Source: Branchiostoma lanceolatum
Lineage: Eukaryota; Chordata; Leptocardii; Amphioxiformes; Branchiostomatidae
NCBI RefSeq assembly: GCF_035083965.1
Contig: NC_089731.1
Coordinates: forward strand, 9,212,501-9,276,500
Direction of reading: 5' to 3'
Length of the DNA stretch: 64,000 nt
The notes below the pieces were generated by a model that had not been told where the DNA came from, ran no database searches, and was given only the letters and a program-made list of their open reading frames with translations. Positions 1-64,000 of this stretch are shown here, in pieces; positions within the stretch are counted from its first letter, which is position 1; each line of letters opens with the position of its first letter. Made by a program: the position numbers and the translations under genes.

Positions 1-47
1 TACTTTCTTCTCAATTTCACATTCATGATGTTTCTTGGTTGTTGCAG

Positions 48-403
48 CAAAACTTCCGAGAACCCCCTGTACCCAAGAAGCCAACGTAACAGTTGCTCGG
101 ACTTACGTATACCAGGGAGTAGACTACAACCAGCCACACCAAACACATACGAACAGTGAATTGAAGTGTTTTCAAACTCTTCAGTTTGACGAGTTACAGT
201 TGGCAGAAGAAGAGCTTCATAATGTGGAGACAATGATAGGACTTTTTTTTTTCTTGTGGGAGAAAAATTTCCTTAGAATTGACACACTGACTGCTAATTT
301 TGACATCTGATAATTAATTGCCTTCAGGACAACATTAATGATTCTGAATAACTGAAAGTGAAATTTTGCTGGTATTGTTGCAGGAAACTTGCAAAACAAT
401 AAA
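48..403 (+). other. Terminal exon and 3' UTR of a gene entering from the left (partial)
   Basis: A pyrimidine-rich stretch ending in TTGTTGCAG at 39-47 looks like a 3' splice site, so an exon probably begins at 48. Two frames could be the coding tail. One stops at TAA 87-89 after 13 codons (ending PVPKKPT). The other stops at TGA 157-159 after 36 codons and contains ENPLYP. The incoming phase is unknown, so I cannot choose. An AATAAA at 398-403 could end this transcript; ATTAAA at 1509-1514 and AATAAA at 4101-4106 are later alternatives. The product is not recognisable. Confidence 0.25.
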
Positions 404-2342
404 TTCAAATACAATGTACCTTCAAACTGCTAAATGAATAATGCATTATTATTTTTGAATATCGGTTGTAAATGTGGTTTTTGGAGACAGTTTTGTTTTC
501 AATTATGACCAAATGTGAGATGAAATCATGATCTCTGACGTTGTTAAAAGAATGCAGATGACGACAATTTAGTTAAATGTAATTTAATCTGGACCAATAG
601 GGTACAAGAATCATGTGTCAAGTCTAGGACAACATCTAATGTGCGTCTATGATGAAATGAAAGAAAAGTTATGAGATCTAAGTAGAACATTTAACAGCTT
701 GATAATGCTTTTCTTTTTGACTATATTTGTATATGCATAGGTCAAAAGAAGTGATTCTAGCCTGCAAACTTAAAAGAGGATATACATGTTTATTGCTTTC
801 TCGGAACACCAACATGGCTACTGACTATCAATGATAGTATCAAGTTACATGTCACAGAGGAACCCATGCAATACATTGGTTGTTTCCTTAACTTGCATGT
901 AGCTCCTAGATATCACAGCTGTGTTTTCTCTCCGTCAACTCTAAACCAAACATTATCCTCTGTCTGTAACAATGTTTCTGTATTGCATATAAGAACTACG
1001 AAATTGTAAATCAGCCTAACCTGTCCATGTTTTGTACAATTGTTTGTAAATTTTATGGCCCTGTGAATGTTGTACAATGTGGCTTATGCTTTGTGTTGCT
1101 AAGTGAACTGTTGGTTGCATCAGCTGGAATATTACAGCCAAACATAGACTAAAATGTGCTGAGCCTTATATAGTTCCTGTATAGAAAAATACCCAGTAAT
1201 CAGTCTTGCATGATGATATAGACATTAGACTTTCGCACTGTTATAAAAGCTAAAGCAGCATGATTTTCCAGAAAGCTTGAATGTGCTACATGTAATAGTG
1301 GTATAATATATGACGGTGAACTATCTCATATGATTGTAGTATATGCCAATCTTCTTTATTATCATGATACAGGTATGATATGGTATTTGTTATTCAATGA
1401 TAAAGGTTGCTAGGCTGACTTATTTTCATCTGAAACTGACTTTCTGTCGAACCTTTGGCATTGATTGGTTTATTGAAGGCAGACTTCTGCAGAATGTTTA
1501 TTGGAGCAATTAAAGTTTTACCTTTTTTAAAGATCAACTTTTATATCCTCCTCTTCTCTCTATTCAGAATGGAATTCTTTTTGATCCAACCACTTTACTT
1601 TTAATTCTGTACCCATGCATGATGCTTTGTACATAAAATGATGACCTTTTATGACCATTTGTGCAGGATGTGTGTAACATTATGGAACAATGAAGATCTT
1701 GTGTATAAGTACACTCTTCCATATGGCAAAGCTTATTAAATATTGGTAAACAGGAATTGCCAAAACCAAGAACACTGTTCCATGTCGTCATGATGTGACA
1801 TTGATGATTATTGTAATGCTTAGAGGTGTAGTCCTGGAAGGATTGGTTGAAAGATTTCAGATAAAATCTTGATGTATTTCGTGTCATACAGTGCAAGATG
1901 ATGTAACCTGGCCCTTTCCTCCTATACTTGAACACAGGAAACCAGCCAAGGGTCCACAGACACTGACCTCAAGCATGTTGTAAGCCATCAGTGTAGGCTG
2001 TTGAAAAGAGTACTTACAAAATGTAGCTGTCAGAGACCAATGCAGGTTGTACTTACCAACTCAAGGTTAAGCATACATGGGTATTGCCAGTGGGTGGTTT
2101 ACCTTAACCTTCTCCCTGCTGCTTAACTCTGTAACCATTAGGGAATTGGGTGCTAAACGGCTACTTCAGAGTGCTAAAGGTTAAGTTTGTGAAATTCAGG
2201 ATACATTTAAATTTGGTAATATTTCCCCTAAAGCTGTTTTGTTCACATTCACACACATGAACAATTCCTTCAATCATTCTCGGTCTTGGTTTTTGTACTG
2301 TAGATTTTTGCATTTTTCATGATGCCGATAGTGAAAAGATAG

Positions 2343-2418
2343 TGACTTTAGTTTGGAAGGTATTAAAGCAAAATTGATATTGACTTTAGTTTGGAAGGTA
2401 TTAAAGCAAAATTGATAT
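2343..2418 (+). repeat. Tandem duplication, 38 bp x 2
   Basis: The unit beginning TGACTTTAGTTTGGAAGG occurs twice head to tail (2343-2380 and 2381-2418), apparently without a mismatch. It lies in sequence with no coding signal. Confidence 0.9.
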
Positions 2419-4724
2419 TGGCCAAGGTGGCAATGACAAATTTTAAAGCTGGAATATTATTCTGTGAAACATTAAGTATTGAAACCATTGCCAGTGCTTA
2501 ATATGCAGTTTGCCAGATCGTTCTATGTAAGTTCTGTGGGACCAGAAATGTGATGATGTTAGATCATGGCCAAAAATGTAGATGATATTCTTTCCTGGTT
2601 TAATTTATGCTTACTGCTATAAAGCTCTTAATGCTTGGAAGATTTTATACTGTTGAAAATATTCAGCTTCTATTGATAGATATTATTATTGTTAATAATT
2701 CAGCAAAAGTAAAGCAGCAACAGTATGTTGCTTCTCATCTCAGAAATTGTAAATGTACAAAAATACCCAATGGGTGTATGTACCAGGAAATATTACTAGC
2801 ATATTATTACTGTTTTGTTGAACCTTTTATTGCAATTAATCAGACTATACAAATCAAATCTGGTCCCATACTGCGTCCTTGGGGTGCAATCAAATGCTCC
2901 CCTTTCAATACAGGACCATCCAACTTTACTTCATTTTTGGAGTGTTATTGGAACAGTAATTGTTGTACCTTTTCAGGTCAAAAATCACAAAATACTTTGG
3001 TATATAATTTACTGTAGATGCAGCATAGTAATTAAGGTACTATCAAACAGTTGTTGCATTTTTATTTCAGGAATAGTTGTATATATAATGCCTTTGGATG
3101 GGTCTTTGTATTGTTATCCATTCTTGTTATATCTCTATTTTCCTGTGCTGACACCAGTTATGTTTATAACAAGGTAAAGATGATGATAATATTCAGCAAA
3201 GGGTGGCCTTTTAGAATACATATATGGCTAAGAACGGTGTGAAAAGTAAGACTGTCACAACTTGTGATTGTTTGATAAAACAGATTTTATGTAGGATCAT
3301 GATGATTTGCAACTTGAGTAAGTGTGAGATGGTTGACAACATGTGGTCCTCTTTTACTTCATTTGACATTTGGAATATTTTGAAATGTTAACATCATCAG
3401 TCATTGACCAAATTCTTTAGTAAAACAAATGTGTAGCAATGGAAGGTATAACTTTCATATTTGAGATTGAATTGTTTTGGTATATTGTTCACCAAGTTAA
3501 CATTGACATTTATACAATCAATTGTGAAAGAATTTTTTTTTTAACTTGTAAGTTCACCTTAGATTGTATGTAACGTTATGTCCCTTGAGGAACAACTTCT
3601 GAGGTACGAAATTGTCCGATTTGTTATGAGGCACAATGTCAATGTCAGGATAGCAAAGATTAAGTCAGCTGTGTTGAAAATGGAAGATGTTTGGCTGAGA
3701 TATCCGGACCATGGTATAGATATTTTAATGGGATTTCCGTCTTGATGATCAAAATTAATGATGATCAAAGCTGTAATTTGGATAATGTGCATTGAAGTGA
3801 TAAATATAGCTTTATGATATTACTTTTGAGAATTTTTCATGTTGAAAGATATCTGTGTGGATGATCATTGTCTTCATTAAAGGAAAATCATGCTAAAATT
3901 TGGAGAGTCGAAAATTGAGGCATGTAACAATTTGATGGAATACTGCAGGAACAAAATATTGTATGACATTAAAAGCAGGACCTGTTGCAACCATTTTGAG
4001 CTAAAAATGTTAGGGCATGGAGCTGTTGATGAAATCCTTAGTGCAAGAAAGAAAACGGAGCCAGCTATGATGTTACTATCATGTGATGTATGTCAATGTT
4101 AATAAATCCTGTGCTATTTTAATGAAAACACCAGAGTTGCTGTTATATTTTCTAGTGCGAATGATTACATAGAATCGTATAACCATAGACTTAAAGGTAA
4201 ACCTGACTGAGAACGATAATCTCCAAGCAGATGTCGAAAGGCAACTCGTAACGTTTCTCCGGTTTCCGGAGACCAACCAGAAGCTAGCACTGGGTCTTTC
4301 TTTTTGATAACACTGGACTAAAACTGTTTAGGGTCTGGTAAAAAAAACACGTCGGGAGCCAGTTATGGACTTGCAAAAATCTCTCTCGTTTATATTTTTT
4401 TGTTCTAAACCATCTAAAATCTTCCACAGATAGTGAAATTTTCAGGTATAAGTCAAACTTATAAGTCCAGACCTGAACTTATAACCTACTGAAAGCCATC
4501 GACCGATAAAAATCAGATTAGACATTCCTCACTTCCATGCTGAGCGATATAATTGGAACCAGTCCTGTAAAAATCCCCCGGCGTGTGCTAATGAACTGGG
4601 CGGGAAGGCAGCGCTCCTTGTACCGTAGAGGGGGTACCGGTCATTACCTATGAGATGAGATGATGAGATGAGATAGCTCAGCGAGCTCACAATTTCATTC
4701 AATGGGTTACCTGGCTAGGTGGTA

Positions 4725-4866
4725 CCTAGCCGTGGCGACTCTTTAATCGGGTATATTTTGCTGTATGTCTAAAGACTCTTTTACATTACCCTCACAAGAG
4801 GGTAATGTAAAAGAGTCTTTAGACATACAGCAAAATATACCCGATTAAAGAGTCGCCACGGCTAGG
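4725..4866. repeat. Perfect palindrome, 69-bp arms, 4-bp loop
   Basis: The left arm is 4725-4793, the loop ACAA is 4794-4797 and the right arm is 4798-4866. The arms are exact reverse complements by eye. The outer ends are CCTAGCCGTGGCG and CGCCACGGCTAGG. The flanks also share GGTGGTACC-like words (near 4719 and 4866). It could fold as a long hairpin. A foldback transposon, a recent inverted duplication or an assembly artefact would all look like this. Confidence 0.9.
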
Positions 4867-5884
4867 TGGTACCCTTGGTGGGCGTACACTGTGAAAACAA
4901 TAGGTAGATATACATGTTTGCAGCTGATTAGGTCAAGCTCTCCTGATCTCTACTATGATGCCACGCTTTCTTCTCAAGAAATGAAGAAAGCACAACACAT
5001 TCCTCAGGGACTAAACAGCTCATGTTGGTTATTTTGTCAACTCTAGATCTATTAATAAGTTACTAGGAGTACGTCACAGGGCGCGGGCGTGAACAGCCAA
5101 TGGCTGGTCGTGACGTCATCAGCGAGTTTCCGCTCCAGGAGGAAGTAATTTGCATAAAGGTGCCCCATGTACAAACTCAGCGCGGAATTCTTGGAAGCTG
5201 TGACTGCCTGTATTAAACTTCCTTTGTTTGATATATCTAGGTTTCATTGTCTAGGACGGACTTGGGCCCCGGACGGTGGCTTATCCGTGGAAAGAGGGCA
5301 AACGCGGTGAGGGGGAAGTCAACCACTGACCGAGTCTAAGCGAATGCGAGTCTTACCAAAGTTGGGGTGAACCTTGATACTTATCAATACTTAACCGAAG
5401 TCGCGTCATATCATTCATCGACTGACTGGATCTGCAGACATCGTGAGTAATGTTATGTTGTGGTCTTTTCTCTTACTATTCTCACTTAATAGCAGGAGCA
5501 AGGACATTATAAGTAACCGCCTACCGGCAAAGACACTTGAGGTGACTGTCTTTTGTCTGTGTTGTATTCTGTTTTCGTTATTTAAACCCCCTTGCCTGTG
5601 CACCCTGACCTTCCGCTGCCCTTCCACTGGCACGTGTGTGTCGCGATCTGGTTTGGTCCGCTCAGAAAACTAGTCTGGGGAGTATGGAAGCCGTTGAAAA
5701 CTAACTAGGATGCCACCCTGGCTAAAATTGCTCTCCCCTGGCCTGGCCTTGATGTTGGACTGCAAAATCCTAACGTTTTCTGACCTACGGCTACGGGAAA
5801 CAGACTGAAAGGGGAGGGACAAACATAATGTCGTTTTCTAACGTTTTCCGGCTTGAATAAAGGTACATGGACATGGCAGGTACA

Positions 5885-6112
5885 CCTAGGAGGGCCTGCA
5901 TGCCCCTTTTACGTAGAGCATAATCGGCCGTTTTAATTTTACGTAGAGCGTTGCCGACCGCTCCATAATTTAGCGTAGAGCGTAGGGAGGCTTGTCTGAA
6001 TTCAGCGTAGAGCGTAGGGAGGCTTTCTGAATTTAGCGTATTACGTAGCCGGCCCTCCGAATTTAGCGTAGAGCGTTGTCGGGACCCCCCATGCAGGCCC
6101 TCGCCTAGGCCA
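5885..6112. mobile_element. Inverted-repeat element with a degenerate minisatellite core
   Basis: The outer ends read CCTAGGAGGGCCTGCATG and, in reverse orientation, CATGCAGGCCCTCGCCTAGG, i.e. imperfect terminal inverted repeats. The interior is made of degenerate units containing TTTAGCGTAGAGCGTAGGGAGG. The open frame on the minus strand here is only the translated repeat. A short non-autonomous DNA transposon with tandem repeats inside is the simplest reading. Confidence 0.55.
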
Positions 6113-6360
6113 TTCTTGACTGTCTCGGCAAACATGCGCTGAGTATCACTTTTGACGTTCCTGATGTTATTGTCGAACTGCGTAACTCCTCGGAAAACCA
6201 CTAATACTTCTGTGCCTTGATATAGACAGAACATCAGTGAGAGTCGGGTTTTAACTGGCCTAATTTCAATTGGACAATTTTGCCACAGAAAGTCAGGTCA
6301 AGACTGCTGTTTCTGTGTGCTGGCGACACGCATGATCAACATATCTCTTTATCCCATAAC

Positions 6361-6392
6361 CAAGGCGGTTTAATCAAGATTAAACCTCCTTG
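6361..6392. repeat. Small hairpin
   Basis: CAAGGCGGTTTAATC and GATTAAACCTCCTTG face each other across two bases, with one mismatch. The word CCAAGGCGGTT recurs near 55964. Confidence 0.6.
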
Positions 6393-8126
6393 CCATAACT
6401 ATATCCTTCCCACGACGGGGTCATGCAAGTGCGTGACCCTGCAAACAATACGCCATGTGAAAGTGCCATGACACAATAGTAGCCTGTGTTCGAGTACAAT
6501 CTCTCAATAATCAGGCCGCGGGGCTTAGCATAGTCTCCCTCTGTCGATGGGCCGCTCGGAGCTAGATTTTTGTTCCCTGCCATTCGGTGTTAATAATTCG
6601 CGCCCTAAACAATATACTCGGATAATAGAGAACTGATTCATCTGGAGAGAAGCAGGTGTCTCCCATGGAACTTTCCCTCCACTTGTACCGCCTATATCAC
6701 AGAAACCACGTCGTGTGCCGAGGCAGACGATGTTTACCGTGCTTTATGAAGGCTAAGTTTCTATGGTTGTGTTCAGCTCAGCAGTCTATTAAACTGACGC
6801 TAGACTGCTTTCATTTTCTTGAGCAAACAAAATTTGGCCTTGCAGTGAAAGCTGAATTGCGCCAAAACTTATAGTCCTCACCTTATACAATAAAAACTTC
6901 GGAATAAATTATACGGTACTTGAAATATGTGCAAGTCACGATCATCACTGTCCACATGTTTGTTGATAGGACGTGATGGTTACTGACAATACAAGACAAG
7001 ACAAGACAATATAAAACCAGAGTCTCTGTTCGACACTACTGGTATCAAAACGAAGGCTATCCAACACAAAATAAACATTATTTCCGTAGTCCGACAAGGA
7101 GTCTTGTCCAGGTGCTGGTATCGCACTTGGTTTTAGTTGGTTTTAGTAGGTCGCAAACTGTACTCCCTGGCCAGCTAACTCCCCTGGTATGTTATCTGTC
7201 TATTTGGCAAATTTCTACTATCTATCCTGTGGAGCCTGGTAGAGGCTACGTATGGCCTCCTAGGGAAGGGAAGGTGAACATTACCCCTCCGAAGCCTGCC
7301 CTAATACTTTGGTAAATAGCACCCCCTATCCTGAGCCTAGACCGTGCATAAAAAGTGTGTGATGAAAGTTAACGTTCAGATGTTTTTCGTTATAACCATT
7401 ACTACAGCAATACCCCCACAAATAATCCCAATGTTAAAGTATAATATTTATGCGAACTACTGTCGTGTGTTTTCACCTTGCCCTTGTCTTGAATAGGATC
7501 GGACGTCCAAGAAAAACCACAAAAACAAGCACGTCATTTTTCTAAAATTAGACATGTCCCATATCACCTTTCCCGGGCTTCGTGCTTCGTTCAGTTTTAC
7601 ACATGCAGGAAATTGTTGCTCTGACGTACACTAGTGTCGGAAAACAAACACTCCATCGTCAGAGTCTGGCGGTGGAGAATGAAAAGGTCCTGAACTGTTT
7701 TGTGTTGCGCGGACTTGGCAGTGGCGCAGTATACCATTCAGCCAACCGAGTCGGAGGTTTGTCCAACAAGTGGACCTTTGTTGCAAAGTTATTCACTTCA
7801 GTGGAGTATTGGGCATATCGTATCGGGATCTGGTGCCGTCTAGTGTGACGCCACAGTTGATTGATTTTTACCTTCGTCACGAAGTGTGTGTTTGTATATG
7901 TTTGCATGTTTGTGGTTTTATCAGCAGCATAACTCAAGAAACTATATGGATGGAGGGATATGAAATGTGATATATGATTAGGTCTTGACAGATCAAAGAA
8001 ATGATCATATTTTGGCCACCCTGACGACTTTCTTTTGTACTGCAGCGTGTTCTGAACAAGCTATTGTTACGATTTTCAGGATGAAGATGGGTTAAGAGAT
8101 TGTTTTCCAATCCTCAGGTATTCAAG

Positions 8127-11100
8127 ATGCCATCCGGATACGGAATGTGGTTGTGTTTTGCCACCATGTTTCTTCTTACACCGAATAGTTCCTGTACAAG
8201 TACTAGTCCTCCTCCAACCGAACCGTCTTTCCTGACTACTACCGGTACCGATTACTACGACTACTCATATAGTGAGTGGTAAACTGTTGCTTTTCATGCT
8301 GTAGTAGTTGTTGTTGTTTTGTTGTTATGTTCACGGTCGTGTCTTGAAAGTCATTTGCTTTTTAGTCCCTTGTGTTTTCTTCACTCTATGCTTCTCTTCC
8401 GAAAGTAATTTCATCAGGTTGGTAGAAAATAGGATATAGGAGATTTTTTGTACTCAACCAGGTATTGCTCTCACCTGCTGACGTTTCGATGTCTATCAGA
8501 CACCATATTTGGGACAGTGTTCTCACCGCAAAAGCGCCACCTACATCTGCTACTTATAGCGGTGAGAAGCGGTACTCCAATCAGAAGCTCTGAAGAAGGT
8601 GTCTGATAGACATCGAAACGTTAGCAGGTGAGATCAATACCTGGTTGTGTACAAAGAATCTCCTATATCATTTATGTTTCTCTGTTTTATAGACTACTAC
8701 GGATCCGGATATGAGTATCCTGAATATGACGAATGTGACGACTGGCAGGACAAACTACAAGAGCTTCATTATGAACGAGCCGTCAACACGGAATTTACCA
8801 TCATCACGTACGTAGATTAATCAGGCAATCGTGACTAAATGGGAAAATTATTTTCCTTTATTCAACGAATTCCATGTGGCTTGGAAGCCGACGGCCAAGA
8901 TATTTCTATTTCACGTAGCGAGATAAGTGTGATGTTGCATGTAGAAAATATGGTGCCAGATTGTTACAGGAAAATAACAATCTTAAATTTGCTCAACATG
9001 CAAGTGAAAAAGTAAAGTTTGTAGCTATAGTCTTCTGTGTATTCTACGTCTTCTAGTGATGGGTCTTACTTTTCTTTCAATTTTTTGATTTGAATTTGAA
9101 TTATGGGTCTGACTTTTCTACTAGAAAAAACATTAAACTGAACATAAGGGTTCCCACATTTTGAACGATTAGTGGATGAAGACATTTGAAAACAGTTCAT
9201 CCTTTAACTCAAAAGATGTGAACAAAAGAAGGGGATATCTTTTTAAGGTTCTCCAACTCCTAGCATTATATTTTGCACCAACAAATAGAAATCACATTTT
9301 CATATTTCAATGATTTCACCAGTCGTCCCTGAAATGTATCTTTATATTAAAACAAATATAAAATTCCCCACTCTACCCGCCAGGTGTCCTTACCATGACT
9401 GCTGGGAATTCCACACCACCACGTGGTACAAGGAGGGGGTCAGGTTCAAGTGGAAAAACACGGATCTGATCCGGCAGACAGGAGACAAGGGAGAAGTTCT
9501 GGAGTTCTTGAAAGTGTACCGCGATGACGCGGGGAACTACACGTGCGAGATGACCAACGGGACACACACCTTCACCGCTAACATCCAGCTCACCACCAGA
9601 GGTATGTCTGAGTGTGATATTTGTTATCCATCTTCAAAGCTGTTAACTTCTCCAGGCGCTTTCAAGTTCCACCTGATTTCTTATATGTGAAATGATGTGA
9701 AACGATTTGTGGCTTTTAGTGAACTTTTATCGTCGCATCTTAGGCGGTTGCTAATTCCTAATGATATGATAACGTAGTACCGTTGAATTCTGAAATGCAC
9801 CTTGTTCTTTGATGTCATTGGCCACTACTATGATTTATAATGCCTGTAAAAGTCTTACTGATGCTACACAGTTTGCTAACACTTACACTACACAACTAAT
9901 ACACGGACCACGTTTAATTTTGTTGTTGTTGTTGTTGATGTTACTAATCGGGCTGATTTGTTTAATGGACAGACCCTGAGTCCATGACTGCTCCCATCAT
10001 GCAGCCAATCATCCCATCGAAAGCCTACCGACGTCCTGGCGGGAACGCCACCTTCCTCTGCCAGGCGAACTTCGGAGTGGTGGGGCCGGCACACTTCCAG
10101 CAACTTTACTGGACGATGAATGGCACCTTCGTCGACCGGTCGAAGATGACCTTGCATCAAAGGTGATCGAGTAGGCAAAAGTGTTACGGTGATGTCGACC
10201 AAGAGAAAAAGTTACTTAATCATTAGTATGTGCTAAGTTGCCTTATGTAATTTTTCTTTTTTCAAATGGACTTCATATTATGACCTCACTCGGGCCGAGA
10301 AAAAATCGTTTCATCAGATTGGCCAAGTATAACAAAAATCTCACTGAATTCTCCGATTGGCATTTCTAGATCTTTCATCGTGTTTAGATACAGTGAGAAA
10401 TATTCTATTACTTTTTTCTTGCAGGACAGAGAAGGACGGCAGTTTGAGCATGAACAACACCCTCTCGCTCACCGATCTGGAAGAGGGGGATTTCGGCCGG
10501 TACATCTGTACCGCGCACATAACATTCGGATGGGCACAGGAGAACGCAACACTCGTGAACGGAGGTGAGCCTTATAATCATAATAAACAGGTGAAATGTA
10601 CCGTACTCCTGTCTCTCTTTATCCCTACTCTGATGAAATACTAGACGTCTCTCATCCTTGTAACAACACTTTATCTAGTGTTGTTCCATCTTGACAGCGG
10701 TTGCCAAGCAAGGGAAGGAACCAAAATGGAAAGTTGCTTGCTTTATATGCAACAAACGAACAAGGGAAACCAGTTCCCATGAAACAACACTTGCTCGGAC
10801 ACAAATCTATATGTCTTACTTTACATTTGTACTTCGACATTGTTGTCAACATGCAATTAGCCTACGGGCATGAATTTGCAATACACTTATTATTATAACC
10901 AGAAAAATGTTTCTAAGATCATATTTGTTGGCTCTTACCTTTTCCAGACCCACCCGTAGATATAGAAATCCAGGACAGGATATTTCACCACGCCCACCCT
11001 GCAGCCATCACATGCCCACTAGTGTTCCTCCTGATGGTGGCTCTGCTCGGCATGGTTTACAAAACCTGTCAACTGGAGATACAGCTGCTGTGGAAGGACT

Positions 11101-14100
11101 ACTTCGCACAGTTCGAGGATGACGGTGAATACACACTTTATGGCGTTTGTTTGCAGAAACACACACACACACACATACACTCACACATAACACACACTCG
11201 GCTCACATACCGACACACATGCACGCACGCACAAGCACACACACGCGCGCGCGCGCGCGCGCACACACACACGCACACATACACGCACACACACAGGGAG
11301 AGACTGAGAGAGAGACTTGAAGACACACACACACACACAGCCATACCCTCACGATTGCTTCGGGACACCAAACACTAACGGCTTTTTTTATATACATAGA
11401 TGAACACGAAGTGTTAGTTAGTTATGTGTTATGTTATATTTCATTATAGGATAAAGGGAAACATGTCTCCATTGCTCTGTCTCCATTGCTAGCGCTAGGG
11501 ATCAAACTCCCCCTTTTAAATAGAGATCTCAGACGGTCACGATTTGATTTTAAATGTTCGAGACTTAGCTAGTTTTTAGCTATGGCATAGAAAGGTGTCA
11601 ACTCACAGTTGCCGTGTATTGTTTTACAGATTACAAAGAGTGTAACAAGATAAGAGAAGACTACACGTTTGACCTGGACCAGCTCCAGGGGACACACTTC
11701 AGTTTTGAGGTCCGTGCTTCCCGAGACGTCCGCATCGCGCTGTCCAATCAGAAGGCGCCGACTCCCGACATGTTCGAGATTGTGATTGGCGGAGAATGGA
11801 ACGCCAGGTGCGCATTCAATATGTTGTTCTGAAGTGAAAGCAGCGGGTTTTATTGATTGATTAGTTAACAGCCTGACTAAATCGCGCTCCTAGCGGCCCG
11901 ACGGATACCGCCCTCCAGAGGGGGAGACGATCATTGACCTCCGCCGGCGAGAGAAACTTTTATCTTTCTTGAACCTCCCGGCTATTAGTAACAGAATGGG
12001 ATGCATGGGCATGCGGTATGTAACAAACAAGACATTGTCGGAACTACTTTGTATTTATTTTATCTATTCATTTATTTTTTATTTATTGTATCTCTCCAAC
12101 ATCCGTTTACACTTGTTTGTCTTATACCTTTCTGCAGGTCCCTGGTCCGGAAACATGGCTCCCTTCTCATGATGGTGGCCACACAGGACATCCTGTCTCC
12201 TAAGGAGTGGCGCCGATTCTGGGTCACCTTCATCGACGGCACTTTGGAGGTGGGTCGCCAGGGAACGCTGGAGCCTTTCCTACGCTGGCGGGATCCAGAC
12301 CTGTCCAAGGTCAAGTACGTGGGCTACTCCAGCGGGTCGGGCGACAAGGTCAAGCTGAAGTTTGCGGACTTGGGTAAGGGTCAGCGACCTTTGAACAGAA
12401 ATAGTTTCATTTTAAGACAGTTTGGTAAGAACCATTGATATCATACGCAATCAGTGGCGGTCGTTTTTTTATCTGTACGATCTCTGATGACAGAATATAT
12501 TGATTTTCCCAATACAAACGTAGAAAGTCTTATTTTTTGTTCACACATAGCATATGTTAACTTGATTTTAATCAGAGAAATGGTCAAAGCGGGCACAAAG
12601 TAGCATCTTCAGAACACTAGCCTCAAATTAATAAAATAAAACTGCAGAATGCTGCCTCCACTCGAAAAATATTGGGGTTACCTATAAACGTTATCAGGTG
12701 GATACCTATGTTCATTTATCATGATGACGTAGGTACGAAGGATCATGACGTCATCATCCTGTACGACCAGGCCCAGCTGGGGTTTGTGCTGAACACCTTA
12801 CGGATCTTCCTGGAGGACACCTGTAACCTGGTGGTCGCCATGGAGGATCTGGACTTCGAAATTGGAATAGGTAAGATTGATGTTTTCTTTTTAACCTTCT
12901 CCGTGCCAAGGGTGCATATAGTCAGCATATCTACATAAACAAGAGGAGACATTAGCAGTAGGGGTGTATATATTTCTTGAAGGTTTTGGGTAGACCATCT
13001 TGGCACTTACGCTCCAATTTTCCAGAACTGTACAAATATGCGTCAGTTTGATCAGAAGGAAGTATAGCTGCGCGCGAACTATCATATGTCGAACTGGTTA
13101 TGCACAATGGCGTACAATGTAGGGGATTTTGGCAAGTGCTGATTTTGTTTGAAAATTAACGTTTTAAATGCCTATAATGGTTCAGAACCTTATAGAAATC
13201 ATATTGTTTGCATTTGTACCAACAGACATCGCTGAGAACTGGGTGGAGTTTGTTGAGAAGGCGCGCCACTGTCTGATCGTGCTGTCCCAGGACTTCCTGC
13301 GGAACCAGTGGCTGCAGTTCGGCTTCTCCGTGGCGCTGGAGCGCATGCTGACCCGCAACAGCCGCATCACCATCATAGAGTACGAGACCATTCCGCCGGA
13401 GATGGAGGACTTCCGAGAGTGGTGAGCACTGTTCTTTATGAGTAAATACTTTCATCTAGACTTTGGGGGAGCATTGGGAATCAGCTTCGTATGTTTATCT
13501 ATTTATCAAAATTGGCAAATGTTGATTTAAGTACATAGTCATGTTGACATTCAGCACCATGGTTGATTTTAGAAAGCTCGGCACATAGTTCAATCTAGGC
13601 AATTCGGGAATATCAGGAATTTAGTTCTTTGAATACAAGGCTAGGCCTTCATGATTTACCTGTCCAACGTGTCGACAATTTACCTTCCTTAGGCCGTAAT
13701 GAACCCTGCCGCATGGTGGCGTTGCGGCAAGATAGATGAATGTGATCCCAAACGTCTGACGTCTCGAAAGCCTGAAAGTGTTAGGGACGATGAAGAGTCG
13801 ACATACATGCAGATTAACTTACATCATTATACGTGCATTTGATGGAACTGTTTGATCCATGATCTTCAATATTTCTTCATTGTATACGGAAATGTTCAGG
13901 TTCAGTGCACTCCCTTAGTCGCTCCTTTACCGTTATTGAAAGTGGGAAAACGAGTTTGGGAGGGGACGGCCGACTAGGCTGTTTTTCTGGTCTAACACAG
14001 ATTACCCCTAACCTTGCAGGAAATCACTCCGCCACACCATGAACGCTGTGAAGTGCATCAAGTGGTCCGACAAGGACGCGCACAGCCAAGCCAGCCGTTT

Positions 14101-14452
14101 CTGGAAGGAACTCCGCTTCCAGATGCCGAAGAAGCGGGTCCCCAGTACGATCCACCGCCGCCGAACCACCTGCACCACCGACACCAGCTGCAACTCCCAG
14201 AACACGCTCCTGTCGACCCTGTCGACGTCGGGAAGTGTAGTTCCGTACATGCCCGATATCATTCGGATGGAGTCGGAGACCGTCGGTAATGGCGTCGGCG
14301 GTCATCGGGGAAAAATTGACGTAATCCCCGAACAAGACGCTGAGAATAGCGTTGTGACACAGCAATCATATAAATCATTGGTCAGAAGAAATGAGTCAGA
14401 TTTATCCGATAATGTCTTTTTCCCGAATGGATACGATATTACTTACCTGTGA
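8127..14452 (+). CDS. IL-1-receptor-like Ig/TIR receptor with an inserted FA domain
   Basis: Eleven coding exons: 8127-8271, 8693-8807, 9384-9601, 9973-10162, 10425-10564, 10948-11124, 11630-11807, 12138-12373, 12733-12870, 13226-13421 and 14020-14452. They sum to 2166 nt, i.e. 721 residues plus stop, every junction in phase with GT/AG ends. The start was chosen because MPSGYGMWLCFATMFLL reads as a signal peptide. Residues about 87-159 form an Ig domain (WYKEG, DAGNYTC). About 160-269 form a second, with the YWTMNG and GRYICTA signatures of IL-1R Ig3. The transmembrane helix is about 288-307. Residues 329-466 match the farnesoic acid O-methyltransferase (FA) domain (FEVRAS, IALSN, FEIVIGG, FLRWRDPD). 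A TIR domain follows (HDVIILYD; CLIVLSQDF; box 3 FWKELRFQMP, FW at 605-606), then a basic, Ser/Thr-rich tail. By family it should signal at the plasma membrane through TIR-TIR contacts; ligand unknown. IL-1R relatives normally join TM directly to TIR. Confidence 0.9.
8435..8667. mobile_element. MITE in intron 1 of the TIR receptor gene
   Basis: About 70 bp at each end are imperfect inverted repeats: TATAGGAGATT at 8435, and AATCTCCTATA at the other end, with GTTTCGATGTCTATCAGAC inside both arms. There is no coding capacity. It stops about 25 bp before the acceptor of exon 2 at 8693. Confidence 0.85.
11157..11340 (+). repeat. (CA)n / (CG)n microsatellite in intron 6
   Basis: Runs of CA, interrupted by a GCGCGC block near 11247-11262 and a GAGAGA stretch near 11305, fill most of this segment. 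Apparent open frames here (His/Thr or Cys/Val repeats) are translations of the microsatellite. Confidence 0.95.
11630..12373 (+). other. FA-domain exon pair (exons 7 and 8), symmetric phase 1-1
   Basis: Exon 7 (178 nt) and exon 8 (236 nt) together are 414 nt, exactly 138 codons. The introns before exon 7 and after exon 8 both interrupt a codon after base 1. The pair can therefore be inserted or skipped without changing frame. Together they encode the whole FA domain, residues 329-466, with no TIR or membrane sequence. This is the arrangement expected of a shuffled module. Skipping would leave an ordinary Ig-TM-TIR receptor of about 583 residues. Confidence 0.85.
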
Positions 14453-15597
14453 TTCTATGAACAGTTTACCATTTCTTTTCACAAAACATGGCAGCACACC
14501 TTACCATATCAATGCTTCTGGAGAAAAAAGACTGCCCTGGTGGGGGAGAAAAAAAATATCATTGTTAGTGTTATCCCAAATTAAGGATTGTTTGTAAACC
14601 TGTCAAATCTATGATAAAACTTTACTGTCAATATTGATCATATCAAACAGTAAGGTGTAACCTAGAGTACATACTGTAGACATTTGCGCTGTACGGACGG
14701 GTGTGGTGCTCATTTTCAAACGGATCCATCATAATCACTTACTTTTTATTGGAATACTGTTATATTTTGTTATTATCTTTTTTACGTAAATCATGTTTTT
14801 AGGAGGAACAAGATTTATTTCTTGCATTGACGCATAGACCATAAAATTAGCTGTTATTTGTTTATTTCCGCTTTCATGTCTCGATATAGAAAATACGTCT
14901 TATATCTGGCTTATCACTTAATTGCGTTTGAATTTTGTATGAACAGTTGGTATATACGGATACGGTTTGTGAACTTAGCTGTTTTATAAAGGATTTTCCG
15001 TTAATAGGAGAGCTGTAAATACGTTTACTTAATGAACTTGATGTATATGCTGCAATATTCCTACATTTTCTTCTCTATGCAAACAAAGTTATGAGTGATG
15101 TGGAAGAAAGTTGGACCTGTACTTCTGTTCCTGTGCATGTATATTGTGAGTAGTAGCGCAAACAAGTGACAAGCGTAGTAACAGTTAACTGCCAGCTGTA
15201 AATACATAAAATCATGGTACTCGTATATATTTCACGTACATGTTCAAATACTTTTTCATGCCCGTGGATGTTCATGGTAAAAGAAAACGCATTCAGAACT
15301 GCCATATTTTATTTACTATCATAAGAGAAATCTATGCCGACGGTTATTTTTTCTTAAACAAGAGTGCTAAACGTAGGATCCAGAGATTTGATAAAATGGT
15401 CTTACCATAGAAATATGACCTAAATGTTATGTGTAGAAAACACAATGTGTATAACTGTATATGATTAAACATGCACCTATTTTATCGGTATAAATCCAAA
15501 GGAATCCGGTGTATGAGTCATAATGGCATACGTTTCCTGTGTGTTTTGTGCAAGACGCCGGTGGCGTACTTTGCTTATGAGGTTGAAACTTGAAACA

Positions 15598-15603
15598 AAT
15601 AAA
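15598..15603 (+). terminator. Probable polyadenylation signal of the TIR receptor gene
   Basis: AATAAA lies 1.15 kb after the TGA at 14450-14452, in AT-rich sequence without other genes, and is followed by T-rich sequence. The 3' UTR would be 14453 to about 15620. Nothing else is recognised between here and the selenoprotein K start at 16131. Confidence 0.5.
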
Positions 15604-16130
15604 TTCTCTTGGTTTGAATACTGTTTTTTACATGACTTTTGTGCGCAGGATACATAACGTTAACCATTTCAATTATGATCACTTCGCCATGATAACCGTA
15701 AAAGAGAATAGGCAACTTCGCACTAAATTCATTGTTGTCGATAGATATATATGCTGCTGAATTGCTCCATTTACAGCGTACGTCTACTGCTTTCAGTGTT
15801 TTTCTTCTCTATCATCACAAAACAGTTGATCATTGAAGCCTTTATTTCTAAAAAAATCGCCGGACATACCCATCTAGAAATCGTGTTCTGCTAATACAAA
15901 CCTACTTTCTCTGCTTATTGTATTGACCAATTCAGAACTGTAATCTTACTTTGTCTTCAAGAATCGAAGATCTGTTGAATGGAATACATCTAGTATCCGT
16001 GATAGATCGAGCCGGACCGGTTGCCTCATTCACTGTCAGTAGCTTGCAGTTGATATTCATACTGATAGGTGACGCCTCTGCACGGACAACAAAACAGGAC
16101 TGTTGCAACACGTCATCATTCCTGTTCAAT

Positions 16131-19100
16131 ATGGCGTATGTTACTGGTGGTGAGTTGCAATTTCTGTATATTTCTTCGTCCAAAAACACTGAAACGGCGA
16201 GATCAGACTTTGAATTCGGCGACGACATTACAAATTCGTCACGTATGAAAGTCCGTAATCCATTTGACGTCGTACAATCCGTTATTTGTTGCCTATCGTA
16301 CCACTAAACATAATCATGCAAGGGAGGGAGGGGGGCAGGTAACATTTCTGCACGTTCTGATCCTTCCTTGATGTTTTACATTGTCTAAGTCCGTATTTAA
16401 GTCTTTGCTTCACGTATCCCCTGCCTTGTATATTGTTTCGTAACCACAAATGAAATAGGTTAGACCCTGCTCAGGGATCCCTGTTCTAGAATTTATTACT
16501 GCGACATAATTCGTAAATTTATGTGTTAGATGCACCAAATTATGCAATGTACGCAGTTGCCGATATGTCGTTTTCCCCAACTGTTAATATGTTAGCAAAA
16601 TATACAGTTACAGTCTCAGTTAAAAAGTTGGGATGTTCAATTCTTTTTTTTTTGGGCATTTTGTTGTTGTTGTTTGGATACACAACACACACACACATCA
16701 CACACACACAGAATGACACACGATTTTAACATCCGGGTTGTGGTTGTGACTAACTTGATTGACGTACATGCAAATTCTCAGGTCAGATGCTGGAGAACAG
16801 GTCTCCATGGCGGCTGTCAATCATCCCAGAAATCTTTTGGGGTTTCATCAACTTTATCGTACTGTTGTAAGTCATTATCTATAATTTTGATTTGAATAGC
16901 AATACTGATATGTTAACCCAAATAAGATAGAATTTAGTGTTAGTATTTGAACTAGAATAGTCACATGCTATATTGTTACCAATTGTCTGTCCATCCTTCC
17001 ATGTTTCATGTACTTGCGATTAGCCTACGGGCAAGAACTTGCAATAAACTTATTATTATTGTTAATCCATTGTGTCCTAAGTTATGTGTTCCTCAAAAGT
17101 ATGCATATTTGATACCTTTAGTATATGTGATTTTGAGTATACAGTCAAACCTGTATTAGCGGTCACCTTTGCATAGCGGCCACCTGCCCATAGTGGTCAC
17201 TTTTTGTCGGTCCCTTGGATTTTTCCCATTGACATAAGCATTACGAATTAGGCTATAGCGGCCACCTGTCCAACGCGGTCGCGGCCAGACGATTTTCGGT
17301 CCCGCGAGTACAGTAACACTGCAGATAACGGTCACGGCGCGCCGGTAGAAGCCGCATCGCCACCGCACGCCGGGTTCAAAATCTTCATTTTTTCACGCAG
17401 TTATCAAATTTATGCGGCCTCAACTGGATAGGATCATAATAATAAAGAAAACCAGAATGTTTTATCTTTGTTAGAAAATCCATGGTTTGACGCGAAGTCA
17501 AGTATAGTTTTCTTCACATGGCTTGCGTTTGTACATCGTGGTAAAATTGACAATTTCTGTGCATTTCGACTGGACAAATATTACGGCAGCCTTTTGGAAA
17601 ATACAACCCACACATGTACCTGATGCGGTAAGTTCGTGAAATGTTTGAATGCCGGCCCAATTTCCGTTTTCACCGGGAATTTATTCAAATTGTGCTCAAA
17701 ACGTGTTTCGCGCAATTTTCAAAATGGCGCTGATACAAACTGGATAGGTAGCAGCATAAAGGTCAACAGAAGACACCACTGTTACGGAGGTATAATATAC
17801 TAAATTCATTTTGCTGCAAAGTATCACTGAGGATAATTACTAAACCAAAAGCTTCAAAATGAATGTGGATAATACTGCTATGATGTAAAATTTGGGCTGT
17901 TGCAATTTTCTGAAAAGACAAAAAGCCTTCAAAAGAGCGACCTTCTTCTGAGTACCCTATTAGCATAATGGTAGATGCTGATCAACACAAGCCACAACAA
18001 GAGACTGAGAAAAATTGTCGCCACGATTTTATGTTTGAAAACGGTCGAAAACGAACAGTAAGTGACAACTGAGCAACATGTATTTTGTTCTTAACTAACT
18101 AGGAGTAAAAGAACAACAATCGAACTTCTAAAATGTGCCTTACCTGTTTACATGTGTACTGTACGGTGAATAAATGTATTTCAGTGGGTACTGAAAATAT
18201 GTGTCACTCGTGGTCAATTAATCGACATTTTCTCCATAGCGGCCACCTGTTCTTAGCGGCCAGTTTTGGCCAGTCCCTTGAGTGACCGCTATAGACAGGT
18301 TTGACTGTAGTTGTAAAAAAAAGAATTGTATGTAGTTTCTTTCTCTGTGTATTTGTAATTTGCCCAAAATAACATCCATTGAGTAAAAGTTTTTACTCCC
18401 AACATATCAACTTGTACTAAGATACTTTCTTCTTTTTCTTCTTTTCCAGTTTCCAGACAATGTACAATGTAAGTAACCATGTACTGAAATATTCCCAAAT
18501 ATATATAATTTGTAATTTTCTATAGAGAGAGATATGGGGCATAACTTGACACTAACAATAGCAGATCCTTGAAGTTGAAGATTGCAATTGGTTTGTATGA
18601 AATTACGAGAAAGTATTGATTGACCCTAGCACAAACAGTGAGGTATATTTTTGTTATGCAGGAAACTTTTTGAGTCTTGGGTATTTCATGAAGTACTGGC
18701 CATGCTGTCCCTTAATGACAACAAAAATAAGATATAGATTATAGGGACATATCAACGGAAAGTGACCATACACTGTATATTTTCCAGCCGAGCCTGTCGA
18801 AACATGGAAGTGACACTCCCTCCAGCTACAGTAGAGGGGACGGAAGAGGGTAAGTTTTCTTCTCACCTGCCAAGGCTGAGACCATATCCTCACCAGTGTT
18901 TGGAGAAATTAGAAAGAAACGTCATAAGGGATTGTCAGAACTTAAAACATGGATTTTCAAAAAGAATAATGTTTTCCTCATTTACAATAGAAAAACTAGG
19001 TATTTATATTCAGTAGGGTGTTTGACTCAATCCCAATGTTGTGAGTTAAGTTTTAGTATCTCTATTACAAGGTCGTATATATTGTGGCACGAACAGCCCG

Positions 19101-19848
19101 AGATTGTACTCGAAGTTCCTTCAGGGATGTGGGTCACATTTCATTTGATATCATATGTGGTGGGAGTTTTTTGATGCTTCTAATAAGTACATTTTTAGCC
19201 TCAAGATTACTTGGTAACATTTGATGTATTTCCAGCTACCATGATCTCCATGAGTAATGTTATCTGTGTTCCAATGTCCTACAGGCCACCACCCCCGCCC
19301 CCCAGGAGGAGATTTGGGGGAGTCCGTCGTGGGGGGGCACCCGGACCCCCTCCAATGGCAGGGGGTGGATGAGGAAGGTATGGCAATCTATTTACCAATT
19401 TTACTCTTTTTTGTTAGATGAGTAATTCTGATAATTTACAAGTCCTTTTGGCTCCTTTTTTTAAAAACTTAACTTCCATCCATGCAAAAGATATACCAAC
19501 ACAATGCATCTACTTGTAGCTTGGAATATTTTGACCATGTTTGTTGACTTTTTATTACATAGTCTAACACAGATAGTTTGTAGATGTATGGATAACACTG
19601 CAAGAGTAAAGCTGGACTCGTCGCCCACGGACGAGCCCACCGACGCTGAACTGATCGTCCGGCAGGATGCAAAGGAACTGATGATGATGATGATAATGTC
19701 CTTTCTAAAATTGATTCTAAAGTAATTGGCATTTTGATACGTTCTATGTAAAATATCTGTTTTACTCCAAAGTAGATTGGACCATCTCTGACCAGGAATG
19801 ACTTGTTAAAAACATGACTAAAGTAAGGAATCTACTTTTTTCAGGTAA
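16131..19848 (+). CDS. SELENOK: Selenoprotein K
   Basis: Six coding exons: 16131-16149, 16782-16866, 18450-18468, 18788-18849, 19285-19377, and 19845-19848, which supplies one base and the TAA stop. They sum to 282 nt, or 93 residues, against 94 for human SELENOK. The protein starts MAYVTGGQMLENRSPWRL and has one membrane helix (about 23-40, IIPEIFWGFINFIVLFF). A Gly/Pro/Arg-rich tail follows (RGDGRGPPPPPPRRR), ending PPPMAGGG-Sec-GR. Sec is residue 91, encoded by TGA 19370-19372. The family is an ER-membrane protein of ER-associated degradation that partners the palmitoyltransferase DHHC6 in calcium signalling. A SECIS in the 3' UTR supports recoding. Any ORF finder would stop at the UGA and miss the gene. 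Confidence 0.95.
17142..18307. mobile_element. Tc1/mariner- or pogo-like non-autonomous element in SELENOK intron 2
   Basis: The ends are CAGTCAAACCTGT and ACAGGTTTGACTG, flanked on each side by TA (17140-17141 and 18308-18309), the usual target duplication of this superfamily. Subterminal copies of AGCGGCCACCTG occur in both arms. No transposase frame is visible in the 1.17 kb, so it is a deletion derivative or a large MITE. Confidence 0.8.
19370..19372 (+). other. SELENOK: Selenocysteine UGA codon
   Basis: The reading frame runs GGG GGT GGA TGA GGA AG, then across the last intron (19378-19844) to G TAA. That gives Gly-Gly-Gly-Sec-Gly-Arg-stop, the conserved C terminus of selenoprotein K. 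The TGA sits in the penultimate exon, 6 nt before the donor. Confidence 0.93.
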
Positions 19849-19961
19849 ATGCCTACTGCATTTGTGCAATAGGCCAACGGCAGTCTACACAGCACCTTAC
19901 CATCTTCTGCTATGACAGGCTGCCCACCCTCCCAGAAGTTGCTTTTGGTGTGGTCCACATC

Positions 19962-20018
19962 ATGAATGATGTCACCTCAGTAATCCCATCATGCATTGGG
20001 GCTGATGTGACTGAAAAC
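19962..20018 (+). promoter_or_regulatory. SECIS element (type 2-like) in the 3' UTR of SELENOK
   Basis: The quartet ATGA (19966-19969) is followed by a helix strand GTCAC..CAG (19971-19980). Then come an unpaired AA (19982-19983), a small apical helix CCC..GGG, the returning strand CTG..GTGAC (about 20002-20011) and TGA (20012-20014). The quartet-to-AA spacing of 12 nt fits SECIS rules, and the extra apical helix marks a type 2 form. It lies 114 nt after the stop. It would recruit SBP2 and the Sec-specific elongation factor to read the UGA. Confidence 0.85.
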
Positions 20019-20348
20019 AAGCAGCTCTTGAGAGAGGGAACAAAAAAAAACACTGGAAACTTGTTAACATCATGATTCTTGAGAACTCTCTCATAGTACT
20101 ATCTTTCTGAACAACATCCAATGACAGGGAGAGTCTTAAACGTACAGATTTTGCTGTGCAATGTTGACTGAAAAGATGATATTCAACTAGATTTGCCTTC
20201 GGAATGGAGTCTAGTTGATTAGGATGATACTGATAGTAATACATGAAGGTATTTGTCAAGGTGTCTTAGTTTGGGGAGTGTCGAGATATAGGGAAAGAAT
20301 AGTTTGTACTTGTAGTCATCACCATTATTTAGATACTTAATCTCCATA

Positions 20349-20771
20349 CAGGGCTCGAAATAGTGGGTGCATGTGCACCCAGTGCACCCAAAATTGGAGC
20401 TGTGCACCTAATTTTTGACTGTGGGTGCACTGGTGCACCTAGATATTTTTGTAGCCTATAGGGTTAAGGTACTATTGTACACTAGTATACAGAATATTCT
20501 TGAAATGTAAGTATAAAAAACAGCATGATAACTTTTTGCTGTACTCGATTCAATGTATTATTTGTTTGAAATTTCAAAGTTAGCTATAGAATTACAATTG
20601 AATTACAGATTGAAGTTCTTAAGAAAGGCAGCAGCGTTAAACTTTGTAATTATGTTCAGAAGAACATTCAACTTTATTTTATCTGGTGCACCCAAAATTC
20701 TTTCTGTGCACCCATTTTTTTGAGTTGGGTGCACCAGTGCACCTATTCCCAAAGTTGAATTTCGAGCCCTG
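20349..20771. mobile_element. MITE with CAGGGCTCGAAAT termini
   Basis: The ends CAGGGCTCGAAAT and ATTTCGAGCCCTG are inverted repeats. Both subterminal regions carry repeats of GGTGCAC / GTGCACCC. There is no open frame of note. The CAGGGC terminus is of hAT type, although an 8-bp target duplication is not clear. A fragment of the same family lies in GAPDH intron 7 (35757-35833). Confidence 0.8.
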
Positions 20772-20851
20772 CCATATCTTCAATATGTATGATACCCACA
20801 TGATGGTAGGTTTCAATCAGTACACCAGTCATATACTAGTATATATATATA

Positions 20852-21226
20852 CAGTGTTCTCGCCAGGCCTTTTCAGCATAGGGGCCCCCTATGCTGTGAT
20901 TTGGACCCCCTATGCTGTGATCTGGACCCCTATGCTGTGTTTCAACCAGCATAGGGGTGTTTCTTTCTGGGACAAACCTTGTGACCCTTCATAAATCTTC
21001 ATAAAGTTCATATTTGGCTTTAGAATGAGGCTGTGACAGAGGAAAAACTCTACTTCACAAAATTTATCCTTCAAAATGCATGAAATAATGTCTCATTGGG
21101 TTATAAATTTTCCGGGAGAACATGCCTACTCCCTACTCTGGTCACTCCACGCGTGACTTGCGCCGCGTAAAGTTGGCCTTCTGTACCTGACCCCTATGCT
21201 GTGAAAAAATCCTGGTGAGAACACTG
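20852..21226. mobile_element. MITE with CAGTGTTCTCGCCAGG termini
   Basis: CAGTGTTCTCGCCAGG at the left is answered by CCTGGTGAGAACACTG at the right (one mismatch). Three direct copies of a TATGCTGTGATTTGGACCCC-like unit lie inside the left end, with CCCCTATGCTGTG at the right end. AT-rich flanks (TATATATA / ATATAGTA) may be the target duplication. Confidence 0.8.
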
Positions 21227-22666
21227 ATATAGTACATGAACATGTTTACAATTTCCCTTACTGGCCCATAGTGATAACTATTTCGTACAGATGTAAACAT
21301 CAAATCTATTCTAACCCAGGCTTTTGATGTGATTAGTAACTTGTGTTACAAGGACATGTTCCATCTTATAGCATCTTATGTCTTTTGATGGAACCCAATT
21401 CGAGTATTGCAGTATTTATTAGCTGGGTTGGTTACCTCTGAGAAAGGATTGTACCCTTCAAATGTCTGTTTTCCTTGCTGTAAATAAAATGATAAATGGA
21501 GTGCTGGACATGTGTGTTTCAACTAGGGACCGATGCTTATTTACAAAGAATTGTCCATATTCACACATTTGTTTGCATTGGAAGACTGTAGCTATTTCTG
21601 TTCTTGCTTTTCAGTCATTCAGATAATTTGCCGTTATGGCTAATTATATATCCAAATAAAAAAGTAACAGCACCATAAATATTTCCTAAGACAATGATAC
21701 TTCATTCCAGCCAGCACTGGCAGTAGGCAAGAAATGTTTCTCATCAGTCCGGTAGTTGTATTATAAGGAGTCATTGTGTCCAATGTGAGACATGTTATTG
21801 CTGTATCCTGTTGAAGTTAGCAAAAACAATGCTTAAACAAAGGCTTTTAAAATTGAGAAGTTTATTGCAAACTCTTGCCCACAGGCTAATTGCAGGTACA
21901 TGTAACTTAAAAAGGACGGCCAGACAGTGGGGAACAGTATAGCATGTGACTAAGATGTTGAATAGAATGACGAAAAAGATTATACAAATCTGAAAATGTC
22001 AAGAGTATTATTGCTTGGTGATATCTTTATCAAGCCAGAAACATGTTGAAATGTGCTCCAGAATTCATTTTGAAAGGTACATTGTTTTTAGGAAAGTTGA
22101 CAAAAAAAATACAGTCTCAACATGAAAATGAAACATATTGGTATAAAATATCACTGCCTGAACCTACTACATGCTAAACATACTAATTATCATTCTATGC
22201 TAGTGCATTAGTCTGGATCATTCTATGATCTAAATATCAGGAAGAAAATTTATTGCCGTGATTGGAATTACAGTAACAGTCATTATATTCTGAACAGCTG
22301 GTTATCAACTCACTGCAGATTATATGGACAGAAGACTTGCAAAAGGCACAGAGATTAAGATCCATAACAGGCTACATACAGGTTTGCTTTTTCCATAAGT
22401 TCTGCTTCCAAAGAAGTGTGCTTCCCCACATCCTTGTAATACTGTTCTGGTCACATAAATCCACATCATATTCCACAAATAAAAAACAGAATATCTTATA
22501 TTACATTCACCCTACCTTTCTTAATATGCAACATTTGAACCATTTTGCAAGTAACACTATCACCAGTCAAGAATAAATGGCTATCTAGTACCAATAACAG
22601 TTTCAGTAACCTTCATGTACATGTAGTAATCCTTCCATTATTACACAAAAATGCTTACAAGGAATA

Positions 22667-22860
22667 GCAACTACATGTAGATGCACTCTAACATGTACAT
22701 GATACAGATGCAACTACATGTAGATGCCCTCTAACATGTACATGATACAGATGCAACTACATGTAGATGCCCTCTAACATGTACATGATACAGATGCAAC
22801 TACATATAGATACCCTCTAACATATGCATGTACATGATACAGATGCAACTACATGTAGAT
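22667..22860 (+). repeat. 43-bp minisatellite, about 4.5 units
   Basis: The unit ATGCAACTACATGTAGATGC-CCTCTAACATGTACATGATACAG recurs with few substitutions. It is rich in palindromic ACATGT words and ends exactly where the next MITE begins. Confidence 0.9.
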
Positions 22861-23290
22861 TAGGGGTGGATACCGGTTCGCTGGACCTGATTTGGACCTT
22901 TATAACATCCAAGAACCGAGTCCAAAAAACATGAAAGCTACCAAAAACCTGAGTCCAAAAAAAACTGAGGAAAGTACAAATTTATTTTCTAGTTTGTTTA
23001 ATAAAAAGTGTTCTGAGCCTCCCCTTTGACAAAAAAGGCATTTAAAATAAGTGCAACATTCAAATATCAAACACTGGTTTATTTTGAAAGTCTTCTCACC
23101 AAGAAACTTTTATAGTTGTGCGTGTCAGTATCAATTCTCTATGCTTTATTTTATTGCTTAATATTGTTCTAATAAAACAAAACATCAACTGGACAGGATC
23201 AGGTCCAGGTTCAGGTCCGGACCTGAACCTAAATATCTGGACCTAAACTTGGACTTGGACCTTATCAAGCCGAACCGGTATCCACCCCTA
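22861..23290. mobile_element. MITE adjoining the GPR157 stop codon
   Basis: The ends TAGGGGTGGATACCGGTTCG and CGAACCGGTATCCACCCCTA are inverted repeats. They are flanked by a probable 8-bp duplication (ATGTAGAT at 22853-22860, CTGTAGAT at 23291-23298), as in hAT elements. It ends 12 bp from the GPR157 stop, so nearly all of that gene's 3' UTR must start inside or beyond a transposon. Confidence 0.85.
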
Positions 23291-23302
23291 CTGTAGATGC
23301 TT

Positions 23303-25263
23303 TCAATAACTAGAGTGGTTCTCAGTGAGAAGTGGTTCATCCTCTCTGTTGACACTTCCATTGGTCTCGATCTGAAGTACATATTTGGGCCCCAGCAGCT
23401 TCAGCCTCAGGAAAGAGCAGCAGGCAGCCCCCTGGCAGCTGCAACAGGAACTGCAAGATGGCATTCTGGGTAGCAGCTTGTTTCGAATCTTCTCTGTGCA
23501 TAGGCAGAACAGGATACAGTTGGCCCCACCCTGAAAGGTGTTTCCAATGCCCTGCAGTACAATTTAAATACCATAGATTACTAACAAAGTTTTCATGAGG
23601 CATATCATTATCATAAACCATAGTGTTACCTTTGATTGATAATAGAATACTGCAATGTAAGGACATTTTTTTAAAGTTTTAGGTGTATTACTTATTATTG
23701 AATGCTCAGTGTGGAAAAATAGCATGTTTGATACAATGGATTATTAAAAATTTGTCATTTCGTGGCCATGTGTTACTATTTGTTCAAGTTGAACAGGAAC
23801 AGAACAACACATATGAAATAGTAAAAGTCAGAGTAGTATAATGTTTATGAAGGTTAGACATCCAGATAAAAAGTATATAAAGACAATTCAAACTCTACAA
23901 CTGGATAAAATTCAGAGATTTATTATTACATGTATTTATATATTAAATCTTCAATATTAAATTGAATTTTATCCAGTTGTAGAGTTTTTAGTCTTTATAG
24001 TCAGAGTAGTATGTATGGTCAGGCTAACAATGTGCACAGAGATCATCTGTAATAATAAGCATCTCACGTGTAGAACGAGCAGCACGGGGTTGTTGATGGC
24101 GGGAGAGCCACTCAGCGTTAGGATGAACCGTATCGTGCTCCACACCCGTAGCAGCACGAACACCAACGGGATGAATGTCAGCTTACGGTCCACCTTCACC
24201 ATGGCAGCCACGGCGCTGCGCTGAAAACGATAGCAATCCTGCGTGCGACCCTGGGTGGAAAACAGTAGATTACAGAGGGTTTCAAAACATTTTGCTGGAC
24301 TTCAATTTTAATGTCAGAAGGCCCCTATTCCACTGAGTGATTCACCTTGCAATGATGAGTAGTTGTTATTTTACAGATAAACAACATACAAATGTATTTG
24401 AAAAAATGTCTTTCCATGAATTCAAACTGACCTTCATGTTCTACTAGTACTAGTACAGCAACCCAGATATGGCTGAACTTCTAGAGTAAATTTTCTCAGA
24501 CATCTCATCTGTATTTTGGTGTTTCTCACATGATTCTTAGTATACTGTTTCACAACTCAGTACAACACGTATGCAGGCATGTTTCACCTGTCACTCAAGT
24601 GTATGTTATCAATGTATACGCCTGCCTTACCTGTGCATAGATATGTCTCTTCATGGCTATGTACAGTGCGGGGAGGATGAAGTAAGCCAGGATTTCCCAC
24701 AGCTTCCCTGTCAGCAGCATCCACAGCAAGTTGTCGGGTGTGGTCAGCTTCACCCAGCACCAACCCACCGACACCTCCGACCTGTCATATCCTAGCTTCT
24801 GCAGCCCTGCAGCGCACACCACAACCACAAGGGGGACACCCCAACTTACGATATGGAAATATTTTGTCAGGCTTCCTGCAAGCTGAGTGTCCGTCTTCAC
24901 AATGGTTACGTACAAGTAGATCGCGATGGAAACAGTCCAGAAGAAAGAGCTGGTCCCCATGAAGGTGCTGACGATGCTTTGCACAATGCAGTCAACTGTG
25001 CTGTCCATGAAATCGGTGTACACTCCGTAGAAAAGAGCGACAGCCGTCCAGAAGTCCGTGAGTGAGAGAATAACAAGGAGACGGCGGGACGTGGTGCGAA
25101 TGTCCTTCCATGCTAAGAAGGTCACGATGATCAAAGCTGACCCGAGGATGGAGAGGGTACATGAGGTCAAGGTTACGACCTTGATCCAGAAGGGAAGTGG
25201 TGGGATGATTACAGAGGGGGTAACGTGACCATCCCCAGCAGCAGTCTGTAGCTCCAGCTCCAT
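23303..25263 (-). CDS. GPR157: G-protein-coupled receptor 157
   Basis: Three coding exons on the minus strand: 25263-24631, 24250-24068 and 23551-23303. All junctions are in phase 0; total 1065 nt, 354 residues plus stop (human GPR157 is about 335). The start is the ATG at 25263 (MELELQTAAG). Exon 1 encodes TM1-5, with DIRTTSRRLLVILSLTDF, TSSFFWTVSIAIYLY, VSWGVPLVVVV, VGWCWVKL and WMLLTGKLWEILAY. Exon 2 carries TM6 (FIPLVFVLLRVWSTIRFIL) and GSPAINNPVLL. Exon 3 carries GIGNTFQGGANCILF (TM7 region), a Cys cluster (CSSCCSCQGAACC, a likely palmitoylation site) and an acidic tail. The family couples to Gq and has been linked to primary cilia in neural progenitors. The match is clear along the whole length. 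Confidence 0.93.
23878..23997. repeat. Hairpin / tiny MITE in GPR157 intron 2
   Basis: Perfect 25-bp inverted arms (23890-23914 and 23963-23987, AAACTCTACAACTGGATAAA...) with partial extension outward (AAAGAC/GTCTTT) surround an AT-rich loop. No coding content. Confidence 0.8.
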
Positions 25264-27298
25264 TGTTAATTCCCCTATCAAATTTCTATTCTATATGTCA
25301 CAAATCATCCTGAAACATCATCAAAAGAAAATTAGAAAATGTAAATTACACACACATCTCCAATTGTTTTTTTTTTCAATTAATAAGACTTCAAGCCTTC
25401 AACGTTTTAACACTCCAAAAGTTATTATTACAACTCATATTTTATCATAAACTTCCAAACATTCTTTTAAAAGTTCAACAATTTGTGTGGCATTATTCAG
25501 CATTGTTGTGATGCTGGAACAGTAACATACTAGAAGAATATTCACTAAGTAGATGCACTATTAAACTTTATGTCATGATATGATCTACTTTTCTAACTCT
25601 ATTCATAATTTGTATAATTGGAGACTGTTATCACCAGGTGCAAATTAAATACACACTGAACTTCACAGACTGTCACACACACAAATAAATAGCCTCGAAA
25701 ACACAACCTTCTTGAAGAATATAAAAATGTTGCCAATCTCTACGAGACAATCTCGCCTAACTCAGACATTTTCAGATCTTACATAATCATAAAACCGGAA
25801 CAACGATTCAAGCTACAAAATGTATACTGTCTGCAGGGACAAATTTTATCAAGCTTCTCTAGCTGAAACTTAAGTAAAAACAAAAGAACGAAAGGCTTTG
25901 TAAACAGAGGACCTATATCCCAATGTGAAACAGCATAGCTATATTGTTAAACTCTAAAGTACCTGTTATATATTGATGCTGAAAACTTCCGCTTCTGCAA
26001 ACTCAAAAGTTGCTGACCTTTCTAAAATCTCGAACCCAGGACACTCCTGTCTAGTAGAGTGACCTGGGTACGAGTGGGGTTTTAGGTCAAAGGTTGCAAA
26101 AGTTGACTGGTTATTTGCTTATGTCGTAGGTAATATTTTCTTACGAAATAACATAGAATTTTAATAGAAAGGTATGAAAATGAAGGATCTTATTTATATT
26201 TTTTTTATGTTTCGTAAAACTAGTAGGGTGAGGTCACGTGGTTTCTTGTAAACACGCATGCGCTCTCCCTCGCTGACAAGCTGCAAAGGTAAGACGTGTA
26301 ACTCGAGTCTGTCCTGATTTTTGGGTCGCAAAGAAGCAATTGCAAGGTTTTTGTGGCTTGACATCTTCAAAATCTTGACGATAAGTCTTGTCTAGAAGTA
26401 CAGAAGTCATTGTCATAAGCTTAAACGTTATTTGAAGGCTGTAAAAGAGTCGACCCACTACGGGAAGGTCACCCGGCGTCGGCCACTGCCCCTCATTTGC
26501 ATAAATGGCTTCCCTGATCAAGTTTGATATTTATACTTTTTCTCGTGCATCTGTTCATGATTTTTCACCTCGTCAAGCTCATTGTCATCCAAAAAACCCT
26601 TATTGTGTCTGGGGTCTGTCAGATGGGTGTGATTAGTGGTGTGTTCACGTGCCGATGTGCGGGAAAAGCCGGCATGACATTGCTGAAATAGTTCCGTGCA
26701 AGCGTGCACGTACAACATGATCACGTGTGCACAGCGTGAAGTTTATGATCATGATTCTAGTATCAAAAGAGAGACCCCCCACAACATCGAAAAAACGAAC
26801 AATATAACCGTCTCAATGTTAAACAGCATATTATTCTGCATAATTGAAATAAATGATCGCAATGCATTACAGCAATAGTTCAGTCTAGAATTTATTAAAC
26901 AATGGTTTGCAACAAAAGTTGAGCACCATGTCTACTATGTATAATCAGTGATATATTGGAGCGAGGAGATTATATAGACATATAACCTCCTTGATTGGAG
27001 GAAGGGTGTGATAGCACAGACTTGATTTACTACAAATTATAGATAGAAGGTTTTAACACACTGCAAATGCCCTGGGTTTTATATAAAATTAACCATCACC
27101 AAAGAAGACGAAGAAGACAATGTAACTGTAAGGAAGACGTTTATATTTGTTACATGTACTGTAGCCAAATGGCATCATATGACAGAGTGAGACCACAAAA
27201 CAAATGGTGATCAAAAAATATACAAGTGGCAAAGGGGTTTTGGACGCTTTCTGTCAGACATCTGTCATGAGGGATGCAACCTTCCAACATTTATATAT
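25264..27298. other. Upstream of GPR157; no gene seen
   Basis: AT-rich sequence with short frames only. The 5' UTR and promoter of GPR157 should lie in the first few hundred bases, but I see no TATA box or first exon I would defend. A short stretch near 26.2-26.7 kb has CACGTG (26234) and other E-box-like words and could be a regulatory or promoter region. Confidence 0.4.
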
Positions 27299-27404
27299 AA
27301 TTGTTCTCACTCGAAGAGACGGAGTCTGACTTGGCACTTGACATCATTTTAATCAGTTCGCAAGTGATGGTACAAAGTTCAAAGCATCACGGATGTCAAC
27401 GGCC
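27299..27404 (-). repeat. Split direct repeat B2 (106 bp)
   Basis: Matches 28238-28343 base for base over the stretch beginning AATTGTTCTCACTCGAAGAG and ending GATGTCAACGGCC. It marks the 3' end of the element on the minus strand. Confidence 0.9.
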
Positions 27405-28113
27405 TAGTACTAACACTAGGCGGATAGATTACACAAGATCAGGACTGAAACCTGTTCAGTAACAACCTGAGATCGAGTTAGCGTGCCTGCTGGTATAAAA
27501 ACTGTAACAAAACTGTAAGACGACTCAGTCAATTACTGTGAAAAGGTAACTGGCTCTGCCAGATAAAATCTACGCTAGGACAACATTAAACAGAATAACT
27601 AGCAAAAGGCATGACAGTTAAAATACTGATACGAGGTAAAATTGTGCGGTAGCACTGGGACGGGTACACATACTCTGTCCCAAGGCACAAACGTTCGACT
27701 TCACAAACATGGTGGCTCATGCCTCTCGCTGCTGTGCGATCAGTGTCGCAAAATACAATACTTGACTGAAGGCATATACGATATATACAAAGATGGAACA
27801 AAGTGGGCGTGAATCGAGCTCTGCCCGAATCTGCGAGGGACGCCTCGCGTCTGAAATTGGAACTACAGTGTTCGCACTGACTATATACATGGCTGTAAAA
27901 CTCAGTCTCGTGTACATAGGTGTTGTCAGTGACGCTGTTTAAGCTCGAAACAATAGTGCAAACTTAAGTGATCTAAACTACTCACTAACACATGTGCGTA
28001 ACTTACAGTGTGGCAAGAATGTGCGCTTGACTGACAGAAATTTAACAAGGTGCTAGACACTTAAAGTTCGCATGACACGAGTCTGATGTGGGGACGGCGG
28101 TGGCGTGTCAAGC

Positions 28114-28343
28114 TCTGAAGCCCGGATACAGTTACTCTCGAAGCTCTCATGTGCTCTCGTGTGATCTCGCGGGATCTCGCCCAGTTCTCATGTGACAATT
28201 CCATCATATGCTGCGGCGACCGTCATCATATGTGCCTAATTGTTCTCACTCGAAGAGACGGAGTCTGACTTGGCACTTGACATCATTTTAATCAGTTCGC
28301 AAGTGATGGTACAAAGTTCAAAGCATCACGGATGTCAACGGCC
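28114..28343 (-). repeat. Adjacent split repeats B1 and A2
   Basis: 28238-28343 is B1 (copy of 27299-27404). 28114-28237 is A2, a 124-bp copy of 30882-31005 starting TCTGAAGCCCGGATACAG. The two abut with no gap, as expected at the circular-junction region of Ngaro elements. Alternating CTCTCATGTG/CTCTCGTGTG/ATCTCGC units make A internally repetitive. Confidence 0.9.
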
Positions 28344-28404
28344 AGACCGAAGGCGCCAAGAAGACTCCGATGAGAGGTAAGTGTTGACCTGGCCCGTTCT
28401 ACTG

Positions 28405-29408
28405 TCACAGGGAGAACAGGCAAGTGCGTTGGAGAATGATGTGCCGCATTGCGGCGGGAACACGCAACTGTTGGTCCACGGAAGGTCTCAGATAGAGGAG
28501 GTCGGCGTCGGACTTCCAGTCACCATGTGCTTTTCTGAGTTCGCGTGGGATGCCGGCCTCAAAGGCCAATGTGTACCCGCCTCTACGCAAGTCGTGTAGG
28601 GTGTGATGTCCCTTGGGTAGTCCGGCCTGCTGAACTAAGCGAGACAGCTCCCTGGAGAGAATCGATGCTGTCATCGGCCGGTATCTGCGGCGTGGGGTCG
28701 TTGGCAGGACGAAGGCCGGTGCATCCTGGGGTGCCGGGCACAGTTGTAGCATGTTAACGAAGGCCGCCACCGGGCAAAGTGGAGAGCCTGGAATAGCCAG
28801 TATTGGTACAATAAGGTCTCGTTCGTTGGCTTGGATAGTCTTGGACCAATTATTACGGATGAGAAGACCCTCCTCCGCGTACAAGATGTCACAGCGCCGC
28901 AGATGCTTGTTCTGCTCGAGACTCTTGGGTGAGGTCAGAACGAGGTTGGACCTTCTCAGGTATGCAAAGAATCCGATCAAAAGGGCAGTCCAGGTGGTGG
29001 CATCTTTAGGAATGGCCAGGTTTAGAAACTGTCGGACTCGAAGGAGAAACTCTGGGGTGATGGGGTGGGCTTCTTTGGGACGGTGACGCAGCAGCTTTTT
29101 CAGCCCCCGCAATGTCTGCTGGAGTTCAAAGTGTTGTAGGCTGAACTCGAAATGTCCGTGAAACTGATGAAGTAGTTTCACCGCCGAGAGGTAGTGTGCG
29201 ATGGTGTCTGGTGACCTGAGGGAACGACTCAAAAACTGGGCGTAACAGGAAAGGAGATGCGCTGTGGCTGGGAAGGGCTCCTTTCCGAAGAACTGGCAGA
29301 AGGCTAAGTACGCTCGGAACTGTGTCTGATGGTTTGCTTGTGTGGAAGCTGCGAAGGCTTGTTGTTGGGAACGCAGGGTGTCCTGTTCTAACACGGCCCA
29401 GGCATCAC
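28405..29408 (-). CDS. Ngaro tyrosine recombinase
   Basis: About 330 residues. An N-terminal SAM-like core-binding region (about 20-100) is followed by a catalytic domain with the arginine in AYLRRSNLVL. The H-x-x-R box is in HTLHDLRRGGYTLAF, and the last box is LRKAHGDWKSDADLLYLRP (His, Trp, catalytic Tyr). The frame is intact. No ATG starts it: the frame begins after a pyrimidine tract and AG (acceptor-like CACCACAG, AG at 29410-29409) as GTGATGCCTGGGCC. It could be reached by splicing or frameshifting from the RT frame 57 nt upstream. In this retrotransposon class the enzyme integrates circular DNA. Confidence 0.85.
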
Positions 29409-29464
29409 CTGTGGTGGGTGGGGGAAGAAAACGTTAGGATGTGATGCCTGCGAGAAGGGATGGT

Positions 29465-30883
29465 CTACCAGGTGTGACTAAAGTTGAACCAGGTGTGTTC
29501 GACAGGTACTTCCGTCCAAGACTCGTTGGCTGTTGTCGTGCGGAACAGACGCTGGTGACTCTTATCCAGATGCCAGCGACTAAGGGCGTCGGCCAGGCTA
29601 TTGGTCTCACCCGGAATGTGGTATGCCGAGAGTCCGAAGTCGTGGCGGGCTTTCAGGTAGAACAATTCCCTGGCGCAGGCCTGCATGTAGGGGTCCGTGG
29701 AACGGCCTGTGAGGATTACTTGCACCGTCGGCGAGTTGTCGCAGGCGATACGTACCATGTGGCCGGACCAAGCCTCGCCCCAAGCTTTGCAAGCCAGGAT
29801 GATGGCTAGCATCTCAAGGCGATGGATGGGGTGTCCCTGCTTGGCGATCGCGGGTGGAAAGGCCGCGTGGAAGAACTGACGGTTGAAGGTACCGCCGCAC
29901 CCTGTGAGGCACGCGTCGGTGGTCGGAGTGTCCGGGAGAGTGTGACGTGCCGAGTCTTTGATCAAAGAGACTCCGTTGAATTCTGGCAGGAACGTACGCC
30001 ACCAGTGAACGTCCTTCTTGAATTCGCTGGGGAGGCGAGTTCGGTGGTGTTGCCGACGAAGTCCCTTCAGTGCTGCTATAATGCGCGAAAGGAAAGTTCT
30101 GCCTGGTTGGACACAAACTGAGATGAAGGACAATTTTCCCAAGAGAGTCTGTATCTCTTGCTTCGTAGCTCTCTTCTTGTTTGTCCAGGTGTCAAGTTCG
30201 CGCAGGGTGTCGGAGAGCCGCTCCTGAGTCACGCTTCTGGACATCTCTGTGGTGTCGTAACCAATTCCCAGGAATGTCATGGGCGTGTCCGGGGGTGTCG
30301 CTTTATCTGCTGACTCTTCTAAGCCAAGATGGCGGAAGGTGCGACCGAGGGCGTCGAAGGCGTGCTGAGCTTTTTCTGGGGTTTCTGCGCCGCCAAAGTC
30401 GTCAATGTAATTGACACAGTCATAACCCTGCGAGGCGTGGATGAAGGTAACTGCGTTGGTAGTCCGTTGGCACGCCATCGCAGCCGAACGTAACCCGAAG
30501 GGAAACACGGTATCAAAGTAATGGCCGCCACGCCAGGTAAAGCCTAACAGGTGGTAATCGTGCGGGTCTACCGGGAGTTGACGATAGGCACGACTCAGGT
30601 CCCTCTTGAAGAGCATGCAACCGGGACCTTTCTTCCTGATCAAGGATTCCAAGGCCTCATGACTCGGAAGGGTGAGATTAAGAGGGTCGCCTAAATATTG
30701 TTTGGGCGCGATACCGTCGTTGACCGCGGACCCTGGGGGAAAACTGAGATCCACCACTACCCGGCGATCGCCTTCGGTGCCTTTCGGGACAGTCTGGAGT
30801 GGGGACGCGATGAAGTCGCTTCCGAACGGCGGTAGCTGGAAGGGGCCCTGCGTGGCTCCATGCCCGATCTCCTTGTCGATGTC
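29465..30883 (-). CDS. Ngaro RT-RNase H (5' incomplete)
   Basis: The frame runs minus from about 30883 to the stop at 29467-29465. It encodes a reverse transcriptase with VVVDLSFPPGSAVNDG, FKRDLSRAYRQLPV, PFGLRSAAMACQ and the catalytic NYIDDFGG. An RNase H follows, with DACLTGCGG, RLEMLAIILACKAW, IACDNSPTVQV and ADALSRW. All key acidic residues are present. The first ATG-like start is unclear: the core begins DIDKEIGHGATQGPF immediately next to repeat A1. The frame stays open another 72 nt into A1 before a TGA at 30956-30958. There is no gag and no proper N terminus, so autonomous activity is doubtful. It converts element RNA to circular DNA in the family model. Confidence 0.85.
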   Translation of the reverse strand, partial: DIDKEIGHGATQGPFQLPPFGSDFIASPLQTVPKGTEGDRRVVVDLSFPPGSAVNDGIAPKQYLGDPLNLTLPSHEALESLIRKKGPGCMLFKRDLSRAYRQLPVDPHDYHLLGFTWRGGHYFDTVFPFGLRSAAMACQRTTNAVTFIHASQGYDCVNYIDDFGGAETPEKAQHAFDALGRTFRHLGLEESADKATPPDTPMTFLGIGYDTTEMSRSVTQERLSDTLRELDTWTNKKRATKQEIQTLLGKLSFISVCVQPGRTFLSRIIAALKGLRRQHHRTRLPSEFKKDVHWWRTFLPEFNGVSLIKDSARHTLPDTPTTDACLTGCGGTFNRQFFHAAFPPAIAKQGHPIHRLEMLAIILACKAWGEAWSGHMVRIACDNSPTVQVILTGRSTDPYMQACARELFYLKARHDFGLSAYHIPGETNSLADALSRWHLDKSHQRLFRTTTANESWTEVPVEHTWFNFSHTW

Positions 30884-31005
30884 TGAAGCCCGGATACAGT
30901 TACTCTCGAAGCTCTCATGTGCTCTCGTGTGATCTCGCGGGATCTCGCCCAGTTCTCATGTGACAATTCCATCATATGCTGCGGCGACCGTCATCATATG
31001 TGCCT
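30882..31005 (-). repeat. Split direct repeat A1 (124 bp)
   Basis: Identical by eye to 28114-28237. It is the 5' boundary of the element on the minus strand and joins directly to the reverse-transcriptase core. Confidence 0.9.
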
Positions 31006-31635
31006 TTTTTGTTCAAGCAATGGTTAGGTCAAGAAGGTTAATTTATAGGATACTTTGAGTTTGGTCTGTAATTGTGCACATGTAGATTGGAGATGCATCT
31101 CACCTTGCATGGAGGAAACAGAAAATTAGAGGTTTTTGCTGATGCTTGCCTGGGTGTGACCCCTCTTACAGCTCCCTATTTGAACCAAGTGAGCCAGTAC
31201 AACAGATCCCTGTTTGGCTGTAAGCGGAGTGGAAGCAAATGTTTAGCCCTAGGCAAGGACACAATGCCCTACATTATTACTAGCTGACGGAGCAGATGTG
31301 TGCAGCCCTCAAAGGGTTATTAGAGGTCATTAGCCTAGTACATGTATTACCAGTCCTGCAGCTGGTGTACGTGAACAGTGTGTAGAGGACAGTACAACCT
31401 TTTCACGTGCAGAAATTTGGCTGACTTATATATAGAATTGATTGTTACTACGTCATAAGCCTATACCTATATAAGAGCGTAGCACTGGGGTGCTTGGGAC
31501 ATTCTGTGATTGCTGGTCTGTTTGGCTGGTTGCACGACATTCCCAGTATTACTACTTGTAACCTAAATCCAAATTGTGTTCTCAGGTCCTGCTCTCTCTC
31601 CTTTGTTACTTCTTCCCTGAGACCACTCAGCCACC
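31006..31635 (+). promoter_or_regulatory. GAPDH upstream region with TATA box
   Basis: TATATAA at 31468-31474 lies about 165 bp before the GAPDH ATG, suggesting a start site near 31500 and a 5' UTR of about 135 nt. The start context is CAGCCACCATGTC, a good Kozak sequence. The transposon ends at 31005, only about 460 bp before the TATA box. Confidence 0.6.
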
Positions 31636-37870
<6,235 letters not shown>

Positions 37871-39839
37871 GTCACAACTGTCACCAGTGCAGCACATGAC
37901 ATCAGCCAGCTAATCAAGTTAAAGAATGGTGTAACTAGTGACGTTAATTTCATCTAATGAAGACATTGCCTTGCAGATAATTTGGGCCCACATATATATG
38001 TAAGGCCATAGAATTAAGAGAATGCAAAGTTGTTATCTTTTCTTGTAGACTGGTGTGAAGAAACTGTGACTTGTATAGCTAAAAGCAACAGAATATCTGG
38101 GTATGGGAGCTTTTGTAGGAGGAATCATTGTGAATGTTCAGTCTGAGACTGTCTAGAGAAACGGTTTGGTGAAGCTTGCAGTGCTGCAATGACATTTCTG
38201 TGGCTGTTTCATAAAAAGTACCACCTGACACTTTTTGAGTCTGTCGTTTCTTGTATTGCATCTTTTTATCTTTTCCTTTGGTGGCTTGGTGCGGTTTGGC
38301 TAATATTATTTATTACACATACTACTGTGTGTAATAGATAATATTATCCAATGACACAGTCTCGTAGCAAGAGTAGATTGTAATACTCTACATTTTCACT
38401 TTTATCTAGTGTTACAGTGTTACCCAACGCGTTCACTGTTTATCCAGCCATAGTTTCCAGGAAGAGAGGTCTTGGCTATTGGTTTCCTTTGAGTCAATGA
38501 GAATGGTACTTGTACATCTAACAGTGATGAAAAGTGGCGCAGTAGCAAGGAAAGCTGCCAGGGGGACCAAAATCGCCAGGCTTCTTCTGGACATTAGTAC
38601 TTTACCTACCCGCTTTTCAAAAATCCTAACAATCCATCTAAAGGAGCTTGAGTTATGAGAGCTGACACACACACACCTAATGATTACCTAAAAGATACCT
38701 TCACAGAGGTAACAAACTCTCATACAGATTACTTTAAAAAATACAATTCAGGCAATTCAAATACACTTAAAGAGGAAGCCTGAACTATAAAACCGCCCAA
38801 TAAATTCAGCTAACGTAAACTCCCAGGCCCCAGTCTACTTCTGAATGCCGTGGTGTTCACATCAGTGGAGGGCTCGCTGGCTAAGACAGTTTACCAAGTA
38901 CTTCAACCTCCTTACAGGAATAACTTTACCTTGATATATAATTGCGTATACTTTTTATTTGACAGCCTGAAGTTATCATGGAGTACAAAAATGTAATAAA
39001 TTGTGCACATTTCTAGTTTACAATTTAAAAGTTTGAGTAATGTTCCACCTTAATACAATCACCTGAAGCAACACAAACTCATTCGTTATCTGTATAGGAT
39101 TTACAATTAGTTTTCTCTTGATTTCTCATAACATTTCAGAGTTCATTATTGCACATTGTGTTTAATTTGTATAAACATATATGCGATAATTCAATGTGAC
39201 AATATATTTGGATCAATGCCCTCAAAATTGAACATAAAAAGCATCTTGCTACATCTATAGAATTCTTCTGCATACTTATCATCAACATCAGGTCATCCCT
39301 AAACTTCCTCCAGCAGAGTCCTATCAAATCTCCCTTTGGATGATGGACAGCATAGTTTAAGTCTATAAGAGCGGCAAATGTGACATATGACTCTTACAAC
39401 ACTGTAAAAGATTCATATAATCAAGTTGATGGGAATCTTAATTCCCAGGAGACCCTGTACATGGCTTAAAAGGATTTGACAGGATTTTTACATCATCGAT
39501 TCACAATATGATTTTACGTACGAGTCCAGAATTAAGTTTGTCTTTGTTCACATCAATGTTACACATGAATGATAAGTTAAAAACTTGAACATATTTGTGG
39601 AATTGTTTACATCAACATTCTTAAAGTTTGTTAAACCCACTCATCAGTTGGTTCAACGAATAATCAATTTATCTATACGTAAATATATTCTCTGCCAGCA
39701 TTTTTTCATCATGACTAGAGAAGTGACAAATCATGATTTTCATGTGACAAAACATAATTGTCAACAGTCCCAAGTGAGCAGTCACATTTAGTTTCTAGAA
39801 AGCCTAGTTTGTTTTTTTTGGAGACGAAATTTCACCAAA
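37871..39839. other. Convergent 3' region of GAPDH and the SLC45 gene
   Basis: The two genes converge here and their 3' UTRs probably meet or overlap. Plus-strand AATAAA words occur at 38799-38804 and near 38995. A minus-strand signal (TTTATT on the plus strand) occurs near 38955. A short palindrome around 38306-38349 (ATATTATTTATTACACA / TGTGTAATAGATAATAT) is the only structured piece. No further coding signal is seen. Confidence 0.5.
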
Positions 39840-42800
39840 TCAAAAGACCACAGGTTGAATCTTCTCTTCCATGTCCTCGTCCTTCCCTGGCAACTCGTAC
39901 ACGACAAACAGCGCGTTCCAGAAACAGCCGACGAACCCGACAGCAGAGCAGAACAACAGGACGGCGTTGACAGTCCCAGTGACGGAGATGAGAGGTCCGA
40001 GGCAGGCCGCGTTCACAATCTGTGCCAGGAATATCTGACAGCTGAGAAGTGAGGTGTCCAGGCCGAACCCACGCTTGCTGCTCCCTGGGCTGTTCTCTAT
40101 AAACTGGAGAGGGTGGAGAAGACAATGCAATAAATACTATTGAACTGAACAAGAGAGAAACAGCCTATAAGGGCACTGATACTGTAACAGGACTGGTGTG
40201 AAGTTTACCAAGTCAACTAGACTTATTTTGAACTGTACATGTTTGGTTACTTTCTGATGAGGTGTGCTCCCTAACCAACAAATAAATGAAAACTTTTTAA
40301 AAATTTTGTGGACTCTCGGGAAGTGAAAATGTCAAAAGACATTCAAGAATGTGAAGACATGAACCAGTTTATCATCCTTCCACAAGTCTCAAGTTCTACC
40401 TTCAGCAATCCCAAGTTGTGTGCATTACTTGAAAAAAAAGTCCCCGAGTTCATGCATTGCTTACCTCTGCATTCTGGTGGAAGTCTGATAGCACGGTGTA
40501 CGGCAGGGTGCAGATGGTTGCAAACATGATACCAAATGCAACACACATGCTCAGAACGACATAGATGTTAGGAAACATCACACACAGTGCTGCAGCAATG
40601 GAGAACATGAGGTATCCGAAGAAGTACGCGGAGTGAACAGAGACTGCATCCAGCAGCGGATCTAGAAGGGCTGTGGGGAAGAAAAGCATACTGTAAATGC
40701 ATTTAAGTTCGCATGGTTCTTATTTCGCCCTAAGGCGAAAATGGAGTGTTCGCGGTGGTTTTAACTTAAGTTTGCGGCAGCGCTATAGTTACATACTGCT
40801 ACAGTAATGGACAAAAATGTTTGCGGTGAAACAGTCGCCGTGAAAACCGCGAACATAAAACCACCGCAAACATTTCTGCATTTACAGTATTGTGGATAAG
40901 AAATAATCTGGCTTAGACATAAGCAATAGTACTTTGTACAATAGTTCAAAATGTAAAATCACATTCAAAAAGGCCATGATTTGGCCTCCAAAATATTTTT
41001 GGTGAAGTTCAATTGCTGTTAAGGCCACACCAGTTTAATCAATTGCTTCTCTGAATCACAGCTCCTATTTTTCCCAAAATGAAAAAAAAAACACCACTCG
41101 GGAAATCTTTGCTCACTACATCAACAGAAGACACTTAATAAATTCAACAAGATGCTTTTGTGCTAGAACAAATGTTAGCAGTCCACTTAGTCCAGTACAA
41201 GTATTCAGTCTTTTGAAAAATATATAAACTGCCAAATGGGAAACTTGCACCAATTGTGAGCCCATGCAGCTCATCAACATCATTATCAGATCTTGTCGCT
41301 CTGGTTCTGGATCCATTGATGGGCTTATTGTAGCCCATTGACAGGTTTTACTGGTCTCCACTCACCTGAGTAAATGGCAGAGGAGAAGGCATAGATACAC
41401 AGTCCCCAACACCCCATCTTTACGCCACTGTCATAGTTCTCGTAAGGGGTCGTCCCGAGCTCTGCGGTGGGGCTGCCATGGAAAACTGTCCGTCCCACAA
41501 AGTCTGTGAAGAACATCAAGATAGCTGCAAGGGGAAAAGACAAAAAAGCACAGGGAGAGTGACAAGGTTGGCTACAAGACATTTATTGTCAATATTTCAG
41601 ATTCAGTGAGCAATCTTACATACAAACCATCTGCATGTGTGGGTAAAATAAACAACGTAATTCATACACAACTGCACCTGACCTGAGAATGTAGCACTCA
41701 GTCTAACCCTTACTACTTCTACTACAGTAACCACCGTACTTGTATGCAATACTTGTATTGCATCACTAACTTGAAACTCCCTAAGCACAGCTTAAGTACA
41801 GTGCAAATCAAGTAAACTAAATTAACTTGGATGTACCTTCCATAGCCACCCATCCTAGGAAGTGACAGAAGCACAGCCTCTTCAACACGTTGGGCATCTT
41901 GATGATGGCCATGTACAGCATTCTCACCGTCAGAACATCATCCTCTTCATCTGAGTCTATACTCTCTCTGCTGTCTGCCTGTGTTGTACCATTAGCCTTG
42001 CCTTGCAATAGGGCAGCGACCTCCTCACTAAAGCTAACACTTCGAGGACGATCATCGTCATCCGTTATATCTAAGTTGCTGGGGCGAGACACACTGTTCG
42101 TCTGCTCTCCCCCCTGGGAGTTTTCACGTATTTCGTCCTCACTTACATACCCGTCCGTAAAATAATTCTCCTCTTCGACGTACTTCGTAATGTTTGCGAT
42201 TTCGTCGCCCGGCATAGATCGAGTTCTTCGCAGTGGCCGGTAAGAGCTCGTCACCATGTGCTTCTGCTCTTTACGTGTTTTTGTCTGAAACTGCTTCAGG
42301 TCGGGCACGGTGTCATCTTCGGAGTTGGCTGAGGCATTTCCGTCATTGCTGGCCTGGTGATTCTGTAAAACGTCGGCTGATTGATTTTGGTTTACCGAAT
42401 GGACTGCACCATAGCTGAATACGGGGGTGGTTAGTGGAGTTGTGGGTGTGAGGGAGCAAATGGACGACACATCACTCATGATCGAGACTGGACGATTGTC
42501 GACAAATCCAGATGAACCGTCCGTTTTGTCCTGTTTTTCCAGAGGGATTTCCTTAATACTGAACAGGGTCAAGGTGGCAGATAATACAAAGGAGACAGCA
42601 GCAAAAGTGAAAACGACACGCTGGCCAGACCCCACCCACGTAGTGAGAATGGTCTGGTCCCAGTCTACCCCACCCACCACATAGCCTACTCCTCCTCCAA
42701 GGCCTAGGATTTTAGAAAGAAAGGCAACAGTTATTTTAGAACAAGAACATTAACAAGAGTCAATTGAAGGAATTTCACACTGTTCACCAATTATCATGTT

Positions 42801-43911
42801 ACTGTTGAAAATAACTACAATCAGTAATTGATTAAACTGTAAAGGCCCAAGAAAGAAGGCAGGGTGTAAATGGACTGAAAAACACAATAAATCTACACTT
42901 CAGCCATGTGATTAGATCTTTCTATTGTAGTATGAATTTGGCACTGTATAATATGATTGAAATATGTATGGACCAGTATCCAGTGGCATACTGATCCTCA
43001 TTTACTGTCCAGTTTTAGATCTTTTGTTACAAACTGCATGTTGGGGGTCTAAGACTTAGTGCATGCATTCAGGAATAACAAATAGTTCATTATCAGATCA
43101 ATAGGTTCTTTTTCATCCCTTTATTATTATATTGCTACAAATATTCTTCCTGACCTCCATATTTATTTGATTATTCACTCCTACCCTACTCACCTCCCAT
43201 AAGGGCATGCAGACTCAAGCCTCGGTCCTGGTCGTCTTGACAACAGGTATCCAGGAGATACGCTCGTGACGGACTGTCGCTGGAGTCTGCGCAGAAGTCC
43301 AGCATGACGTTCCCGAGGATGGTCAGCACGATGGCTCCATACGTGGCAGTCTGACTGTCTCTAAAGGTCGCATTCGCTATGTCTTCTCCGTTCAGCATCA
43401 AGGCCGTGCCCACCAGAATCCCCACCGACAGCGCCAGGATGAACGGTCGGCGGCGCCCCCACCGCGCCGTGCAGCGGTCACTCCAGGAGCCTAGAATGGG
43501 CTGTACAAGGAACCCGAGAACTGGACTGATGAACCAGATGAACGTGTAGTACTCCTCAGGGACACCGAGTTGTAGTAGGATGGGCGTCACCAACGCCATC
43601 TCTAACGCATAGCAGAATTCTACTCCAAACATGATGCCGCCATTGGCCAACAGTTGCCATAGTGACCGTTTGGGGGGTTCCTCCCCTTCCTCTGATGGTA
43701 AGGTAAACGCGACTGGAGTGGGGGGTGGCGGGGGTGGTAGGCGGTACGAGAAAACGTGACGTGGCTTTTTAGTCCTCACGCCAGGTTTGAAGCCAAGGTT
43801 AGTTTTGTGGCCGATAGTTTTTGTGCTGAAGTGTTTCTGTGGCCGGGGCTGCCACCGCGCGACCGGGGCAGGAATAAGAGGAGTGGTTTCGTCCATAGAC
43901 ATCTTCGACAA
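39840..43911 (-). CDS. SLC45-family proton/sugar symporter (SLC45A1/A4-like)
   Basis: Five coding exons on the minus strand: 43911-43194, 42703-41837, 41524-41366, 40670-40465 and 40103-39840. They total 2214 nt, 737 residues and stop, close to SLC45A1/A4 (about 750). A cytosolic Pro-rich N terminus (PPPPPP) precedes TM1 (GIMFGVEFCYALEMALVTPIL). Then come the MFS signature WSDRCTARWGRRRPFILALS, TM4-5 with DFCADSSDSPSRAYLLD, and ALMGGLGGGVGYVVGG across the first splice. A long acidic, Ser-rich loop between TM6 and TM7 (about residues 285-490) is typical of A1/A4 members. The C-terminal half includes LMFFTDFVGRTVFHG, LPYTVLSDFHQN and a final helix. The family moves sugars (glucose, galactose, sucrose-like) with protons. 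Which paralogue it is cannot be settled without a tree. Confidence 0.93.
40689..40889. mobile_element. MITE at the acceptor of SLC45 exon 4
   Basis: TACTGTAAATGCA and TGCATTTACAGTA form the ends; inner parts repeat GTTCGCGG/CCGCGAAC words. On the minus strand the element stops 18 nt before exon 4 (40670), leaving only TGCTTTTCTTCCCCACAG. The branch point must lie within transposon sequence. Confidence 0.85.
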
Positions 43912-44014
43912 GTTCTTTTCACCATCCTATCACGGGTCACGATGTCGCCTTGTTTCTTAGTCCAAGTCGAGAAGAACTTACTCTCTCAGCTCATCTTGGT
44001 GATGGGAAAATGTC
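43912..44014 (-). other. 5' UTR part of the SLC45 start exon
   Basis: On the minus strand TTCATTTGTTTCAG (AG at 44016-44015) is a good acceptor 103 nt before the ATG, so the start exon is probably spliced to an upstream non-coding exon. Confidence 0.5.
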
Positions 44015-46627
44015 CTGAAACAAATGAAACATAGTATGGTTTATAAGAATGCATGTTTTGCTTGAGGTTATAAACGTATATACAGGAAATGAAATAAACA
44101 GTGACATGAACATTTATCCCACCCCTTGATAGCCTATTCAAAGTTACTATCATTTTGTCTTAAGTCAAAAACAAGAAAAAATTGTCATTGATCTCAGTCT
44201 GGACTGTCCTTGCCTGGACCTACTTGTACATGTAGGTTACTTCTGTAATGGGTCCAAGGTTTCCATTCCTGCAATATCACAAGGCCTGCATATAATTTCC
44301 CACCGGTACCATTGCCACTGCACATCTGTCCCAAAATTAGATCACTTCATCCTAAGGAAAAGGCAAGGTCAAAAAGACTGTGGCAGCTGTGTGACTTCTA
44401 GATGTATACAAACATACAAACAAACAAACAAACAAACCTGCCAGCCAGTTGCATGCTAGTGAGAGTATGACTTACATTGCAGACATAATAAACCTCAATT
44501 TGCTGAAAGGCTGCAGACATGTATATGACACTGTTATCGTATTGATTGTCTCTTGCTGGCCACATAGAAAATAATGCTGTGTGAAGCCAGGAGCAATTGT
44601 TGTAATGCTTCCTCAGCTAAAGGGTCACATAAAAATCAATACACACATTTTGCAGCTGCTACTTTTTCTACTAATTCATCATCGTGTTGTAAGGTTGCTA
44701 CAGTACTGTGTCAATCCATGGAATTAGCAGTTGCCATTGACTAGTAAAGGGGCCTGTATGCTTTTTAATGTATGATGTATATTTAAGGCATGATCAGCCA
44801 CTATTTAAAGTTTACGTCATCTAATACCACTCAACTTAAAGCATAATTGGTAGGTGGCTGAAATTGCATATCAAGCACCCAGGATTTTGCATGATTTGTG
44901 ATGCACTACATGCAACGTTATATCAACTATTGTGTATTACATGTACATGTATCTTTCTAATGCCCCAGTGATCCTCCATCTATATTTAGTCTTGCTTCCC
45001 TACTATTTATGCTGAATCCAACTACTTTACCTCACAACGTACAGCTCCCAATACGCAGCCAACTACCCAAAGGAATGGAGCCCTGGTATAATGGATCCAC
45101 ATTTGATAACAGTCTGAGTCAGGTTACAGAACCAATTGGTCTACCAGGTGAAAAACACTGCACCAATTAACCACTGTCTGTGGCCACATGTAAATATTTG
45201 TCATCTGATCTGGCTGGACTATCTCATCAGAGTCCTATATAAAGCTTTTGAAGGCCACTAAATATGTTCTATATCCATAGGGATGAGAGGCACCACAGGG
45301 GTCTAAACTTGGATCAAGATTTATCTTTATGAGTAGGATTTCCCTTTTACAGCCTCTCTACCTTTATATGATATGTCTGGATTGCTGGGGTCAATGACCT
45401 GTAATCAACCCCAATGACCTGTGGAGCAGCCTGGAGCTCCAATTGGAGCACTTGAAGTTGAGGTAGCATTTAAGTAATGGTGGCTGAGGACTTTTTGGGT
45501 CTTCTAAAAAGGGCTGCTGCCTTGGCGATATACCGTATTGAAGTATTTTCTTCAAGTACATGTATATTGAATATATTCAGTTGACATCACAGATTTTATT
45601 GACGGTACTTTCTTTCCTTCTGTAGTTCATTTGGCCTTTAACCTTTGGCCTGACTGACCTAAATTGCTTTCTATTCTAAAACATTTCATACCTCTGATGC
45701 TAATATTCTCCAGCTGATAAAAATGATATAGGTCAGTAGTGTATACGTACAATGATACAAAGTTTCAGAAATCGAAGCCTGGTTCTACATTGATTTTCTT
45801 TGACAATCAATTTCCTTTATTGTTTTTGTACGAATATGTGTGTTGCATCGGAATATATTAGTTAGACTATGTGAGATTTGTGTCATATATTCAATTGCCC
45901 CAATATGCAATAATGTATCTGAAATATCACCCGTATGGACACTGTTGAGGCTTTAGGTCACGTGTTGAAGCCATTAGGTGTGCCAGGCACCTGACCTACT
46001 AGTACTGGATTGTTATCATTATGTAAACTTCTCTGGGGAGTGGTCCAAAGGTTCTTGTCACCGTGTGTGGTTTGATTGGTTTGATTGTGTCCCGTCCCTG
46101 AGTGTTACGGAGCCACGTGTTAGAGCCAATCATTTTCAAATATTGACCTATATCAGCACGTGTACGTTACTGCTGCCGCATGACTGCGTAGCGAAGATGC
46201 TAAATGTTAAAGACCTTTCTGAATAAAGACTTCTCAGTGTGGATGTGTTAGTGCCCCAGACAGTAGAATATCATTCCAACAAGGACCTGAGCATTATTTC
46301 TGAAACTTAACTTTAGTCAATTACTGTTTAAATGGAAATCGTTGGGTCTTAGAAAACAATGAATGGTTACTAGTACTGTTTTATGGAAAAAAATTAGTAT
46401 TACATTACTCCAATAAAAACCTGTATGTAGATTTTTCAATAAATACCTTAAGCCATTCAATCTACCTGTCACGATTCCTTGAAAAGCCGACATTAGGCTC
46501 AAGTGTTTTTCCCTCACTTCATTATACTAGTAATCTTTTGGGACTAACTAGGATCACAAGTCAGTCTAACTTATTTGGCAAATAGTCCTCAGAGCAAACT
46601 GTCATGTGATTGTGAGGTATTCCTGGG

Positions 46628-46729
46628 TACACAATGTTGTTCCATGCTGCGATGTTGCTTCTTATCACCTGAGGTGATACGAAATGAGTTGAAAAGAAAC
46701 GACATCGCAGCATGGAACAACGTTGTGTA
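46628..46729. repeat. 102-bp palindromic element
   Basis: TACACAATGTTGTTCCATGC and its reverse complement (one mismatch) bound a 46-nt loop that itself includes TATCACCTGAGGTGATA. It resembles a minimal foldback MITE or a long hairpin. Confidence 0.8.
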
Positions 46730-47611
46730 GCATATTGAAACCGATGTCCATGAATATTACAGGTACTGAAGTACAACTGATCAATAATAGTCAAACCATT
46801 CAACATTATAATCATTTCTGAAACATTTTGGCTACAGACTTGAAGTGTAAAGAATAATGAAGCCATTTTTTCTTGTTAATACATGTAATGTTAAAACTTT
46901 TCTATGACCCATTTTTGTCTTCCTTTGTGGTAATAGACTATTTTAGGCATTTCGTACTCGGTCATGCAAAGAGGAACAGTTCGTATAATACTACTACATT
47001 GTTTCCAAGACTTCACCCAGCCATTAAAAAGGGTAGAAACCCACCCATCCACTTCTACTAGTTTTTATAATTTCTAATGTGTGCCAAGGACCCCTGCCAT
47101 ATATAATACCAGACGAGTGCAGTACAGTGACTTAAGCAGTGTAATTTTTACAGGGGGAGTATCAAATGTTACACCAAGAAAATTATAAACCTTTAATATA
47201 CAAATGTACTTAAATGTAATGTTACAATTATATTGTTACCCTAGCAAAATCAGTATGCTGCCGGGACATCGTATATAACACCAAGAGTACACTAGTGTCA
47301 CTCAGGTAATTATAAACTATCGATGAGCAACGCTAAATAACAGGATTGAATGTTGACGGTTAACGGTGTTTAAAATACCATTCATCGTGATGCAATAGCA
47401 ACATGAAGACATACATCATATAGAGAAAATATAAAGCTTGATGTGAAGGTTATAACTGGTTATACTTCATCCAAGCACCCACAGAAGACAACAAATAATT
47501 TGTCTATAAAATTATGTGCGGATCACTGCGCCCAGTGGGTCGATTAGCGCTACTTGACACAAAATCTGCGATAATCTGGATTATAATCATCTCTGCTAAA
47601 CACACACTTAC

Positions 47612-47760
47612 CGTAAAAGCGATCTATAGGGGACTCCGGGTAGTAGGCAGTTAGTGTTTCGGACAGGTGATGATCAAAGCGACTGGAACCTGCGCTCACT
47701 GGTTCGATTCCCTGGAACGATCGCGCGATCAGCTGTCAGCTGAGAAGGAAAGCACAAATT
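47612..47760 (-). other. Possible non-coding first exon of the SLC45 gene
   Basis: On the minus strand sequence rich in CpG (GATCGCGCGATCG) ends at TTTTACG followed by GTAAGTG, a strong donor at 47611-47610. No other minus-strand gene lies between here and the SLC45 start exon. The 5' limit is a guess. Confidence 0.35.
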
Positions 47761-48022
47761 GACAGCAGGGAACGATAAGGGATTTCGTTATCTTCGTTAT
47801 CAACTTAACATTTAGCAACCAAATGAAATAAATAGTTATACAGTTAACTTAAGCTTTTTATTTTGTACAAAGAAATTACAATAAGATGCAATTTTTAGGT
47901 ACGATTGACTAGAATTCTTTGTTTTCTCTCTACCCGATTAAAATATGTCATGTACGTTTAGATGCTTTATCTGTAATGCTGGCGGTTTCTACAAGGTGGC
48001 GCTGTTGTAAGTCCGACTCCCT

Positions 48023-48269
48023 ACGGTACAGCCCCTGTCACAGTGTGCGTATATACAAACCCGCATGAGTTGCGTACTAACATGTTTTTGGTTTAGGTTA
48101 AGTTTGCAGCCGAAGAAGTCGTTTCTTTGGTTTGATAACTAGACTGCTCAACGGTGGGTCAAAGTAGAAGACAACTTCCTCCCCGCAAAATTTACTTAAA
48201 CAAAAAAAATGTTACTGTGGAACTCATGCGCACTTGTATATACGCACAAGTGTGACAGGGCCCTACCGT
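48023..48269. mobile_element. MITE, family with CCTGTCACACTTGTGCG ends
   Basis: Inverted ends ACGGTA..CCCTGTCACAGTGTGCGTATATA and TATATACGCACAAGTGTGACAGGGCCCTACCGT frame an interior containing GGTTTAGGTTAAGTTTGCAG. The same interior occurs, diverged and in both orientations, in the two arms of the giant palindrome (58742-58980, 61047-61285). Confidence 0.85.
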
Positions 48270-49686
48270 CGATTCAGCAGGGAGTTGCACAACGCACGTC
48301 ATTCATTGAGAAACTGAAATAGTATTGAAACGTAATTTTTTTCATAGAGCAAAATCTTTTTCGCCAGTGCACAAAAATAAGATAGAGAATTTTTACAACC
48401 AAATAACGTCAAGCTTGCTATCGTATCATGTTTTAATAGATGTCCTGTTTAAAATCTGTTATTATCCGCCATTAACATATTGATCCACCGGGTTACATAA
48501 ATCCACCACTTTGAAAAACGGTGAGTTTGAGAGATCTCTAGTGCAGCACCCCCCAGGTATGCACAGTTTAGATATATACAGGAGTAGAAAGAAATCTGAT
48601 TTGAAAATAATTGGCGTTAGGTAAGTAAGGTTATGTTTACATTGTCCACATTCACGTTGAAAATTCTGCAAGTGTTAATGATTCAGCAGGACAAATAAAG
48701 TTACACGAGCTCTTCAATAATTCAGAAACATTAATGAATATTCATTTATACAGAACAAAACTAGGTACCGGTATAGGCACACCGGTAGCGGGGCCACAAT
48801 ATTTTTGTCTTTTCCAGTGCAATATATAACTTTGTAAGTTAATATTGGCATTATGGCAGGATTTTCACGTCTTTAGTCAGAAATAAGTATATGCTTAGAG
48901 TGAATTTACAATTAAGTTAGTACCGGTACATCGATGATCCAGTATTTCAGACCTGTGCCCGTGCCAAAATAAATCGCGGCCCTACTTCACGCAATCACGG
49001 TCTTGCAGCGGCTCCTTGTGTTTATTGTGCAAAGTGCAGAATCTGATATTTCGTTGAAAACGGAGGAAGAAACTTAGCGTTGGTTGGCTAACACGGAACT
49101 ATGATTGGACAAAGCTAACCAATCGCAGATAGGTAAAAAAAAAAACCTCGATAGACATCAGGTAACATCTACCACTTGCGTAGAATTTCTACGCCATCAT
49201 TTGCCAATCTTGATGGCATTTCTACAAATAGAAATGTTCAAGACATTATCACATTGATCAATCACAGATATGGATTCTTATTCTACGTCCCATAATGATT
49301 TCAGTGATGACTGTCCACAAGGCGGCGTTTGAGTTTCTATCATTGGCCATAGATGATTTTGATAATAAAGCATTGCTAATGTTGGGAGGCAGTTACTCTC
49401 CAATCAGAGGTTCGGCTCCGGCTTATTTTTGGTGTCTTTTTACGCGTTTTGTCGGGCTTATGTTTTTGTCCACCAGCGGTAACCTTATTTCCACAACATC
49501 ACGTGAGACAGGATCCGAGACTGAGAGTTCATCATGACTGTCTTTGTGTGATGTGCGACACGTAAAAGTACTGCAGCTACGCATACCAAGTGACCCGGAA
49601 ATAGTATTTACACTGTAACTACTATATTGCTATGAAAATATCACCAACCCCGAAGAACCATATCGGACCTTGGACTACTATGTTGA

Positions 49687-52600
49687 ATGAGTGTGCACGA
49701 TGTTTACTCTTTATATGAAGGTGTGAATGATTCCAGGTCTGGAACGTCCAAAATGTTGAGGATCTGTGAAAAGCTTCGCGAGCTGGATGCCAAAAGCAAG
49801 AGACTGGGGCTAGTGCGTACGGAGACAGGCTACCTCCGTGCCCTGCTGAACGCCATGGCGAACATGGACAGGTTGTTGGAGGTGGAGGTGCTCAAAAGCC
49901 TGGGCGACGTGAACTTGAAAAGAGGACAACTGAACAGGGACGTGGTGAATTTCGACACAGCCATGATGTTGTACAGGACTGCATTTCTGCGGTGTAAAGA
50001 CGAGGAAGTGAGAGAGAGCCTCTCCAATCGTTTTAGGTATTCGGAAAAACTGCGACTACAGCAGAGCCTGACAACCTCTCTCAATGTGGAACTTGAAAAA
50101 CACTCGCTTAGTAAAGTCATGGAGACGTTCTGGCACCTAGACCGAAGGGCTGCTGTTGATTGCAATAAGGACTCTTTGTTGATTGACTATACAAAATTGG
50201 TTATAGAAGGTATTGTAAACAAGGACAGTATGTTAGAAACGGAAGCAATGAAAGGTCTCGGTGACATGTACCTTAAAAGAGGAACAGAAACCAAAGACTC
50301 GACAAACTTCACCAAGGCCACTGCTCTGTACAACACTGCACTGGCACGGTGTGAGAGGTTCCAGGGCACAGTGGCGCTCATTCACCGCTTATTGTACACA
50401 GCCAAAGCCAGAGAAGCAGCACACCATGCTAGAAATAAGGTACCCCTTTTCTCAGTTTAACTCTTTTTAAGCATGAAGTATACATAACGTACATGTATAT
50501 AGTAACTGGAGAGATATAAAATGCTTTATTAAGGGGCCAGTCTCCGAAAACGTAATAATTACATATGTAGATCCCAATGGGTTATGGGCATTCATTAATG
50601 TATCACATGAAGTAAATAGTCTTATAATGTGATAAAATAGAGAAAAAGTTCCCCCACCCAACTAACTATGGTACCGTAAGTCTCTTGAATAATATTTCCT
50701 TGGTTACTTTAACAATCCACATATGGTAAACCACATGGCTGACATGAAGTTCTGTTTGGTACTATTGAAGGGCCTAAAGTATAGAGGACAGCAACAAGGC
50801 TACGTGTCACAGAACTTCCCAGTGACGTCAGCAAACACTGACGTCATAGGAGATGCAACGTGCCATCAGTACATGTGAGTACAGAAGGCTTTTGCAATAA
50901 TATGTTGGGTTTGACGATAAAAGGTGAGTTTAATTTGGATTGTTGACAAGGAATTACTAAAATTAGATAAACAATTCACTCTGTTATTTTCCTTTCTTCG
51001 TAAATCAGGGTCACCATTACTTTACAAATATGCCAACAGCCTGCTACGGGAATTCAAAAGAACTGGCACACTCATTTTATAGTTAAGTTTAAAGCTTACA
51101 GTTTCCACTGATGATTATACGTCGTTAGCTATTAATTCTTTCTGATTCTCAACTTATATGTTATCAATTTGTTATTGTGTAGCATCGATCGAATAATGGG
51201 CAATATTGAGCACGATACACAAAGTTATGTATTAAAACAGCATGCAGCTCAAATCTTACGTGCCACGGTTTGATGTATTGTGATCACTGATCAGTATTGA
51301 TAAGGGAAGGACAGATTCATATTCATATTCACCATTCAATTGACATGGATCTGAACATCTAAGTATCAACGTTGGTCGGTAGAGGTAGGTCACGTCATGA
51401 AACTGTCGAACTTTTTTAGCTTCTAAAGCTACTTACCTTTTTTCTTCCCAGGTCGCCGAGTGCGTATATCGCTAGTCAGACAACCAAACATGCCGCTCCC
51501 GACTACAGGTTTGTAGGCTAAGTTAAGCTTCAAAATCATTCCATCGACTTTTAGCATCCCCGATATCAATATTTGGGGACCTACGGCATTACCTAAGGTG
51601 TACAAAGCTTAATACAGTCCACCAGCTCAACATCCTAAAGATTAATAAATAGATAAATAAATAAAAGCTCAACATCCTTCCCACGTACAGGTCCTACGAG
51701 AAGTATCTGGCTGCAGGGGACCACGCACTTACAGAAGGGAATCTGAACTTAGCCGAGAAGAAATTTGCATCTGCACTGAAACTGATTCACGGTACGACTT
51801 TTTCTGGTGTTTTAGGTGGTAGTCTAGGTTTGGGCCCCCTAACTGCTAGCTCTGGAACTGCAGCTGCGCTTTTGTCAAAATCTTCCAAGGAGAATAACTG
51901 AACAAAGGAAGGACGATTTCTATGATATTTGATATGCAGATTAGACAAATATGTAGATTAGACAAAGATGTACACAATGAAATGCAAATTATGGAAATTG
52001 TGGCTTAATTTGCATAATTATCGAGGAAAATCTATATTTACAGTGTTTTCATTAGAGGACTCAAGTACTTATAGAAGTGAGTATATGGAAAGACATAGGA
52101 GAGTCAAGTTATTAAGTTAAATGTAGCGATTCCTAGCATAATAACTTTTATCTGCATCTGAACCAATAGCTATTGGAAAAAATATGGACTAGTACTGACA
52201 ACTAATCCTTGAAAGGAAAACGTTTATTTGAATTTTTGAACTGAAAGTTTGAAGGCAGTTTGGAAAACTTATCTACAAATCTACCAGTTTTCCCGACAAC
52301 TGACACGTTCTCAATTTCATGTGCATACAGATCCCAACAAACCCGATCGCTATAAGGAGGCAGAATGTCTGTGTAGACTGGGCGATGTTTACGTCAAGCG
52401 AGGAAAAAGAAGAAAAGAAGGTAAAATCTTCACACAGGCAGCAGCCCTGTACAATGCAGCCATGGCAAGGACAGGTGGTAAAGGTAAACACAAATTGACT
52501 GAAAGCCTGCAGGGGACAGAGACATCGTTTCTTCAGTACGTGGTGAACGCGGAAGGAAAGCAGAGTCATGATAGGGCTCTATATCACAAGGGGCGATTAG

Positions 52601-53016
52601 AGGACATGCGTGCCCGTGCGAAGTCGCAACTAGAAGATATTGATCAGAAACTCAATCCGTACCGATATGACGAGGACGACCCGACGATGATAACAGTCGA
52701 GGTCGAGCGAGCCGAGGCAGTCAAAGCTTTGTTCAAGATCATCTCTACAGATAGGCAAATGTTTATCCAGGGACTTGTTGACGAATGTATTACCACACTT
52801 GGTCCTCCTCCGTGTAAGTACGCGTTCACCGGGTTAGGCTCACAGGCGGCAGAATTGGTCACACCCTACTCTGACCTGGAGTTCGCCATTCTGATTGAGG
52901 ATGGGAAAGACAATGACGACACACGGCGGTACTTCCTCAACCTCACACGGCTTATACGTAGTTTACGGCTCCAACCGTGTGTTTTTCCATGCGATAAAAC
53001 GGCTGTGCGTCGGTAA
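49687..53016 (+). CDS. TPR-repeat protein with a nucleotidyltransferase core (incomplete or broken model)
   Basis: Exon 1 is 49687-50439 (251 codons). Two repeats of LGDxxxKRG...F..A..LY..A..RC (about residues 70-105 and 195-230) are TPR-like. Exons 51452-51508 (..KHAAPDYR), 51691-51791 (SYEKYLAAGDHALTEGN..) and 52331-53016 join in phase. The last holds a third copy (CRLGDVYVKRGKRRKEG) and then GLGSQAAELVTPYSDLEFAIL, the G-S...D-x-E core of a polymerase-beta-like nucleotidyltransferase. Similar TPR/NTase proteins are, from memory, common in lancelets; their function is unknown. Two problems: exon 1 ends in phase 0, but the next exon needs two preceding bases, so an exon is missing or the gene is damaged. 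The frame also stops soon after the NTase core, where homologues would continue; GTAGTT or GTAACG may be donors. Confidence 0.65.
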
Positions 53017-53086
53017 CGTTAAAGACCTTCGATGTCACCGGCCTGCTTTCGCACGTTATTTTAGGTGTATTATTTTACTCGATTAG

Positions 53087-53205
53087 CGATGTCGGTGTTC
53101 AAAACCGACGTCGGTTTCCGATGCATCGATGTCGGTTTTGGAAACATCGGTGCATCGGAACATCGATGCATCGGAACATCGATGCATCGGAAACCGACGT
53201 CGGGG
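53087..53205. repeat. Palindromic low-complexity cluster (GATGTCGG/CATCGATGCATCGG)
   Basis: Words CGATGCATCGG, CCGACGTCGG and GGAACATCGATGCATCGG recur in both orientations directly after the TPR/NTase stop codon. Confidence 0.8.
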
Positions 53206-54126
53206 ATTAGCATCGAGGATTAGCATCGAGGATTAACACCTAAAACCCTATCGAGGATTAAATCCAGTTCACACCTCTTTCACACCTAGGTAAGGAGGTG
53301 TATTTGGATGTGTATTTGGATCAACTAGATAGGCACATTACCTTACGCTTGGACAATCACCAATGGTGTATTCAATACTTTTTCAGAGAAAACACTATAG
53401 AAGTGCTGGCGTATATGATATATGAATACCTTTACACATTTTTCCTTACATTTCACTCCTACTTCTTTAGGAAAGATTGCCCTCCAAGCAGAGGATGGGC
53501 CTTGACTTGTTTTGGACCTCTTTCAGGCGTTTTGCACAGGCTTCCTTTTTTGGCAGAGTTTCTTTTGTGCGCCACCCCAAATGCCAAATAGAAACTTGGC
53601 CTGGCCAAAACGCATAAAGGACGTCAAAAACAAGCCCTGCCTCTGCTTGAAGAGCATGCATGGATGTGTATTGACCACTTGATCTGTTTTGCCCTCCAAT
53701 ACACAACTGCTTTAATATATATCTTTGGAGACCCCATATCAATCTCCTCACTTGTTTGCAGTATCAGGCTACTGTGCACAGTGGTGTGTGTGTCTTGTTT
53801 CCTTACCTTTTGGACAAGTATATATCAAAAAATATCAAAACAATCCATCCAGGCATTCTTGAGTTATGCTGGTCCATTACAGACAGACAAACACACAAAC
53901 CCACAAACGCTACCCTCTGCATAACCTTCTCGGCGATGGTAATGAATGCGACAGGCAAGCACTGTTTTAAAACCACATAAATCCACATTGCCCGCTACGT
54001 TAAGATGTTATAACCTACCAGATCCTCCTAGGTTCCACAACTTCTCTTTTATATGTATCAGCAAGCTCTATCCAGAAATGTAAGTGATTAAGTTTTGCTA
54101 CTTCAACTTATCGACTAGAAACCCTC

Positions 54127-54232
54127 AGTGTATCTGAATTTGAATCTAGGTGTAACCGCGCATTCAAATTCAGATACACACAGCAAATATATGATCAATG
54201 TGCAAAAAGTAGCACTGCTACTTTTTGCACAT
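54127..54232. repeat. Two consecutive small palindromes
   Basis: GTGTATCTGAATTTGAAT is answered by ATTCAAATTCAGATACAC (about 54128-54179). GTGCAAAAAGTAGCA is answered by TGCTACTTTTTGCAC (54200-54230). Confidence 0.85.
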
Positions 54233-54880
54233 CGATTATATATTCGCCAAGAAGTCTGCTTTACAGTATTGATGCGCTGTAGCCATGAATGTTCGTCTAC
54301 AACTGCTTGTAAAAAAACTGCGTCAGCTTGAAGAAGATGGAATCTCCTATCAGATGTAAGGACGAGCTGATTCCCTTCTCTGCGCCTGTTTTGATACTAT
54401 TTTCTATCATTACAATTGCAAGTGCAGTACTAGAGAATCAAAAGTTGCAAAATCAGGATGAGCCCGATCCTTAGCAGTATCCATCTGTGCCAGACTCGGA
54501 ATCTGTCCTTGATCACACCGTACGGCTCATATCTCACTCCATTGCCAAAGAGGTTATCTATAAGTTCCTTACTCTTATGTTCATTTAGAGATATCTAATC
54601 GGAGGTTTGTGTATCAAAGATGACTACAGGTTCCGGTCTGTGCTAGTTCGCAGAGGAAAAGGATATTGAACACTTCTCCTCGTGTAATGTTAGAATCTGC
54701 AGATATTTGCAATAAACAGTAATTCGTCTTCTCCGCACAAATAAAAAACATGAATATCTACAAAACTAGAGCCTGTACATACGATACTGCACCATGGTCG
54801 TCTTGTCCCATATAGATGCAAAAAATGGTTTTATGCGGCAAAAACTGGTGAAAAACTGACATTTTAAGCTCAAAATAGCA

Positions 54881-54980
54881 CTTTAGAATCCCTTTAGAAC
54901 CCGTTTGGAACTTAAGAATCCCTTAAGAACCCGTTTGGAACTTTAGAATCCCTTTAGAACCCGTTTGGAACTTTAGAATC
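54881..54980 (+). repeat. 30-bp minisatellite, 3.3 units
   Basis: Units CTTTAGAATCCCTTTAGAAC-CCGTTTGGAA; the middle unit reads CTTAAG at both CTTTAG sites, a correlated double change. Confidence 0.9.
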
Positions 54981-55190
54981 ACGTTCATTCCACGGCCGCA
55001 GGTCAATGACCGTAGCGAACAGGCCGCTTAGTGGAACACCGAACACTGCCTTCGAAATGGGGTCAACGACCTCCGCTTTGGAACGCGCGACCGGGCAGAA
55101 TGAAATACATGTATGTGTTTAGGTTGCTTTGCGCTCGGATATACCAAAGACCAAAACGACAATTCGAGACAGCTTCCTTAACTCATTTCT

Positions 55191-55386
55191 AAACGCTCCG
55201 AGGCATGATTCCAAACGCTCCGAGGCATAATTCCAACCGCTCCGAGGCATGATTCCAACCGCTCCGAGGCATTTCCTTACGCGCTGCGACAGAGTTTCCT
55301 TACGCGCTGCGACAGTTTCCTTACGCGCTGCGACTGAAATTTCCTTGCGCGCTGCGACACAGTTTCCTTACGCGCTGCGACACAGC
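55191..55386 (+). repeat. Two adjoining minisatellites
   Basis: Four 22-bp units of CGCTCCGAGGCATGATTCCA (55191-55270) pass directly into five units of TTTCCTTACGCGCTGCGACA (55272-55386). The first array recurs inverted at 57040-57110 and its mirror at 62918-62990. Confidence 0.9.
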
Positions 55387-56026
55387 GAAGACCATTGCCC
55401 CCCCACGCTCATACAGTGGACGATCCCAGGTGGGTCAGGGGTCACTACACCATCGTGTTGTGAATGTGAAGAGCCAGTCAGATCGTGTCGATGATGAAAA
55501 CTTTTCCAGTGCTTCGTTCTGACTCTCACCATCTCTAAAAACACTTGCTGCAAACTAAAAGGAAGCCATGATTGCCATTAATAACAATTGACGGACAATG
55601 GGCGTTAAATATTCCTTCTCTTTCCCCTTGCGTGCCAGTAGATCGGCGTGAAATGGCGCTTTGGGAAAGACCAACTTTACTATATATATAGTGGGCATTG
55701 ACCTCGCTAGAAATCTGCCTGTCGTTGAGAGCCCCCCCCCCACACACACACACACGCTTTCACCACAAAACAATGTTGTGTAATATGCACATTTAAACAT
55801 AGTAAGAGGAAAAGAACTACAGCATATCAGAATTAAGTACCTGTAGTCCAACGTACCATCTGAACGTAACCAAATTTTAAAGTTCGTAGAGAGGTACTAT
55901 GCCCCCTCCGATCCCAAGTGCAACGCCTACTCACTACTCACAGCAAATGAACTATATCTGTAACCAAGGCGGTTGAATAGAGACCTCGTTACCGCAGTAA
56001 TATTCTCAAAGCAGAGGTTTCGGTCG

Positions 56027-59000
56027 AGTAGATTATGAGTGTCCGGGATTTTTAACGTTAAGGGAGAGAAACGTTACAAATCCCGGACACTCCTAACGTT
56101 ACTTACTAGACCGAAACCTCTGCTTGGAGTTGGAGAATTATAAGTGTAACACACGGCGATTTAACGTTAGATGTCGAAAGGTCACGCGTCATCGTAATTT
56201 CACCGTTCAAATAAACTTGAAGCACCCTAATAAGTTTACTTATTTCTTGCCCCATGTGACAAGATCATACTCATGGTTATGGTTGTATATGAATGGGTTA
56301 GGGTAGGGCTGATAGGATCGTGGACACCATATCAATAGTTACCAAATAATTCTTATTGACAAAAACGCACGGTCGATAATGCAAAAGTCTTGTTCACGGG
56401 GACATCCTGTCTATAGCCCCGGCCATGAATAAAATGGAATGTTATGGAAATGCTATCATGTCCAAACGGGATTAGTCAATACGTATACCTCTAGAGGAGC
56501 AATCTGTTACAAGTAGTCTGTTGTCCATGTATGACCTTTCATCACTAGCTCGTGCGATATGCTGAAAGGACTAAAAACCGTGACCAACTTGACCTTCTGT
56601 CATGGTAGGATTATCCTGCGAGACAGGTCAGTTTATTTCAGGTCGAGAATCTGAAATAACAGAGAAACAAAATCCATACACAATGTATAAAAGAGGAGCT
56701 AGCAAGTACGAGAAGGATACCCCCTTACTGATCCCGTCAAGTACACCGTCTACTCATATGATATATCTATATAAATAGTCTCTACTACTGACAGTGTCAA
56801 GTTTGGGGTCTCTTGAACTTTAATATCATAATTTAAAAAAAGAGCCAAGCCGGTTCCGTCCGTATTACTGTCACGGTTGTAGCAACAGTAAATACCTATG
56901 ACACACGGCGACGTCGAACGGTCACGTAACACCATGGTAGCGTACCATTAAACGCGTCATCGTAATGTTACCTTTATGAAAAAATACCCTGATACTTTTA
57001 GGGAAGGACGCAGTTCACATTCACAACACCAATGGAATCATGCCTCGGAGCGGTTGGAATTATGCCTCGGAGCGTTTGGAATCAGGCCTCGGAGCGGTTA
57101 GAAATGAGTTGAGGAAGCTGTCTCGAATTGTCGTTTTGGTCTTTGGTACGGATATACCAAGGAGGGTAAATACCTTGGATATACCAAGGACATTACGACG
57201 TTGCTACTTAGATGTTTTGTTGATTTTTATGTTTACCTTCACAGAAGTAAACATATTCTTAAGTATCCCCATCGTCGGTATGAGTTTAACACTGCACTTT
57301 GGTTGTCCCTTGACTATATTTAAACCTCCTTGTTTTCGTCCAGCGTGCTGAATACGAAGTTTATGCATAGAGCGCTAGCTGTCGTCTGTGTGAAACACGG
57401 ATTGATGTATAGTTATTCGATTTTTGCATTACCAAGAAAATTTGAACATAAGCAACGGCTACGTTCGATGCAAGGTCACAGATTAGTGGTGGCTATTACA
57501 TAAAAACACATACAACAAACGTCATGCAAAATTGATTTTTGCCCTGAGACTTATAGGGGAATTGCATGCAAAACACACACACACAGACAAAACGTGGGAC
57601 TTGAGAACTTTATTTCGCGATTAAACTGACTGAACAAACAAGATATGCCGCAGCGTAGAATGCCCTCCCCCTTGTAACGTTACCTTATGTCATGGTCATT
57701 CCGTTCACCATGAGATACTACATGTACAGCGGTGGGCAACGTCAGTCCCGCTACACAAGTGGAGGTCGGACAGCGCCGTCAGGGTAAATGTACACACAAG
57801 GAGGTTCTCCGTATAACCTCCTTTATACAGGTCGGATAAATGTTTGATAAGGTACGTGGTCGGCTTGCACATGATAAGTCGGCGCGACGTAAATGTTGCA
57901 AGTAATCTTTTGAAGTTCGCATGTTGATTACGATTGACACGCTTTTGATGTGCGTGGGGGTGGGAATCATCGCAAAGCAACGTAAATGTAGATTTTTTTC
58001 ATTGCTTGTTTTTAAAAAAAATCTTCGAAAAAAATAATGATAAAAAGAAGACAATACTGGACTATGAAAAAATGATCCTGCGGTTCAAAACATGTCTGGA
58101 TCTTTTTTTGCCCTGGATTGACTTGAATAACATGAAAGATTGTCTGCGTACTTTTAGGATTACATGTACATGCGGTATTGTGCAGACTGCAGAGGTCAGT
58201 ATGATTGGCAACTGCGGGACGTTTTCGATATTAATTTGTCAATTTTTGCGATCATGATAACCAGCGATAAATAGCGATTTGTGTGAAATAAAGTCTTTGC
58301 CGTCTTTGCCGGCTTCAAGAAGTTGGACTAAAACATCCCTAGTTGGACCTTTGATGTAGCAACCCGTCGTCAATGTCAACATGCATTTGATTGAAAAGCA
58401 ACACGTGGCGTATTAAAACGGCCGCTAAGGTGCCGCGCGCCTACATCGCGCATGGCATCAGTAAAAAATTACGCACGGCAAAAATTTCATCAGCAGAGTA
58501 GAATTGAAGTTTTTTTTCACGAGTGTAATCCTTCTCTTTACCTAAAGTCTTCTCAAGATTGCATTACATATGACTTAAAATCCTTTGCTTTTGAATTGCA
58601 GACGTCACAAAAATACGAAATGCACATACTCATACTTTTCCTACGTACCCAAGAACTACGAATGATTTCCTACTCTCGGTCTTTACACGGGAAATGACAA
58701 ATGGAATGTACCCACTCGTTTTTCGGCGTGCACAACGTTAGGGCCCTGTCACACTTGTGCGTATATTCATTGAAGTGAGTTGCACATCAACATCTTTTTT
58801 GTGTGTTTTTGTTTAAGTAAGTTTGAGGGGAAGAAGTTGTTTTTCACTTTGACCTACCGTTGTACAGCCTAGTTATCGAACCAAAGAAATTACTTCTTCG
58901 GCTGCAAACTTAACCTAAACCAAACATGTTGATACGCCACTACTGCGGACTTAATTTACGTAAAAGTATGACCGGGGCTTCAACTCGCTATTTATCGCTA

Positions 59001-59066
59001 CGCCTCCGTGTCTTCGACGAACATTACCCAAGTTCACCTGTTTGTGCAACTATAGGCCATTCTTTG
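56027..59066 (+). repeat. Giant inverted repeat, left arm (at least 3,040 bp)
   Basis: Every base from 56027 to 59066 pairs with 120027 minus its coordinate in the right arm. Several stretches compared directly (near 56124, 56750, 57040, 58006, 58452 and 59040) are the same on the opposite strand, with one substitution found near 58015. There are no net insertions or deletions. The arm holds no recognised gene. The left limit cannot be seen because the right arm reaches the window edge first. Confidence 0.95.
58742..58980 (-). mobile_element. MITE copy in the left arm
   Basis: It begins GGGCCCTGTCACACTTGTGC and ends GTATGACCGGGGC, with the interior GTTAAGTTTGCAGCCGAAGA in reverse orientation, as in 48023-48269. 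Its mirror copy is 61047-61285. Confidence 0.75.
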
Positions 59067-60960
59067 TCTTCATTGGAATAGAGTTATTTTCTCTCGGGTT
59101 TGGCAAGAATTGCTCTCCAATCAACTTTAAAAAAATCTACTTGTCAGATCCCGCGGCGATCATGAGTGTAGTTTAAAGTATCGTGGGAACAGTTGGATTC
59201 GTTGCGCAGTTTGTTTCTTTGGGCGGGGCCTGTGTCGGATGGTAGTTTTCGTTGTACATGAATTTCATGAATTAGAAAGCATTCGTGAGGAGATGATACA
59301 CTTTTATGGAGGCATGGCATCGTGCACTATTAATGAAGTTTTACCTAACGTTCTGAATTCGTAGTGACTAAACATATCTTCTGCGCCAAAGCGCACTCCA
59401 TAACACACAGTAACGCCCAACCACCCCTATATCACAATGGCCCGCTCCCAAGTTATTCTCACCAACCTACGCATGCGCAGATGGAATAACTCTTCTTGCG
59501 CATATCAGACGGTCTCTTTTGCCCTTTGTGTTCCGAGGAAGAAAGACTCCACAACTGAACTCTCAGGTAAGGACTTAGCGTAGCATCGTCCACTTTTTAT
59601 GCTGTTGTTTAAGTTTTATCTAAGGCTCTTTATTCGTAGTGCCTACTTAATGTTGCCAGGCCCAGTTAGGTTATTAACTTTATGCCTCTCGATGCACTTT
59701 TCTACCGCATTTCAATATTTTCCATGGTTTTGAATAGCTGATATATTGCTTAAAGAATGTCAATTTGAAATGTCCAGGAATTACTATGAGAAGTCTGTAT
59801 TTCTATCAGCAATCCTTACAAGTGAAGTGGTACAAACGATCGGTCAGTTCACCTGTTGCTCTATCTATATCTCAGTATAGGGACCGATGTTTCTGAATAG
59901 GAAGCAAGCGGATTGCCCGACTTCTGTATGCATATGGCAGTGATGGATCCCATTAGTCGGGGATGGCTAAGAGTAGCACTCTTTAATCTTAACTATCTTG
60001 GAAGAACCGTATCTTGTCTGGTTGTAAGGAGAATCGCCCTCCCATTTATATTAGATATTGTTCTACGTGTCAGATCCCGTGGCCATCACGAGTGTATTCT
60101 GAAGTATCGTGGGAAGAGTTGGATTTGTGACGCAGTTTGCTTCTTGGGGCGGGGTCTGTGTCGGACGGTGTTTTTCGTTTTATTACAGTGATTATAAAAC
60201 ATACAAAGAGCAACATTTACTGTTATGATTGACGCAAAACATGACAATTTGAATATTGCAATACATTGGTGACAAGTGACAGAATATCTATGCTAGTGAC
60301 ACATGTAACGTTAAGATAAATGAATATTATCAGAAACACACATTTTGTGAGTTTGAACACTATTTGCATAATTGATGAGGCATTTCTGCAACAACTTTGA
60401 TATTTAAAACATATGTAATCTAAAAATAGGAAATAATATAGAAACTTCTTTGCATATCTAATCAGCAAAGTCTGCACTAGTGTCCGTAATTCGGCTACAT
60501 GAAATTGTCGGTGGTTACAGTGTCCGTGCTAATGCCAGGGTCACATTTCCAAGCCGGGGCCCGAACGGGCTGTTTGAGAAAACAAAGAATAAAAGCTGCA
60601 TATCAAGAATATACACATGTACATAACGTATGATAAGGAATAATTCTTAAAAGTTTTTTTTTGTGTTTTGTTGTCTTTTATACCATAGTTTTCGTTCCCG
60701 CAAGCTGCTCGGCCGGGCCCCTGGTTGGAAATGTGACCCTAGCATAAGTTGTTTGCATCCATCCCGAAATCTCATGTTGAAATCCATCTGCAGGGGGATG
60801 AGATATTTATTCAATAGCACGGTGCACACGTCTTTCAATGTTAAGTTGTTGTCAAACGTTCCACGGACAACAGAAGTGTTCATTCAATTATATACATAAG
60901 CCTTCTTCTTACTATCTTTCAACGCAACTCTACACCATGTTTCTTCTCCGGCGCCCTCTC
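59067..60960. other. Asymmetric spacer of the giant palindrome
   Basis: Not self-complementary. It contains two diverged direct repeats (59107-59253 and 60031-60179, by eye about 85% alike in the 110-bp core starting TCAGATCCCG). Between them lies a possible first exon, 59513-59566, with a pyrimidine-rich CTCTTTTGCCCTTTG start and a GTAAGG donor. Short frames show no domain. Confidence 0.6.
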
Positions 60961-63900
60961 CAAAGAATGGCCTATAGTTGCACAAACAGGTGAACTTGGG
61001 TAATGTTCGTCGAAGACACGGAGGCGTAGCGATAAATAGCGAGTTGAAGCCCCGGTCATACTTTTACGTAAATTAAGTCCGCAGTAGTGGCGTATCAACA
61101 TGTTTGGTTTAGGTTAAGTTTGCAGCCGAAGAAGTAATTTCTTTGGTTCGATAACTAGGCTGTACAACGGTAGGTCAAAGTGAAAAACAACTTCTTCCCC
61201 TCAAACTTACTTAAACAAAAACACACAAAAAAGATGTTGATGTGCAACTCACTTCAATGAATATACGCACAAGTGTGACAGGGCCCTAACGTTGTGCACG
61301 CCGAAAAACGAGTGGGTACATTCCATTTGTCATTTCCCGTGTAAAGACCGAGAGTAGGAAATCATTCGTAGTTCTTGGGTACGTAGGAAAAGTATGAGTA
61401 TGTGCATTTCGTATTTTTGTGACGTCTGCAATTCAAAAGCAAAGGATTTTAAGTCATATGTAATGCAATCTTGAGAAGACTTTAGGTAAAGAGAAGGATT
61501 ACACTCGTGAAAAAAAACTTCAATTCTACTCTGCTGATGAAATTTTTGCCGTGCGTAATTTTTTACTGATGCCATGCGCGATGTAGGCGCGCGGCACCTT
61601 AGCGGCCGTTTTAATACGCCACGTGTTGCTTTTCAATCAAATGCATGTTGACATTGACGACGGGTTGCTACATCAAAGGTCCAACTAGGGATGTTTTAGT
61701 CCAACTTCTTGAAGCCGGCAAAGACGGCAAAGACTTTATTTCACACAAATCGCTATTTATCGCTGGTTATCATGATCGCAAAAATTGACAAATTAATATC
61801 GAAAACGTCCCGCAGTTGCCAATCATACTGACCTCTGCAGTCTGCACAATACCGCATGTACATGTAATCCTAAAAGTACGCAGACAATCTTTCATGTTAT
61901 TCAAGTCAATCCAGGGCAAAAAAAGATCCAGACATGTTTTGAACCGCAGGATCATTTTTTCATAGTCCAGTATTGTCTTCTTTTTATCATTATTTTTTTC
62001 GAAGATTTTTTTTTAAAACAAGCAATGAAAAAAATCTACATTTACGTTGCTTTGCGATGATTCCCACCCCCACGCACATCAAAAGCGTGTCAATCGTAAT
62101 CAACATGCGAACTTCAAAAGATTACTTGCAACATTTACGTCGCGCCGACTTATCATGTGCAAGCCGACCACGTACCTTATCAAACATTTATCCGACCTGT
62201 ATAAAGGAGGTTATACGGAGAACCTCCTTGTGTGTACATTTACCCTGACGGCGCTGTCCGACCTCCACTTGTGTAGCGGGACTGACGTTGCCCACCGCTG
62301 TACATGTAGTATCTCATGGTGAACGGAATGACCATGACATAAGGTAACGTTACAAGGGGGAGGGCATTCTACGCTGCGGCATATCTTGTTTGTTCAGTCA
62401 GTTTAATCGCGAAATAAAGTTCTCAAGTCCCACGTTTTGTCTGTGTGTGTGTGTTTTGCATGCAATTCCCCTATAAGTCTCAGGGCAAAAATCAATTTTG
62501 CATGACGTTTGTTGTATGTGTTTTTATGTAATAGCCACCACTAATCTGTGACCTTGCATCGAACGTAGCCGTTGCTTATGTTCAAATTTTCTTGGTAATG
62601 CAAAAATCGAATAACTATACATCAATCCGTGTTTCACACAGACGACAGCTAGCGCTCTATGCATAAACTTCGTATTCAGCACGCTGGACGAAAACAAGGA
62701 GGTTTAAATATAGTCAAGGGACAACCAAAGTGCAGTGTTAAACTCATACCGACGATGGGGATACTTAAGAATATGTTTACTTCTGTGAAGGTAAACATAA
62801 AAATCAACAAAACATCTAAGTAGCAACGTCGTAATGTCCTTGGTATATCCAAGGTATTTACCCTCCTTGGTATATCCGTACCAAAGACCAAAACGACAAT
62901 TCGAGACAGCTTCCTCAACTCATTTCTAACCGCTCCGAGGCCTGATTCCAAACGCTCCGAGGCATAATTCCAACCGCTCCGAGGCATGATTCCATTGGTG
63001 TTGTGAATGTGAACTGCGTCCTTCCCTAAAAGTATCAGGGTATTTTTTCATAAAGGTAACATTACGATGACGCGTTTAATGGTACGCTACCATGGTGTTA
63101 CGTGACCGTTCGACGTCGCCGTGTGTCATAGGTATTTACTGTTGCTACAACCGTGACAGTAATACGGACGGAACCGGCTTGGCTCTTTTTTTAAATTATG
63201 ATATTAAAGTTCAAGAGACCCCAAACTTGACACTGTCAGTAGTAGAGACTATTTATATAGATATATCATATGAGTAGACGGTGTACTTGACGGGATCAGT
63301 AAGGGGGTATCCTTCTCGTACTTGCTAGCTCCTCTTTTATACATTGTGTATGGATTTTGTTTCTCTGTTATTTCAGATTCTCGACCTGAAATAAACTGAC
63401 CTGTCTCGCAGGATAATCCTACCATGACAGAAGGTCAAGTTGGTCACGGTTTTTAGTCCTTTCAGCATATCGCACGAGCTAGTGATGAAAGGTCATACAT
63501 GGACAACAGACTACTTGTAACAGATTGCTCCTCTAGAGGTATACGTATTGACTAATCCCGTTTGGACATGATAGCATTTCCATAACATTCCATTTTATTC
63601 ATGGCCGGGGCTATAGACAGGATGTCCCCGTGAACAAGACTTTTGCATTATCGACCGTGCGTTTTTGTCAATAAGAATTATTTGGTAACTATTGATATGG
63701 TGTCCACGATCCTATCAGCCCTACCCTAACCCATTCATATACAACCATAACCATGAGTATGATCTTGTCACATGGGGCAAGAAATAAGTAAACTTATTAG
63801 GGTGCTTCAAGTTTATTTGAACGGTGAAATTACGATGACGCGTGACCTTTCGACATCTAACGTTAAATCGCCGTGTGTTACACTTATAATTCTCCAACTC

Positions 63901-64000
63901 CAAGCAGAGGTTTCGGTCTAGTAAGTAACGTTAGGAGTGTCCGGGATTTGTAACGTTTCTCTCCCTTAACGTTAAAAATCCCGGACACTCATAATCTACT
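60961..64000 (-). repeat. Giant inverted repeat, right arm (continues past the window)
   Basis: This is the reverse complement of 56027-59066, inner edge at CAAAGAATGGCC (60961). At 64000 it is still matching, inside a small nested palindrome (mirror of about 56010-56125, with GTGTCCGGGATTT and AAATCCCGGACAC). Confidence 0.95.

Follow-up and report, generated by a model that had tools for sequence, protein, structure and literature searches.

A lancelet receptor of the IL-1R superfamily with a predicted cytoplasmic FA domain between membrane helix and TIR domain

Introduction

Depictions of IL-1R and Toll receptors usually place the TIR domain immediately after the transmembrane (TM) helix, and in IL1RAPL1 and IL1RAPL2 (IL-1R9 and IL-1R10) the helix is likewise joined straight to the TIR domain. 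To our knowledge, neither of these two proteins has an FA (Methyltransf_FA) domain, and we know of none in the inhibitory IL-1R-related proteins SIGIRR and DIGIRR. The TIR domain of SIGIRR carries altered residues.

An oyster FA protein (MFCP) is said to be microbe-binding, going by the title of Li et al. 2021. FA domains have been described in crustacean and insect FAMeT, which in insects couples FA to DUF3421 and for which methyltransferase activity is stated never to have been reliably demonstrated in vitro (PMC10015273), and also in CPAMD8 (PMC9358689, PMC9363628). As CPAMD8 with its FA domain is described for humans (PMC9358689), the assertion of a first-pass annotation of the locus treated here that the domain is limited to invertebrate proteins of mostly unknown function has to be given up. 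Amphioxus TIR proteins are reported to have undergone much domain shuffling, with 20 of 28 TIR combinations specific to amphioxus (Zhang et al. 2008, PMC2575513).

Here, we describe a gene located in a window of 64,000 nucleotides (the whole stretch of DNA that was analyzed) from Branchiostoma lanceolatum (assembly GCF_035083965.1, contig NC_089731.1, positions 9,212,501 to 9,276,500 of the forward strand) and compare its predicted product with these systems.

Results

Gene model

When spliced, the 11 exons listed below yield 2166 nt that begin with the ATG at position 8127 of the window, comprise 721 codons and terminate with a TGA ending at 14452. There is neither a stop nor a break of the frame in this model and all ten introns have GT-AG borders, six of them being in phase 1 and none in phase 0. 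Splicing thus reproduced the exact closure at 721 codons claimed earlier. Judged from its sequence, the locus is best explained as an intact gene of the lancelet that encodes an IL-1R-superfamily receptor of type I.

8127..8271, plus strand, exon 1: start codon (ATG) and, by eye, a putative signal peptide covering roughly residues 1-23; the low-complexity N-terminus begins here
8693..8807, plus strand, exon 2: Tyr-rich linker, beginning of the first Ig domain (splicing, Pfam)
9384..9601, plus strand, exon 3: first Ig domain, best Ig_3 stretch at 86-145, IL1RAPL1 match from residue 100
9973..10162, plus strand, exon 4: first half of the second Ig domain (splicing, structure-database match)
10425..10564, plus strand, exon 5: second half of the second Ig domain (splicing, structure-database match)
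10948..11124, plus strand, exon 6: stalk, TM helix at approximately 288-310, then the juxtamembrane segment; both flanking introns in phase 1
11630..11807, plus strand, exon 7: FA (Methyltransf_FA) domain, part one, preceded by a phase-1 intron (splicing, Pfam)
12138..12373, plus strand, exon 8: FA domain, part two, followed by a phase-1 intron (splicing, Pfam)
12733..12870, plus strand, exon 9: start of the TIR domain including the BB-loop region, Ile510 aligned to the BB-loop Pro
13226..13421, plus strand, exon 10: middle of the TIR domain; three of the four TIR domains used for comparison have Glu where Gly545 stands
14020..14452, plus strand, exon 11: end of the TIR domain, including FW at 605-606, then a tail some 100 residues long and the stop (splicing, Pfam)

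Intron 1 harbors a MITE-like fold-back element at 8433-8669, the 77-nt arms of which are 92% complementary and lie 83 nt apart. An AC-rich microsatellite is present in intron 6 (11159-11295) just upstream of the FA exons and is possibly relevant to splicing or to the history of the insertion. A tandem paralogue was also considered and rejected, as tblastn against the window (E up to 10) retrieved the gene's own exons and matches at E 6.4-7.6 only.

The Pfam scan of the neighborhood comprised ten ORFs chosen from a longer ORF list. Elsewhere in the window, the following features were observed:

24598-25290, minus strand: ORF resembling 7TM receptors, with Pfam matches to the secretin family (7tm_2, E 6.6e-13) and to Dicty_CAR (E 5.1e-11)
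28408-30955, minus strand: retroelement, presumably of the DIRS/Ngaro type, in which a reverse transcriptase ORF matches RVT_1 (E 6.3e-10) and, weakly, RNase H; the next ORF (342 aa) has no Pfam match and is tyrosine-recombinase-like by eye
41820-43926, minus strand: two ORFs, perhaps of one transporter gene; 43189-43926 matches MFS sugar transporters (MFS_2, E 2e-8), and no match was obtained for the second ORF
49687-50457: long ORF near the following one, with a sub-threshold Pfam match only
52240-53013, plus strand: ORF matching DUF294, a putative nucleotidyltransferase (E 1.7e-7)
56027-59066 and 60961-64000: two arms of an inverted repeat, each 3040 nt long and 100% complementary to the other, with 1894 nt in between; one of them extends beyond the end of the window, and the repeat is either a palindrome of recent date or a fold-back in the assembly

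Domain order and topology

In the predicted protein, Pfam detected Ig_3 (PF13927, E 2e-13, two stretches, above the curated cut-off), Methyltransf_FA (PF12248, residues 343-459, E 1.3e-27, 96.6 bits vs. a curated cut-off of 24.2) and TIR (PF01582, residues 483-623, E 2.6e-13, 50.6 bits vs. a cut-off of 21.3), so that the profile search suggested in the first-pass annotation returned all three domains as significant and above the Pfam cut-offs. The lack of a significant FA or TIR hit, one of the two outcomes named there as refuting the model, is thereby excluded. A search of NCBIfam, a library for prokaryotes, gave no match. Hydropathy alone (19-residue Kyte-Doolittle mean, threshold 1.6) points to a single TM segment at about residues 288-310, where windows starting at 284-294 pass and 288-306 is best. 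Seven of the eight N-x-S/T sequons lie N-terminal to this segment, the first of them (residue 20) within the putative signal peptide or next to it, while none falls into FA or TIR and the eighth is located in the tail at residue 702. On the basis of this distribution, the single TM segment and the signal-peptide-like N-terminus (by eye), we assign FA and TIR to the cytoplasm. The order of the Pfam domains and the topology signals agree with the placement of FA between TM and TIR on the cytoplasmic side that had been proposed before.

The protein combines Ig domains (two stretches of the usual three), a single TM segment (hydropathy) and a TIR domain (Pfam) that is predicted to be cytoplasmic from the topology signals, as is characteristic of the IL-1R superfamily. 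TM/juxtamembrane segment and TIR are separated by a 139-residue stretch containing FA and do not adjoin directly; we treat a direct TM-TIR junction as typical of the superfamily and not as defining.

Kinship with the IL-1R superfamily

With the whole protein as a query, the best match among solved structures was the ectodomain of IL1RAPL1 (E 6.3e-10), residues 100-254 being co-linear with D2-D3, and the best TIR match in PDB was that of IL1RAPL2 (E 3.6e-9). The TIR domain also matched IL1RAPL1, IL-1RAcP isoform 4 (IL-1RAcPb) and TLR10 (15 hits in the PDB search), and TIR chains of SIGIRR were found at E 5.5e-6 and weaker. When PDB was queried with the ectodomain only, titin (6.9e-12) came out slightly ahead of IL1RAPL1 (3.3e-11), its score being composed of several stretches that are weak and fall short individually; contactin and FGFR2 also scored. 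For FA, a search of PDB at E up to 10 gave 0 hits, and a profile built from four lancelet FA sequences gave a single weak one, the rRNA/tRNA 2'-O-methyltransferase 4df3 (E 0.024, best stretch 0.073), which we regard as a chance match. The first Ig domain of IL-1R is without a counterpart and a low-complexity, Tyr-rich stretch stands in its place. The earlier description of the Ig domains as IL-1R-type holds with regard to their type, and their number is now specified as two, which match the second and third of IL1RAPL1. Having two Ig domains and not three, the receptor is not filed as IL1RAPL. Since IL-1 gene orthologues are described from vertebrates only, with IL-1R-like genes occurring also outside the vertebrates (PMC9020223), IL-1 itself is unlikely to be the ligand of the lancelet receptor.

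Relatives in Branchiostoma

A database search with residues 300-721 led from 4265 candidates to four proteins, all from Branchiostoma, which are predictions from annotations that are perhaps not mutually independent; the database entries are clusters at 90% identity. P0001 from B. lanceolatum, named CPAMD8, shows 98% identity to the window protein. P0002 and P0004, named IL1RAPL1, stem from hybrid assemblies (B. floridae hybrids) and make up two of the four relatives, and P0003 from B. belcheri is uncharacterized; in the alignment, these three are 82-86% identical to the window protein. Among the Pfam matches listed for P0001 there is no alpha-2-macroglobulin domain. Its CPAMD8 name was most likely transferred via the FA domain only.

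FA, Ig and TIR are present in all five aligned members when the window protein is counted (Pfam), the order Ig-TM-FA-TIR is common to it and all four relatives, and the residues at the borders of exons 6/7, 7/8, 8/9 and 9/10 are ungapped and invariant across the alignment. An artefact of the exon choice made in the first-pass annotation was ruled out, as the junctions are common to the four Branchiostoma database proteins. On the strength of these predicted sequences, the domain order looks real and common to several lancelets. Region searches with FA or TIR returned the same four proteins alone (from 173 and 73 candidates) and no database search retrieved a relative outside Branchiostoma, both at limited sensitivity, so that absence from other organisms is not claimed.

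Conservation of the FA domain

We compared the domains, with borders set by hand, in four of the five aligned sequences; P0003 was dropped as it lacks the N-terminus and the first Ig domain. FA differed at 12/139 positions between the window protein and P0002, at 6/139 between the window protein and P0004 and at 11/139 between P0002 and P0004, the corresponding values for the Ig domains being 42/183, 31/185 and 37/183. Fisher tests on these three of the six pairs, which share sequences and are non-independent (window-P0001, P0001-P0002 and P0001-P0004 were left out), identified FA as less divergent than Ig (p = 0.0008, 0.0004 and 0.002, in the same order) and as indistinguishable from TIR (p = 0.35, 1.0 and 0.82). 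The window protein and P0001 differed at 3/139 positions in FA and at 8/185 in Ig. Identity between species amounted to 91-96% for FA, 74-84% for TM plus juxtamembrane segment and 66-76% for the tail, and the low-complexity Tyr-rich stretch near the N-terminus was variable (54-68% among species). Conserved about as well as TIR and better than Ig, FA therefore appears to be kept like a working intracellular domain.

Altered residues in the TIR domain

The Pro of the BB loop matters for MyD88-type contacts, and a Glu is catalytic in SARM1. Four molecules (TLR10, IL1RAPL2, IL1RAPL1 and IL-1RAcPb) were compared with the lancelet TIR domain, using four of five alignments from the 15 hits and leaving out a second IL1RAPL2 chain. 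Ile510 aligns with the BB-loop Pro in all four, and Gly545 aligns with Glu in three of the four and with Lys, beside an alignment gap, in the remaining one. We take the column of Gly545 to be that of the catalytic Glu of SARM1, a protein outside this four-molecule comparison. Ile510 and Gly545 are invariant across the lancelet set, and FW is found at 605-606 in the window protein. The lancelet TIR domain possesses neither the BB-loop Pro of the MyD88 type nor a Glu at the presumed catalytic position of NADases. With Gly at the latter position it is unlikely to be an NADase, and with Ile in place of the Pro it may bypass the usual MyD88 contact.

Origin of the FA insert

Exons 7 and 8 constitute a unit of 414 nt (138 codons) with phase-1 introns on both sides, situated at the border between juxtamembrane segment and TIR. 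When they are left out, the frame is kept and a product of 583 aa results in which the juxtamembrane segment joins the start of TIR as in canonical IL-1R. However, because six of the ten introns are in phase 1 and none is in phase 0, 21 of the 45 contiguous internal exon skips stay in frame in the 11-exon model, and the frame of the exon 7-8 cassette alone is therefore weak evidence. The phase-1/phase-1 arrangement suggests, without being proof, a cassette derived from exon shuffling. Most likely, FA entered as a two-exon phase-1 cassette into the intron that separates the exon for TM and juxtamembrane segment from the first exon of TIR, and did so before the split of the sampled Branchiostoma species. 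That this was an ancestral intron is something we infer, because intron phases of vertebrate IL-1R genes were not found in the literature as far as covered, among the matches listed. Given the large share of amphioxus-specific TIR combinations reported (PMC2575513), such an event is to be expected in the lancelet lineage.

Discussion

The first-pass annotation regarded the order of domains in this receptor as undescribed, and no description came to light in those parts of the literature that were examined. Searching by title and abstract opening, we found no combination of FA with TIR among the matches listed, and the sole publication matching both terms (PMC10015273) concerns, in the part consulted, juvenile hormone enzymes. 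The main text of PMC2575513 contains no occurrence of methyltransf, IL1R, IL-1R, Ig domain or immunoglobulin; its list of TIR partners is in the supplement and may include FA-TIR.

The reading that we prefer, and to which we give an even chance, is that of a lancelet receptor of the IL-1R superfamily whose TIR domain, itself divergent, is positioned or regulated by a cytoplasmic FA module, function and ancestry of the module being what we infer. The role of an intracellular sensor or scaffold altering TIR spacing or signalling, as suggested for FA in the first-pass annotation, is likewise a hypothesis. According to this proposal, the Ig domains would bind a ligand or a partner outside the cell and bring receptors together, FA, lying between membrane and TIR, would bind either a partner in the cytosol or a second copy of itself, and this binding would set when and how the TIR domains meet. 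Without the BB-loop Pro, the TIR domain would then probably work via non-MyD88 contacts or as a brake, like IL1RAPL or SIGIRR/DIGIRR.

FA could instead serve as a cytosolic binding domain for a glycan, a lipid or a microbe-derived ligand in a two-headed receptor, with Ig outside and FA inside. The oyster FA protein that Li et al. 2021 call microbe-binding in their title, the pairing of FA with DUF3421 described for insect FAMeT (PMC10015273) and a conservation of FA similar to that of TIR are in line with this idea, but conservation in a few close species cannot split sensing from scaffolding, and we consider it unlikely. Its extension to an immune receptor with one ligand for Ig outside and another for FA inside, the TIR domain of which fires or is blocked according to both, appears quite unlikely to us. 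Equally doubtful is a passive spacer, kept as a harmless insertion in a receptor that works as an ordinary IL-1R/IL1RAPL-type protein: the phase 1-1 cassette can be omitted in frame and TIR shuffling in amphioxus is reported as extensive (20 of 28 combinations specific, PMC2575513), yet a passive spacer would not be required to be more conserved than Ig and about as conserved as TIR.

The in-frame omission of exons 7-8 with its 583-aa product also raises the question whether the FA exons are alternatively spliced, such that a canonical TM-TIR isoform exists beside the FA isoform and FA acts as a switch. The usual donor consensus is GTRAGT, and the donor of exon 7 (CAG/GTGCGC) deviates from it; on the other hand, none of the four returned proteins (90% identity clusters) lacks FA even though the length limits admitted 583 aa, and 21 of 45 internal skips are in frame anyway, which makes such a switch very improbable. 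An artefact of the gene model, in which prediction has fused two genes or a pseudo-exon pair, would account for the discordant automatic names (CPAMD8, IL1RAPL1, uncharacterized) and gains from the support for the model being made up of predicted proteins from annotations that are perhaps interdependent. Nevertheless, four separately listed Branchiostoma proteins have the same junctions, FA is constrained and the frame is free of stops and breaks, and we deem this explanation hardly credible.

A conserved domain between TM and TIR in a basal chordate is a natural test of how far TIR signalling depends on distance and geometry relative to the membrane, and in this receptor the FA domain, which is poorly understood, can be studied where its output is measurable. 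Should the cassette reading be true, the gene would also represent an immune-type receptor into which exons were cleanly inserted.

Among described systems, CPAMD8, FAMeT and oyster MFCP resemble the lancelet receptor in their FA domain, but no TIR or Ig receptor architecture is described for them in the sources as far as consulted, and CPAMD8 is of the alpha-2-macroglobulin type. The amphioxus-specific TIR combinations reported in PMC2575513 come from the same lineage and likewise join TIR to unusual partners. SIGIRR and DIGIRR, the latter described as having two Ig domains (PMC7144542), share a reduced number of Ig domains with the lancelet protein, and the TIR domain of SIGIRR matches its TIR, whereas the lancelet sequence scores nearer to IL1RAPL. 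IL1RAPL1 and IL1RAPL2 differ from it in having three Ig domains instead of two and a BB-loop Pro where the lancelet TIR has Ile. They carry a tail after TIR, as the lancelet protein does, and provide the best structural matches from the IL-1R family for both the ectodomain (D2-D3) and the TIR domain.
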